Positions 1-47,210 of a stretch of 47,210 nt of DNA are shown piece by piece. A model generated the notes under the pieces. It was not told the DNA's origin and did not search any database. It saw nothing but the letters and a program-made list of their open reading frames with translations. Source of the DNA: Thermodesulfobacteriota bacterium (lineage in GTDB: Bacteria > Desulfobacterota > DSM-4660 > Desulfatiglandales > Desulfatiglandaceae); contig JANQDY010000125.1 of the NCBI GenBank assembly GCA_028278625.1, positions 1 through 47,210 on the forward strand, in the 5' to 3' direction. Numbering within the stretch: the first letter of the stretch is position 1; each line of letters begins with the position of its first letter. A program made the position numbers and the translations under genes.

Positions 1-60
1 TGAACGCCTTTTTGGCCGCCTCAACTGAACAACTTATTAAAATCGCAGCATAATTTTCTT

Positions 61-95
61 GTTTTTTGTTACAGGGTTTTAGGAAATAAGGCACT
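61..95 (+). repeat. 35-bp dispersed repeat, copy A
   Basis: This 35-bp stretch matches 18182-18216 at 31 of 35 positions without gaps. It begins with G plus a run of six T and ends in AGGCACT. It lies 24 bp upstream of the kinase start at 120, and the other copy lies 20 bp upstream of a thioesterase start. Its nature is unknown; it could be a shared regulatory motif or the relic of a small repeat family. No transposase is nearby. Confidence 0.55.
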
Positions 96-119
96 AAAAT
101 TCGCGTTTGGCAAATAATC

Positions 120-2723
120 ATGCATTTTGAAAAAATCATTCTACAGTCAGCGGGATCATTGGCAGTTGCGGTAATTGGGCTGCTTATGGCGATTCTGCAG
201 GTTCTTTTCTTTCTTAAGCAGCGCAACGTAACATGGTATGCGTGGAGTGCGGCCATCTCTTTTTCGGCCTTTCTTTATTCCGTGAGTATTTTCTTCGAAT
301 ACAACACCCCGGCGGGGCCCTTGAACCGAGCGGCCGGACTGCTTGAACTGACGGCCATCATTTTTACCATCCACTCCCTGTACGGTTTCAGCTTTTCCTA
401 CCTTCACATCAGAAGCACCAGATATCATCCCATCGCCGGCATCTTCCACGGACTCCTTATCATCTTCTTGTGGACCACGCCTTATGTGGTGGCGGAGACG
501 TTTGTCTCCTGGCAATTCAAATGGTTGACATCACCGTTCGTTGAACCGGCCCTCGGACCGCTGGGGTTCCTTTTCGTCCTCTATGCGGGGGGTGCCGGTG
601 TCTGCATCATGATCCTGTGGATGAGACGGAAGGGAACAGATCCCAAAAACCGGTTCATCTATCTTGCCGGCATCGGCGTCTGGATTCTGCTGGGACTGCA
701 CGACGGCCTTAACTCCCTGGGGTTTACCACCTTCCAGTATGTAATGGAATACGGATTCCTCGGATTCGCCATGAGCGTCCTTTGGGTGGTTTTCAGAAAT
801 TACCTTGAGATCACTGCCGAGGAAAAATATCGCGTTATCACGGAATTTGCCAATGATTGCATTATGGTGATTCAGGATCGAAAACCGGTATTTGAAAATG
901 CCGCATGTCGCAACCTCCTGGGGAAAGCACTGGCGGATGTCAGACGGAAGGAGTTTTTCGAAATCATCCTTCCCGAACACCGGGAAAAAGTCCTTGAGCG
1001 TTTAAGCGCCCAAAACGGAGGAGAACGGCATCTCAATCCCTATGCATTTCCTGTTTTATGCGGGCAGGGGCAGGAGAAATTTGTGGAAATCGTCTCGAGC
1101 GCCATTCAATACCGGAACAGGCCGGCGGTCCTTGTTGTCATGAGGGATATTACGGAGCGAAAAAAGGCCGAAGAAGCGCTTCGAAAAAGTGAGGAGCGTC
1201 TCAGAATAGCGGGTGCGGCTGCTTATGATTTGATTTACGAATGGGATACGGGCGATGATTCCCTGGAATGGTTTGGAGACGTGGATGCTTTTCTGGGGTA
1301 TCAAAAAGGTGAGATATTACGGAATATCGAGGGGTGGCTTTCATTGATCCACCCGGATGATAGGGAAACGCTTCGAGAAGCGGTGGCACTCCACCGAACA
1401 TCGGGCCATCCCATCGAATATGAGTATCGCATACGACATCATGACGGCACCTACCGATACTGGAAGGACCATGCCTTAGCCCAGTTGGACGAAGGGGGGC
1501 GCCCATACCGCTGGGTCGGGGTGTGCACGGATGTGACGGAAACCCGATTGGCCGAAGAGAGTCTGAGGGAGACCGAAGAGAAACTGGCGCGGTCCCGGAA
1601 AATGGAATCCCTGGGGATTCTGGCGGGAGGTGTTGCCCACGACCTGAACAATGTGCTGTCGGGGATTGTCACATACCCGGAATTGATTCTGCTGCATTTG
1701 GATGAGGAGAGCGAATTAAGAGGGCCGGTGCAGGAAATAAAAGAGGCGGGCCATCGGGCCGCGGCCGTCGTGGATGACCTGCTTACGGTGGCAAGGGGCA
1801 TCGCCATTTCGAAAGTACCCATTAATTTGAACAACGTAATTCATGATTACCTCAATTCTCCGGAATTCAAAAAGATCCAAAATTTTCATCCAAAGGTTTT
1901 CGTGAAGCCTCGGCTTCATGAATCTCTGATGAACGTGAACGGCTCCCCGGTGCACCTGATGAAAGCGGTGATGAACCTGGTCATCAATGCCGCGGAGGCC
2001 ATGTCAGAGGGGGGTAACATCACTTTAAGTACCATGAACCGAACCCTCGATTCACCCATCAGGGGATACGATGATGTGGAAACGGGCGCTTACGCCGTTC
2101 TTTCGGTATCAGACGACGGTTCGGGAATTCCACAGGATGATCTGGACCGAATATTCGAACCTTTCTACACAAAGAAGGTCATGGGCCGAAGCGGCACCGG
2201 ACTGGGCCTGGCGGTTGTCTGGAACACGGTCCAGATTCATGAAGGGTACATCGACGTCATAACCGGGGATGCGGGAACCACCTTCGAACTCTATTTTCCC
2301 ATTACCACCGAAGAGGTGCGGCCCGAGGAATCACCATTGACACTGGCGGATTATTGCGGGCATGGGGAAACAGTGCTTGTTGTGGATGACATTCAAAGCC
2401 AGCGCGATGTGTGCTGCGTGCTGCTGAAAGCGTTGGGATACGTGCCCACGGCAGTCTCAAGCGGTGAAGAAGCGATCGGTTATCTGAAGAAGAACCGGGC
2501 GGACGTGCTATTACTGGACATGATCATGGCCCCGGGGCTTGGGGGTCTCGAGACCTACAAAAAGATCCTTGAAATGCATCCCCGGCAAAAGGCGGTTATC
2601 ATCAGCGGGTTCTCGGAAACGGAGGATGTGAAAGCCGTCCAAAGGCTGGGTGCCGGAGAATACCTCAAGAAGCCGATCACCCTTGAAAGACTGGGGATGG
2701 CCATCAAAGCGCAACTGTTGTAG
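120..2723 (+). CDS. Membrane hybrid histidine kinase (7TM-PAS-PAS-HisKA-HATPase-REC)
   Basis: This is an 867-residue sensor kinase. About seven hydrophobic segments fill residues 10-225 and resemble the 7TM N-terminal region found in some histidine kinases. Two PAS domains follow (about 230-345 and 360-475), the second ending in the usual C-terminal PAS boundary. The dimerisation domain carries the phospho-acceptor His507 in VAHDLNN. The ATPase domain has an N-box (NLVINAAEA) and G-boxes (DDGSGIP, GTGLGL). A C-terminal receiver carries Asp800 in LLLDMIM. It probably autophosphorylates on His507 and passes phosphate to its own receiver and then to the Hpt protein at 6412. No Shine-Dalgarno is obvious before the ATG, so the start is the least certain point. 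A rhodanese gene and two more kinases follow on the same strand. The signal sensed is unknown. Confidence 0.9.
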   Translation: MHFEKIILQSAGSLAVAVIGLLMAILQVLFFLKQRNVTWYAWSAAISFSAFLYSVSIFFEYNTPAGPLNRAAGLLELTAIIFTIHSLYGFSFSYLHIRSTRYHPIAGIFHGLLIIFLWTTPYVVAETFVSWQFKWLTSPFVEPALGPLGFLFVLYAGGAGVCIMILWMRRKGTDPKNRFIYLAGIGVWILLGLHDGLNSLGFTTFQYVMEYGFLGFAMSVLWVVFRNYLEITAEEKYRVITEFANDCIMVIQDRKPVFENAACRNLLGKALADVRRKEFFEIILPEHREKVLERLSAQNGGERHLNPYAFPVLCGQGQEKFVEIVSSAIQYRNRPAVLVVMRDITERKKAEEALRKSEERLRIAGAAAYDLIYEWDTGDDSLEWFGDVDAFLGYQKGEILRNIEGWLSLIHPDDRETLREAVALHRTSGHPIEYEYRIRHHDGTYRYWKDHALAQLDEGGRPYRWVGVCTDVTETRLAEESLRETEEKLARSRKMESLGILAGGVAHDLNNVLSGIVTYPELILLHLDEESELRGPVQEIKEAGHRAAAVVDDLLTVARGIAISKVPINLNNVIHDYLNSPEFKKIQNFHPKVFVKPRLHESLMNVNGSPVHLMKAVMNLVINAAEAMSEGGNITLSTMNRTLDSPIRGYDDVETGAYAVLSVSDDGSGIPQDDLDRIFEPFYTKKVMGRSGTGLGLAVVWNTVQIHEGYIDVITGDAGTTFELYFPITTEEVRPEESPLTLADYCGHGETVLVVDDIQSQRDVCCVLLKALGYVPTAVSSGEEAIGYLKKNRADVLLLDMIMAPGLGGLETYKKILEMHPRQKAVIISGFSETEDVKAVQRLGAGEYLKKPITLERLGMAIKAQLL

Positions 2724-2768
2724 CCAATATAGGGGTCTCGGGGAAACCGCCAAAGGATGGAGGAAAAG

Positions 2769-3617
2769 ATGGCGCGCAAAGGGTTTTTCATATCATTGAT
2801 GCTGTGGATTTGTTTTATTTTCGGCGGAATGTCGACCGTTAGGGCCGCAGAGCCTGAAAAGTGGAAAGAGATCTCGGCGCCCGAAGTGAAGAGCATGATT
2901 GAAAGTGGTGATGCGGTGGTGGTTCACGTTCTGAGTGAAATCGAATACAATATGCAGCACATCACCGGTTCCATCAATATCCCCATCATAAATGTCCCAA
3001 CAAGTGACAAACTGCCCAGGGACAAAAACACGCCCTTGATCTTTTACTGTATGGGTAAAAGGTGACCGTATAACATCCGGGCCGCAAGGATTGCGGTCAA
3101 AAAAGGATATCAGAACGTCTACGCCTTTGTGGGGGGAATCCCGGAATGGCGGCGTTTCAATTACCCAATGACCATTAACAAGAATTGGCAGGCGGTTAGA
3201 GTCAAACGGATCAGTCCCAAGAAGCTCGAAAAAATGCTCGCGACGGAAGACATCTATGTGTTGGACGTAAGACCCCTCAATTTCAAGAAAAACACATCCT
3301 TTATCAAGGGTTCCCATCTGCTTCCGTTGCTTTTCCTGGAAGATCGCTATAAAGAAATCCCGAAAGGGCGTCCCATCGTCCTTACCGATTGGGCCATGAA
3401 ACAATCACCGGTTGCCGCCAAATTCCTCACCACAAAGGGATATAATGTCCTGGGCGTTTTAAGGGGCGGTTTGGAGCGGTGGGAGGCGGATCATCTCCCC
3501 GTTGAACAGCGGGAGCCCACCATGGAAGCTGGACCCCTGAGTGGCTGGGATTCGGGCTGGCATTTGAAACATGGGGCCATGCCGGGGGAGGGGTTTTCTT
3601 TGGGAGTGACCACTTGA
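2769..3617 (+). CDS. Periplasmic tandem-rhodanese protein, probable selenoprotein (in-frame UGA)
   Basis: Read through the UGA at 3063-3065, the frame gives a 282-residue exported protein with two rhodanese domains. ATG 2769 is chosen over ATG 2757 because GGAGG (2759-2763) lies 5 nt upstream. Residues 1-26 form a signal peptide ending in VRA. Domain 1 has Cys94 at the rhodanese active-site position, in YCMGKR, followed directly by UGA as codon 99. The sequence after UGA is continuous rhodanese ([15 protein letters not shown]). Related proteins often have a second Cys at +5 (C-x4-C), which is where the UGA falls, so selenocysteine is the simplest reading. Domain 2 (about 155-265) has TDWAMKQS in its active-site loop and no Cys, so it is probably non-catalytic. 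The stop overlaps the next kinase gene, suggesting translational coupling and a role in periplasmic sulfur or redox sensing. The alternative is a nonsense mutation giving two fragments (to 3065, and from about 3129). Confidence 0.75.
3080..3098 (+). promoter_or_regulatory. Candidate bacterial SECIS hairpin
   Basis: The stem is CCGCAA (3082-3087) with TTGCGG (3091-3096), extended by a G-U pair (3081/3097) and a G-C pair (3080/3098). The apical loop is GGA (3088-3090). The loop begins 22 nt after the UGA, within the range known for bacterial SECIS elements, which act inside the coding region just after UGA and favour a G early in the loop. A competing pairing, TGACCG (3063-3068) with CGGTCA (3094-3099), is also perfect. 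I see no clear bulged U, so structure prediction is needed. Confidence 0.55.
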
Positions 3618-6415
3618 TCCCCACCCATATGCCAACGGAAAACGGTGGTTCAAGGAACGCCATCATCAACAGGATCGTGCTGCTGTTCTGTTTGCTCATG
3701 GCGGCGTTGATTTGCACGGGCGTCTATTCGACGGTGGTGGAAAACCGGCGGGCCAGGCGGGATGTCTCCCGTGAATTGGCCAAAATCCTTGAAATTGCTA
3801 AATCCGTCCAGAACAGCGAAATCGACAAGCTGAACATTATCTCCAGCGTTGTCCGGGAACAGAATCAGAAATTTTCAGATTTCCTCGACTACGAAAGGAC
3901 CGGCTCCATCACCGGCATGATCAATACCATCAGCCACATGCACGACCTGGATCTGGTCCTTTTTTTTGACGAAGACGGTGAACTGCTGACCTCCAGCCGG
4001 ACCGGGACACGCATTGAGGAACCGGGTCAGTATGTATCTCTTTTGGGCAACGGTGAGGAACGGGTGGGGCTGGACGCCGTCCCCGCGGAGGTCATTCATG
4101 AGCAGCTTCCCAAAAGGGTCCGATTCCCGCATCAGAAAGTGTTTCCCGCTTTCAAATCACTGGTCCGTATTCTGAATGATACGGGTGATATCTACGGCTT
4201 TGTGATTCTTCTCAAGCTGATCAGCGGAAATCAAGCCCTTGTGGATCGCATGAAGAGCATCACCGGCGGGCAGATCATCTATTTTGATGAACACGGTAAT
4301 AGCATCGTGAGCAGCCTGCCGGGATTGACAGTACCCGAGCCGGTGAAATCGGAGATCACCCTGGGAGATGCCTCCTATCTCACCGCATCCCAAGATCTGC
4401 GCGGTATTGGGGAAGCGCCCATCGGAAAGCTCACGGTGGCCATGAATGAAGAGCCGTTTCTGAAAAAACGGTTGTATCAGATAACATTCAATCTCATACC
4501 ATTTCTGATTTCCTTTACCATCTGTCTGATTCTCTTTTTTATTTTAAAGGCACGGGTCTTCGACAAGATCAGCCGATTGATCAGGGCGTTGATCGGGGTT
4601 TCCGAAGGGCAAGGGGATTTAAGCATCAGGCTGAAGATTCCCCGGAAGAAGATGGTCGCCGGCAACCTGGATGAGGTTGAAAAGATGTGTCTCAATTTCA
4701 ACCACATGATGGATAAACTGGAGACCACTTACAACCAACTGACCCAGGCCCAGAAGGAGGCGGAAAAAGCAAATCACGCAAAAAGTGCCTTTCTGGCCAA
4801 CATGAGCCATGAAATTCGAACTCCCATGAATGCGGTCATCGGCTTTTCCGAAGTATTGCTTGAAGGTCACCTGACAGAGGATCAGCGGGATTGCGCGACA
4901 GCCATTCAACGAAGCGGGGATTCCCTCCTTTCCCTCATCAATGACATTTTGGATTTTTCCAAAATCGAGGCGGGTCAGCTCGATTTCGAGGCCATGGATT
5001 TTGATCCGGAGCTTCTGGCCTATGATGTGTGCGACATGATTCGGCCCCGTATTGAAGGAAAATCCGTTGAAGTGCTGTGCCACATCAGTGATGACGTGCC
5101 GTCTTATGTAAAGGGAGATCCGGGCCGGGTGCGTCAGGTTTTAACCAACCTGATGTCCAATGCCGCCAAGTTCACGGAACGGGGCGAAGTGGCGCTGACG
5201 CTTGGGATTGATCAGGAGGAGGAAGACCGTATCAAACTCCATGCGACGATTCGGGATACCGGTATCGGCATTGCCCGGGAAAAACTGGAAACCATATTCG
5301 AGCCGTTCAGCCAGGCGGACGGGTCCACCACGCGGAAATACGGAGGCACGGGGCTCGGGCTTTCCATATGCAGAAGAATTGCGGGCCTGATGGGAGGTGA
5401 CGCCTGGGCGGAAAGCCCGGGGAATGATGGTGATGGAAGTCTTTTTCATTTCACCGCGTGGCTTTTAAAATCAACGGTCAAAGAACCTGAGCCACGGCAT
5501 TCCCTTTCCCTGGCCGGTAAGAAAGTTCTGGTAGTGGATGACAACAGGAACAACCGGGATCTTCTTTTTCGTGATCTCAGTAAGGCAGGCATGCACGTGG
5601 TGGCTGTGGACAGCGGTGCCAACGCCCTTCCGGCCCTGCGGCAAGCGTTGAAATCCCTTGACCCTTTTGATGCATGCATTTGTGATATTCAAATGCCCCA
5701 CATGAGCGGATATGCCGTAGCGCGATCCATAAGGCGGGAGAAAGGGGCCTTCAAGGCTCAGGAACGCCCCATTTCCCGTTTGCCGCTGATCTCCCTCTCC
5801 TCCCTCATGGCCGGGGAAGCCAAAAAATGCAAAGAGGCCGGCTTTGACGGATTTCTATGCAAACCGGTGCGAAAACTGAAACTCCTTGAGATGTTGGAGA
5901 GGGTCATCGAGGGGCGGTCGGCTTCGATCACGGACACGCGACCCATACTGACGCAGTATTCGGTCCGGGAGGAAGAGAAACACTCCGTGCGAATCCTTTT
6001 GGCTGAAGACAACCCCTTCAACCAGAAGCTGGCGAAATTGATGTTGTCCAAAGCGGGTTATTCCGTTAGTGTGGCCAACAATGGGATGGAAGCGGTTGAA
6101 CGGTTCATGGCTGGGGATGGCAGGTTGGACCTGATCCTCATGGACGTCCAAATGCCCGGGATGGACGGCCTTGAGGCCACAAGACGAATTCGAAAGCTGG
6201 AGTCTGAGGCTAAAATCGCCCATGAGACGTCACATGGAGAGAACGGGTCCGTGAGGGGGCGCATTCCCATCGTGGCCATGACGGCTCACGCCATGAAAGG
6301 GGATCGTGAGAAATGTATTGAAGCGGGCATGGATGATTACTTGACCAAACCCATCAAGCGGGAAAGAGTCTTCGAAATGTTGAAGGAATGGGTATTTAAA
6401 AGGGAGATCCAATGA
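3614..6415 (+). CDS. Hybrid histidine kinase with periplasmic Cache-like sensor and two receivers
   Basis: This is a 933-residue membrane kinase. TTG 3614 is taken as the start because GGGAG (3602-3606) lies 7 nt upstream and the start overlaps the rhodanese stop; ATG 3629 is the alternative. TM1 is at about residues 15-38, an extracytoplasmic sensor region resembling double-Cache domains spans about 40-285, TM2 is at about 290-312, and a HAMP follows. The HisKA motif [11 protein letters not shown] carries His399. The ATPase domain has DTGIGI and [11 protein letters not shown]. Two receivers follow, with Asp691 (CDIQMP) and Asp844 (MDVQMP). The layout is that of BarA/EvgS-type phosphorelay kinases, but with the Hpt split off into the next gene (ATGA overlap). 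The rhodanese immediately upstream may supply or modify the periplasmic signal; that is inference. Confidence 0.9.
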
Positions 6416-6726
6416 AACTGGATGATTTACAGAAAATGGGATTTGACAAAGACGAATATGTGGAACTGATAACGCTCTTTGTTGAGACCGGCCTGTCGGA
6501 TGTCTCAGAAATAGAGAAAGCCCTTAAAAGCGAAAATCTTGAAGGAGCGGCTGCGGCGGCCCATTCTCTGAAAGGGGCGGCAGATAGCTTCGGGGAGCGT
6601 GAACTCTTTGAGATTGCGAAAGATATTCAGGAACGTATTCGAAGCGGCAGCAGCGAAGGCGTTCTAGAATCCCTGTCGGTCATGAAATCGCACCTTGAAT
6701 CAGTTAATGATAGAATAGAAGGATGA
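6412..6726 (+). CDS. Histidine phosphotransfer (Hpt) protein
   Basis: This 104-residue single-domain Hpt protein has phospho-acceptor His51 in [10 protein letters not shown], the canonical Hpt motif on a four-helix bundle. Its start overlaps the stop of the preceding hybrid kinase (ATGA at 6412-6415), so the two are translationally coupled. It most likely shuttles phosphate from the receivers of the preceding kinase to another receiver, plausibly those of the soluble kinase at 6744. No DNA-binding response regulator is encoded in this block, so the final output is elsewhere or is not transcriptional. Confidence 0.9.
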
Positions 6727-6743
6727 AATGAGGAGTGGTTCTC

Positions 6744-8678
6744 ATGAAAAGAAGCGTCCTGGTGGTGGACAACCATCCGGCCATGTTGAAATTCGCATCC
6801 AGACTGCTGGATAAGAAGGGGTTCGAGGTCTGGACGGCGGAAAACGGTCTGTCAGCGCTCGATATCCTGAAACACCGGACACCCGATGTGGTGTTTATTG
6901 ACCTGGTTATGCCCAACATTCCGGGGGAAAAGCTTTGCCGGATGATTCGAAGCATGCCGAAAACCCGCCGCGTGCCCATCATTATTCTATCGGCCATTGC
7001 CGCCGAGGAAGAGGTTGATTTCAGGGCACTGGGCGCTGACGGGTGTATCGCCAAAGGGCCTTTCGATAAGATGGCCTCTAATATCCTGGCGGCGCTGAAG
7101 CGGTTGGAGAGTCCGCAAATCCCGGATACAACCCATGGGATTCTGGGGTGTGAGGATGTGGACCGGCGTGAAATCACCCGGGAGTTGCTCTTTTCAAGAC
7201 GACATCTGGAAGTGATTCTGGATCACATGCGGGAGGGCCTCCTGGAACTGACCGATGATGCAAGGGTGGTTTCGGCGAACGCCGCGGCCATATCGATTTT
7301 GGGAACGCCTGAAGAGCAGATGCTGGGAGATTTCTTCATAAATCGTTTCTCCGGCGGGGAGCGACGGAAAATCGGCCAGATGATGGAAATGATGGCGGGT
7401 GGGGATGGAGAAAACAACAATGAGCGGCTCATTACCATAAGCGGAAGACAGGTATTTGTCAGGATGTTTCGGATTCAAGACGGGCGTGAGAGGTCAATGG
7501 CAGTGATCTTAAACGATGTGACCGAAAAAAAAGAAATCGAAGCCCAACTGTTTCAGGCCGAAAAAATGAAGGCCATCGGAACCCTGGCAGGCGGTATTGC
7601 TCATGATTTCAATAATCTGCTTATGGCGATACAGGGTAACGCCGCATTGTTGCGCATTCAAAAAAAGCCGGAAGAACCGGATGCCGAAAAACTTGGAAAA
7701 ATCGAAGAATATGTGGCCAAAGGCGCGGATCTGACGCGGCAGTTGCTGGGATTTGCCAGAAAAGGGAGATACGAACTGAAAGCCGTCAACCTGAACCAGG
7801 TCATCGAATCCAGCTTGAATGTGTTCGGGCGCGCCCGAAAAGAGCTCTTTATAAATGTACACTATGAAGAGCGGCCCTGGTTGGTATTGGCAGATCCGGG
7901 ACAGATGGAACAGGTGTTCATGAATCTCTTTATCAATGCGTCCCAGGCCATGCCTGACGGCGGAGAACTGAGTATTGAAACGCGAAATGTGCGGCTGGGA
8001 AAGGAACAGGCAAAACGGCTGGAACTGGGTCCGGGAAGATATGTGAGCGCATGCGTTACAGACAGCGGGACCGGGGTGGCTGTGGAAACGCAGGACCATA
8101 TTTTTGAGCCATTTTTCACCACCAAAGAGGTGGGAGAGGGTGCCGGCTTAGGCCTCGCCTCCGTTTACGGCATCATCAAGGATCACAAAGGGGCCATTGA
8201 TGTGAAAAGCCGGGTTGACGAGGGAAGCACCTTCCGCATATTTCTACCGGTATCAGAATTCCGTGTACGGGCAACGGCGGATGCGCTGCCGGAAAAAAGG
8301 TCCCTTGGAAACACGGAGACAATACTGCTGGTGGATGACGAAGACATGATCCTGGAAACCGCCGGTCAAATGCTGGTAGAGCTTGGCTACAGGCCGCTAT
8401 TTGCGAGAAACGGCAAAGAGGCTTTGAACATCCTGGAGCAAAGGGGGCACGTCGTTGACCTTGTTATCCTCGATATGATCATGCCAGGCATGGACGGGAG
8501 GCAGACGTTTGCGCAACTCAAGGAAAAGCATCCTGAAACAAAGATATTGTTTACAAGCGGTTACGACTTGGAGGAGAAGGTAGCGGAATTGCTACAGCGG
8601 AATTCAGGAGGATTCATTCAAAAACCCTATGATATTGGCAAGTTTTCCCGAAAAATCAGGGAACTTCTGGATGCCTGA
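6744..8678 (+). CDS. Soluble hybrid histidine kinase (REC-PAS-HisKA-HATPase-REC)
   Basis: This is a 644-residue cytoplasmic protein from ATG 6744, which has AGGAG (6731-6735) 8 nt upstream; GTG 6735 is an in-frame alternative. The N-terminal receiver (about 1-118) has Asp53 in FIDLVMP. A PAS domain lies at about 150-258. The HisKA carries His287 in GGIAHDFNN. The ATPase domain has [15 protein letters not shown] and [11 protein letters not shown]. The C-terminal receiver (about 525-644) has Asp577 in [12 protein letters not shown] kinase with a receiver at each end and no membrane segment suits the middle of a phosphorelay: the first receiver can take phosphate from the upstream Hpt and control kinase activity. 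It is the last gene of the block. Confidence 0.9.
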
Positions 8679-8696
8679 AAAGGGGCGATGAATATC

Positions 8697-9152
8697 TCAG
8701 GATCCCGCGCTTTTGCGGCCGATGAATTGGTAATAGGGAACCTTTGCATCCCCCTGTAGAAATTCCCCAGTCGCTCGGAATGGGTTCCGCCTCTGCCCCC
8801 ACGCGCCAAGTGATAGAGGGTTTTCATATCCTGGGCAAGGTTCATTTCTTTCATCACGCTGCGGCCATGTCCGCAATGTAGAAACTGCCGTAGCTCCCAC
8901 CCGATCCAGTGCATGGAGCCTCTCGGCCAGTTTCGATTGGAAGGTGCTCTGTTTGCGGCGGCCCGTGAAATAGCCCGTATGCTGGTCCCAGTAGGCACGC
9001 GCTTCAGGGGTGAGGGCGGGGCGCAGGGTTTTGAAATAGACTTTGGGAAAGCTCGGTAATCGCCCCCGGCCGAAAATACTGAAAAAACCGTCGTACTCCA
9101 AATGGCGAATGGCAGCGATTTCCGGGAGGATTAGGAAGGGATTGGTTTTGCG
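8697..9152 (-). pseudogene. Degraded gene fragment, possibly DUF3419/BtaA-like
   Basis: This 474-bp gap between the kinase and the membrane protein holds no intact gene. On the minus strand an open stretch starts directly after the stop of the upstream gene. It contains EIAAIRHLEYDGFFSIFGRG followed by LRPALTPEARAYWD. This pattern (AIR-x-LDY, FG-x-G, LRPxLxPEARAYWD) recalls from memory the DUF3419 family, which includes BtaA-type aminocarboxypropyl transferases. It lacks the N-terminal SAM-binding part and an obvious start, and the downstream portion loses resemblance across several frames. I read it as a truncated, decaying gene. The family call is tentative, and a short lineage-specific gene remains possible. 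Confidence 0.35.
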
Positions 9153-10043
9153 TTACGGCTCCCGTAACATGGGAATGAGCAGCAGTATCCCCGTGATGAG
9201 ACAGACCCCCAGTGAAAGCATCCAAGCGATTTTCCGGGAAAAAAACCTTCCCAAAAAGAGAAAGGCGAGTGAGTACCATAGCATATAGAGGGTGACCGGA
9301 AAGCCGATCAGTAATGAATAGAACGTGAACCGACGGAAGAAGTGATGATGTTCGGCCAAAATTGAATACTTCTTCATGACCGCTTCGGCATATGGGGAGT
9401 ATTGGTAGTAAAAGTCCACAATCCCCTGGCCCAGTGGATTATTAAGGAGCAGACGATCCCGAATGTTGATGAATAGATCCTCTGTCATTTGGGGGACCCA
9501 CAAAAATCCCAGCAAAGCCAGGCAGAGGACTTGGATGATTCCTTTTTGCAGGCCTTTTTTGCGGTTTTCCCGGGGCATCCACAGAAGTGTTCCCGCAAAG
9601 ACCACCGGCGGGATTAGGATGAAATAGAGGGATTCAAAGGGTGAAAAGCCCTTCAAATTGACGGCTGCCAGAAACGCCATTAACAAGAAGATCAAGAAGA
9701 ACAGAAATGTCGGATTTCTGCGAAACATACGATCCCAGATCCAAGCGGCGGCAAAAGAAAAGAGAGAGATGCCCGCGCCGGTGGTGAGCGTAAAGAAGAG
9801 ACCGCCGCAAAGGGCCGTGGATAGCTGCTGAAGGGCGGGAACCATCTGTTCATTGGGTATCTTGTTAAGACCCGCCTTCTGAATTCCTGTGAGCGTCCGG
9901 TGCAGGGAGATGTTGTCGTAATAGACCTGAGCGGTGGCGATGATCTGCGCACACAAAAGACCCAGGATGATGGGGATGGCGGGGTAGCAGCCTTTCCCGT
10001 TTATGTGGGGTGAATTCATGATAATGTGCATCCTTTTGACCAT
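9153..10043 (-). CDS. Polytopic membrane protein of unknown function
   Basis: This 296-residue protein has about six hydrophobic segments, at roughly 20-42, 82-104, 110-130, 138-155, 172-188, 240-262 and 268-292. A soluble loop between the first two carries a conserved-looking stretch (IQKAGLNKIPNEQMVPALQQL), and a second loop (about 190-235) is rich in aromatic residues. I do not recognise the family. The start is uncertain: ATG 10043 has no good ribosome site, while ATG 10019 (MNSPHINGKG) has AAAAGGA about 10 nt upstream. It is divergent from the SLC13-type transporter at 10203, with a dyad between them. No function is proposed. Confidence 0.75.
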   Translation of the reverse strand: MVKRMHIIMNSPHINGKGCYPAIPIILGLLCAQIIATAQVYYDNISLHRTLTGIQKAGLNKIPNEQMVPALQQLSTALCGGLFFTLTTGAGISLFSFAAAWIWDRMFRRNPTFLFFLIFLLMAFLAAVNLKGFSPFESLYFILIPPVVFAGTLLWMPRENRKKGLQKGIIQVLCLALLGFLWVPQMTEDLFINIRDRLLLNNPLGQGIVDFYYQYSPYAEAVMKKYSILAEHHHFFRRFTFYSLLIGFPVTLYMLWYSLAFLFLGRFFSRKIAWMLSLGVCLITGILLLIPMLREP

Positions 10044-10085
10044 GAAGTATAGGCGACTTAGGGTGGCGTATCAAGCAGGGGCCGG

Positions 10086-10114
10086 TGACCCGGTGTCATA
10101 ATCCGCCCGGGTCA
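10086..10114. promoter_or_regulatory. Inverted repeat in divergent intergenic region
   Basis: TGACCCGG (10086-10093) and CCGGGTCA (10107-10114) are perfect 8-bp arms with a 13-nt spacer, between the divergent membrane protein and the transporter. It could be an operator or a hairpin in a leader. No regulator gene is adjacent. Confidence 0.35.
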
Positions 10115-10202
10115 GCCATGAAAGACACAACAATACTTGATGAATTGCCGCGATTCCGATATATCCATGAACCAGTTTAGGGGATGAACGGGGTTTATCG
10201 TT

Positions 10203-12572
10203 ATGACCTTTGAGATCGCTTTGGTGTTGTCCATTCTGGCGACCGCCGTCCTTTTTCTGGTGACCGAATGGATACCCATGGAGGTGGTGGCGCTGTTGGT
10301 CCTAGGAAGCCTGGCGGTGACCGGCCTTGTAACGCCCGCTGATGCGCTCAATGGTTTCAGCAATCCGGCGGTGGTTACGGTCTGGGCGGTGTTCATCCTG
10401 AGTGGGGGGCTCACCAGGACCGGTGTGGGAAACATCATCGGCAGCCGGGTGGTGAGACTGGCTGGCGGAAGCGATTGGCGCCTTGTAATGATCGTGATGG
10501 TCGTGACGGGGCTGATGTCCGCTTTTATGAACAATGTGGCGGTGGCGGCCCTCATGCTGCCGGTGGCCATGGATATCTGCCGAAGTACCAAACGAAGCCC
10601 CTCGACGCTTCTGATGCCGCTTGCCTATGGGTCGCTTCTGGGAGGGCTGCTCACCCAGATCGGAACCCCGCCCAATATCCTGGTGAGCGCCCTGCTGCGG
10701 GAAAGGGGGCTTACTTCCTTCACCCTTTTCGATTTCACGCCGGTGGGCGCTTTTGTTTTCGTTTTTGGGGTCCTTTTCATGACCTTTCTGGGCCGGCGCC
10801 TGCTACCCCGGCACGATTTTTTGAAACATACCTCCAAAGCCTTTGAAGACGATGTTGATGCTTACTACGGCATGGGGGAACGTATCTTGTGGTTGGAAGT
10901 TCCCCTGGGATCGTCCCTGGCCGGAAAGACGTTGGCGGAGACGCGCATGGGGACGGTGATGGAGATGGATGTGGTTGCCATCACCCGGGAAAACCACAGC
11001 CTCCTGGCGCCGGGCCCGGAAGAGGTTCTGCACGGGGGAGACTTTCTGTTGGCCAAAGGGAGTCACGAAAGGTGGGAAGAATTGCGTCTTTGGGAGGGGA
11101 TCATTGATGGCATCAGGCCTGTTTCACCGGATGAAGTATTTACCCGGAAGATACGGCTGGCTGAATTAACCCTGGGGCCGGACGCCATTTTGAACGGCAA
11201 AACCCTCAATGAAATGGATTTCAGGAACCGGTTTCAGGCGGTGGTTCTGGCCCTCCGCCGAGATGGAAAAATCAGGCGGGCGAACCTGCAGGATCATCTT
11301 CTCCAGGCCGAAGATACCCTACTGGTTCAGGGAAGCAGGGAGAGTATTCGATCCCTTTCAGCTGCCACCGGCCTAAACTGCGTGGAAATGCCTCAGAAGG
11401 CACTGCACAAAGAGTACCAGCTCCATGAGCGCCTTGTGGTTCTGACCATCAAGCCCGGGTCGCCCCTTGAAAACAAGGCGTTGAAAGAGAGCCGCCTTGC
11501 CGAGGTACTGGGAATGCGCGTTTTGTGCATCGTCCGCACAGATGGTGCCTTTTGCATGCCGGAAGCCGCTGAAACCCTTCTGCCGGGGGATCAGTTGATC
11601 ATGGAAGGGCGCATGGGCTCCCTCCCTGTTCTGCGCGGTTTCCTGGAAATGACGGTGAAGGATGGCAAAACTCCGCTTCTAAAAACCCTTGTTTCAGATC
11701 AAATCGGCATGGTGGAAACCATCCTTTCCCCCCACGCCACCCTTGCGGGAAAGACCCTGCGGCAGCTTCATTTCAGAGAGAAATTCGGACTGAGGGTACT
11801 GGCCATCTGGCGTCGCGGCAAGGCGTACGCCACCAACCTGCGGGATATGGCCCTTGATTTTGGTGATGCGCTGCTCCTCTACGGAAAAAGGGAACGGTTG
11901 TATATGCTGGGGAGGGAAAACGATTTCATCGTACTGACGCAATCGGCCCAGGAATCCCCCAGGCTGGAGAAGGCGCCCCTTTCGGCCGCCCTCATGGGGG
12001 CCACCTTTATTCCGGTCATTCTGGGCCTGATCCCCATTTACATTGCCACGGTGATCGGGGCGGCCCTGATGGTGCTTTGCCGCTGTCTGACCATGGAAGA
12101 AGCCTACCGTGCCATTGAATGGAAGGTGGTCTTCCTGATCGCCGGTATGTTCCCTCTGGGGACAGCCCTGGATCGGTCGGGGGCCGCCAGGTTTCTGGCC
12201 GAAGGCGTGGTGTCCGCGGTGGGGCCATGGGGGCCCATGGCGGTATTGCTGGCCCTGGTGGCACTGACTTTCTTAGCCACCTGCATCATCCCCACCGCCG
12301 CCCTGGTATTGCTGCTGGCTCCCATTATTCTAAACACAAGCCAGGAGATGGGCGTCACTCCCTATGGTTTTATGATGGGGATGTCCATGGCCGCCTCGGC
12401 CAGTTTTATGACCCCCATCTCTCATCCGGCCAACCTTCTGGTGATGGGGCCCGGAGGTTACAACTTCAAGGATTTCATGAAGGTCGGTGGGCTGCTCACC
12501 CTGGTGGTGCTGATTGTCATCATGCTGGTGGTGCCGGTCTTCTGGCCCCTTTCTCCGATTTCCAATGGATAG
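10203..12572 (+). CDS. DASS/SLC13-family permease with four RCK_C (TrkA-C) domains
   Basis: This 789-residue inner-membrane transporter has a split membrane part. The N-terminal half spans residues 1-205 (TEWIPMEVVALL; GGLLTQIGTPPNIL, the SLC13-like re-entrant motif). The C-terminal half spans about 590-785 (FMTPISHPANLLVMGPG). Between them lie four tandem RCK_C domains at about 225-295, 310-385, 400-480 and 495-570; two carry the typical L-x-GKTL opening. DASS transporters move dicarboxylates, sulfate or related anions with Na+ or H+. RCK_C domains usually bind nucleotides or ions and gate transport. Relatives with two such domains are common, so four is at the high end. The substrate cannot be assigned; sulfate or an organic dianion fits the family. 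Confidence 0.9.
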   Translation: MTFEIALVLSILATAVLFLVTEWIPMEVVALLVLGSLAVTGLVTPADALNGFSNPAVVTVWAVFILSGGLTRTGVGNIIGSRVVRLAGGSDWRLVMIVMVVTGLMSAFMNNVAVAALMLPVAMDICRSTKRSPSTLLMPLAYGSLLGGLLTQIGTPPNILVSALLRERGLTSFTLFDFTPVGAFVFVFGVLFMTFLGRRLLPRHDFLKHTSKAFEDDVDAYYGMGERILWLEVPLGSSLAGKTLAETRMGTVMEMDVVAITRENHSLLAPGPEEVLHGGDFLLAKGSHERWEELRLWEGIIDGIRPVSPDEVFTRKIRLAELTLGPDAILNGKTLNEMDFRNRFQAVVLALRRDGKIRRANLQDHLLQAEDTLLVQGSRESIRSLSAATGLNCVEMPQKALHKEYQLHERLVVLTIKPGSPLENKALKESRLAEVLGMRVLCIVRTDGAFCMPEAAETLLPGDQLIMEGRMGSLPVLRGFLEMTVKDGKTPLLKTLVSDQIGMVETILSPHATLAGKTLRQLHFREKFGLRVLAIWRRGKAYATNLRDMALDFGDALLLYGKRERLYMLGRENDFIVLTQSAQESPRLEKAPLSAALMGATFIPVILGLIPIYIATVIGAALMVLCRCLTMEEAYRAIEWKVVFLIAGMFPLGTALDRSGAARFLAEGVVSAVGPWGPMAVLLALVALTFLATCIIPTAALVLLLAPIILNTSQEMGVTPYGFMMGMSMAASASFMTPISHPANLLVMGPGGYNFKDFMKVGGLLTLVVLIVIMLVVPVFWPLSPISNG

Positions 12573-12583
12573 GGGAATGACCC

Positions 12584-13429
12584 ATGATAATGGCGGCGAA
12601 ATTTCGCCGCAAAGCGGTTATTGATATAAAAAGGATGAAATGGATCATGCGCGTGATGACATTTAATCTTCGGTTTGAAAACGATCGGGATGGCCAAAAC
12701 TCTTGGATTTGCCGGCGTGATCTGGTGGTGAATCTGATTAAAGAACACGGCCCGGATATTCTGGGGACCCAGGAAGGGCGCGTATCACAATTGACATACC
12801 TTGATGAGCAGCTGACACAATACGAAATTCACACCCCGTCACGGGTCCTGGATGACACCTGCCAGTATCCCACCCTCTTTTTTCGAAAAGGGCGGTTTCG
12901 CATCCTGAAAGGGGAAGAATTCTGGCTGTCCAGAACACCCAATGTCCATCGAAGCAAAAACTGGGACAGCGCCTTTCCCCGGATGATGAGCACCGCCAAG
13001 GCAGCGGACCTGACATCAGGCCGGGTGTTTCAGGCGGCCGTCACCCATCTGGATCACATGGGCAAAAAGGCGCGTCTGTGCCAGGCCCAGATTATCGCCC
13101 GGTGGGTTCAGGATGAAAATGTTCCCGTAATTCTCATGGGAGATTTCAATGACGGACCGGCTTCCAGGACCCATGCGGCCCTTGCAAACAGGGAAACGGG
13201 CCTTTCGGATACCTGGCAGGTGCTGGGCCACGGGGAAGGAAGTGAATATTTTACCCATCATGCTTTCAGTGGTGTGCCCCAGAAAGATCGCATCGACTGG
13301 ATATTGATCAGCAGGTCCTTTACCCCGGTAAATGCACGAATGGTTCACGACCACTTGGAGGGTCGTTACGCTTCCGACCATTTTCCCTATTACGCGGATC
13401 TGAAATGGGGGAGCCCGGAACGGATGTAA
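12584..13429 (+). CDS. Endonuclease/exonuclease/phosphatase family protein
   Basis: This protein of up to 281 residues has the EEP fold. Signature elements in order are MTFNLRFEND, DILGTQEG (metal-binding Glu), VTHLDHMG, LMGDFNDGP and a C-terminal YASDHFPYYADL (catalytic His). The family cleaves phosphodiesters in nucleic acids, lipids or small molecules; with no signal peptide it is probably cytosolic. The start is ambiguous. ATG 12584 has AGGGG 8 nt upstream, but its extra 21 residues overlie a perfect 18-bp palindrome (12593-12610). ATG 12647, just before the conserved MTFNLR, fits the family better and has AAGGA 11 nt upstream. Confidence 0.85.
   Translation: MIMAAKFRRKAVIDIKRMKWIMRVMTFNLRFENDRDGQNSWICRRDLVVNLIKEHGPDILGTQEGRVSQLTYLDEQLTQYEIHTPSRVLDDTCQYPTLFFRKGRFRILKGEEFWLSRTPNVHRSKNWDSAFPRMMSTAKAADLTSGRVFQAAVTHLDHMGKKARLCQAQIIARWVQDENVPVILMGDFNDGPASRTHAALANRETGLSDTWQVLGHGEGSEYFTHHAFSGVPQKDRIDWILISRSFTPVNARMVHDHLEGRYASDHFPYYADLKWGSPERM
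12593..12610. other. Perfect 18-bp palindrome after the transporter gene
   Basis: The sequence GCGGCGAAATTTCGCCGC is an uninterrupted palindrome 20 bp after the transporter stop. It could be a hairpin that ends or stabilises the transporter mRNA, though no T-tract follows, or an operator for the next gene. If the next gene starts at 12647 it lies in untranslated leader. Confidence 0.4.
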
Positions 13430-13446
13430 TCCCTGAAACCGTGGCT

Positions 13447-14100
13447 TCAGTCCGACTGATTCAGCTCATGGAGCAGTTGGTCCGTTGTCCGCCGACGGCA
13501 GTATCCTTTGATGTGCGAAATGGCGGTGTCGTGCCGCTCCGGGGTGTAGGAAGCGCAGGCGTCGGTGATCAGGGTGACCAGGTAACCCAAATCGCAGGCA
13601 TCCCGGACCGTCGAACTGATGCACTGGTCGGTGATAAGGCCGCAAACCACGAGGAAATCGATATTCAAATTCCCGAGGACGTAGTGGATATTGGTGGAAA
13701 TGAAAACACTTGAGGAGGTTTTCGGAAAAACCATTTCATCCTCCACCGGACGGATGGCTTCCAGTACCTGAGCATCCCGGGAACCCTTGGGCACATTGAA
13801 ACCGGTGATCTTGTAATCCAGGCTGCGGTCCCGCCCGTCCCTGGTGAGGCTTTCAATGACGGTAAAGACCACCTCGATGCCGACCCCTCGGCAGGCTTTC
13901 TGCAGACGCCGCAAGTTGGGAATTACGATCCTGTCCAGACGGTGGAAAAAATAGGCATTCTGCGAGAGGGCCTGTTCCGGGGTCAGGCCCATTTCCCTGT
14001 ATTCTCCGCCATCCGGTCTGGCGTTGAAGTTCTGGACATCCACAAAGAGCAGGGCGGTCCGCGACGGGATCACGGGATTTTCCCGGCTGAGCGTTTCCAT
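13447..14100 (-). CDS. Isochorismatase-like cysteine hydrolase
   Basis: This is a 217-residue protein from ATG 14100, which has AAGGGG about 9 nt upstream; the frame is open further but the extension is low-complexity. The family triad is visible: Asp in LLFVDVQNF, Lys in VFPKTSSSVF and Cys in GLITDQCISSTVRDA. The family hydrolyses amides, N-carbamoyl compounds or vinyl ethers. It lies 17 bp downstream of a glutamine-synthetase-like gene on the same strand, so the two are very likely co-transcribed. This suggests a pathway that makes and breaks an amide or gamma-glutamyl bond; the substrate is unknown. Confidence 0.85.
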   Translation of the reverse strand: METLSRENPVIPSRTALLFVDVQNFNARPDGGEYREMGLTPEQALSQNAYFFHRLDRIVIPNLRRLQKACRGVGIEVVFTVIESLTRDGRDRSLDYKITGFNVPKGSRDAQVLEAIRPVEDEMVFPKTSSSVFISTNIHYVLGNLNIDFLVVCGLITDQCISSTVRDACDLGYLVTLITDACASYTPERHDTAISHIKGYCRRRTTDQLLHELNQSD

Positions 14101-14117
14101 TGCGCCATTCCCCTTGT

Positions 14118-15461
14118 TCAATATCTTTCCGCCAGCATGGCGACCTCTTCCTTTTGATCCAGATCCTTGAGCGCCTCCCACTCACTCTCCCGCACGGCCA
14201 TGAAGGATCGGAATAGCGGCTCTCCCAGGGCCGAGCGCAGCACTTCATCTCCTTTCAGGGCTTCGATGGCCTCACCCTGGCTCTGTGGCAGCAGATCAAT
14301 TCCCCTTTGCCGGCGCTCGGTCTCAGGGATCCTGCCGGGATCTACGGTGACCTCCTCCGGGAGTGGCAGTTGCCGCCTGATGCCGTCCAGGCCCGCGGCG
14401 ATGAGGGCGCCGAGAGCAAGATAGGGATTGGCGGTGGCGTCCACGGTTTTCACCTCGAAGCGGTCGGCCCGGGTACCACCCTGGTTTTTAAGGGCCCGTA
14501 TGGCACCCTCCCGGTTATCGTACCCCCAGGCGCGGAATGCGCCGGCCCAGAAATGGGGTCGGATCCGGCGGAAGGAGTTTTTGCTGGGTATGGTGATGGC
14601 CGTAAGGGCCTTGAGGTGATGGAGGATGCCGGCCAGGAAGGCAGCTGCTTCAGGCCCGAAACCGTGGGCCCCATGGGGATCGCCGGTAATGTTCTTCCCA
14701 TCCTTGACTAGGCTGAGATGAAGATGACACCCGGACCCGGCCTTGTCCTCGACGATCTTGGGCAAAAACGATGCGACCAGCCCGTGCCGGGCCGCCACGC
14801 CGCGCACCGTTTCACGGTAAAGAATCTGGCGGTCGGCCGCAATGGTGGCTTCTCCATGGCGGAAGGTCATCTCCTGCTGGCCGGGGCCCGACTCGGGGTG
14901 ATACCCTAGAACCGGAATATCTTGAGAATTGAGGGCGTCGGCCAGATCATTGACAAAGGCGGTTTGACGGTTCATAACGTCCGTGGCGCAAAAAACCGTA
15001 TCGTCCGTGGGCACAAGCTCTCCCCTATCATTACGATTCAAAAGAAAGAACTCGTTTTCAAACGCGGTATTGAGGGTCAGCCCCTCGTCCCCGAGGTCGG
15101 CTGCCTGCCGACGCAGAAAGCCCCGGGGACACTGATCCCAGACTTGGCCGGTGGGACCCACCACCATATCGCTCAACGCATGGGCATGGCCGGGTGCGAA
15201 GGGCAGGACCTTCAATGTGTCCCAGTCGGGCATGAGACGGACCTCGCCAACGGGCCCAAGCCCCGATTCCGGCACTACTGCGTCGTACATTACCGGTAAC
15301 GCCATTTGGGCCACACTGATGCCAATGCCGTTGGCGACAAGTTCTTCCAGACAGTTGAGATGGGCCGCCTTGGCACGAATGATGTTGGCATTGTCGCACC
15401 AGATGACCCGGACAAACTTGATCCGGGCCGATTTTAATAGTTGCTCGAGTGGTATTTGCAT
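14118..15461 (-). CDS. Glutamine-synthetase-like ligase (GlnA/PuuA superfamily)
   Basis: This is a 447-residue protein from ATG 15461, with TAGGGATG just upstream; a TTG at 15482 is less likely. Motifs of the GS fold appear in order: ENEFFLL, PGQQEMTFRHG (metal Glu), GSGCHLHLSL (His binding ATP or metal), NSFRRIRP and RFEVKTVDATANPYLALGALI. The length matches the shorter GS-like ligases that attach glutamate to amines or polyamines more than housekeeping GlnA. The N-terminal residue pattern is also divergent from GlnA. The gene is followed by an isochorismatase-like hydrolase. The likely reaction is ATP-dependent gamma-glutamylation of an amine, but the acceptor cannot be read. Confidence 0.85.
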   Translation of the reverse strand: MQIPLEQLLKSARIKFVRVIWCDNANIIRAKAAHLNCLEELVANGIGISVAQMALPVMYDAVVPESGLGPVGEVRLMPDWDTLKVLPFAPGHAHALSDMVVGPTGQVWDQCPRGFLRRQAADLGDEGLTLNTAFENEFFLLNRNDRGELVPTDDTVFCATDVMNRQTAFVNDLADALNSQDIPVLGYHPESGPGQQEMTFRHGEATIAADRQILYRETVRGVAARHGLVASFLPKIVEDKAGSGCHLHLSLVKDGKNITGDPHGAHGFGPEAAAFLAGILHHLKALTAITIPSKNSFRRIRPHFWAGAFRAWGYDNREGAIRALKNQGGTRADRFEVKTVDATANPYLALGALIAAGLDGIRRQLPLPEEVTVDPGRIPETERRQRGIDLLPQSQGEAIEALKGDEVLRSALGEPLFRSFMAVRESEWEALKDLDQKEEVAMLAERY

Positions 15462-15646
15462 GGTGTCATCCCTATTCCGCAATTCATATCAGATAGATCC
15501 CAAGGAGACAAATTGCCACATCCTTTTTGCCACACAGAATAACCCATCGGGTGTTTTCGGTCAAAGAGTATTGAGATTCATCGCCAACTGATGACGGACA
15601 AGGGAATCCCGGAAGTTTCGCCTGTGAATCATCCCTTTGGTATGCT

Positions 15647-15973
15647 ATGGATAGATTTATGACAACCCCGTTTACTTCGACCGTGAAAGACCTGATCAAA
15701 AAGATCCCCCATGGAAAGGTCTGCACATATGGCATGCTTGCCGCATGCGCCGGCAATCCAGGAGCCGCGAGACAGGTTGCGCGCATACTGCACTCCTCTT
15801 CAAGAAAAGAAGGGCTGCCGTGGCACCGGGTTGTCAATCGATTCGGAAGGATTTCACTCAAACGGCATCAAGGTTATGAAATCCAGAAGCAGCTGCTGAA
15901 AACAGAGGGCGTGCGTTTTGATGCCAGCGACACCATCTCTTTTGATTCATTTTTGTGGTTGCCCGGAGATTGA
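15647..15973 (+). CDS. Alkyltransferase-like protein (MGMT-fold, PWHR)
   Basis: This 108-residue protein has the MGMT DNA-binding domain: IPHGKVCTYGMLA, then a helix-turn-helix stretch ending GLPWHRVVNRFGRIS. The MGMT active-site motif PCHR is replaced by PWHR, which defines alkyltransferase-like proteins. These bind O6-alkylguanine without dealkylating it and hand it to nucleotide excision repair. The protein acts in the cytoplasm on DNA. ATG 15659 (MTTPF) is an alternative start. It heads a same-strand run of unrelated small genes. Confidence 0.85.
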   Translation: MDRFMTTPFTSTVKDLIKKIPHGKVCTYGMLAACAGNPGAARQVARILHSSSRKEGLPWHRVVNRFGRISLKRHQGYEIQKQLLKTEGVRFDASDTISFDSFLWLPGD

Positions 15974-15992
15974 TGCCAGGGAAACCATAAAA

Positions 15993-16103
15993 ATGAAGCA
16001 GATGGGGATCAACTGCGCCTCCGATCTATTGCATCTGGGTGAAGAACGGTTGGGAAAGCCGATAAATAGCGATGATGCGTGTGAGTTTCTCGTAGAACTT
16101 TAG
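15993..16103 (+). CDS. Small ORF of unknown function, possibly a remnant
   Basis: A 36-residue frame from ATG 15993 begins MKQMGINCASDLLHLGEERL and ends EFLVEL. The same frame is open further upstream but there it overlaps the end of the alkyltransferase-like gene. No good ribosome site precedes it. The composition looks protein-like, but I recognise no domain. It may be the C-terminal relic of a lost gene. Confidence 0.2.
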   Translation: MKQMGINCASDLLHLGEERLGKPINSDDACEFLVEL

Positions 16104-16126
16104 AGTATAAAAGCAACGATAGATCC

Positions 16127-16744
16127 ATGGAATACATGAGTACCTTAATTGCGGTGGCGTCAATATGGGCCATCGCCGCCATCACGCCAGGACCGAACTT
16201 CTTTATTACAGTTCATACCGCTATTTCAAAGACACGTCGCTTGTCTTTTTTTACTGTTTTGGGAGTTGTCACCGGTACGTTTATTTGGGCGGTATCAGGT
16301 TTCCTTGGGATTTCCATCATTTTTGAGATATCTCCTTTAATTTATCATACGCTTAAAATATTGGGTTCTTTTTATCTGATATATATCGGTATTGTTTTCT
16401 TTTTTAGAAACCAAGCTGAAAATAGTGCTAGAATAAGGAAAGACACGCCAAATGCACCAAGTTGTTTCAAAATGGGGCTTTTTACGAATTTGATAAACCC
16501 TAAAACGGCCGCATTTATGACAAGCCTGTTTGCAGCGACCATCCCGCCCAATGCCCCGTTTGACCTGGGTTCTCTTTGTGTGATCGTGATATGCGCCATA
16601 TCAGCTCTTTGGTATTCCATTGTTGCGTCATTATTATCATACAATAGGGTTCAAACAGCCTATCAAAGATGCAAACTCGCAATTGAGAGAATCGCAGGCG
16701 TGATTTTTATTTTCTTTGGGATAAAGTTGGCGACAACAGAATAG
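16127..16744 (+). CDS. LysE/RhtB-family amino-acid exporter
   Basis: This 205-residue membrane protein has five to six hydrophobic helices and the family signature ITPGPNFF near the N-terminus, with a conserved KTAAFMTSLF region in the middle. The family exports amino acids or related small solutes. The gene is visibly richer in A+T than its neighbours, which suggests separate acquisition. ATG 16136 is an alternative start. The substrate is unknown. Confidence 0.85.
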   Translation: MEYMSTLIAVASIWAIAAITPGPNFFITVHTAISKTRRLSFFTVLGVVTGTFIWAVSGFLGISIIFEISPLIYHTLKILGSFYLIYIGIVFFFRNQAENSARIRKDTPNAPSCFKMGLFTNLINPKTAAFMTSLFAATIPPNAPFDLGSLCVIVICAISALWYSIVASLLSYNRVQTAYQRCKLAIERIAGVIFIFFGIKLATTE

Positions 16745-16790
16745 ACTGACGCTTGCAACAATTCGTCCACCCAATCGATTTGGAGCGCAA

Positions 16791-17630
16791 ATGTTTGAAA
16801 CGTTAGAGACCATCAATGAACGGCCGGAACCGTTCCAGTTTTATACGGCAAGCGATTTATGGACCGATGAACATACGTCAAAGCAAATGCTCTCGTTCCA
16901 CTTGAACGAGGCCATCGACGTCTCTTCACGAAACGGGGAATTCATCAACAGATCCGTGGAATGGATCGCATCTCACTTCCACATCGGCACCGGCGCCAAA
17001 ATAGCTGATTTTGGCTGTGGTCCCGGATTGTACGCGGCACGTTTGGCGAAACGGGGGGGGAATGTGACGGGGATTGATTTTTCGGGAAGGTCCGTCCAAT
17101 ACGCAAGGGAAGTGGCGGTCCGGGAAGGGTTGAACATCAACTACGTGAATCAGAACTACCTGGAGTTTGAACCGGAAGACCGCTTTGACCTGGTATTGAT
17201 GATTATGTGTGATTTCTGCGCTCTCAGCCCGGAACAAAGAAGCGGCATTTTGAGAAAATTCAACAGGATTCTTAACCGGGGCGGTTCGGTGCTCCTCGAT
17301 GTTTATTCCCTGATGGCATTTAATCAAAAGGAAGAGGCCGCCACGTACCAGGTGAACCAGCTCAACGGATTCTGGTCCCCAAACAAGTATTATGGATTTG
17401 TGAATACCTTCAAGTACGGCCGGGAAAAGGTGATTCTTGACAAGTACACAATTGTCGAAGCAGATCGCATTAGAACCGTATACAACTGGCTGCAGTATTA
17501 CACCCCAAAGGAACTGGAGAGGGAATTTGAAACTGCGGCCTTTTCGGTTGAGGGATTTTATTCGGATGTCGCCGGAACCCCCTATGATCCGAAATCAAAG
17601 GAATTCGCCATTGTGGCAAAAAAAGTGTAG
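16791..17630 (+). CDS. Class I SAM-dependent methyltransferase
   Basis: This 279-residue cytosolic protein has motif I ADFGCGPGLYAARLAKRG, an acidic residue after strand 2 (VTGIDFS) and a post-motif region FDLVLMIMCDFCALSPEQR typical of small-molecule methyltransferases. The C-terminal half (about 180-279) forms a cap-like substrate domain. The substrate is unknown. It ends 11 bp before a GNAT gene on the same strand, so the two are likely co-transcribed. Confidence 0.85.
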   Translation: MFETLETINERPEPFQFYTASDLWTDEHTSKQMLSFHLNEAIDVSSRNGEFINRSVEWIASHFHIGTGAKIADFGCGPGLYAARLAKRGGNVTGIDFSGRSVQYAREVAVREGLNINYVNQNYLEFEPEDRFDLVLMIMCDFCALSPEQRSGILRKFNRILNRGGSVLLDVYSLMAFNQKEEAATYQVNQLNGFWSPNKYYGFVNTFKYGREKVILDKYTIVEADRIRTVYNWLQYYTPKELEREFETAAFSVEGFYSDVAGTPYDPKSKEFAIVAKKV

Positions 17631-17641
17631 ATCAACTTAAT

Positions 17642-18142
17642 ATGGTACTGCGATTTAGATCATTAGATGATCAGGAACCGGGAACCCTGTACAGATTGCT
17701 ATGCCGGAGCTACGCGGATCTCATTAAATCGGATCCCATTCATTGGGAACCCGAGGAAAGCAACTGGCATCGGTTTGATCGTGATGCATTTGAAAATCCG
17801 GGGACCATCGGTTCCTGTGTCTTTTTGAGTTGGCACGTTGGAGCGCTTGTCGGATTTGCATCATTCGATCCGCGGCAGGCCCCTGAAATCGGTGTTATCG
17901 GGCATAACTGCATTCTCCCCCGGTTTCGTGGGCGAGGTTTTGGCAGACAACAGGTAAATGAGATCCTTGATCGCTTCATGGATCTGGGAGTCCGGACAGC
18001 CATGGTAACAACGGGTGACAGTCCATTCTTCCTTCCGGCAAGGCGGATGTACCAATCCTGTGGGTTTCAGGAAATCTCCCGGGAACCCTGGGAAGGCGAC
18101 AAAACAGAGTACATTATCAACTACCGGAAAAAGATCGTATGA
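17642..18142 (+). CDS. GNAT-family N-acetyltransferase
   Basis: This 166-residue protein has the acetyl-CoA-binding motif RFRGRGFGRQQ (R/Q-x-x-G-x-G/A) at about residues 97-107. It is followed by the strand-helix elements of a GNAT fold (TAMVTTGDSPFFLPARRMYQSCGF). It probably acetylates a small molecule or protein N-terminus. It sits directly after the methyltransferase, and its C-terminus is complete. Confidence 0.8.
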   Translation: MVLRFRSLDDQEPGTLYRLLCRSYADLIKSDPIHWEPEESNWHRFDRDAFENPGTIGSCVFLSWHVGALVGFASFDPRQAPEIGVIGHNCILPRFRGRGFGRQQVNEILDRFMDLGVRTAMVTTGDSPFFLPARRMYQSCGFQEISREPWEGDKTEYIINYRKKIV

Positions 18143-18181
18143 CCAGAAATTCATCACCGTTTTTCATGGAAGAATCTTTTC

Positions 18182-18216
18182 GTTTTTTGTAAAAGGGTTT
18201 CAGGAAATCAGGCACT
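18182..18216 (+). repeat. 35-bp dispersed repeat, copy B
   Basis: This matches 61-95 at 31 of 35 positions without gaps, including a run of six T, AGGGTTT and a terminal AGGCACT. It lies between a GNAT stop and a thioesterase start, 20 bp before the start codon. Confidence 0.55.
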
Positions 18217-18236
18217 CATTGGATGGAAAAGGAATT

Positions 18237-18719
18237 ATGGCTTCACTGAATCCGGCGCACGTCCGCGAGGTGGTCAAGGCAATCAACCAAGGACCCTATT
18301 TCAGACATTTGTCAATGCCCGTTAAAGAGATCGGAACAGGCTATTCAATGGTCCAACTCAAGGTGGAAAATGAACACTTGAATCCATTTGGTGGGATACA
18401 CGGGGGTGTCTATGCGTCCGTCATCGACACGGCCGCCTACTGGTCCGTCTATTGTGAGCTGGGTGAAGATGTTGGATATATTTCCATTGACCTGAAAATT
18501 GATTATTTGGCCCCCACCAACTCCGGGATAATTCTAACAGAGGGACGAAGCATCAAGATCGGAAGATCCATGTGCCTGGCGGAAGCGACCGCCACCGACG
18601 AAGATGGCAAATGGCTGGCCCACGGGACATCAAAGATGATGGTAACGAAAGGGCTTCAGACAATTGAAAGTGCCCTCAACTTCACGGGGGTAGGGGCACT
18701 TCCTCCAAAATTCATATAA
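18237..18719 (+). CDS. PaaI-type hotdog thioesterase
   Basis: This 160-residue protein starts at ATG 18237, with AAAAGGA ending 3 nt upstream. It has the hotdog motif NPFGGIHGGVYASVIDTAAYW (HGG-x8-D type) and the central strand SIDLKIDYLAPT. The family hydrolyses acyl-CoA, often aryl- or short-chain thioesters, as a cytosolic tetramer. The frame is open upstream to 18015, but that part overlaps the previous GNAT gene and looks non-coding. A GNAT gene starts 1 bp after its stop, indicating an operon. Confidence 0.85.
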   Translation: MASLNPAHVREVVKAINQGPYFRHLSMPVKEIGTGYSMVQLKVENEHLNPFGGIHGGVYASVIDTAAYWSVYCELGEDVGYISIDLKIDYLAPTNSGIILTEGRSIKIGRSMCLAEATATDEDGKWLAHGTSKMMVTKGLQTIESALNFTGVGALPPKFI

Positions 18720-18720
18720 A

Positions 18721-19230
18721 ATGGCCCATGACCCAAAGGAAATACTGATCTTCGAAATGGGGCTACAGGATTTCCACCTGTTCTGGCCCACTTTTAAACG
18801 CATACTGGAGGATCAGGAGACATATGCATTTGAACCGAATCTGCCCTTTGAGGAAGCCCATGCCTTGTGGTGCCTGAGCCCGCAGAAATCCTTTGTGGCC
18901 AAAGAGAAAAACAAGGTATTGGGTTCCTATTTCATAAAACCGAACGCTTCCGGACCAGGTTCCCACATCTGCAATTGCGGATTCATTGTGCGTCCGGATG
19001 CCAGGGGGAAGGGCGTTGCCAAGCGTCTGTTTTGGCACGCTCAGAAGACGGCCGTTGATCTCGGTTATTTGGCAATGCAATTCAATTCCGTTGTTTCCAC
19101 AAATGAGGTTGCCGTGGATCTTTGGAAAAAGCTCGGTTTTCGCATCATCGGCCGTATTCCAAATGGATACAAGCATCGCAAGTACGGCTATGTGGATTCC
19201 TATATCATGTATAAGGAATTGGATGGATGA
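18721..19230 (+). CDS. GNAT-family N-acetyltransferase
   Basis: This 169-residue protein has motif A VRPDARGKGVAKRLF at about residues 90-104 and the motif B region NEVAVDLWKKLGF, both characteristic of GNATs that act on amino acids, phosphinothricin-like compounds or small amines. It begins 1 bp after the thioesterase stop. Its final codons overlap the start of a DJ-1/PfpI remnant. Confidence 0.85.
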   Translation: MAHDPKEILIFEMGLQDFHLFWPTFKRILEDQETYAFEPNLPFEEAHALWCLSPQKSFVAKEKNKVLGSYFIKPNASGPGSHICNCGFIVRPDARGKGVAKRLFWHAQKTAVDLGYLAMQFNSVVSTNEVAVDLWKKLGFRIIGRIPNGYKHRKYGYVDSYIMYKELDG

Positions 19231-19410
19231 GTGCTTTGGATATTGAAGTCCTCGATTTTTGTGGGCCCTTTGAGGTGTTCTCGGCAACTCGCTTAAACGG
19301 GGAAAAAAGGCGGGAAGCGTCTTGTCGTTTTTCCCGGCGGACGGGGGGGCGTGCGCAAAGAGATGGAGAACCGGGTGATACGCCAATGGGATGTCACGGA
19401 TCTGATTCTG
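19227..19410 (+). pseudogene. Internally deleted DJ-1/PfpI-family remnant
   Basis: An ATG overlapping the GNAT stop opens a frame reading LDFCGPFEVFSATRL, the typical N-terminus of DJ-1/PfpI (GATase1-like) proteins. The frame then runs into sequence that makes sense only in another frame, as VVFPGGRGGVRKEMEN. This resembles the conserved mid-protein motif normally about 50-60 residues further on. The catalytic Cys region and the C-terminal half are missing. I read this as a gene reduced by internal deletion and frameshift. Confidence 0.6.
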
Positions 19411-19422
19411 TGGGAGCCAAGC

Positions 19423-19914
19423 ATGGCAAGACGGTATTTCGAAGATCTGAGTGAAGGTGAAGCATTACATTGCAAACCGGTGGTCATGACCCGGGAAGCG
19501 ATTATCGATTTTGGGAAACGATTTGATCCCCAGGCTTTCCACATTGATGAGAGGGCTGCGGCCGGATCAGTTTTCCGCGGACTGGTTGCCTCTTCCTTGC
19601 ATACCCTCGCAGCCTGTACCCGGGTGGTGGTGGAAGCTCAGGGTGATATGGCGATTCTCAGCGGGGTTGGCATGCATGAGGTGAAAATGTTCAATCCGGT
19701 GCGGCCGGGGGATGTGCTTTCGGTGAGGGCCTGGTGGACGGAGCTGCGAAGATCGGAAAGCAAGCCGGATCGCGGATTTGCCGCAATCAGATGTCACGTG
19801 ACCAATCAGGAAAAGGCGCCGGTGATCGAATACGGCTATCGGTACCTGATCGCTTGCAGGAATTCCCACGGTCGGAATAGGAATCCGTCATCACTCCCGG
19901 CATCGTCAATTTAA
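19423..19914 (+). CDS. MaoC-like hydratase/dehydratase
   Basis: This 163-residue single-hotdog MaoC-type protein starts at ATG 19423, with GGGAG about 7 nt upstream. It has FEDLSEGEAL at the N-terminus, FDPQAFHIDERAA (hydratase-2 motif with Asp and His), FRGLVASSLHT and the C-terminal NPVRPGDVLSV. The family hydrates enoyl-CoA or acts on related acyl thioesters. The frame extends upstream to 19351, but that part is the DJ-1 remnant. Confidence 0.85.
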   Translation: MARRYFEDLSEGEALHCKPVVMTREAIIDFGKRFDPQAFHIDERAAAGSVFRGLVASSLHTLAACTRVVVEAQGDMAILSGVGMHEVKMFNPVRPGDVLSVRAWWTELRRSESKPDRGFAAIRCHVTNQEKAPVIEYGYRYLIACRNSHGRNRNPSSLPASSI

Positions 19915-19932
19915 GCGTCATTGAAAGGAAAA

Positions 19933-20394
19933 ATGATGAAAGCGGTAACGGAAAGGACTTTGACAACCTATTGCGGCATCTATTGCGGGGATTGTCCGCG
20001 CTATAATGCCAAGTTTTCCGATTTGTGCGGCGAACTGCTGGAGACCTTTGAAAGCAGCCACTTTTCTGAACTTGCAAGGGTTATTGCAAGGAAGGATCCG
20101 CAATTTAAGGAATATGACAGGATGCTTTCATTGTTAAAGACAATCGCCCAGCTGAAATGTGATTCCCCTTGCAGGTTCGGACGCAGTAGCGGTGAATCGT
20201 GCGGGGTTGTCAAGTGCAACAAAAAAAAGGGATTCCAAGGGTGTTGGGAGTGCGATAAGTTTGAGAAATGCCGAAAGCTTGATTTCCTCAAACCCTTTTG
20301 TGGAGATGCGCCCATCAAGAACCTTCGGAAGATCAGGGAGTACGGCATCGATAACTGGGCCGGGCACAGAGAAAAGCAATATCCCTGGCTGTGA
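19933..20394 (+). CDS. DUF3795-type cysteine-rich protein
   Basis: This small protein of about 153 residues has many cysteines in pairs: YCGIYCGDCPRY at the N-terminus, then CDSPCRFG, GESCGVVKC, GCWECDKFEKC and FCGD. The N-terminal CG-x-YCGDCP pattern and the spacing match the DUF3795 family as I remember it. The cysteines probably bind zinc or an iron-sulfur cluster. AAAGGA precedes the tandem ATGATG at 19933/19936. Its stop overlaps the region of the next start, so it is translationally coupled to the radical SAM gene at 20403. It may be a partner or substrate of that enzyme; this is inference. Confidence 0.8.
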   Translation: MMKAVTERTLTTYCGIYCGDCPRYNAKFSDLCGELLETFESSHFSELARVIARKDPQFKEYDRMLSLLKTIAQLKCDSPCRFGRSSGESCGVVKCNKKKGFQGCWECDKFEKCRKLDFLKPFCGDAPIKNLRKIREYGIDNWAGHREKQYPWL

Positions 20395-20402
20395 GAGGCC
20401 AT

Positions 20403-21680
20403 ATGGACTTTTCCCAACAGCAGCGTTTGGTGATCATCCCGGAAAGAAAGGGGACCGGTAAACGTTTGAAACAAACCTTTCCGCTCAGGATGTATCGATT
20501 TTCGGAGATAAGAACCCCGGGATTTGAATTCTGCTTTAACCTGAACGGTGAAATAACATCCATAAGAGGGTTGGATCGCACCTGGCCGCATCCCGCGGAG
20601 CATTTTAAGCGAACAGCGGGGAACGACTGGGTCTACTATACGGTGGGCGATAAGAGCGGCAGTGACGGGATTATTTCCTGGATGGGAGAGTATTACCTTC
20701 CCTGTCTGCCCTACAGCAGCAACCCGGTTTGGGATGTTCGGTATTTTTCAAATCCCGCCGTCATGAGTGCCCTGGCTGAATGGAGCCAGTTATACGCCAA
20801 CCTCTATATGGCGGACGAAAAGGGCCTCTATTCCCACGCCTCGGATCTGATAAAGCGAATATTGGCCAATGATGATACGACCCTTCATGAACGGGCCAAA
20901 GAATTAAACAGGATCATCGGCGGCCGGATTTCCGTGCTGCCCCCTGACACGCGGCATGTGGATTATGATATTATTCCGTTAAATATCGCGGATGGATGCC
21001 TCTATCACTGCAGGTTCTGCTGCGTAAAATCGGAACGAAACTTCAAGAAGAGATCAAGAGAGGATATCCTTAAACAGATTGCCGCACTGAAACGCTATTT
21101 TGGGGCCAACGCCATCAATTATCATGCGTTGTTCCTGGGCAACCACGATGCTCTCGCGGCCGGGAGTGATCTGATCTGTTTTGCCGCGGAGCAGGCCTGC
21201 GAGGCATTCGGATTCGGCCGGCGCCGGGATCAGGACCCGTTTCTATATCTTTTCGGCAGTGTTGGCGCCTTTTTGGGGGCGAAAAAGGGTTTTTTTGAAA
21301 AGCTGAATGAATTGCCCTTTTATACGTTTCTAAACATCGGATTTGAATCCATTGATTCCAAAACCCTTGAGAGTATCGGCAAGCCCATCACCGGCGAACA
21401 GGTTAAGGAAGCCTTCAAAAAAAAGACGGAAATCAACGGTGCCTACGACGGAATTGAAGTGACCGGAAACTTTGTTATCGGGGACAATCTGCCGGTTGAA
21501 CACAATTTGTCTCTCATGGCACTCTTGAAGAACGCATCCGTGAAAAAGAAAGCAAAAGGTGCCATATACCTGTCGCCCTTAAAAGAGAGCCCCAAGAAGA
21601 GAGAGCTGTTGCACCCGTTTTATGAGATCAAAGAGGAGAGCCAACTGCCGGTCTATGTGTATCTGATTCAGCGGTTGTGA
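20403..21680 (+). CDS. Radical SAM protein of unknown substrate
   Basis: This 425-residue protein starts at ATG 20403; GAGAGG lies just upstream, and a GTG at 20391 is an alternative. The radical SAM motif CLYHCRFC (C199-x3-C203-x2-C206) sits mid-protein, after an unusually long N-terminal region of about 190 residues. A later stretch (FLNIGFESIDSKTLESIGKP) matches the Elp3-like radical SAM barrel, where such GxES motifs contact SAM. It forms a coupled pair with the cysteine-rich DUF3795 protein. The reaction is unknown. Confidence 0.8.
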   Translation: MDFSQQQRLVIIPERKGTGKRLKQTFPLRMYRFSEIRTPGFEFCFNLNGEITSIRGLDRTWPHPAEHFKRTAGNDWVYYTVGDKSGSDGIISWMGEYYLPCLPYSSNPVWDVRYFSNPAVMSALAEWSQLYANLYMADEKGLYSHASDLIKRILANDDTTLHERAKELNRIIGGRISVLPPDTRHVDYDIIPLNIADGCLYHCRFCCVKSERNFKKRSREDILKQIAALKRYFGANAINYHALFLGNHDALAAGSDLICFAAEQACEAFGFGRRRDQDPFLYLFGSVGAFLGAKKGFFEKLNELPFYTFLNIGFESIDSKTLESIGKPITGEQVKEAFKKKTEINGAYDGIEVTGNFVIGDNLPVEHNLSLMALLKNASVKKKAKGAIYLSPLKESPKKRELLHPFYEIKEESQLPVYVYLIQRL

Positions 21681-21853
21681 GCCTGCCACCGGGCCCTGAT
21701 TTTGAAGTGGAACCGTCGGGGGCGGCACGCATTGTCCCACGGCGAAACAATCGGACTGGGGTCCACGGCCTATGAATTGGTAAATGTGACATCCCGGTGA
21801 AGAAATGAACTTTAAATACTGAGGATTGACATCATATGTGGCGTGAGGAAGAG

Positions 21854-22273
21854 ATGTTTAGGTTTTTGAAGAAATATGAGAAGTTCATGGTGCAGGTGTT
21901 GATGGTGCTGATGGCGGTGGTCTTGGGCTTTGCGACCCTGGATCTTGGCTGGCTTGTGGTAAAAGACGTTATACAGCATCCCTTCATGCTCTTGAGCGTT
22001 GATCAATTGTTGGATATATTCGGGCTTTTCATGTTGGTGGTCATCGGAATCGAACTTCTTGAGACCCTGATGAAGGCCTACATAACGGACGGCCAGCCCC
22101 ACTATGAGGTGGTTCTTTCGGTGGCCATCATTGCCATTGCCCGAAAGGTCATTATCCTCGATTTCAGAAACCTGGACGGGTTCACCTTGATGGGCATCGC
22201 TTCCGTGGTCATTGCCCTCACGCTCGGCTATTTCTTGGTGAAAAAAGGCCAGTCCCAGAACAAGGAAGAATGA
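21854..22273 (+). CDS. PsiE-like four-helix membrane protein
   Basis: This protein of 139 residues starts at ATG 21854 (AGGA 6-9 nt upstream); ATG 21836 would add six residues. Four hydrophobic helices lie at about 12-36, 48-70, 86-103 and 111-130, and the central LFMLVVIGIELLETLMKAYI resembles the phosphate-starvation-inducible PsiE family. The function of PsiE is not established. The charged C-terminus is cytoplasmic by the positive-inside pattern. It stands alone, with about 150 bp before it and 480 bp after. Confidence 0.75.
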   Translation: MFRFLKKYEKFMVQVLMVLMAVVLGFATLDLGWLVVKDVIQHPFMLLSVDQLLDIFGLFMLVVIGIELLETLMKAYITDGQPHYEVVLSVAIIAIARKVIILDFRNLDGFTLMGIASVVIALTLGYFLVKKGQSQNKEE

Positions 22274-22755
22274 CGCACCCATCCCTCCAGGAAAGACCGG
22301 TCGGGATGCCCCCCATGGGAGATTCCGGAACCTGGCCGAAATTAAGGATGACACCGTTCGTTACACGTGACCGAAATCGGACATCTCCTTTAATCTGTTG
22401 AAAAATCATGGTAAAAGGATGCGCATGACCTGATTGTGTCAATAATTGTTGCACCCTTCCCATACCCTTGATTCACCCCTTGAAACCTTCCATGGGGCAG
22501 CACCTTTCGTTATCCATCCCGAACCTGTGAAAAAGTGAAATTTTAGTATCTCTTTGGATTTACTATATTAATACCCCTGTTCGCTTTTCTGGGGCCATTT
22601 CTCTCGGTGCCCCCCGTCCGGTTTTGGCCCATACTTGGCACACATCTTCCATATACCGGCCCAAAAGCGCGCGATTTTAAAATCGGGAACAGAAGATGCG
22701 GGCAGATGGGTCCTGCTTTCGTCGGGAAGAAGGAGATAACAAAAGGAGAAAAATC
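22274..22755 (+). other. Non-coding 482-bp region upstream of the chemoreceptor
   Basis: No credible gene was found here. There is a perfect palindrome CGATTTTAAAATCG (22671-22684) about 70 bp before the MCP start. At 22636-22650 the sequence TGGCAC-N5-TTCC resembles a sigma-54 promoter but lacks the highly conserved -12 G. The region is long for a leader and may hold an unrecognised promoter or small RNA. Confidence 0.4.
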
Positions 22756-24687
22756 ATGTTTAAAAATTTGACCGTAGGAAAAAGAATCATTTTCGGATTC
22801 ACGCTGCTGCTCATACTGCTTGTGGCCGTATGGGGTATCGCTTTTTTCGGTTTTGGGAAAGCTTCCGAAGGATTTACGCAGTATCGCGGGCTTGCCCGGG
22901 ACACCAATCTGTCGGGGCGATTGCAGGCCAATATGCTGATGGTTCGCATGAACGTAAAGGACTTCATCATCACTGGGAGCGACAAGGATCGTGAACAGTA
23001 CGAGTCATACTTTAAGAAAATGGAAGGGTTCCTGGCGGAATCCCAAAAAGAAATCCAGAATCCCGAACGTGCGGCCATAATAGATAACGTGGAAAAAGAG
23101 GTGGTCGAATATAATGAAGGATTCCACAAAGTCCTCGCCTTCAAGGAGGAGCGAAACAGCCTGGTTTACGACGTGTTAAACGTCAAGGGGCCGCTCATGG
23201 AAAAGAGCCTCACCCAGATAATGATCTCGGCGGAGAAGGATCAGGATATGACCGCCGCCTTTCAGTCGGGCCTTGCCATGAAACACCTGCTCCTGGCCCG
23301 CCTATATGTGATCAAATTCCTGGATACCAATGCACAGACGGATATTGACCGGGTCCATGAGGAGTTTGTCAAGTTGAACGAGCGGCTGGGCATCCTGGAT
23401 AAGGAACTGGAAAACCCCAAGCGTCGCGAGCTTCTAAAGACGGTGATGGATTCCGAGAAGGAGTACATCAAAGCCTTCAGCCAGTTGACAACCGTTATTT
23501 TCGAGCGCAATAAAATCATCACGGACACGCTTGATCGCATCGGACCGATCGTGGCCAAGGAAGTGGAGGATGTGAAGCTCTCCGTCAAAGCTGATCAGGA
23601 CGAGCTGGGACCGAAGCTGCAGGCCTCCAATGCCACCAGCAATCTGTTGATGACCATCGTGGGGATTGCGGCTCTGGTCATCGGCGTTTTTCTGGCCTTC
23701 GTGATAACCCGGGGGATCACCGGACCTCTGAGCCGCATTATCGTGGGCCTAAATGACGGCGCGGACCAGGTTTCTTCAGCGTCATCGGAAGTTTCCTCAT
23801 CCAGCCAGTCTCTTGCGGAGGGATCATCGCAACAGGCCGCATCCATTGAGGAAACCTCCGCTTCACTGGAAGAGATCGCCTCCATGACCAAACAGAATGC
23901 AAGCAATTCAAAGGAGGCCGATCAATTGATGAAAGAGGCCAATAACAGTGTGGGTCAGGCCAACGGCTCCATGAATGAACTGACCCAATCCATGGGAGAG
24001 ATTTCCACGGCCAGCGAGGAGACCTCAAAGATCATCAAGACCATTGACGAGATCGCCTTCCAGACCAATCTCCTGGCCCTGAATGCGGCGGTTGAGGCGG
24101 CACGGGCAGGTGAGGCGGGCGCGGGATTCGCGGTTGTGGCGGACGAAGTGCGAAATCTGGCCATGCGGGCCGCGGAAGCCGCCAAGAACACGGCCGAACT
24201 CATTGAAGGGACGGTCAAGAAAGTGAACGACGGATCGACACTTGTGGAAAAGACCAACGAGGATTTCAACCGGGTGGAAACCAATGCCTTGAAGGTGGGA
24301 GAACTTGTTGGCGAAATAGCCGCCGCATCCGATGAGCAGTCTCAGGGGATCGAGCAGGTGAATACGGCCGTTGCCGACATGGACAAAGTGGTCCAGCAGA
24401 ATGCATCCTCAGCCGAGGAATCGGCCAGTGCCTCGGAAGAAATGAATGCTCAGGCGGAACAGATGAAGAACATGGTGGGCGAGCTTGTGGCCCTCGTGGG
24501 TGGAAAAGCGGGCGAGAGGCGCACGGTCCATGGAAGGGCAAGTGTCAAAGGGGCCAATGATGTGAAAGAACCGGCCAGACGGAAATCCATGGCCCTTGGT
24601 GCGCCGCGAAAAAAAGAGGGCGGCCCCAAGGAACCGACCCCCGAAGAAATCCTTCCCCTGGACGACAAGACTCTTGAATCCTTCTGA
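22756..24687 (+). CDS. Methyl-accepting chemotaxis protein
   Basis: This 643-residue chemoreceptor starts at ATG 22756 with AAAGGAGA upstream. TM1 is at residues 11-32 and TM2 at about 295-318. The periplasmic part of about 255 residues is all-helical and resembles the helical bimodular (HBM) sensor. The HAMP is very short: after TM2 only about 20 residues ([17 protein letters not shown]) precede the long coiled coil. The signalling tip is canonical ([19 protein letters not shown], then VADEVRNLA). There is no CheR-binding pentapeptide; the C-terminus ends DKTLESF after a basic linker. No che genes are nearby, so it works with a cluster elsewhere. The ligand is unknown; HBM sensors are known for organic acids. 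Confidence 0.9.
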
Positions 24688-24698
24688 TTTGTCGATGG

Positions 24699-24743
24699 AT
24701 GCCGGCTTTCTCCCGTTTCCCAGGACGGGAGATGGGCCGGCAT
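24699..24743. terminator. Bidirectional hairpin between convergent genes
   Basis: The outer stem ATGCCGGC (24699-24706) pairs with GCCGGCAT (24736-24743), and an inner stem CTCCCGT (24710-24716) pairs with ACGGGAG (24725-24731). It fills the gap between the MCP stop and the stop of the convergent methyltransferase gene. A short T-run follows on the plus strand only. Confidence 0.65.
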
Positions 24744-27371
24744 TTAAGCCATTTCCATCATTCGTTTGATTTTCTTCACGCCATCCGCCGCATCCGTTGC
24801 ATGGGCATCCGCGCCACAGGCCTTGACGAATTTGAGCGTCAGGGCCGCACCGCCGCAAATGATCTTGACATGGTCGGCCAGATCACTCTCTTTAATGGCC
24901 AAAACGGTCTCCTCCACATGGGGATCGCCGGTGGTCAGAAGGGATGAAAGCCCAACAATGTGTGCATTGTGCTCCCTTGCGGCATTTACGAAGTCCTGGG
25001 CAGGGACATTTTCCCCGAGATCAATCACCTTAAAGCCGGAGGTCTCAAGCAGCAGCTTTGTTAGATTTTTGCCAATGTCATGGAGATCCCCGAATACGGT
25101 TCCCAGAACAATGGTTCCAAGACTCTCAGTCCCGCCATCCTTTTTGAGATGGGGGGTCACCAGGTCCACGCAGGCCTGCATGGATTTTGCCGCCATCATC
25201 ATTTCAGGCACGAAGATTCTTTTTTGTTCAAACTTTTCACCAACCTTGTTGAGGCCGGGGATGAGATAACCGTTGATGATCTCCTGTGGGTCAGCGCCCC
25301 GGTCCAGCGCCTTTCGGGTGTAATCGACGGCCGACTGCTTTTTGCCGGAAATAACCGCGTCCTTGATCTTTTCAAGATCGGTGCTCTTCTTCACGGCAGC
25401 TGTCTCCGCCGAAGCGCCCGCGTTACCGGATTTTTTTCTTTCCGTGGCGGAAAGATAGCGCATGCAGTATTCATCTTTTCCGAGCAGCAGGTCAGACAGG
25501 AGAACCGCGTTGACCATCTCCCGCAAAGAGGGATCCATGATCGGACAGGTCATGCCGTTTAAAACCGCCATGGCCAGAAATATGGCGTTGATGGCGGAGC
25601 GGTTCGGCAGTCCGAATGAGATATTGCTTAACCCCAGGGTCTGGTTGACACCCAGTTCGTCCCGGATCAGCTGAAGGGCCCGCAGGGTCTCAAGTCCCGA
25701 CCGGTCGTCGGCGCTCACCGCCATGGCAAGGGGATCGATGATCACGTCTTCCCTTGGAATACCCGCCTGATCTGCACGATCCACAATCATTTTGGCGATT
25801 TCAAGGCGTTTTTCCGCTGCTTTCGGAATGCCGCTATCATCCATGGTAAGGCCGATCACCGCGGCGCCGTGGGCCTTTACCAGGGGCAGCACCTGATCCA
25901 GTTTCTGTTTTTCGCCGTTGACCGAATTGACCAGCGCTTTTCCCCTATAGACGCTGAGCGCCGCTTCAAGGGCTTTGGGAAGGGCCGAGTCGATACAGAG
26001 GGGCACGTCCGTCACTTCCTGTATCGCCACAACCGCTTGTTTCAGGGTCTTGGGCTCATCAATGCCGGACACCCCCACATTCACATCCAGGATATGGGCC
26101 CCTGCTTCAACCTGCAGGATGGCCTCCGACCGCACCATGTCCAGGTTCCCTTTTTCGAGAGCCTCCGCCAGCGGTTTTCGGCCAGTGGGATTGATGCGCT
26201 CGCCAATCATCACAACCGGCTGTGAAGGGCCGATCACCACGGTTTTTGAAGCGCTCGAAACGGTGGTTTCAACCGGCTCGGCAATGGCTCCCGCTGTATG
26301 AAATACCCTTTTGACCCGGGCCCTGGTATCCCGGTCAATTCTACCGTATTCCGCGGCTGTTTTGAGGGCGGTTTTAACGTTTTCATCGGGCGTGCCATAG
26401 GTGAGTCCCACGGTATCGATGGAGAAATTGTGAAGCGGGGCCCCGTTATCAATGAGTTGTCTCACTTCTTGGGCCACCTCTTCCGGCGTACCGTTTTTCA
26501 TGAGGACCGGGCTGATGCGGGCATTTAGCGCAACGTTGGGCCCGAATACTTCGCGGGTTCGTCTCACATCGGAACCGAAACCGATTTCAATAAATTCGAG
26601 ATGTTTCACTTTTGCGTATCCGTCCAGCACCTCGTCAACGGAACCGCAGTGATGAATCCCCACCGGATGGCACGCTTCCGCCACACGATTGTCGTATTCC
26701 AGTACCTGTGATTCGTATGTTTCAAGGGAGATCTGTTCGGCCGTGCAGTTGGGAAAAACATACAGCTTGGGGTCACACATGGGGGTTACATCCACTGCGC
26801 CCGTGCCGGTGGTACGGTGGTTGAATTGAAAGAGCCGGATGATGCATTCCGTACAGATCCCCATGAGATGGCGGCACAGTCGGGGGTTTTCATAAAAGTC
26901 GAAATAGAGCTGGTCCCCGCGTATTTTGAGTGCCAGGTTCTGAACACCCGTGGTGTTGATATCCCCCACCACACGGCCGTATGTTTCTTTGAGATAGTCG
27001 ATTTGACGAATCATGTCGGTCATGGGATAGGACGCAAAGATATCCGGCACTTCCAGTTTCATGATATCATCTTCCGGGAGATTGAGCGGCATGGCCCATG
27101 GAAGGGCATCATCCTTATAAACGATCTCGCACCCGAAAATGGAAGGGAGCATGACCATGCCGAAAGTGATCAGGGGTTTCGGTTTCGGGTCCGGATCTCC
27201 CAGACCCACATCGCCGAATCGATCATACAGTCGCTTGTCAATCTCCATTCTGGTTTGAACCCGCACTTCCGGATCAAAATAGTACTCTTTCCCAAAGGAA
27301 ATACCGTAATGCTTGTGGAACCAGTCCGGATAAAAACCGACGCCAAGGGGAATGTGTTCTTTTTCCGTCAT
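24744..27371 (-). CDS. UroD-like / pterin-methyltransferase / corrinoid-protein fusion
   Basis: This 875-residue soluble protein joins three methyl-transfer modules. Residues 1-345 are a UroD/MtaA-like methyltransferase with a Zn-type motif IHHCG (H-x-C). Residues about 375-645 are a pterin-binding (MtrH/AcsE/MetH-like) domain with MIGERINPTGRK, HILDVNVG and CIDS. Residues 660-745 are a four-helix corrinoid cap, and 752-872 a B12-binding Rossmann domain with D762-x-H764-x2-G767 (GDLHDIGKN). Together these could move a methyl group from a donor to the corrinoid and on to tetrahydrofolate in one polypeptide. Such modules are usually separate subunits. The MetH homocysteine-binding domain is absent. 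A sigma-54-type promoter and enhancer-like dyads lie upstream, with a sigma-54 activator as the next gene. The methyl donor is unknown. Confidence 0.88.
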   Translation of the reverse strand: MTEKEHIPLGVGFYPDWFHKHYGISFGKEYYFDPEVRVQTRMEIDKRLYDRFGDVGLGDPDPKPKPLITFGMVMLPSIFGCEIVYKDDALPWAMPLNLPEDDIMKLEVPDIFASYPMTDMIRQIDYLKETYGRVVGDINTTGVQNLALKIRGDQLYFDFYENPRLCRHLMGICTECIIRLFQFNHRTTGTGAVDVTPMCDPKLYVFPNCTAEQISLETYESQVLEYDNRVAEACHPVGIHHCGSVDEVLDGYAKVKHLEFIEIGFGSDVRRTREVFGPNVALNARISPVLMKNGTPEEVAQEVRQLIDNGAPLHNFSIDTVGLTYGTPDENVKTALKTAAEYGRIDRDTRARVKRVFHTAGAIAEPVETTVSSASKTVVIGPSQPVVMIGERINPTGRKPLAEALEKGNLDMVRSEAILQVEAGAHILDVNVGVSGIDEPKTLKQAVVAIQEVTDVPLCIDSALPKALEAALSVYRGKALVNSVNGEKQKLDQVLPLVKAHGAAVIGLTMDDSGIPKAAEKRLEIAKMIVDRADQAGIPREDVIIDPLAMAVSADDRSGLETLRALQLIRDELGVNQTLGLSNISFGLPNRSAINAIFLAMAVLNGMTCPIMDPSLREMVNAVLLSDLLLGKDEYCMRYLSATERKKSGNAGASAETAAVKKSTDLEKIKDAVISGKKQSAVDYTRKALDRGADPQEIINGYLIPGLNKVGEKFEQKRIFVPEMMMAAKSMQACVDLVTPHLKKDGGTESLGTIVLGTVFGDLHDIGKNLTKLLLETSGFKVIDLGENVPAQDFVNAAREHNAHIVGLSSLLTTGDPHVEETVLAIKESDLADHVKIICGGAALTLKFVKACGADAHATDAADGVKKIKRMMEMA

Positions 27372-27429
27372 AACATATCTTTCCTTATTCGCTCTTTTTA
27401 AGTCTATATTGCATTTGGTTTACAAGCCT

Positions 27430-27444
27430 TCAACGAATGTGCCA
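27430..27444 (-). promoter_or_regulatory. Sigma-54 (-24/-12) promoter of the methyltransferase fusion
   Basis: On the minus strand this reads TGGCAC-N5-TTGA, one mismatch from the TGGCAC-N5-TTGC consensus, with the -24 GG and -12 G intact and correct spacing. Transcription would start about 45-50 bp before ATG 27371. A sigma-54 activator gene is adjacent. Confidence 0.6.
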
Positions 27445-27618
27445 AACGGATGAAGGGGGGACGATTTTGTATGATATTGCCGATGGGTAAACAGATTACA
27501 GTATGTGCCACATTTCAACAACATAATTCCTCTTGCCGGGCTTTTGCGGGCCATCATTTTAAAGACGCAATATTATTCGCTGATGGTGAAAGCCTGAGCA
27601 GAGGTTGATAGAATCCCT

Positions 27619-27634
27619 GGTGCATTTTTGCAGT
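27619..27634. promoter_or_regulatory. Enhancer-like dyad 1
   Basis: GGTGCA-TTTT-TGCAGT: the right arm matches TGCACC at four of six positions. It lies about 180 bp upstream of the -24/-12 element and 29 bp from dyad 2. Confidence 0.45.
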
Positions 27635-27647
27635 AAGGGAGAAGTTT

Positions 27648-27663
27648 GGTGCAAAAACACACC
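27648..27663. promoter_or_regulatory. Enhancer-like dyad 2
   Basis: GGTGCA-AAAA-CACACC has the same left arm and the same 4-nt spacer as dyads 1 and 3. The right arm matches at four of six positions. Confidence 0.45.
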
Positions 27664-27840
27664 GCAAGCAGATCAGAAACCCCATCCAAAAACTTCCATT
27701 GTCGATGGGTGGACAATTTGACAATAATAAAAACGCGTTAAATGGAAAACCGCTTTTGGACTCACCAATATGCTTTTGGGAAGAATTGAAGACCGCCCCA
27801 TGGAGCAAGAGAGGATGTGGAGACGGAAAAGCCTTATCTT

Positions 27841-27856
27841 GGTGCAATACTGCACC
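27841..27856. promoter_or_regulatory. Enhancer-like dyad 3 (perfect)
   Basis: GGTGCA-ATAC-TGCACC is a perfect 6-bp inverted repeat with a 4-nt spacer. It lies 24 bp beyond the 3' end of the activator gene and about 400 bp upstream of the sigma-54 promoter. The rest of the 508-bp gap (27372-27879) holds no credible gene; a 97-residue minus-strand frame there lacks coding signs. Confidence 0.5.
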
Positions 27857-27879
27857 ATGGAAAAAGGATTGCGGATAAT

Positions 27880-29715
27880 TTACGGGGCACCGACGGTACC
27901 CCCTTTCAGGTTGAGGCCCAGCTTTTGGGCCTTCCTTACAACGGTGCTGTGGTCAACACCCAATAATTTAGCAGCGTTACGCGTATTGCCCGTCTTGGAC
28001 AGGGCCTTGAGAATGAGCTGCCGCTCGAGTTCGTCCCGGGCCTGGCGCAGGTTCAGAGAGCCGCCCACCCAAACGCCCAGACCCTTTTGGGCCGCCTTTT
28101 GATACACCGAGTCGGGCAGGTGCCGGGGCTGCAGAACCTCGCTGTCGGCGGTGACCACCATGCGTTCAATGACGTTTTGCAGCTCACGCACGTTTCCCGG
28201 CCAGTCGTAGGACTCAAGAATTGTCATCAGCTCATGGCTCAGGGTGCGGCTCACATCATACTTGTCACTGATCAATTCCTTTAAGAACATCAGGGCCAGG
28301 GGCAGAATGTCTTCACGGCGCTCCCTTAACGGGGCGATCTCAATGGGCACCACGTACAGGCGATAGAAAAGATCCTCACGAAACTTGCCCTCGGCCACCA
28401 TCCGTCGCATGTCACGGTTTGTGGCGGCGATGAAGCGGATGTCCAACCGGATGTTGCGCTGTCCGCCCAATCGGCGGCAATGCTGGTCCTGGATGACCTT
28501 GAGGAGCTTGACTTGCAGATTCAAGGGGAGTTCGCCGATTTCGTCCAGGAGGAAGGTGCCGCCGTTGGCCTGCTCAAAAAGACCCGGCTTGCCCGAGCGG
28601 CTGGCGCTGGTGAAGGCCCCCTTTTCATATCCGAAGAACTCACTTTCCAGCAGGTTCTCCGGGACCGCTCCGCAGTTGACGGAAATAAAAGGTCCTTCAC
28701 TTCGTGGGCTGAGCCGGTGAATCAGACCGGCAATCACGTCCTTGCCGACGCCGCTTTCGCCTGTCAAAAGCACCGTGGAATTGACTTGGCTGACCCTTAG
28801 GACCACCTGTAAAAGGAGCTGCATGGCCGGGCTTTCGGCCACGATTTCCTTTAGAGCATCCGGTTGCTTGCCTCGGCCATCGCGATCACGGCGAAGGCCG
28901 GAAAGTTTTTTTATCTGGCTTTCCAAGCCTTTCAGTTCAGTGATGTCCCGCACGTTCAATACCACCCGGTCAACCCGGCCGTGCCGGTTCATCACCGGGC
29001 TGCAGGTGAGAAAGATCTCGTTGCCGGTTTTGATTCTTCTTTGCAGGGTAATCGTCTTCTGGTGGTGGCGGGTCAAGCGAATGACCTCTTGCACCGCAGC
29101 CAGACAAACGTGGCGATCCGTGTCCAACTCCTTGATTTTCTTGTTTATCAGAAAAGAGGGCGGCAGTCCGGTGATGCGCCCGAAGCTGGCGTTCACCTTG
29201 CGGATGCAGTCCTTGTCAGCCACCACAATACCGTCATAGGAATTTTCCAGAAGCGATGACAATTCTTCTTTCAGGGGTTCATGGTGCTCCCATTGCTCCT
29301 GTCGCGGCTCCGGAGCCAGCACCACCATCATGCCGCCGTGGTCGCGACACAAAGGGATAAGGCTGGCCCACAGGTCAAGGCCTCGCAAGCTCACGGAACC
29401 CTCGGATATGCTGCCGTGGTGGCCCACCATGGCCAAAAGTCTGTCATTATCGATAAAATCCGATATGTGTCGGCCGAGAACTTCAAAGGGACCAAGGCCC
29501 AACATCCTTTGAGCGGCAACGTTTACGTGGGTGACGCGGTTTTGCGCGTCCAGGGTGATAATGGCGACTCTGTCAGCTGCATCGGTGAGGTTTGTCGTGG
29601 CGGCTTGGGCAGCCCAGGGAGTGGTTGGGGATTGGTCAGTAGGCATGGGACATTGGTAAATCTTTGATTGTTTTTCCGCGCCATTATACGAAATTTTGTC
29701 CTTCGGTGCAATCAT
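27880..29715 (-). CDS. Sigma-54-dependent activator (PAS-PAS-AAA+-Fis)
   Basis: This transcription activator has 611 residues from ATG 29715. Met24 (29646) is a possible start, as neither has a clear ribosome site. Two PAS domains lie at about 45-135 and 150-262. The AAA+ domain (about 290-525) has Walker A GESGVGKD (319-326), Walker B GGTFLLDE (385-392) and the sigma-54-contacting loop as GAFTSA (366-371) instead of GAFTGA. A Fis-type helix-turn-helix at about 570-605 (NTRNAAKLLGVDHSTVVRKAQKLGL) binds DNA. The PAS domains probably sense a cytoplasmic ligand or redox state. The neighbouring methyltransferase and crotonase genes both carry -24/-12 promoters, so they are the likely targets. It lies downstream of the crotonase gene with a terminator-like hairpin between. 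Confidence 0.92.
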   Translation of the reverse strand: MIAPKDKISYNGAEKQSKIYQCPMPTDQSPTTPWAAQAATTNLTDAADRVAIITLDAQNRVTHVNVAAQRMLGLGPFEVLGRHISDFIDNDRLLAMVGHHGSISEGSVSLRGLDLWASLIPLCRDHGGMMVVLAPEPRQEQWEHHEPLKEELSSLLENSYDGIVVADKDCIRKVNASFGRITGLPPSFLINKKIKELDTDRHVCLAAVQEVIRLTRHHQKTITLQRRIKTGNEIFLTCSPVMNRHGRVDRVVLNVRDITELKGLESQIKKLSGLRRDRDGRGKQPDALKEIVAESPAMQLLLQVVLRVSQVNSTVLLTGESGVGKDVIAGLIHRLSPRSEGPFISVNCGAVPENLLESEFFGYEKGAFTSASRSGKPGLFEQANGGTFLLDEIGELPLNLQVKLLKVIQDQHCRRLGGQRNIRLDIRFIAATNRDMRRMVAEGKFREDLFYRLYVVPIEIAPLRERREDILPLALMFLKELISDKYDVSRTLSHELMTILESYDWPGNVRELQNVIERMVVTADSEVLQPRHLPDSVYQKAAQKGLGVWVGGSLNLRQARDELERQLILKALSKTGNTRNAAKLLGVDHSTVVRKAQKLGLNLKGGTVGAP

Positions 29716-29763
29716 GAAATGGATGATATGGCACAGCGTCCCTCAAAGGGATTTCGAAAAGGA

Positions 29764-29790
29764 GACGGTCCGGGCCCTGGGCCCGGACCG
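29764..29790 (-). terminator. Strong GC hairpin after the crotonase gene
   Basis: ACGGTCCGGGCCC (29764-29776) and GGGCCCGGACCGT (29778-29790) form a perfect 13-bp palindrome around one base. On the minus strand CTCCTTTT follows. It separates the crotonase gene from the activator gene downstream. Confidence 0.6.
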
Positions 29791-29827
29791 TGTGAATTGA
29801 AAATAACCGGCGGGATATGATATGTTT

Positions 29828-30607
29828 TTATTCCTCAGGGAAATTGGGCTCGCGCCGCTCAATGGCGGCGCTGAATCCCTCCACCGCGTCAGGGAGCAGG
29901 GCGCCGATGGCCATCATCTCCTTGGCATAATGATAGGCCTGGTCTTCTGTCATGTCGATCTGACCGTAGTAGACCTGTTTGGAGACGCCCAAAATCACGC
30001 GGCTCCCCTTGGCAATCTGCCGGGCAAAATCCCAGGTTTCCGCTTCCAGCTTATCGTCCGGTACCACCCGGTTGATGAGGCCCATTTCCAGGGCTTCCTT
30101 AGCGGAATAGAGGTTCCCGGTGAATAGCATTTCCAGACATTTCTTCTGGCCCACCGCCCGGCTCACCGCAACGGTGGGAGTGGAGCAATTGTAACCGATC
30201 TTGAGGCCCGTCATGCCGAACTGGGCCCCCTTTTCCGCGGCCACCACCAGGTCGCAGGCGGCCGCCAGGTGACAACCACCGGCCATGGCGATGCCGTGCA
30301 CCTGGGCGATGATGGGCATGGGCACCTGGCGCATGACGCTCATCATCTTGTATGAGGTCTGGAAAAGGGTGCGGATGGAACTGGGCGTGCCGTGCAGCAC
30401 CTCGGTGCGGTCGTGCCCCGAGCAGAAGACCTTGCCGTTTCCCTTAATAATCAACACCTTGACTTCGGGGCCGTCGGCCCAGGTCTTGAGGCAGTCAGTG
30501 ATCTCGTCTTCCATTTCCTTGCCCAGGCCGTTCATCTTGTCGGGACGGTTCAGGGTGAGTATGCCGATGCGTTCCTTGACCTCGCTTAAGATGTATTGGT
30601 ATGCCAT
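29828..30607 (-). CDS. Crotonase-family protein, ECHDC3-like, lacking both catalytic Glu
   Basis: This 259-residue protein has the crotonase fold: LTLNRPDKMNGLG at the N-terminus, an oxyanion-hole stretch FCSGHDRTE and IAMAGGCHLAAACDL. The two hydratase glutamates are absent: the residue aligned with Glu144 of rat enoyl-CoA hydratase is His113, and that aligned with Glu164 is Gly134. The stretch GYNCSTPTVAVSR followed by LEMLFTGNLYSAKEAL resembles the ECHDC3 subfamily, whose reaction is not established. It probably acts on an acyl-CoA but not as a classical hydratase. GAGGAGG precedes the ATG. A consensus-perfect sigma-54 promoter lies about 125 bp upstream. Divergent from the CoA-transferase genes, it may share a pathway with them. 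Confidence 0.88.
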   Translation of the reverse strand: MAYQYILSEVKERIGILTLNRPDKMNGLGKEMEDEITDCLKTWADGPEVKVLIIKGNGKVFCSGHDRTEVLHGTPSSIRTLFQTSYKMMSVMRQVPMPIIAQVHGIAMAGGCHLAAACDLVVAAEKGAQFGMTGLKIGYNCSTPTVAVSRAVGQKKCLEMLFTGNLYSAKEALEMGLINRVVPDDKLEAETWDFARQIAKGSRVILGVSKQVYYGQIDMTEDQAYHYAKEMMAIGALLPDAVEGFSAAIERREPNFPEE

Positions 30608-30706
30608 GTTGCCTCCTCAAATTTCCCCGTTCTATTGGCCAGATTCGCCAGGCGGCCTGGAGGAATATCTCCCACCGCCCGGTCTCTGCCTTTTGGCAAA
30701 GAATCC

Positions 30707-30729
30707 CTTGTCAAACAGTGTTTGTCAAG
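30707..30729. promoter_or_regulatory. 23-bp near-perfect palindrome, probable operator
   Basis: The arms CTTGTCAAACA and TGTTTGTCAAG around a central G pair with one mismatch in eleven. It directly abuts the sigma-54 promoter (30731-30745) on its downstream side, covering the expected transcription start. This suggests a dimeric repressor site (TetR- or GntR-like). No such regulator is in the window. Confidence 0.5.
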
Positions 30730-30730
30730 A

Positions 30731-30745
30731 GCAAAAAACGTGCCA
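30731..30745 (-). promoter_or_regulatory. Consensus sigma-54 promoter of the crotonase gene
   Basis: On the minus strand this reads TGGCACGTTTTTTGC, an exact match to TGGCAC-N5-TTGC with a G after TGGCAC. The expected start is near 30719, about 110 bp before the crotonase ATG at 30607. Confidence 0.8.
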
Positions 30746-30827
30746 TACAATGATTCGCGGGCCATGGACGTCCTTGGAAGGGAGTCAGCGGGAAAGCAAG
30801 GTTTAATTCCGGTCATCCAATTGATTT

Positions 30828-30842
30828 TGGCATGATTTTTGA
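30828..30842 (+). promoter_or_regulatory. Possible sigma-54 promoter of the CoA-transferase genes
   Basis: TGGCAT-N5-TTGA has two mismatches to consensus but keeps GG, G and the spacing. A second site at 30853-30867 (TGGCAT-N5-CGGC) has the GG-N10-GC pair but not the T residues. Either could drive the gene at 30984. The rest of the 376-bp divergent gap holds no gene. Confidence 0.35.
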
Positions 30843-30983
30843 TTATAACATTTGGCATTGGAACGGCTCTGGCTCTGTCCGGGAACGGCCGGATACCCCA
30901 GCGCCCAATTGCAGTGAAATCCCGCCAGGTCTGTCTCTGATAAAGTAAGGGCCGGCACAACAGGGGATGAAAGGAGGTTTTCT

Positions 30984-31973
30984 TTGCAAAACAAGCTCAT
31001 TTCCATGCGGGAAGCGGTGAAGTCCTACACCTGGGACGGAATGACCTATTGTCACGGGGCAGCCTTCCCCGTCGGTTCAGACTGTGTAGCCTTTGGCAAG
31101 GAGATGGTCAAACAGGGCAGGAAAAACCTGAACGTCATCTGCCATTGCGGCTCCAGCCAGGTGAATCTGCTGGCCGCGGTGGGGGCGGTGCGGCGCTGCG
31201 AGGTGGGTTTTTCGGGCCTGGAAGTATACGGCTTTGCCAACGGCTTAAACCGTGCGGTCACCAGCGGCCGGACCGTTATCGAGGACTATTCAAACGGTGC
31301 CATGGCCTTTCGGCTCTTCGGCGGGGCCATGAACTGGCCATTCGTGCCCGCCACGGTCAACATCAGCAATGATCAGCAGTGGTGCTCCGGTGACAGCCCG
31401 GACACCTATCCGGCAACAGAAAAGATCCCTGCCATCACCGACCCCTTCACCGGCAAGACCCTGGGCGCCTTCCGCTCACTGCGGCCGGAAGTTGCGGCCA
31501 TCCACGTGACCATGGCGGACATATACGGCAACGCCATCATGCTGGGAAGCGAGTGGAGCCGTTTTGAGATGTCACGGGCCGCCCAAAAGGTGGTGTTGGT
31601 TGCGGACCAGATCGTGGATACCGGCTGCATGCGCCAGTATCCCAACCTTGTGCGCATCATCGCGGAAGTGGTTGACGCGGTGGTGTACTGGCCCATGTGC
31701 TCCTGGCCCCAGGCCTCCTGCGGGCTGTACGACAGCGACGAAGAGCATATGTTCATGATGAACAAGGCCATGAAGACCGCTCCGGGTACCGAAGAGTACT
31801 GCAAAAAGTGGGTACATTCCTACAGCACTCCCCGGGAATATCTGGACCTGATCGGACGGGAGAAGATCGAGATGATCAGCGCCACCGAGACCGGGTTTTT
31901 GATGGATCCCTACCGCAAGTGGCTCAAGAGCGAGGTGGAGATCAAGGAACTGATGAACCGGAAGGAGGGCTAG
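30984..31973 (+). CDS. CoA-transferase subunit A (GctA-like)
   Basis: This 329-residue protein belongs to the family-I CoA-transferase alpha group, closest in feel to glutaconate CoA-transferase subunit A. It has ICHCGSSQVNLLAA, FSGLEVYGFANGLNRAV and a conserved AAIHVTMADIYGNAIMLG core. The start is TTG 30984, set by a strong AAAGGAGG 7 nt upstream. The beta subunit follows 4 bp after its stop, so they form one enzyme. It would activate an organic acid by moving CoA from a donor acyl-CoA in the cytoplasm. The acid is unknown; the divergent crotonase may act on the product. Confidence 0.88.
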   Translation: MQNKLISMREAVKSYTWDGMTYCHGAAFPVGSDCVAFGKEMVKQGRKNLNVICHCGSSQVNLLAAVGAVRRCEVGFSGLEVYGFANGLNRAVTSGRTVIEDYSNGAMAFRLFGGAMNWPFVPATVNISNDQQWCSGDSPDTYPATEKIPAITDPFTGKTLGAFRSLRPEVAAIHVTMADIYGNAIMLGSEWSRFEMSRAAQKVVLVADQIVDTGCMRQYPNLVRIIAEVVDAVVYWPMCSWPQASCGLYDSDEEHMFMMNKAMKTAPGTEEYCKKWVHSYSTPREYLDLIGREKIEMISATETGFLMDPYRKWLKSEVEIKELMNRKEG

Positions 31974-31977
31974 AGCG

Positions 31978-32769
31978 ATGGAATATACCAAGCAGGAATT
32001 CATGGCCATTGTTACCGGCCGAGAGATCGCCGACGGTCAGCTCATCATCCTGGGAGTGGGACTTTCCATGCTGGCCGGATACTTCGCCCAAAAAAACCAC
32101 GCACCAAACCTGATGCCCTTTACCGAGGGCGGGGTCTATGGCTCCACACCGGTGGGGGGACTGCCCTGGGGCATCGAATGCAACCGCATCAGCGCCAACG
32201 CCACCAGCTTCACCAACGCCATCGACGCCCTGGGGTTTTTAGTGGCTTCGGGCCGTTGCGACAACGCCGTGATCGGCGCGGCCCAGGTGGACAAGTACGG
32301 CAACGTCAATACCACCGGCATCTGGGAAGCGCCTCCCTGGAAGCTGGGCAAATACTCCCCGCCCCGGATCCGTTTGAACGGTTCGGGCGGCGCCAACGAC
32401 ATCGCCGTTGGGGCCAAGAACTATCTGATCATGGCCAGCCACGAGAAGCGCCGTTTCATGGAAAAGGTGGATTACATCTCTTCTCCTGGCTATCTGGACG
32501 GTGGTGACGCCCGTGAGCGCGCGGGCTTCGTGGGAGGCGGCCCTTCGGCCATCATCTCCACCCTGGGCATTCTGCGGCCGAACCCGGATAGCAAGGAGTT
32601 CATCCTTGATGCCTATTACCCCTTCACCAACGTAGAGAAGGTCAAGGAAAACACCGGCTGGGATTTGAAGGTGAGCGACCGGGTGAAAATGGTGCCCGAG
32701 CCCAGCAAAGAGGAATTGGCCAATCTTCGATCAGTGGACACCACCGGCAGTCTGCGCAAAAAGGGGTAG
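31978..32769 (+). CDS. CoA-transferase subunit B (GctB-like)
   Basis: This 263-residue beta subunit has LIILGVGLSMLAGYFAQ at the N-terminus. MPFTEGGVYG follows, where the Glu is the likely CoA-accepting catalytic residue of family I. Further elements are AAQVDKYGNVNTTGIW, LNGSGGANDIAVGAK and the C-terminal VGGGPSAIISTLGIL. The enzyme works by a glutamyl-CoA thioester intermediate. It ends the operon, and a repeat encoding the tail of an unrelated membrane protein begins 5 bp after its stop. Confidence 0.88.
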   Translation: MEYTKQEFMAIVTGREIADGQLIILGVGLSMLAGYFAQKNHAPNLMPFTEGGVYGSTPVGGLPWGIECNRISANATSFTNAIDALGFLVASGRCDNAVIGAAQVDKYGNVNTTGIWEAPPWKLGKYSPPRIRLNGSGGANDIAVGAKNYLIMASHEKRRFMEKVDYISSPGYLDGGDARERAGFVGGGPSAIISTLGILRPNPDSKEFILDAYYPFTNVEKVKENTGWDLKVSDRVKMVPEPSKEELANLRSVDTTGSLRKKG

Positions 32770-32773
32770 GCGT

Positions 32774-32855
32774 TCAGGCGTCCGAACGCCTGAAAATGAG
32801 TACCGCGGCCATCACCGCAAGCACCCGGGTGTCGGCCGCCCGCCACCTGGATTGC
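32774..32855 (-). pseudogene. C-terminal remnant of a membrane permease; direct repeat copy A
   Basis: Read on the minus strand this encodes RWRAADTRVLAVMAAVLIFR followed by RSDA and stop, a hydrophobic protein tail with no upstream body. The last 67 bp match 47108-47174 at 60 positions, with 39 identical in a row (32774-32812). The copy at 47108 belongs to a gene entering from outside the window. The tail recalls branched-chain amino-acid permeases (LivH/LivM), but that is weak. It contains a hairpin (CAGGCGT-CCGA-ACGCCTG, 32775-32792) that may also end the CoA-transferase transcript. Confidence 0.6.
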
Positions 32856-32877
32856 CGACACGCGAAAAGGCCATACA

Positions 32878-32903
32878 GATACCCCCGCGCTGGCGGGGGT
32901 ATC
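32878..32903. terminator. GC-rich hairpin after the radical SAM gene
   Basis: GATACCCCCGC (32878-32888) pairs perfectly with GCGGGGGTATC (32893-32903) around a 4-nt loop, 11 bp beyond the stop of the minus-strand radical SAM gene. No clean T-tract follows, so termination may be rho-assisted. Confidence 0.5.
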
Positions 32904-32914
32904 CATTCTTCCAA

Positions 32915-34324
32915 TCACGCATAAGCCTTTTCCCCCCGTCGTACCATGTGAGCCGGTTCTTCATTGTTCATCCCGGATGTTTCAGCATACTCCTCTTGCC
33001 ACACCCGATCCGCCACTTCACTCCAACACTTGGCGTAGCTATCCATTTCTTCCTTGTGAACCGTATAGATCTCTTCCGCGCCCTCATGGGTGAATTTCGG
33101 TTGAATCTCCTCGATCACTTCGCGCATCACCTGGGGGTTGTCAATGATCATGCAGGGACGAAGATGATTGGGATTGTGCGGTTGACACGACCTGATTTTT
33201 TGGAACAGTGAACTGTTCAACGTCTCGGCCAAAGGTTTGTCATGGATGTTGTCAACCGCAATATGGGCATAAACGCACGGCTCCACATCACCCTTCGCAT
33301 TGACATGAAAATATCGCCTTCCGCCCGCGATACAGCCATCCACATAGGGCCCGTCATTCCAAAAATCCAGGACGAAAATCGGTCGTTCATCCCTGATGGT
33401 CATTACGCATTTTCTGAGACGATTCCGCTGTTCCGGCGTCACCAGAAGGTTGAAGTCGGCCTGCCCGTTCACCGGTAGGTAGAGAAAATACATCTGCGCC
33501 ATTGACCCCACATCCATCATCCGGTCAATGAACACCAGCGAAGAGACGGTATCCGCGTTTTGCCGGGTCACCGTTGCGGATGTTCCGATGAGGACGCGGG
33601 CCGCATCCAAATGCTCGAATGCCCCCATGATCTTTCGGTACACGCCCGGGCCTCGCCAGGCATCGGTTTCCCTCTCTCCGCCCTCAATGCTGATGACGAC
33701 CATGGCATTCCCCAATTCGGCAAATCGTCGTGCTTTGTCTCGGGTCATCAGAGTGCCATTTGTGTACACCTGGAAAAAGATGGATGGATGTCGCTCCAGC
33801 AAGGCAAAGAGGTGAGGGTACATGAGTGGTTCCCCTCCCAGAACGGTCACGAAATAGATTCCCAATGCTTCACACTCTGAGAGAAGCCGGTCGGCCACCG
33901 CAAATGATAGTTCCGGCCTCATGCCGTATCCCAGCGTGTAACAACCCTTGCACCTCAGGTTGCACTGAAGGGTAGGGCTCAATATCATGATAAATGGAGG
34001 ACGGTATCCCATGTCTCTCTCAAACCGGTCCCGCAGTTTCCCCCCTTCGAAAAACGCCCCGTTAAACAGCGTCTCGAACAGCTTTACTCTCCGGTCAGCG
34101 GGCAGATACTCTAGAACCCTTCGAAACAGCTTTTTGGCGGGATGACCCTCTGCCAGCAGGAGCCGTTTCACCTGCTCAATGGCGGAGAGCACTTCTGGAT
34201 CATTGCTCAGCCATTTCCCCAAGGTTACGAGGCGTATCAAATTTTCATCGGAAATCCTGGGCAACAGACGTAAAATCCCCCGCACCGCCTGCTGCCTGGT
34301 TTGGAATTTCAAGCTCTCGGGCAT
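32915..34324 (-). CDS. Radical SAM/SPASM-like protein
   Basis: This is a 469-residue protein. An N-terminal helical region of about 105 residues precedes the radical SAM motif CNLRCKGC (C121-x3-C125-x2-C128). GGEPLM (SAM-binding) and a barrel with VYTNGTLM follow. The C-terminal part has DGCIAGGRRYFHVNAKGDVEPC and CQPHNPNHLRPC, cysteine patterns of a SPASM or Twitch domain that binds auxiliary iron-sulfur clusters. Such enzymes mature peptides or modify proteins, but no precursor peptide was seen nearby. AGGAGGT precedes the ATG. An intrinsic terminator for the upstream operon lies only about 40 bp before its start, so it needs its own promoter or read-through. Confidence 0.88.
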   Translation of the reverse strand: MPESLKFQTRQQAVRGILRLLPRISDENLIRLVTLGKWLSNDPEVLSAIEQVKRLLLAEGHPAKKLFRRVLEYLPADRRVKLFETLFNGAFFEGGKLRDRFERDMGYRPPFIMILSPTLQCNLRCKGCYTLGYGMRPELSFAVADRLLSECEALGIYFVTVLGGEPLMYPHLFALLERHPSIFFQVYTNGTLMTRDKARRFAELGNAMVVISIEGGERETDAWRGPGVYRKIMGAFEHLDAARVLIGTSATVTRQNADTVSSLVFIDRMMDVGSMAQMYFLYLPVNGQADFNLLVTPEQRNRLRKCVMTIRDERPIFVLDFWNDGPYVDGCIAGGRRYFHVNAKGDVEPCVYAHIAVDNIHDKPLAETLNSSLFQKIRSCQPHNPNHLRPCMIIDNPQVMREVIEEIQPKFTHEGAEEIYTVHKEEMDSYAKCWSEVADRVWQEEYAETSGMNNEEPAHMVRRGEKAYA

Positions 34325-34362
34325 GTGTACCTCCTGTGTATATGTCCTTCACGGGTTTCCCG

Positions 34363-34393
34363 AAAAAAAAGCGCCTCCGATTCAGAGGCGCTT
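34363..34393 (-). terminator. Intrinsic terminator of the PEP-hydrolase/Tm-1 operon
   Basis: On the minus strand a 9-bp stem AAGCGCCTC / GAGGCGCTT (34369-34377 with 34385-34393) with a 7-nt loop is followed by a run of T (34363-34370). It ends transcripts that pass the PEP-hydrolase gene (stop at 34499). Confidence 0.85.
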
Positions 34394-34498
34394 CCACAAT
34401 TTGTTCGGGTTATTCCCGTGTACCACGGTCTCGCTGCTTTAATGAATCTATGCGCCAATAGGGTTAAAACATCGGCGCCCACTGAGCGATTTCAAATT

Positions 34499-35344
34499 TC
34501 AATTTTTCGGCGCCAGTTTCAACCTGCTGAAGGATTCAATCTGCTGTTTGATACCCCGTTCGGTTGGTAGCCTTTCCGCGCTTGAAGCGCCATAAAAACC
34601 AATGACGCCCGGCATCTTCTCCAAAGCTTTTCCAACGTTTTCCGGCTCGTCAAACGGTCCGCCATGACAGATGACCATCAAATCCTTTCTGACGGACCAG
34701 CCCGCCTCCGCCTGGGCCATCACAATATCTATGGCTTCATCCAATGTCAGGGCAGCCGCAGCTCCGATGGAACCGGCGGTTGTGAGCCCCACATGAGGAA
34801 CAAGAAGGTCCGCGCCTGCCTTGGCCATTGCCTTGGCTTCATCAATATTGAATACATATGGCGATGTGAAAAGGTCCATTTCATGGGCGAGAGCGATCAT
34901 TTCCACTTCTTTATTGTAATCCAAGCCAGTGGCTTCCATGTTTTCACGCATCACCCCTTCAAACAGTCCCACCGTGGGGAAATTCTGCACGCCTGAAAAT
35001 CCGGCATCCGCAATCTCCTGCAGAAAGTGTGGCATTTGTCTGAACGGATCGGTGGCGTGGACCCCCGCGAGCACGGGTGCGTTCTTTACGACCGGCAGCA
35101 CCTCCGCCGCCATTTCCATTACAATTGCGTTGGCGTCTCCGTATGAGAACAGTCCCGTGAGCGAACTGCGTCCTGCCATACGATATCGCCCCGTATTGTA
35201 AATAATGAGCAGATCGGCGCCTCCGGCCTCTTCCATTTTTGCGGAAATACCGGTTCCAGCGCCGCATCCGATGATCGGTTTGCCAGCTTCCACTTTGTTA
35301 TGGAGGCTTTTAAGTATATCTTTTCGTGGGATTCTTTTACCCAT
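34499..35344 (-). CDS. PEP-hydrolase-family TIM-barrel protein (paralogue 1)
   Basis: This 281-residue protein belongs to the family known as phosphoenolpyruvate hydrolase-like or TIM-barrel signal transduction (PF09370 as I recall), which also forms the C-terminal half of Tm-1-like proteins. Conserved-looking elements are GCGAGTGISAK (26-36), IIYNTGRYRMAG (47-58), YGDANAIV, VLAGVHATDPF, FSGVQNFPT, SPYVFN, VICHGGP (224-230) and GASSAERLP (252-260). The many Gly-flanked polar loops suggest a phosphate- or carboxylate-binding barrel. AAAGGAA precedes the ATG. It lies 19 bp after the Tm-1-like gene and is probably its partner. Paralogue 2 (44036) and the sensor of the activator at 45225 share the fold. 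The reaction is not established. Confidence 0.88.
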   Translation of the reverse strand: MGKRIPRKDILKSLHNKVEAGKPIIGCGAGTGISAKMEEAGGADLLIIYNTGRYRMAGRSSLTGLFSYGDANAIVMEMAAEVLPVVKNAPVLAGVHATDPFRQMPHFLQEIADAGFSGVQNFPTVGLFEGVMRENMEATGLDYNKEVEMIALAHEMDLFTSPYVFNIDEAKAMAKAGADLLVPHVGLTTAGSIGAAAALTLDEAIDIVMAQAEAGWSVRKDLMVICHGGPFDEPENVGKALEKMPGVIGFYGASSAERLPTERGIKQQIESFSRLKLAPKN

Positions 35345-35363
35345 TGCTTCATTCCTTTCTCAG

Positions 35364-36578
35364 CTATTTCTTCCCAAGAAATTCAAGCATCTTATCTGCT
35401 ACAGCATCTGAGAAGTCCTGATCATTGACGTTGTTATCCATTCCAATTATTTCTGTTTCTGCGCGCGCATTGCTTTTAATGGCTTTATAGAGCGCTTCAT
35501 TGGCTTCCGGCCACCAGAATTCCTTGCCCGGCGCATCCAGCATGGATACCCCTTTCAAGGGAAGAAATATTGCCACCGGACCCGTTGATTTATTTGTCTT
35601 TTCGGAAAGTTGACGCCCAAGTTCTGCGTTTTCCATGGGATCGGTTCGCATGAGCGTTACGCCGGGGGCCCATTGGTAGAAACGCCGATCATTGTACTTT
35701 TCAGGCACGGTTTCCCTTGCCCAGAAGTTGACCATGTCAACACACCCCGGCACGATAACCTGTGGAATTCCTCTATTGGAGGCAGCTTCCAAACGCGCGG
35801 GTCCCGCTGACAATTCACCGCCTGCCAGCTCGTCGGCCAGCTCCGTGGGGCTGATATCCAGAACTCCGTCAATATGACCCTCTTCAATTAAGCTTTCGAG
35901 CGTCATGCCCCCTGTTCCGACCGCATGGAAGACCAATACTTCATAGCCATTATCTTCCATGATTTCGCGGCAATGGGTCACAATGGGCGTGGTATTCCCA
36001 AACATTGAAGCGGCAAGCAACGGTTTTGCTTCAATTTCCGGGGCACGAGTTTCAAGCATACCGATGATGGCGCCAACCGCGTTGGCGTAAATTCTTGCGC
36101 TAAAACTGTTGACGCCGGATACATCAACGATAGAGGGAAACATGATGACGTCGCGTGTTCCCACATAGGCTTTTGTGTCGCCAGACGCCACTGTGGACAC
36201 CATTACCTTTGGGACACCTAAAGGGAGGGCTCTCATTGCGGCGGTGCCGGCGCCCGTTCCCCCGGATCCACCCATTGAAAAGACCGCGCCGATGATCCCT
36301 GTGTCGTATAGCTCCTTAACGACCGGAACGATACCCTTTGCGATCATTTCCATGGCATGACCCCGGTCTTCTTTACTCCTGAGTTCCTTAAGGGTTGTGC
36401 CGGCGGCTTCGGCAACGAGATTTGCCGAAACGTCCGGTTGAAAACCCGGCTTATCCATAACACTAATATCAATCATCAAGGCTGAGTGCCCCCGCTTTTC
36501 GATTTCCGATTTAACGAAGGAATAATCCTCACCCTTGGTATCAAACGCACCAATAACGGCGATTTTTTTTGGCATTGC
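35364..36578 (-). CDS. Tm-1-like ATP-binding protein (UPF0261)
   Basis: This is a 404-residue protein from ATG 36578, with GGGGT about 8 nt upstream; five more residues are open upstream. It has two Rossmann-like halves. The first has IAVIGAFDTKGEDYSFVKSE and FSMGGSGGTGAGTAAMRALP, with the glycine-rich loop matching the nucleotide-binding region reported for tomato Tm-1. The second has PIVTHCREIMEDNGYEVLVF and GTGGMTLESLIEEG. In plants and fungi this unit is fused to a PEP-hydrolase-like barrel; here the barrel is the next gene, 19 bp on. The bacterial function is unknown. Context with an ABC importer and two oxidoreductases suggests catabolism of an imported small molecule, with an ATP-dependent step here. 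Confidence 0.88.
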   Translation of the reverse strand, partial: AMPKKIAVIGAFDTKGEDYSFVKSEIEKRGHSALMIDISVMDKPGFQPDVSANLVAEAAGTTLKELRSKEDRGHAMEMIAKGIVPVVKELYDTGIIGAVFSMGGSGGTGAGTAAMRALPLGVPKVMVSTVASGDTKAYVGTRDVIMFPSIVDVSGVNSFSARIYANAVGAIIGMLETRAPEIEAKPLLAASMFGNTTPIVTHCREIMEDNGYEVLVFHAVGTGGMTLESLIEEGHIDGVLDISPTELADELAGGELSAGPARLEAASNRGIPQVIVPGCVDMVNFWARETVPEKYNDRRFYQWAPGVTLMRTDPMENAELGRQLSEKTNKSTGPVAIFLPLKGVSMLDAPGKEFWWPEANEALYKAIKSNARAETEIIGMDNNVNDQDFSDAVADKMLEFLGKK

Positions 36579-36778
36579 GTACACCCCGTTCATCCATTAA
36601 ATGGGTCAATTTACTGAAATTACGTTTATTTCCTGAGATAAACCTGTCTTATGGGGTTGAAAGGCGGCCAACGCCATAGGTCTGGCCCATGCTTGTAATT
36701 CAGGCATTAAAGCGCACGACCGCCTTTTCAAGGTTTTGAATGCGAATATTGGGTCTGACGTGTGAATCCGTTTTTTCT

Positions 36779-38719
36779 TTACGCCTGGAGCGCTGCTCTA
36801 AACCCGCCCCAAACGGCATTGTAAATCCTTCCGGGATCCACGCAGGTGCCTATGGATTGGACAAGGTAGCCATTCTCCTGGAATTGATCCGCCAAACCTG
36901 ATGGGTCAATGGGCTTAAAACCGGCCGCCACGACCACATCGTCAAACAGAAGATCAATTTCACCCTTTTTGTTCTTGGCTTTCACCCCATTTGCCGAAAT
37001 GCTGACACACTCGTGGTTGGTAAGAACCTTTATCCCTGCTTTTGCCACCTCATCATTAATTTGAAGCAGGAGCAGATAGTTTTCGTCCAATGCCAGGGCT
37101 TCCCTCATCTCCAATATGGTTACATCTTTCCCCTGGGCCGCCAAACAGAGGGCAGTGTCGCAGCCAACACCACCGCCACCGACAACACAGACCTTTTTGC
37201 CCAGGTTTTCCCCATCACTGGAAAGGACATCCGTTACGGCGTTCAGTTTGTCAGCGCCGGGAATAGGGGGTTCCATGGGGTCCATGCCAATGGCCACGAC
37301 CACGACTTCAGGGTCATATTCCGCAACGGTTTCCAGGGTCGCGGGTGTATTTAATTGAGCGTCGATTCCAAGCTTTTTGACCATTGCATCGTAGTATGCG
37401 ATGAGCGCAAGCAACTCGTCTTTCTTATAAGCGGGCTTTGCCGCGAGATTGATCAAACCGCCGATCTGGTCGGATTTCTCAAGCACTGTAACGGAGTGGC
37501 CTCTTCGAGTAGCGGTTACCGCATACTCGAGCCCCGCCACTCCGGCACCCACAACGACGATTCGTTTTGGCGCCGCCGCCGGCTTAACGAGGTCCTTGTA
37601 TTCGTGCCCACATTCGGGATTCAGAATGCATCCTGTTCTCCATCCCCTGAAAACGAAGCCCACGCAATCATTACATCTGATGCATTTGCGGATTTCATGG
37701 GGCCGATCTTCCTTCACTTTGTTGGGAAGGTCGGGATCCGCCAGTAGGGACCGCCCCATTGAAATCATATCCGCTTCACCTTTTTTGAGTATTTCACATG
37801 CCAGATCCTGGTCCCAGCCAAGGCCCCCAACGGCAATGACTGGAATATTCACCTCGGCCTTCACTGCCGCCGCCAAGGGCGCCAGGCAACCGGCGGGCAT
37901 GCCTTGGGTTGGAAAGATCCATGGCATTGAGTCGTAAATACCGGCGGAAACATCCAGGCAATCGATACCTTCATTCTCAAGGAGTTTGCCGAATTTGATG
38001 CCTTCTTCCAGGTCATAGCCGCCATCGATCTTTTCATCGGCGCTGTACCGATAGAGCAGGGGGTAGTCAGGACCGAGGGCCGCCCTTGAACGCCTGATGA
38101 TTTCAACGATGAAACGGGCGCGATTCTCAAAGCTGCCACCCCATTTGTCGGTACGCAGGTTGGTGCGGGGTGACAGGAATTGGGTCGGGAGATATCCATG
38201 GGCCCCGTGAAATTCAACCCCGTCGAATCCGGCCATTTGACTCCTCACGGCACCGGCCACATACAGTTGAATATAATGTTCAATGTCCTCCTCGGTCATT
38301 ACCCGGGGCATGTCACCGCCAAAGGACTGCGTGGCGGACGGGGCAATGGGGAGCCGTCCCCCCTCGGTGTTGGAAACTGCCTGCTGTCTTCCCGGTTGAT
38401 GAAGCTGCGTTACCATTTTTGCGCCGTGAGCGTGGACCGCCTGTACAAGATCCGCGAGTCCGCAGATAAATCTGTCGTCGTCGATCCTGGCCGGATTGCC
38501 GGGGGCCCTTCCAAGTTCCCAGTCAATACAGGTGTTCTCGAGTACAATCAGTGCGATGCCGCCTTTTGCCCGTGCCGCGTGGTATGCGATAAGTCGATCC
38601 GTAACCTCACCATTGCTGCTTGCCATCTTTGTATGCATGGGCGCCATGACCGTTCTGTTGCGTAGTTTCATGGTACCGATGGAGATGGGTTCAAATAGTT
38701 CTTTGTATTTTTCGCTCAT
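36779..38719 (-). CDS. Old-yellow-enzyme/FadH-like NAD(P)H:flavin oxidoreductase
   Basis: This 646-residue protein has the 2,4-dienoyl-CoA reductase layout. An FMN-binding TIM barrel spans 1-330 (MAPMHTKMAS; GFDGVEFHGAHGYL, with the catalytic HGAHGYL). An iron-sulfur segment has CIRCNDC and a later GCILNPECG. An FAD/NAD(P)H domain spans about 380-646 (IVVVGAGVAGLEYA; KVCVVGGGGVGCDTA). Electrons would pass NAD(P)H-FAD-4Fe4S-FMN to an activated C=C bond. AGGAGG precedes the ATG. A 185-bp gap separates it from the downstream Tm-1-like gene. The likely role is reduction of an unsaturated intermediate of the imported compound. Confidence 0.9.
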   Translation of the reverse strand: MSEKYKELFEPISIGTMKLRNRTVMAPMHTKMASSNGEVTDRLIAYHAARAKGGIALIVLENTCIDWELGRAPGNPARIDDDRFICGLADLVQAVHAHGAKMVTQLHQPGRQQAVSNTEGGRLPIAPSATQSFGGDMPRVMTEEDIEHYIQLYVAGAVRSQMAGFDGVEFHGAHGYLPTQFLSPRTNLRTDKWGGSFENRARFIVEIIRRSRAALGPDYPLLYRYSADEKIDGGYDLEEGIKFGKLLENEGIDCLDVSAGIYDSMPWIFPTQGMPAGCLAPLAAAVKAEVNIPVIAVGGLGWDQDLACEILKKGEADMISMGRSLLADPDLPNKVKEDRPHEIRKCIRCNDCVGFVFRGWRTGCILNPECGHEYKDLVKPAAAPKRIVVVGAGVAGLEYAVTATRRGHSVTVLEKSDQIGGLINLAAKPAYKKDELLALIAYYDAMVKKLGIDAQLNTPATLETVAEYDPEVVVVAIGMDPMEPPIPGADKLNAVTDVLSSDGENLGKKVCVVGGGGVGCDTALCLAAQGKDVTILEMREALALDENYLLLLQINDEVAKAGIKVLTNHECVSISANGVKAKNKKGEIDLLFDDVVVAAGFKPIDPSGLADQFQENGYLVQSIGTCVDPGRIYNAVWGGFRAALQA

Positions 38720-38805
38720 TCTTAGATTCCTCCTACTATTCAGTTTTACATTGCCTGTTCAAGGGATCAGGGGCGGGCACCTTTCTTGGCGTCAACCCGC
38801 TGCCA

Positions 38806-39831
38806 TTACTTTTTATTTTTTTTCACCAATTCTCTCATCCAAGGGGTCCAACCGACCCCGGATTCTCCCCAGTTGGGAAAATACTTTTTGGTCGGCATCA
38901 GCTGCTTTTTCGGCATTTCCCGCAAGGTCTTCTGGGCGATAGGCGTAACGGGTCCCAGATATCGCCGTGGCACTTCCTCTCCCCGGATCGCCTTCATGGC
39001 AAACCGAACTGCGATTCTTCCCAGTTCTCTCGAATCCGTGGCCACGGTGAATTTCCAGGGGCTGTTGGCTGCCCGCATCATGGAAATATCCTGGGCGTCC
39101 ACATCGATGCTGTAAATGGGGATATTCTTCCCGGAGGCCTTGACCGCTTTAAAGGCCGCAACGGCAAACTGATCCCAGCAAGCCAGGACGGCGTCAAGGT
39201 CCGGATGGGCTTTAATGACGGCCTCCATCTTCGCCATATTGTCCGCAACCACCGATGCGCCGGCACTGCCAAATTCAGATACGATTTTAATGCCGGGATA
39301 TTTCTCCAACTCCAGTTTCAACTGTGCCTTCCTTCTCTCCATGGGTGCGAATCCCCCCACCCATATGAGTGCAATTTTCCCTTTTCCCCCAAGGTCCTCG
39401 GCCATTTTCGTAAACGCGTCGTGCATGAACGCTTTATCGTTTTGGTCGATTTCGCATACCGTATTTTTTGGCATGATGAGGCAGGTATTCAAAACGGGGA
39501 TGCCCTGTTTGGCGGCGACCCCCACGAGATTGGCAAGGGGTTCGGTCTGGCCGTGCTGGATGATAATCGCGTCGGGTTTGCCTTTTATGGTGGCAGCCAA
39601 TTGATCCACCTGTTTTGCCGGATCCCACCCGGCATCGGTAATGGTTACCTTCACCCCTAACTCTCGGGCCATGCTTTTTACGCCATCAACGTATTGAACG
39701 GCCCACGGCCATGTGGCTGACTGGCTGACCAAAGCAAACCGTATCTGCTTTTCTTTGGCAATGGCGAAAGGAATGGAGAAAACAAGTGAAATTATGACTG
39801 CCACGAACAGTGTTTTACCTATAAGCTTCAT
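38806..39831 (-). CDS. Ribose-type ABC transporter substrate-binding protein
   Basis: This 341-residue periplasmic protein has a signal peptide at residues 1-25 ending AIA-K. Its RbsB-like fold (periplasmic-binding type 1) has QIRFALVSQSATWPWAVQYV, PDAIIIQHGQTEPLANLV, DAVLACWDQFAVAAFKAVK and IYSIDVDAQDISMM. Family members bind sugars, polyols or other small ligands such as AI-2. The ligand pocket cannot be assigned. GGGAGGG precedes the ATG. A hairpin lies between the permease and this gene. Confidence 0.88.
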   Translation of the reverse strand: MKLIGKTLFVAVIISLVFSIPFAIAKEKQIRFALVSQSATWPWAVQYVDGVKSMARELGVKVTITDAGWDPAKQVDQLAATIKGKPDAIIIQHGQTEPLANLVGVAAKQGIPVLNTCLIMPKNTVCEIDQNDKAFMHDAFTKMAEDLGGKGKIALIWVGGFAPMERRKAQLKLELEKYPGIKIVSEFGSAGASVVADNMAKMEAVIKAHPDLDAVLACWDQFAVAAFKAVKASGKNIPIYSIDVDAQDISMMRAANSPWKFTVATDSRELGRIAVRFAMKAIRGEEVPRRYLGPVTPIAQKTLREMPKKQLMPTKKYFPNWGESGVGWTPWMRELVKKNKK

Positions 39832-39884
39832 AATGCGATCCCTCCCTAGAGTGTTAAGATGTTTTTAATCCACGATATTCGGCT

Positions 39885-39907
39885 GCGGGGAATGGTTTCT
39901 TCCCCGC
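39885..39907. other. Intercistronic hairpin between permease and binding-protein genes
   Basis: GCGGGGAA (39885-39892) pairs with TTCCCCGC (39900-39907) around a 7-nt loop. It lies in the 162-bp gap between the permease and binding-protein genes. Such hairpins in ABC operons can stabilise upstream mRNA and help set unequal expression of the binding protein. Confidence 0.45.
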
Positions 39908-39993
39908 GGCATTTTCTACCGGCCGGGTAGTTGTTTTCACACTTTATTTTGATTGTCGGTTTCAACAGTCTTGTTTAATTGTGCCGCCCTGTT

Positions 39994-40992
39994 CTATTTT
40001 TTTGCTCCCAGGTTTCCGATGACCAAGGCAACCAAAAGCACCACTCCGATAAATATATCCTGCGCCGTGTAGGGCACATTGAGCATGGTAAGGCCGTTAA
40101 GGATCACCGCAATGGTGATTGCTCCGATGAGGGTGCCGATGGGATTCGGTTTTCCGGAAGTTCCAACGGTGGTGCCGATAAAGGCTGCGGCCACTGAAGG
40201 TAGAAAGAAGGCCTGGCCGGCCAAAACCTGGCCCATGCCGAGGCGGGCCGCAAGAACAATCCCGCCCAATGATGCAAGCAGCCCTGACAATAAAAAGGCC
40301 AGCAGAATGATTTTTCGTGTCTTAATACCGCAGGCCCGTGCCGCCCCCTTGTTGCTTCCGGTTGCGTACATGAATCGTCCGGTTGTTGTGTAATGCAGAA
40401 ATATTGCGAGAAGAATGGCGACCACAAGCATAATGATGACGGGAATGGGGACTACGGAAAGATACCCTTGTCCTATAAAATTGAAGGCGTCGGAAATCGC
40501 TCCAGGAGCGGTTACCATGCCATCAGGCGTGCTGATATACATATGTGAATGGATAGATTGACCGCCGGCGGTGGTCAATTCAATGCCCTGGATCAAAAAG
40601 AGCATGCCCAAGGTTCCTAAAAGGCTCGATATTTTTAATATGATGGTCAAAAAGGCATTGATGGCGCCAATGCCCATGCCAATCAACAATGAGATGACAA
40701 TGGCCAGGGGCGCGGGAAATTCCGCCAGCACCATGAGAATACAGACGACCATGCTGGATAGACCGGCAGTGGCCGCCACGGATAAATCAAACTCATTGAC
40801 GACGAGAACGCATGTAAAACCTAATGCAATAAGAGCGGCAATAGACGCCGATCTCAAAATATCCATGATATTCGAAGAGGTGAAAAAGTTGGGCAAAGTT
40901 AAACCAAACACAATTACTAGTAAAATAAGTATGAATCCGAATGCATATGCCTTCAAGAATTTTCCTAGTTTGTTTTTTTGTTTTGTAGACAC
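39994..40992 (-). CDS. Ribose-type ABC transporter permease (RbsC-like)
   Basis: This 332-residue inner-membrane protein has about eight to ten hydrophobic helices. RbsC-type motifs are visible: ALGFTCVLVVNEFDLSVAATAGLSS near the N-terminus and TGRFMYATGSNKGAARACGIKTRK in the cytoplasmic EAA-like loop. The C-terminal part (NPIGTLIGAITIAVILNGL) is typical. The start is GTG 40992, with GGAGA about 7 nt upstream. It would pair with the ATPase at 41089 and the binding protein at 38806. Confidence 0.9.
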   Translation of the reverse strand: MSTKQKNKLGKFLKAYAFGFILILLVIVFGLTLPNFFTSSNIMDILRSASIAALIALGFTCVLVVNEFDLSVAATAGLSSMVVCILMVLAEFPAPLAIVISLLIGMGIGAINAFLTIILKISSLLGTLGMLFLIQGIELTTAGGQSIHSHMYISTPDGMVTAPGAISDAFNFIGQGYLSVVPIPVIIMLVVAILLAIFLHYTTTGRFMYATGSNKGAARACGIKTRKIILLAFLLSGLLASLGGIVLAARLGMGQVLAGQAFFLPSVAAAFIGTTVGTSGKPNPIGTLIGAITIAVILNGLTMLNVPYTAQDIFIGVVLLVALVIGNLGAKK

Positions 40993-41088
40993 GCCAAATT
41001 CTCCAATCTCAATGAATTATTTGATCATTTAAACAAATCATTTGAAATTAACTGAGAGATAATTATTACAGAACCAATACTGATTTAT

Positions 41089-42627
41089 TTAGTCTTCATT
41101 CGGACTCATGGACCAAGATAAAAGCTGTTCTTCACTTATTTTATCATTCGGGATCTCAACGGATATTTCTTTATCATACATGACTATTATTCTATGGCTT
41201 AGGGCCAATATTTCTTCAACTTCGTTGGAAATATAAATAATTCCAATGCCCTGCTTGGCCATTTCAACGACGATTGAGTAGATTTTCGCTTTGGCGCCGA
41301 TGTCTATTCCTTTGGTAGGCTCATCAAAAATGAATATACTTCTCTCGGGGAAAGCGAGCCATTTCCCGATGGCAATTTTTTGTTGATTGCCGCCGCTTAA
41401 TGTGTAAACGAATTGATCAACGCCGGAACACTTAACGTCCAGGTCTTTTATGATCTCATTAATTTTCTTTTCCTCCCTCGTACGGTCAACAATGCCGAGG
41501 TATTTGGAATACAGGCTTAGCGTGGGAAGACTGGTGTTAAACTTGATCGAGTTCTCAACCAGCAGTCCTTGACCTCTTCTGTCCTCATTCACCATAAAGA
41601 CTTTGCTGGAAATGGCATCGGAGGGATGCGCAAAATCAGCCTTCACCCCTTCAATGAAGACTTCTCCCCCATCCTTCTGTTCAAGCCCGAACAGTAAACG
41701 GGCCAGTTCCGTCTTTCCGGCGCCCACTTGGCCGTACACGCCTAAAATTTCACCCTTTTCCAGGTTGAAAGAGCATTCCCGAAGATATTTATGTTTTCTT
41801 AATTTCCGGACTTCCAGAAGGGGGGTATCGGATTTCTTGAACGCTCTTTCGGGGGCCCTGACTTCCACATATCCTCCCTTGCCCCCTACAATGGCCTGTA
41901 TTATATCGTTTTCATTAAGATCTTTTGTGGACTCGGTTAAGGTCCTTTTACCGTTTCGCATTACCGTGATGCGATCGGAGATTTCGAATATCTCCCTCAG
42001 ATGATGAGAAACATAAACAATACCTGTTTTATTATCCAGCAACATCCTGATCAATTGGAATAATTTTTTAATATCTTTCAGATCGAGACTCGTCGTCGGC
42101 TCATCAAAAAGAATGAACTTTCCTCCAAAGCTTATAGCCCTCGCAATGATAATAACTTGCTTTTGGTGCACTTTCAAATTTCGGACATAATCATCAGGAT
42201 CAATGTCATTTGCTTGAACCGTCTCTTCCAATATTTTTTCAGCTTTTATTCTCATCCGCTTCTGATTTACCCAACCTTTTTCTTGTCCCAAGACGCGCTC
42301 ATATAACAAAAGATTTTCTTTGACCGTAAAGTCAGGTATCAGTATTTGATCTACTTCCTGATGAACGCAGTTAATACCGTATTGTAGCGCTTTAATCGGC
42401 GTATTGAGATTTATAACATCTCTGTTAAAACTGATATTTCCCTTGTAATCATGGAAATCTCCGGCAAGGACTTTCATAAGAGTGCTCTTACCAGCACCAT
42501 TTGACCCGCAAAGTGCATGTACTTCACCGGATTTGACGTCAAAATCCACTTCATCAACCGCTTTTGTTCCTGAAAAAAACTTGGAGATACAACTTCCTTC
42601 AAGAGTGTTTAGGCTATCGATTTCCAT
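41089..42627 (-). CDS. Ribose-type ABC transporter ATPase (RbsA-like, two NBDs)
   Basis: This 512-residue protein starts at ATG 42627 (MEIDSL); 21 more residues are open upstream but look unlike the family. NBD1 has Walker A GSNGAGKST, a degenerate signature NLKVHQKQ and Walker B FILFDEPT. NBD2 has a degenerate Walker A GQVGAGKTE, a canonical signature LSGGNQQKIAIGKWL and Walker B FIFDEPT. This asymmetry is normal in RbsA/MglA proteins. It drives import with the permease and binding protein downstream. It is relatively A+T-rich. A strong hairpin separates it from the upstream SDR gene. Confidence 0.9.
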   Translation of the reverse strand: MEIDSLNTLEGSCISKFFSGTKAVDEVDFDVKSGEVHALCGSNGAGKSTLMKVLAGDFHDYKGNISFNRDVINLNTPIKALQYGINCVHQEVDQILIPDFTVKENLLLYERVLGQEKGWVNQKRMRIKAEKILEETVQANDIDPDDYVRNLKVHQKQVIIIARAISFGGKFILFDEPTTSLDLKDIKKLFQLIRMLLDNKTGIVYVSHHLREIFEISDRITVMRNGKRTLTESTKDLNENDIIQAIVGGKGGYVEVRAPERAFKKSDTPLLEVRKLRKHKYLRECSFNLEKGEILGVYGQVGAGKTELARLLFGLEQKDGGEVFIEGVKADFAHPSDAISSKVFMVNEDRRGQGLLVENSIKFNTSLPTLSLYSKYLGIVDRTREEKKINEIIKDLDVKCSGVDQFVYTLSGGNQQKIAIGKWLAFPERSIFIFDEPTKGIDIGAKAKIYSIVVEMAKQGIGIIYISNEVEEILALSHRIIVMYDKEISVEIPNDKISEEQLLSWSMSPNED

Positions 42628-42693
42628 GAGTCTATTTATATACTTCAATATCCATCGAATATAATGATTAAAGAGAATGTGGCATATCATGAG

Positions 42694-42730
42694 TGGGAAA
42701 TAGCGATCAAAGAATGAGAGCTATTTCCCA
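42694..42730 (-). terminator. 11-bp hairpin between SDR and ABC ATPase genes
   Basis: TGGGAAATAGC (42694-42704) pairs perfectly with GCTATTTCCCA (42720-42730) around a 15-nt loop, 17 bp after the SDR stop. Without a T-tract it is more likely an attenuator or mRNA-stabilising structure than a full terminator. Confidence 0.5.
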
Positions 42731-42747
42731 TCGGTTTACCAACGGGT

Positions 42748-43518
42748 TTAGTCGACCATCAACATTCCGCCGTTCACATGGATGTTTTGTCCATTAATGT
42801 AGTTGGCCTCTTCACTTGCCAAAAATGCCGTCAGACCCGCCAAATCGTCGGCTACTGAAAGCCTGTTGTTGGGGATGAACTGAATGAAATGCTGAAGGAG
42901 ATCTTTATGATCATCATGCATGGGTGTATCAACGATCCCCGGCGCAATACAATTTGCGTTGATGCCATCTTTTCCGTGTTCCCCCACAATACTTCTGGTG
43001 AGGGCCTGGACTGCGGATTTTGAAACACAATAATTGGAAGAACCACCTGAGGTATTGAAAATGTTGCATCGCGATGAGAGCGAAGATCCCACATTTACAA
43101 TTTTACCCCTTTGCTTTTTCACCATATGCGGCAGCACTTTTTGCGTGCAAAGAAAAACAGAGTTAAGATTGATATTGAGGACGCGGTTCCATTCCTCGAA
43201 ACTCATATCCACGATGGCATCGAAGGTTAGAATGCCGGCATTGTTTACAAGGATATCGATGGCGCCCCATTCTTTGACAACCGTGTCAACCATGCTTTCA
43301 ACCGCTTTTTCATCGGTGACATCCGTTTGAACCGCCAACCCTGTTTGTCCCGCTTTCTGCATCCGCTCAACCACTGATTGTGCCCCCTCCAGGTTGATAT
43401 CGACCACGGCCACTTTCGCCATGTTCTCTCCAAGCTTGAGGCAAATCGCCTCGCCAATCCCACTGGCACCGCCTGTAACCACCGCAACCTGTCCATCCAA
43501 ATCATACTTGTTACTCAT
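42748..43518 (-). CDS. SDR-family dehydrogenase/reductase
   Basis: This 256-residue classical SDR has the cofactor motif TGGASGIG (15-22), NNAG (92-95), catalytic Ser at 145/146, Tyr163 and Lys167 (YCVSK). Asp40 after strand 2 (VAVVDIN) favours NAD over NADP. It would oxidise a hydroxyl or reduce a carbonyl of a sugar- or polyol-like substrate. AAAGGAGG precedes the ATG. It precedes the ABC importer genes and is probably the first chemical step after uptake; that is inference. Confidence 0.9.
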   Translation of the reverse strand: MSNKYDLDGQVAVVTGGASGIGEAICLKLGENMAKVAVVDINLEGAQSVVERMQKAGQTGLAVQTDVTDEKAVESMVDTVVKEWGAIDILVNNAGILTFDAIVDMSFEEWNRVLNINLNSVFLCTQKVLPHMVKKQRGKIVNVGSSLSSRCNIFNTSGGSSNYCVSKSAVQALTRSIVGEHGKDGINANCIAPGIVDTPMHDDHKDLLQHFIQFIPNNRLSVADDLAGLTAFLASEEANYINGQNIHVNGGMLMVD

Positions 43519-43564
43519 AACTACCTCCTTTGAATCGATGATAAATTAAGGTTTTAATGCTTAA

Positions 43565-43613
43565 AGTCGTTGAATCACTGTTTAACGACTCGGTTTAACC
43601 ATGGGCATGCCCA
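43565..43613. promoter_or_regulatory. Paired dyads upstream of the SDR gene
   Basis: In the 286-bp gap 43519-43804, AGTCGTT (43565-43571) and AACGACT (43584-43590) form a perfect inverted repeat with a 12-nt spacer. TGGGCATGCCCA (43602-43613) is a perfect 12-bp palindrome. Both lie within 95 bp of the SDR start and are candidate regulator sites. No clear -24/-12 element was found in this gap; the remainder is A+T-rich with no gene. Confidence 0.4.
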
Positions 43614-43804
43614 CTCAACAAAAACACGTGTCTATACAAGCAATTTAAGATAGCCGTTATCCAAAAGGTCCGTACCAATACCGTGTGGGTGGGTCTATTT
43701 TATGCCACCATATTCCGGCCCGTTTTCGATGCGCTATATGTTTCTAATGGAATCCGTTCAATTGAACATATTTTTGATATCGTTCTTTTACTCGATTTTA
43801 TAGC

Positions 43805-43993
43805 TCAATTTTGACGCCACCATTTTCGTGAGTTTTGTATTGCTTCCTGAAAATTGTTAGTGATTTTTATCAAGTTTTCGTATTTAAGAGCAGGCTGATT
43901 ACTCTTCCAGCAATCCTGGCAATATTGATTTCCATGAAGTAAATAATAGCCTTTTTGCTCTATGATCGCCTTTCTACAAAGCGTACATTTCAC
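43805..43993 (-). CDS. Small LIM-like zinc-binding protein
   Basis: This 62-residue protein has MKCTLCRKAI, then a Tyr- and His-containing middle, then QYCQDCWKSN. The two C-x2-C pairs spaced about 20 residues apart look like half of a LIM or zinc-ribbon fold. The tail (about 38-62) is basic and helical. The start is GTG 43993, supported by GAGAGGAT just upstream. It lies 42 bp after the PEP-hydrolase paralogue 2 gene and is probably co-transcribed. It may be an adaptor or metallochaperone; no function is known. Confidence 0.7.
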   Translation of the reverse strand: MKCTLCRKAIIEQKGYYLLHGNQYCQDCWKSNQPALKYENLIKITNNFQEAIQNSRKWWRQN

Positions 43994-44035
43994 GGTTCAT
44001 CCTCTCGTGATCTCAATTCTTGAAGCTGCGTTATC

Positions 44036-44866
44036 TTAGGCTAATTCCAATTGCTTGAATCTCTCTACCTGTTCCCTTATGGCAGTTTCCGTGGGAAGCC
44101 TTTCCATGCTTGATGCGCCAAAAAACCCGTTTATACAGTTTGTCTTTGACAGGATGTAATCAACGTCCCTCGGATCAGCGATTGGGCCGCCGTGACAAAG
44201 ACATATAATTTCGGAACGTACGCGCTTGGCGGCATCGCAGATTTCCTGTATTTTGACTGCTGACTCCTCAAGTGCGTCAATTCTCGCCGCATCCTCTATC
44301 TCCCTCATGGTGATTCCCAGATGCACAACAATTGCGTCAACGTTCACTTCGGCCATGGCTCTGGCCTGATCCGCATTGAAGACATAGGGAGATGTGAAGA
44401 GATCCAGCTCTCTCGCCGTCTTTATCATTTGAACTTCAAGATCGAATCCCAACCCGTTGTCTTCGAGACCTTGCCGGAATAGTCCGTCACAGATGGCCAC
44501 CGTGGGGAAGTTTTGAACGCCGGAAAACCCCAATTCTTTTATTTCTTTTAAAAAGTGGTTCATTGCCCTAAATGGATCTGTTCCGCAGACCCCGGCCAGC
44601 ACGGGTGTGTTTTTGACCACATTCAACACCTCACTGGCAATTTCCACAACAATGGCATTGGCATCGCCGAAGGGCATTAAACCGGCCAAGGAACTGTGCC
44701 CCGCCATTCTGAATCTTCCCGAATTATAGATTATGATGAGATCGCACCCGCCGTTTTCTTCCATTTTTGCCGTAATTCCGCTACCGGCTCCCGCTCCGAT
44801 AATAGGATGTCCACGCTTTATTGTCTGTCTTAGCCGGTTTAGAACTTCTTGACGGGTAAATGGCAT
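44036..44866 (-). CDS. PEP-hydrolase-family TIM-barrel protein (paralogue 2)
   Basis: This 276-residue protein has the same order of motifs as paralogue 1: GAGAGSGITAK (24-34), IIYNSGRFRMAG (45-56), FGDANAIV, VLAGVCGTDPF, FSGVQNFPT, SPYVFN, CHGGP (224-228) and ASSMERLP (251-258). It diverges after about residue 185, where paralogue 1 has an alanine/glycine-rich stretch and this one a charged helix. It lacks an adjacent Tm-1 partner. The two may handle different substrates or form a heteromer. A candidate sigma-54 promoter lies 160 bp upstream, and the divergent gene encodes an activator with a related sensor. Confidence 0.88.
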   Translation of the reverse strand: MPFTRQEVLNRLRQTIKRGHPIIGAGAGSGITAKMEENGGCDLIIIYNSGRFRMAGHSSLAGLMPFGDANAIVVEIASEVLNVVKNTPVLAGVCGTDPFRAMNHFLKEIKELGFSGVQNFPTVAICDGLFRQGLEDNGLGFDLEVQMIKTARELDLFTSPYVFNADQARAMAEVNVDAIVVHLGITMREIEDAARIDALEESAVKIQEICDAAKRVRSEIICLCHGGPIADPRDVDYILSKTNCINGFFGASSMERLPTETAIREQVERFKQLELA

Positions 44867-45224
44867 TTCGCTAATCCTTCTATTAAGTACAACTTTATCG
44901 TTATTCTAATCTGTTAAGTCTCACTGTATCATTACAGAATCGTCAGAATGATCAATATATCAGTAGCTGCGTCGCTATAGGTCTCTGGCTTGGTTAAACA
45001 CATTGTCCACACGCTCCTTGATCACTCAAGAACCGTGCCGAAAAGAGCCCAGGTGTCGATAATAAAAAGAAATGCTTGTATTTGCAGATGCTTAAAGATA
45101 GCGTTTCACTTCTGGTTCATTTTGTGTTATTTACGATTTGTTTCGCGCAAGCTAAAAAAGTGTTTCGTAAAGGCCGTGGGGTATACACTTTCGTGTTTGA
45201 CTGTTACCTTGGGGAAAGGAGAAC
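44867..45224. other. Divergent regulatory region between paralogue 2 and the activator
   Basis: This 358-bp region is A+T-rich without a credible gene; an 81-residue plus-strand frame lacks coding signs. It holds a sigma-54-like element (45026-45040) and, closer to the activator, TGTTTCG repeated 22 bp apart (45139, 45161). It also holds an inverted repeat AAAGTGT (45157-45163) / ACACTTT (45185-45191). These last sites are plausible binding sites for the activator upstream of the paralogue 2 promoter. Confidence 0.45.
45026..45040 (-). promoter_or_regulatory. Candidate sigma-54 promoter of paralogue 2
   Basis: On the minus strand this reads CGGCAC-N5-TTGA, with a G after CGGCAC. Two mismatches to consensus, with GG, the -12 G and the spacing kept. 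It points towards the gene at 44866, next to a sigma-54 activator gene. Confidence 0.45.
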
Positions 45225-47018
45225 ATGAAGGATAAGAGTAAACAGCTGAAAGAAATATTTGACATTGCCAAGAATGGCAGTTTTCCCATTATATTCTGTA
45301 TTCCCGGATCGGGTCAGATTGCCAGATGCGCCACTGAAGGGGGCGCTCATTTCTTGATGGCCCTAAACGCCGGTCTTTACAGAAATGCGGGTGTTACTTC
45401 TCTGGGTACTTTCATGCCATACGGCAATGTTAATGATCAGATTGAAAGCTTGCTGAGAAATCAGATAATGCCAAGAAAGATCAAAATTCCCATCGTAGCG
45501 GGTGTAATGGCCAACGATCCCATAACACCGCAAAAATTCAGATTCAAACGGCTAAAGGGATTGGGAATTGCCGGAATAACAAATTGGCCCGCCCTTGGTT
45601 TTATCGACGGCAAGTACCGTGAGATACTGACTCGAGAAGGATTTACCGTTGATACAGAGATTGAAATGCTTGCCGAAGCCAAGCATTACGGATTCGCGAC
45701 TGTCGGATTCTCCGTCTCAACTAAAGACGCTGTTGCCATGGCCCAATCAGGGGTGGACGCCTTGATTCTGTCTGTTGGCTGGACGTTTGAAACGGAAAAC
45801 ACTTATGAAAAAAGCGATCGAATCCAGCGCAGTTTGGTAAAGATCAATGAGATGCATCAGGGTGTCCGTTCCACCGGCAAAGATATCGTCTGTCTTTTCT
45901 TTGGCGGCACAATCACATTGCCCGAGGATACCGCCACACTGTATCGAATGACCAACATTCATGGTTATGGAGGGGGTAGTGCATTTGAAAGTTTCCCCGT
46001 TGAAAAGACCGTAACCAATACAGTAAAGCAGTTTTGCTCGGTTCCGCGCCGAACTAAGGATTCGTCTTTTGAGGAAGGTATGGGCGAGATGTTGGGGGCA
46101 ACGCCTGTGATGCGGAAGTTGTATAAACTGATAGAGAACGTGGCCCCCCATCAATTCGTGAATGTATGTATTCAAGGAGAGTCAGGCGTGGGCAAGGAGA
46201 TCGTCGCAATTCAACTGCACCGTTTGAGCGACCGTTCCACGCAACCCTTTATTACCCTAAATTGCGGCGCCATACCGGACACGTTAATTGAGAGCGAATT
46301 TTTCGGACATGAAAAAGGGTCCTTTACGGGCGCTTTGAGCACAAGAATCGGCAAGTTTGAACTGGCCGATGGCGGAACACTTTTTTTGGATGAAGTTGCA
46401 GAGCTCAGCCCCAAAGCCCAGGTCAGTTTGCTCAGGGCAATACAACAAAAAGAAATATTCAGAGTGGGAGGTGAAAAGGCAATATCCATTGACATCAGAT
46501 TGATTGCGGCAACCCATCGAAATCTGAAGGAACTGGTTCAAGAGGGAAAATTTAGAGCGGATCTCTACTATCGTTTGAATATGATAACGTTAAATGTCCC
46601 CCCCCTGCGGATGCGCGCTCATGATATTCCACTTCTCGTTAAGAAATTCCTGGATGAGTACAAAAAGCAGTTCGAGAGGGAGTTGCTTGGTGTAACACCT
46701 GAGTTTATGCAACGACTCATGAACTACTCATGGCCCGGGAACGTGAGGGAACTCAAGCACGTATTGTGTCAGGCCATATTGCTTCAGGAAGGGCCAATCG
46801 TTCATGGACAACATGTCCATTTCGACACCGAGACTTCTGGCAGCGATAGCAATATCAAGGATCTTATTACAAACATACCCATTGTGAGAAACGAAGAAGA
46901 AAATGAGCTTATCAACGCGCTGAATAATGCGGGTGGGAATAAATCAAAGGCATCTAAAATGCTGGGAATTAGCAGGAAGACATTGTACTCAAGGCTTAAA
47001 AAGCTGGGAGTTGAATAA
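45225..47018 (+). CDS. Sigma-54 activator with PEP-hydrolase-like TIM-barrel sensor
   Basis: This 597-residue regulator starts at ATG 45225 with AAAGGAG upstream. Residues 1-270 are a TIM-barrel homologous to the two PEP-hydrolase-family proteins in this cluster. The AAA+ domain (about 290-525) has Walker A GESGVGKE (318-325), GSFTGA (365-370) and Walker B GGTLFLDE (383-390). A Fis-type HTH ends the protein (NKSKASKMLGISRKTLYSRLKKLG). In the barrel, positions equivalent to IIYNxGRxRMAG read MALNAGLYRNAG, CHGGP reads FFGGT, and GASSxERLP reads GGSAFESFP. Loss of the Arg and His suggests a ligand-binding sensor without catalysis. It probably detects the substrate or product of the pathway and activates the divergent genes. 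No phosphorylation domain is present. Confidence 0.92.
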   Translation: MKDKSKQLKEIFDIAKNGSFPIIFCIPGSGQIARCATEGGAHFLMALNAGLYRNAGVTSLGTFMPYGNVNDQIESLLRNQIMPRKIKIPIVAGVMANDPITPQKFRFKRLKGLGIAGITNWPALGFIDGKYREILTREGFTVDTEIEMLAEAKHYGFATVGFSVSTKDAVAMAQSGVDALILSVGWTFETENTYEKSDRIQRSLVKINEMHQGVRSTGKDIVCLFFGGTITLPEDTATLYRMTNIHGYGGGSAFESFPVEKTVTNTVKQFCSVPRRTKDSSFEEGMGEMLGATPVMRKLYKLIENVAPHQFVNVCIQGESGVGKEIVAIQLHRLSDRSTQPFITLNCGAIPDTLIESEFFGHEKGSFTGALSTRIGKFELADGGTLFLDEVAELSPKAQVSLLRAIQQKEIFRVGGEKAISIDIRLIAATHRNLKELVQEGKFRADLYYRLNMITLNVPPLRMRAHDIPLLVKKFLDEYKKQFERELLGVTPEFMQRLMNYSWPGNVRELKHVLCQAILLQEGPIVHGQHVHFDTETSGSDSNIKDLITNIPIVRNEEENELINALNNAGGNKSKASKMLGISRKTLYSRLKKLGVE

Positions 47019-47107
47019 GAATGATCGATGTCTTCCGCTCAAACCGGTCTGGTGCGGGGGATGAGTGTCCGGCGCCATGAAAACAAACAACTGCAAAACC
47101 TTTGGCA

Positions 47108-47210
47108 TCAGGCGTCCGAACGCCTGAAAATGAGTACCGCGGCCATGACGGCAAAGACCATGGTATCGGCCGCCTGGGACCAGTACCGGCCGGTGATGGC
47201 AAGGACCATT
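47108..47210 (-). CDS. C-terminus of a membrane permease (partial; runs off the window)
   Basis: Read leftward from the window end, this frame gives AITGRYWSQAADTMVFAVMA followed by AVLIFRRSDA and stop at 47108-47110. The hydrophobic stretch and basic tail fit the end of a membrane protein, weakly recalling LivH/LivM permeases. The body lies outside the window. Its last 67 bp (47108-47174) are the second copy of the repeat at 32774-32840. Confidence 0.5.
   Translation of the reverse strand, partial: MVLAITGRYWSQAADTMVFAVMAAVLIFRRSDA

Follow-up and report, generated by a model that had tools for sequence, protein, structure and literature searches.

Gene content of the locus

Positions 34499-44866 of the window (the whole 47,210-nt stretch of DNA that was analysed) hold nine genes, all on the minus strand, and a sigma-54 activator gene diverges from them at 45225 on the plus strand. 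Two of the nine code for PF09370 barrels, three for a ribose-type importer, and one each for a UPF0261 protein, a long OYE reductase, an SDR and a small Cys-rich protein. Each ORF of the original prediction was found in its place and on its strand, with the family content given by Pfam.

34499..35344, minus strand: PF09370 barrel B, presumed enzyme (Pfam 4.3e-117, 390.5 bits; H184 and H227 both present)
35364..36593, minus strand: UPF0261/Tm-1-like protein, candidate small-molecule kinase (UPF0261 N and C domains, 200.8 and 282.9 bits)
36779..38719, minus strand: long OYE-family flavoprotein (FadH/BaiCD-like), presumed enone reductase (Pfam Oxidored_FMN and Pyr_redox)
38806..39831, minus strand: ribose-type periplasmic binding protein (Pfam Peripla_BP_4; closest solved structures 4ry8 and 5ulb)
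39994..40992, minus strand: ribose-type importer permease (Pfam BPD_transp_2)
41089..42690, minus strand: importer ATPase with two ABC domains (Pfam ABC_tran)
42748..43518, minus strand: short-chain dehydrogenase (SDR), FabG-like (Pfam adh_short)
43805..43993, minus strand: 62-aa CxxC...CxxC protein (Cys 3, 6, 25 and 28)
44036..44866, minus strand: PF09370 barrel A, presumed enzyme (Pfam 1.3e-120, 402 bits; equivalents of H184 and H227 kept)
45225..47018, plus strand: sigma-54 activator with a PF09370 sensor barrel (residues 11-272), AAA+ domain and Fis-type HTH (Pfam Sigma54_activat and HTH_8)

Membership of PF09370 was judged by the curated Pfam cut-off of 33.8 bits over the whole domain, and barrel B, barrel A and the regulator N-terminus all score above it. 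The importer is of the CUT2 (ribose-type) ABC class, with a Peripla_BP_4 binding protein, a BPD_transp_2 permease and a double-domain ATPase. The ORF at 43805-43993 had been described as a small zinc protein; its Cys pairs are present, but zinc was a guess from the motif, and the ORF had no match in Pfam or NCBIfam. Gaps between the nine minus-strand genes range from 19 to 286 nt, which is compatible with one operon and falls short of proof. No Rfam families or tRNAs were detected across the window, and a search of plasmids returned no near DNA relative. All comparisons described below are with genomes other than the source genome.

The divergent activator carries a third PF09370 barrel

The original prediction of a dedicated, divergent sigma-54 activator holds for the protein and its orientation. 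The product has a Sigma54_activat domain (224 bits) with a Walker A motif (GESGVGKE) at 318 and GSFTGA at 365, followed by HTH_8. What had been overlooked is its N-terminus, where residues 11-272 form a third PF09370 barrel (Pfam 5e-70, 236 bits). Among the regulators met in whole genomes, those closest to it were from the Desulfobacterota sample, and the sole named protein match close to the window regulator is from a Thermodesulfobacteriota MAG.

Two histidines separate the regulator barrels from the stand-alone ones. All 68 stand-alone barrels have both H184 and H227 (barrel B numbering), and none of the 77 regulator barrels, many of which are close relatives, has either; the window regulator has S and F at these positions. 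The stand-alone set comprises 48 aligned barrels and 20 examined by tblastn (both His in 20/20). The latter are from ten plasmid loci and from L009, L014, L075, L083, L084, L155, L161, L162, L165 and L169, which lie outside the 48 because their ORF frames or lengths were miscalled. Of the regulators, 69 are from a protein search, with the fragment P0191 and the row of the window itself removed, and the other 8 were taken from loci or the window; L155 has no Sigma54_activat match at 1e-5 and L073 is cut. This protein search was length-limited, so that stand-alone barrels could not be returned. Despite the loss of the histidines, regulator barrels keep their putative phosphate loops. Because both histidines are lost and these loops are kept, the regulator barrel appears, as judged from sequence, to be a disarmed enzyme copy turned sensor.

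We also scanned for promoters. In the 300 nt upstream of each cluster gene, no -24/-12 site reached 9 of 13 matches with GG/GC intact, which is a point against the inducible operon that we favor below. Of six related loci scanned in the same way, L073 and L118 each had a single site with 9 of 13 matches and the other four had none. Scanning for sigma-70 promoters and terminators gave matches at chance level. The divergent region contains one imperfect direct pair and one imperfect inverted pair of repeats, to which we attach no clear meaning.

UPF0261 and PF09370 genes are paired across genomes

UPF0261 and PF09370 barrel genes are neighbors in 16 of 19 loci on genome contigs that were found via UPF0261. 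The same holds for 12 of 15 Desulfobacterota loci retrieved with the barrel of the regulator, a query that, not being the PF09370 model, may have missed some, and for 20/20 fetched Pseudomonadota loci, which were drawn from 17 of the 27 genomes with a match. The co-occurrence on which the original prediction relied is thus a real pairing. It is not new: the accessible text of a 2016 study in Sci Rep (PMC5028733) reports co-occurrence and co-evolution of UPF0261 with the barrel (TBST, PF09370), counts UPF0261 in 491 of 504 bacterial genomes carrying TBST, and places the families in bacteria, archaea, fungi and land plants. The same text bears out the fusion of UPF0261 and barrel in plants but not in fungi generally, for which it gives two Aspergillus genes with global similarity only.

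Other partners are less constant. An importer is often present, and in ten loci an ABC ATPase is fused to UPF0261, which ties import to this protein; the predicted RbsABC type did not hold across loci, since the ribose type of this cluster gives way to branched-chain or TRAP importers in others. Long OYE reductases recur, as had been expected, in 4 of 15 barrel loci compared with 0 of 20 barrel-less UPF0261 loci (Fisher p 0.026, with two of the four loci near-identical). The OYE gene adjoins UPF0261 or the barrel in L078 and L083, and in L082 and L086 it lies at a distance of one gene. For the SDR we saw no conserved equivalent near other UPF0261-barrel pairs; matches there have 27-39% identity, and since SDRs are common we rejected it as a conserved partner. 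Given the varying importer class and the lack of a conserved SDR counterpart, the exact gene set of the cluster is local. The single-pathway interpretation therefore keeps the pairing, the frequent importer and the OYE recurrence, and loses the exact gene set.

Conjugative plasmids of Pectobacterium, Vibrio and Serratia carry bare two-gene UPF0261-barrel units next to TetR. The pair can therefore do without importer, OYE and SDR, which weighs against an import-and-catabolism operon. Such units would suit detoxification or metabolite repair, in which the pair clears a harmful or damaged metabolite, the other genes are accessory and the cell does not grow on the compound. The occurrence of both families in plants, fungi and archaea, as given in the accessible text of PMC5028733, fits that idea as well. 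However, binding-protein importers and importer fusions point to acquisition rather than removal, and we consider a clearing role very unlikely.

The window UPF0261 belongs with the barrel-paired kind

Tomato Tm-1, the best-known UPF0261/PF09370 member, is known for blocking a virus. In a UPF0261 tree, the window copy fell in a 43-row group (96/90) together with Tm-1 and further barrel-paired copies, and Saro_1862 fell among 30 unpaired copies (99/94) on a long branch; long-branch warnings apply to this tree and to the barrel tree alike. The "paired" label spans more than one clade, requiring 7 changes compared with 27.6 for shuffled labels. Fourteen alignment columns mark the barrel-paired kind, of which the window protein has 13 (the exception being P249), Tm-1 has 13 and Saro_1862 has 4.

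Saro_1862 (PDB 9mpy) was crystallised with acetovanillone, and this only liganded UPF0261 structure found thus contains an aromatic ketone. Its organism, Novosphingobium, is reported to have a one-component acetovanillone kinase, MarK, and we infer that MarK and Saro_1862 are the same protein. The window UPF0261 shares with Saro_1862 its fold, 30-32% identity and the motifs DTK, GGS, PK, FH, KGxS and ND..F, but the separate tree group and the subfamily columns led us to reject assignment to the Saro_1862 type. Kinase activity is kept as the likely chemistry. The separate grouping counts against our preferred reading, as does the lack of a reported activity: the open-licence literature yielded no report of enzymatic activity for a barrel-paired UPF0261 or for PF09370.

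Fold and kinship of the barrels

Foldseek with the barrel returned 2p10 first, followed by methylisocitrate lyase and PEP mutase-like chains (E ~1e-9, TM ~0.55). With VIA-align, the phosphate-binding barrels IGPS, 4ml9 and TrpA scored equal to or above PEP mutase-type chains; a family missing from either list is not thereby excluded. The beta7 glycines are invariant in the alignment, and loop 189-196 has low model confidence.

The Foldseek order and the placement of the window UPF0261 and Saro_1862 in different groups would both suit an operon that keeps its import coupling and has a non-kinase UPF0261. There, ATP would serve carboxylate activation or a step of ligase or conformational type. 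The barrel would be a lyase or hydrolase for an acid that carries no phosphate, in line with the methylisocitrate lyase/PEP mutase superfamily. The VIA-align scores and the invariant beta7 glycines argue against this scheme, which we regard as fairly unlikely.

In the barrel tree, which included 31 of the 77 regulators, barrel B grouped with Olavius Delta 1 and Chloroflexota barrels, and barrel A was closest to barrels of two Desulfobacterota loci (L073/L074) bearing a related regulator. The window UPF0261 is nearest to Chloroflexota, Armatimonadota and Olavius copies. These placements suggest that two lineages contributed to the cluster, a further point against the operon that we favor. Two adjacent systems might then be present, with importer, SDR, OYE and barrel A under the activator and, at the 3' end, a pair of UPF0261 and barrel B that was acquired on its own; the 185- and 286-nt gaps also break the gene set. 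Against such a division, the nine genes all lie on the minus strand, OYE genes are found beside or one gene from UPF0261 or the barrel in four other loci, importer-UPF0261 fusions are known elsewhere, and the cluster holds no second UPF0261 to partner barrel A. We judge the division unlikely.

The reductase and the nature of the substrate

The OYE protein (36779-38719) matches the BaiCD model at 498 bits, 6qkg ("NCR", which we take to be 2-naphthoyl-CoA reductase) with E 1e-99 and 1ps9 with E 3e-90. Its score is below the NCBIfam equivalog cut-off of 825, and we rejected identification as a BaiCD bile-acid reductase. By eye, Cys 346, 349, 352 and 364 resemble an Fe-S site.

The predicted "sugar- or polyol-like" substrate rested mainly on the fold of the binding protein (38806-39831), whose nearest solved relative is 4ry8, presumably a methylthioribose-binding protein. 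The pair nearest to barrel B, in L085 (identical in DNA with L004), has a FAD_binding_4/ALO-type oxidase alongside, a name that suggests sugar lactones. We found 4ry8 and this oxidase too little to name a ligand, and neither speaks against a sugar. The one liganded UPF0261 structure found contains an aromatic ketone, and a sugar or polyol is a candidate substrate at most.

A proposed inducible import-and-catabolism operon

Together, these results point tentatively, with a probability of roughly 0.4, to an inducible import-and-catabolism operon of the Tm-1 type, in which UPF0261 phosphorylates a compound and the barrels act on the product. The ribose-type importer would take up a small hydroxylated, probably cyclic compound, which UPF0261 would phosphorylate with ATP, either directly or after oxidation by the SDR. 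A PF09370 barrel would then grip the phosphate by its beta7/beta8 loops (HGGP, GASS), and residues including H184 and H227 may cleave or dephosphorylate the phosphorylated compound. An enone intermediate would be reduced by the OYE enzyme. The divergent activator, which presumably controls the cluster, would detect a pathway compound through a barrel with putative phosphate loops and without the catalytic-type residues.

A bolder version holds that UPF0261 and PF09370 are an import-coupled phosphorylation-cleavage pair whose intermediate is read by a disarmed copy on a sigma-54 activator, and that Tm-1 descended from such a catabolic kinase-lyase. We think this doubtful; if true, a plant protein known as a virus inhibitor would have a catabolic enzyme as its ancestor. 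The cluster offers a handle on the original job of the Tm-1 family, for the barrel-paired kind of which we found none established. The binding protein, the activator with its enzyme-like sensor and the two enzymes should all encounter one compound or derivatives of it, and ligand screening of the soluble proteins could therefore reveal the substrate.

Comparison with known systems

The Tm-1/TBST pair consists of the same two families, and the window UPF0261 groups with plant Tm-1; in its accessible text, PMC5028733 proposes no bacterial reaction and does not mention sigma-54 fusions, ABC fusions or the OYE link. Among the literature matches listed (titles and abstract starts, open-licence literature), none had PF09370-sigma-54 or UPF0261-ABC fusions as its topic, which is weak evidence of absence. 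Mll9387 (PDB 2p10) is named a putative phosphonopyruvate hydrolase, a prediction for which we found no activity; compared with it, the window has two such barrels and one sensor version. The OYE and Pyr_redox architecture is common to the window reductase, BaiCD, 2-naphthoyl-CoA reductase and FadH. The Hpe/Acv acetovanillone pathway places a biotin-dependent carboxylase and a phosphatase beside its kinase, but a Pfam scan of the nine cluster and regulator products found neither.

Ligand-responsive sigma-54 activators of the PrpR and XylR/MobR type have other sensor domains. The window regulator resembles them in its central AAA+ domain with GSFTGA, Fis HTH, N-terminal sensor and divergent gene, but differs in that its sensor appears to be a disarmed paralogue of the enzymes presumably under its control. 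If so, an enzyme fold has here been taken over to sense for the pathway in which it acts, a clear further example of such recruitment.

The sigma-54 activator carries a PF09370 barrel, a proposed sensor

An ORF and Pfam scan of the window recovered all of the originally predicted genes at their positions. The nine minus-strand genes are transcribed in the order barrel A, a 62-aa CxxC protein, SDR, importer ATPase, permease, binding protein, OYE, UPF0261 and barrel B, with intergenic gaps of 19 to 286 nt, and the activator gene starts at 45225 in the opposite orientation.

34499-35344 (-), barrel B, a PF09370 protein
35364-36593 (-), UPF0261, a Tm-1-like protein
36779-38719 (-), OYE, a long flavoprotein reductase
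44036-44866 (-), barrel A, a PF09370 protein
45225-47018 (+), sigma-54 activator

A radical SAM/SPASM protein lies immediately downstream on the same strand (32915-34324, -). Further away, an 875-aa protein (24744-27371, -) appears, judged by eye, to fuse methyltransferase, pterin-binding and corrinoid-binding domains.

The original prediction had overlooked that activator residues 11-272 form a PF09370 barrel (Pfam, 5e-70). A protein search with this barrel, restricted by length so that stand-alone barrels were kept out, matched 71 proteins, and PF09370 plus a sigma-54 domain is listed for all 71. We then aligned 48 stand-alone barrels with 77 regulator barrels (barrel B numbering). H184 and H227 are present in 48/48 stand-alone barrels and in 0/77 regulator barrels, and both histidines also occur in 20/20 further stand-alone barrels that were missed by ORF calling or are plasmid-borne. 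Similar differences were found for K36 (48/48 versus 5/77), Y49 (45/48 versus 0/77), T98 (42/48 versus 4/77), Y163 (47/48 versus 10/77) and G28 (44/48 versus 1/77). Regulator barrels retain G30, G32, N50, R55, D99, N121, P123, E146, T188, G228, G229, S254 and P260 at 72-77/77 each. The positions kept include the β7 GG and β8 GxS loops, which hold the phosphate in many TIM barrels. In a tree of 79 barrels, all 31 regulators fall on one side of a branch with support of 99/93, with long-branch warnings. The simplest reading is that the regulator barrel would be a disarmed copy of the enzyme that serves as a sensor.

The activator has the parts that such a protein needs (Walker A, GSFTGA and HTH), and in 6/7 loci that contain a PF09370-sigma-54 regulator its distance from UPF0261 is at most 3 kb (6.5 kb in L155). 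Sigma-54 promoter scoring found no -24/-12 site (at least 9/13 matches, GG/GC intact) in the 300 nt upstream of any cluster gene, and among six related loci a 9/13 site was found only in L073 and L118. Judged from its position, the activator probably controls this operon. The two best -24/-12 matches in the window, at 30730-30746 (-) and 30858-30874 (+) with 12 and 11 of 13, flank a divergent enoyl-CoA hydratase-like gene (29828-30607) and CoA-transferase-like genes (30984-32769). A second sigma-54-type regulator (27880-29715) adjoins this pair, all three being named by eye. These genes and their sites are probably a separate divergent operon.

UPF0261 and the barrel are paired across genomes

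The expected co-occurrence of UPF0261 and PF09370 was borne out: the genes are adjacent in 16/19 loci from the genome_contigs database, the exceptions being L012 (barrel 8 kb away) and L015 and L019 (none within the stretch). Among 345 sampled Desulfobacterota, the barrel occurs in 11 genomes, and UPF0261 in 11/11 of these versus 80/345 overall (p = 6e-8; 2.6e-7 without G001, a genome reached via its UPF0261). The two genes are at most 1 kb apart in 12/15 loci from these 11 genomes (not L076, L077 or L083). The barrel is found in 27 of 398 Pseudomonadota genomes, and UPF0261 lies beside it in 20/20 loci examined from 17 of the 27. PMC5028733 already reports this pairing, in 491/504 genomes and with correlated trees. 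Two rhizobial plasmids carry a shortened PF09370 ORF of 196-202 aa divergent from UPF0261 (L118, 7041-7631, spanning profile positions 55-175; L121, 7019-7627).

An importer beside the pair, as originally predicted, is present in many loci, but its class is not constant. The window has the ribose type, as does L013 on similarity grounds. L073, L074, L084 and L085 carry BPD_transp_2 permeases of branched-chain size, accompanied in L085 by a Peripla_BP_6 binding protein. TRAP DctM is present in L077, L080, L082 and L083, as assigned from clustering with the Pfam-scanned L080 protein. An ABC ATPase domain is fused N-terminally to UPF0261 in ten loci, each Pfam-verified: L084, L091 (Variovorax), L155, L157, L158, L159, L161, L162, L165 and L167 (724-792 aa). 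Such proteins are an argument for coupling between import and the action of UPF0261. Conjugative plasmids of Pectobacterium, Vibrio and Serratia carry a bare UPF0261-barrel pair with a TetR gene, which speaks against the pair needing import.

In trees, barrel A falls closest to the L073 and L074 barrels; the regulators of these two loci share 61-64% identity with that of the window and are divergent from the UPF0261 and barrel genes. The closest relatives are Olavius Delta 1 copies for barrel B, and Chloroflexota, Armatimonadota and Olavius copies for the UPF0261 protein. Because these nearest relatives differ, the cluster looks composite, which keeps alive the reading that it comprises two neighboring systems rather than one pathway. 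The original proposal of a single import-and-catabolism system built around Tm-1-type proteins is supported in part, and the sensor barrel and ABC fusions add to it.

Long OYE reductases, 37-39% identical to that of the window, occur in 4/15 Desulfobacterota barrel loci (L078, L083 and the near copies L082 and L086, both counted) versus 0/20 loci picked for barrel-less UPF0261 (p = 0.026). Other barrel loci contain a FAD_binding_2 flavoprotein (L153), molybdenum hydroxylase-type genes (L083, L167), a FAD_binding_4/ALO-type oxidase (L085), ThDP enzymes (L077, L080) or RuBisCO-like proteins (L076, L077; by clustering with a scanned L114 protein). These neighbors point to no one substrate; they are consistent with catabolism of an oxygenated, often cyclic, compound.

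Likely chemistry of the pair

The barrel model (pLDDT 87.3) closely matches 2p10, followed in Foldseek by methylisocitrate lyase and PEP-mutase-like chains. VIA-align matched it to phosphate-binding barrels, with IGPS and one named phosphate-site barrel close. Most economically, we infer from these matches that the barrel would act on what UPF0261 produces, as a lyase, a hydrolase or a phosphatase-like enzyme. The Pfam label "PEP hydrolase-like" is a name and should not be read as an activity.

Structural matches to the UPF0261 model (pLDDT 90.7) are tomato Tm-1 and 9mpy, titled "Saro_1862, a UPF0261 domain protein from Novosphingobium aromaticivorans with bound acetovanillone". According to PMC13101465, acetovanillone catabolism in this organism starts with MarK, a single-component kinase; we infer that MarK is Saro_1862. 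In the tree, the window UPF0261 shares a group (96/90) with Tm-1 and the majority of the other barrel-paired copies. Saro_1862 falls among 30 unpaired copies (99/94, on a long branch). At 14 columns conserved in at least 90% of paired and at most 50% of unpaired copies, the paired-type residue is present at 13/14 in the window protein, 13/14 in Tm-1 and 4/14 in Saro_1862. The paired label requires 7 changes on the tree, so paired copies are clustered, yet in more than one clade. Kinase chemistry is a good bet for UPF0261, with a phenolic compound as one possible substrate.

A Desulfobacterota cluster without PF09370 recurs in L101, L102, L103, L104, L106, L108 and L109. All seven loci have UPF0261 in two copies together with UbiD and UbiX-like genes; LysR and a PEP-utilizer occur in 6/7 each, PPDK_N in 5/7 and an AMP-ligase in 4/7, as assigned from clustering with a single scanned protein per gene type. 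The cluster possibly serves anaerobic phenol activation, in which UPF0261 would have some role. UbiD, UbiX-like, PPDK_N and PEP-utilizer genes are common neighbors of barrel-less UPF0261 genes in Desulfobacterota, and these sets, a feature of the barrel-less loci, resemble phenol-phosphorylating and carboxylating systems.
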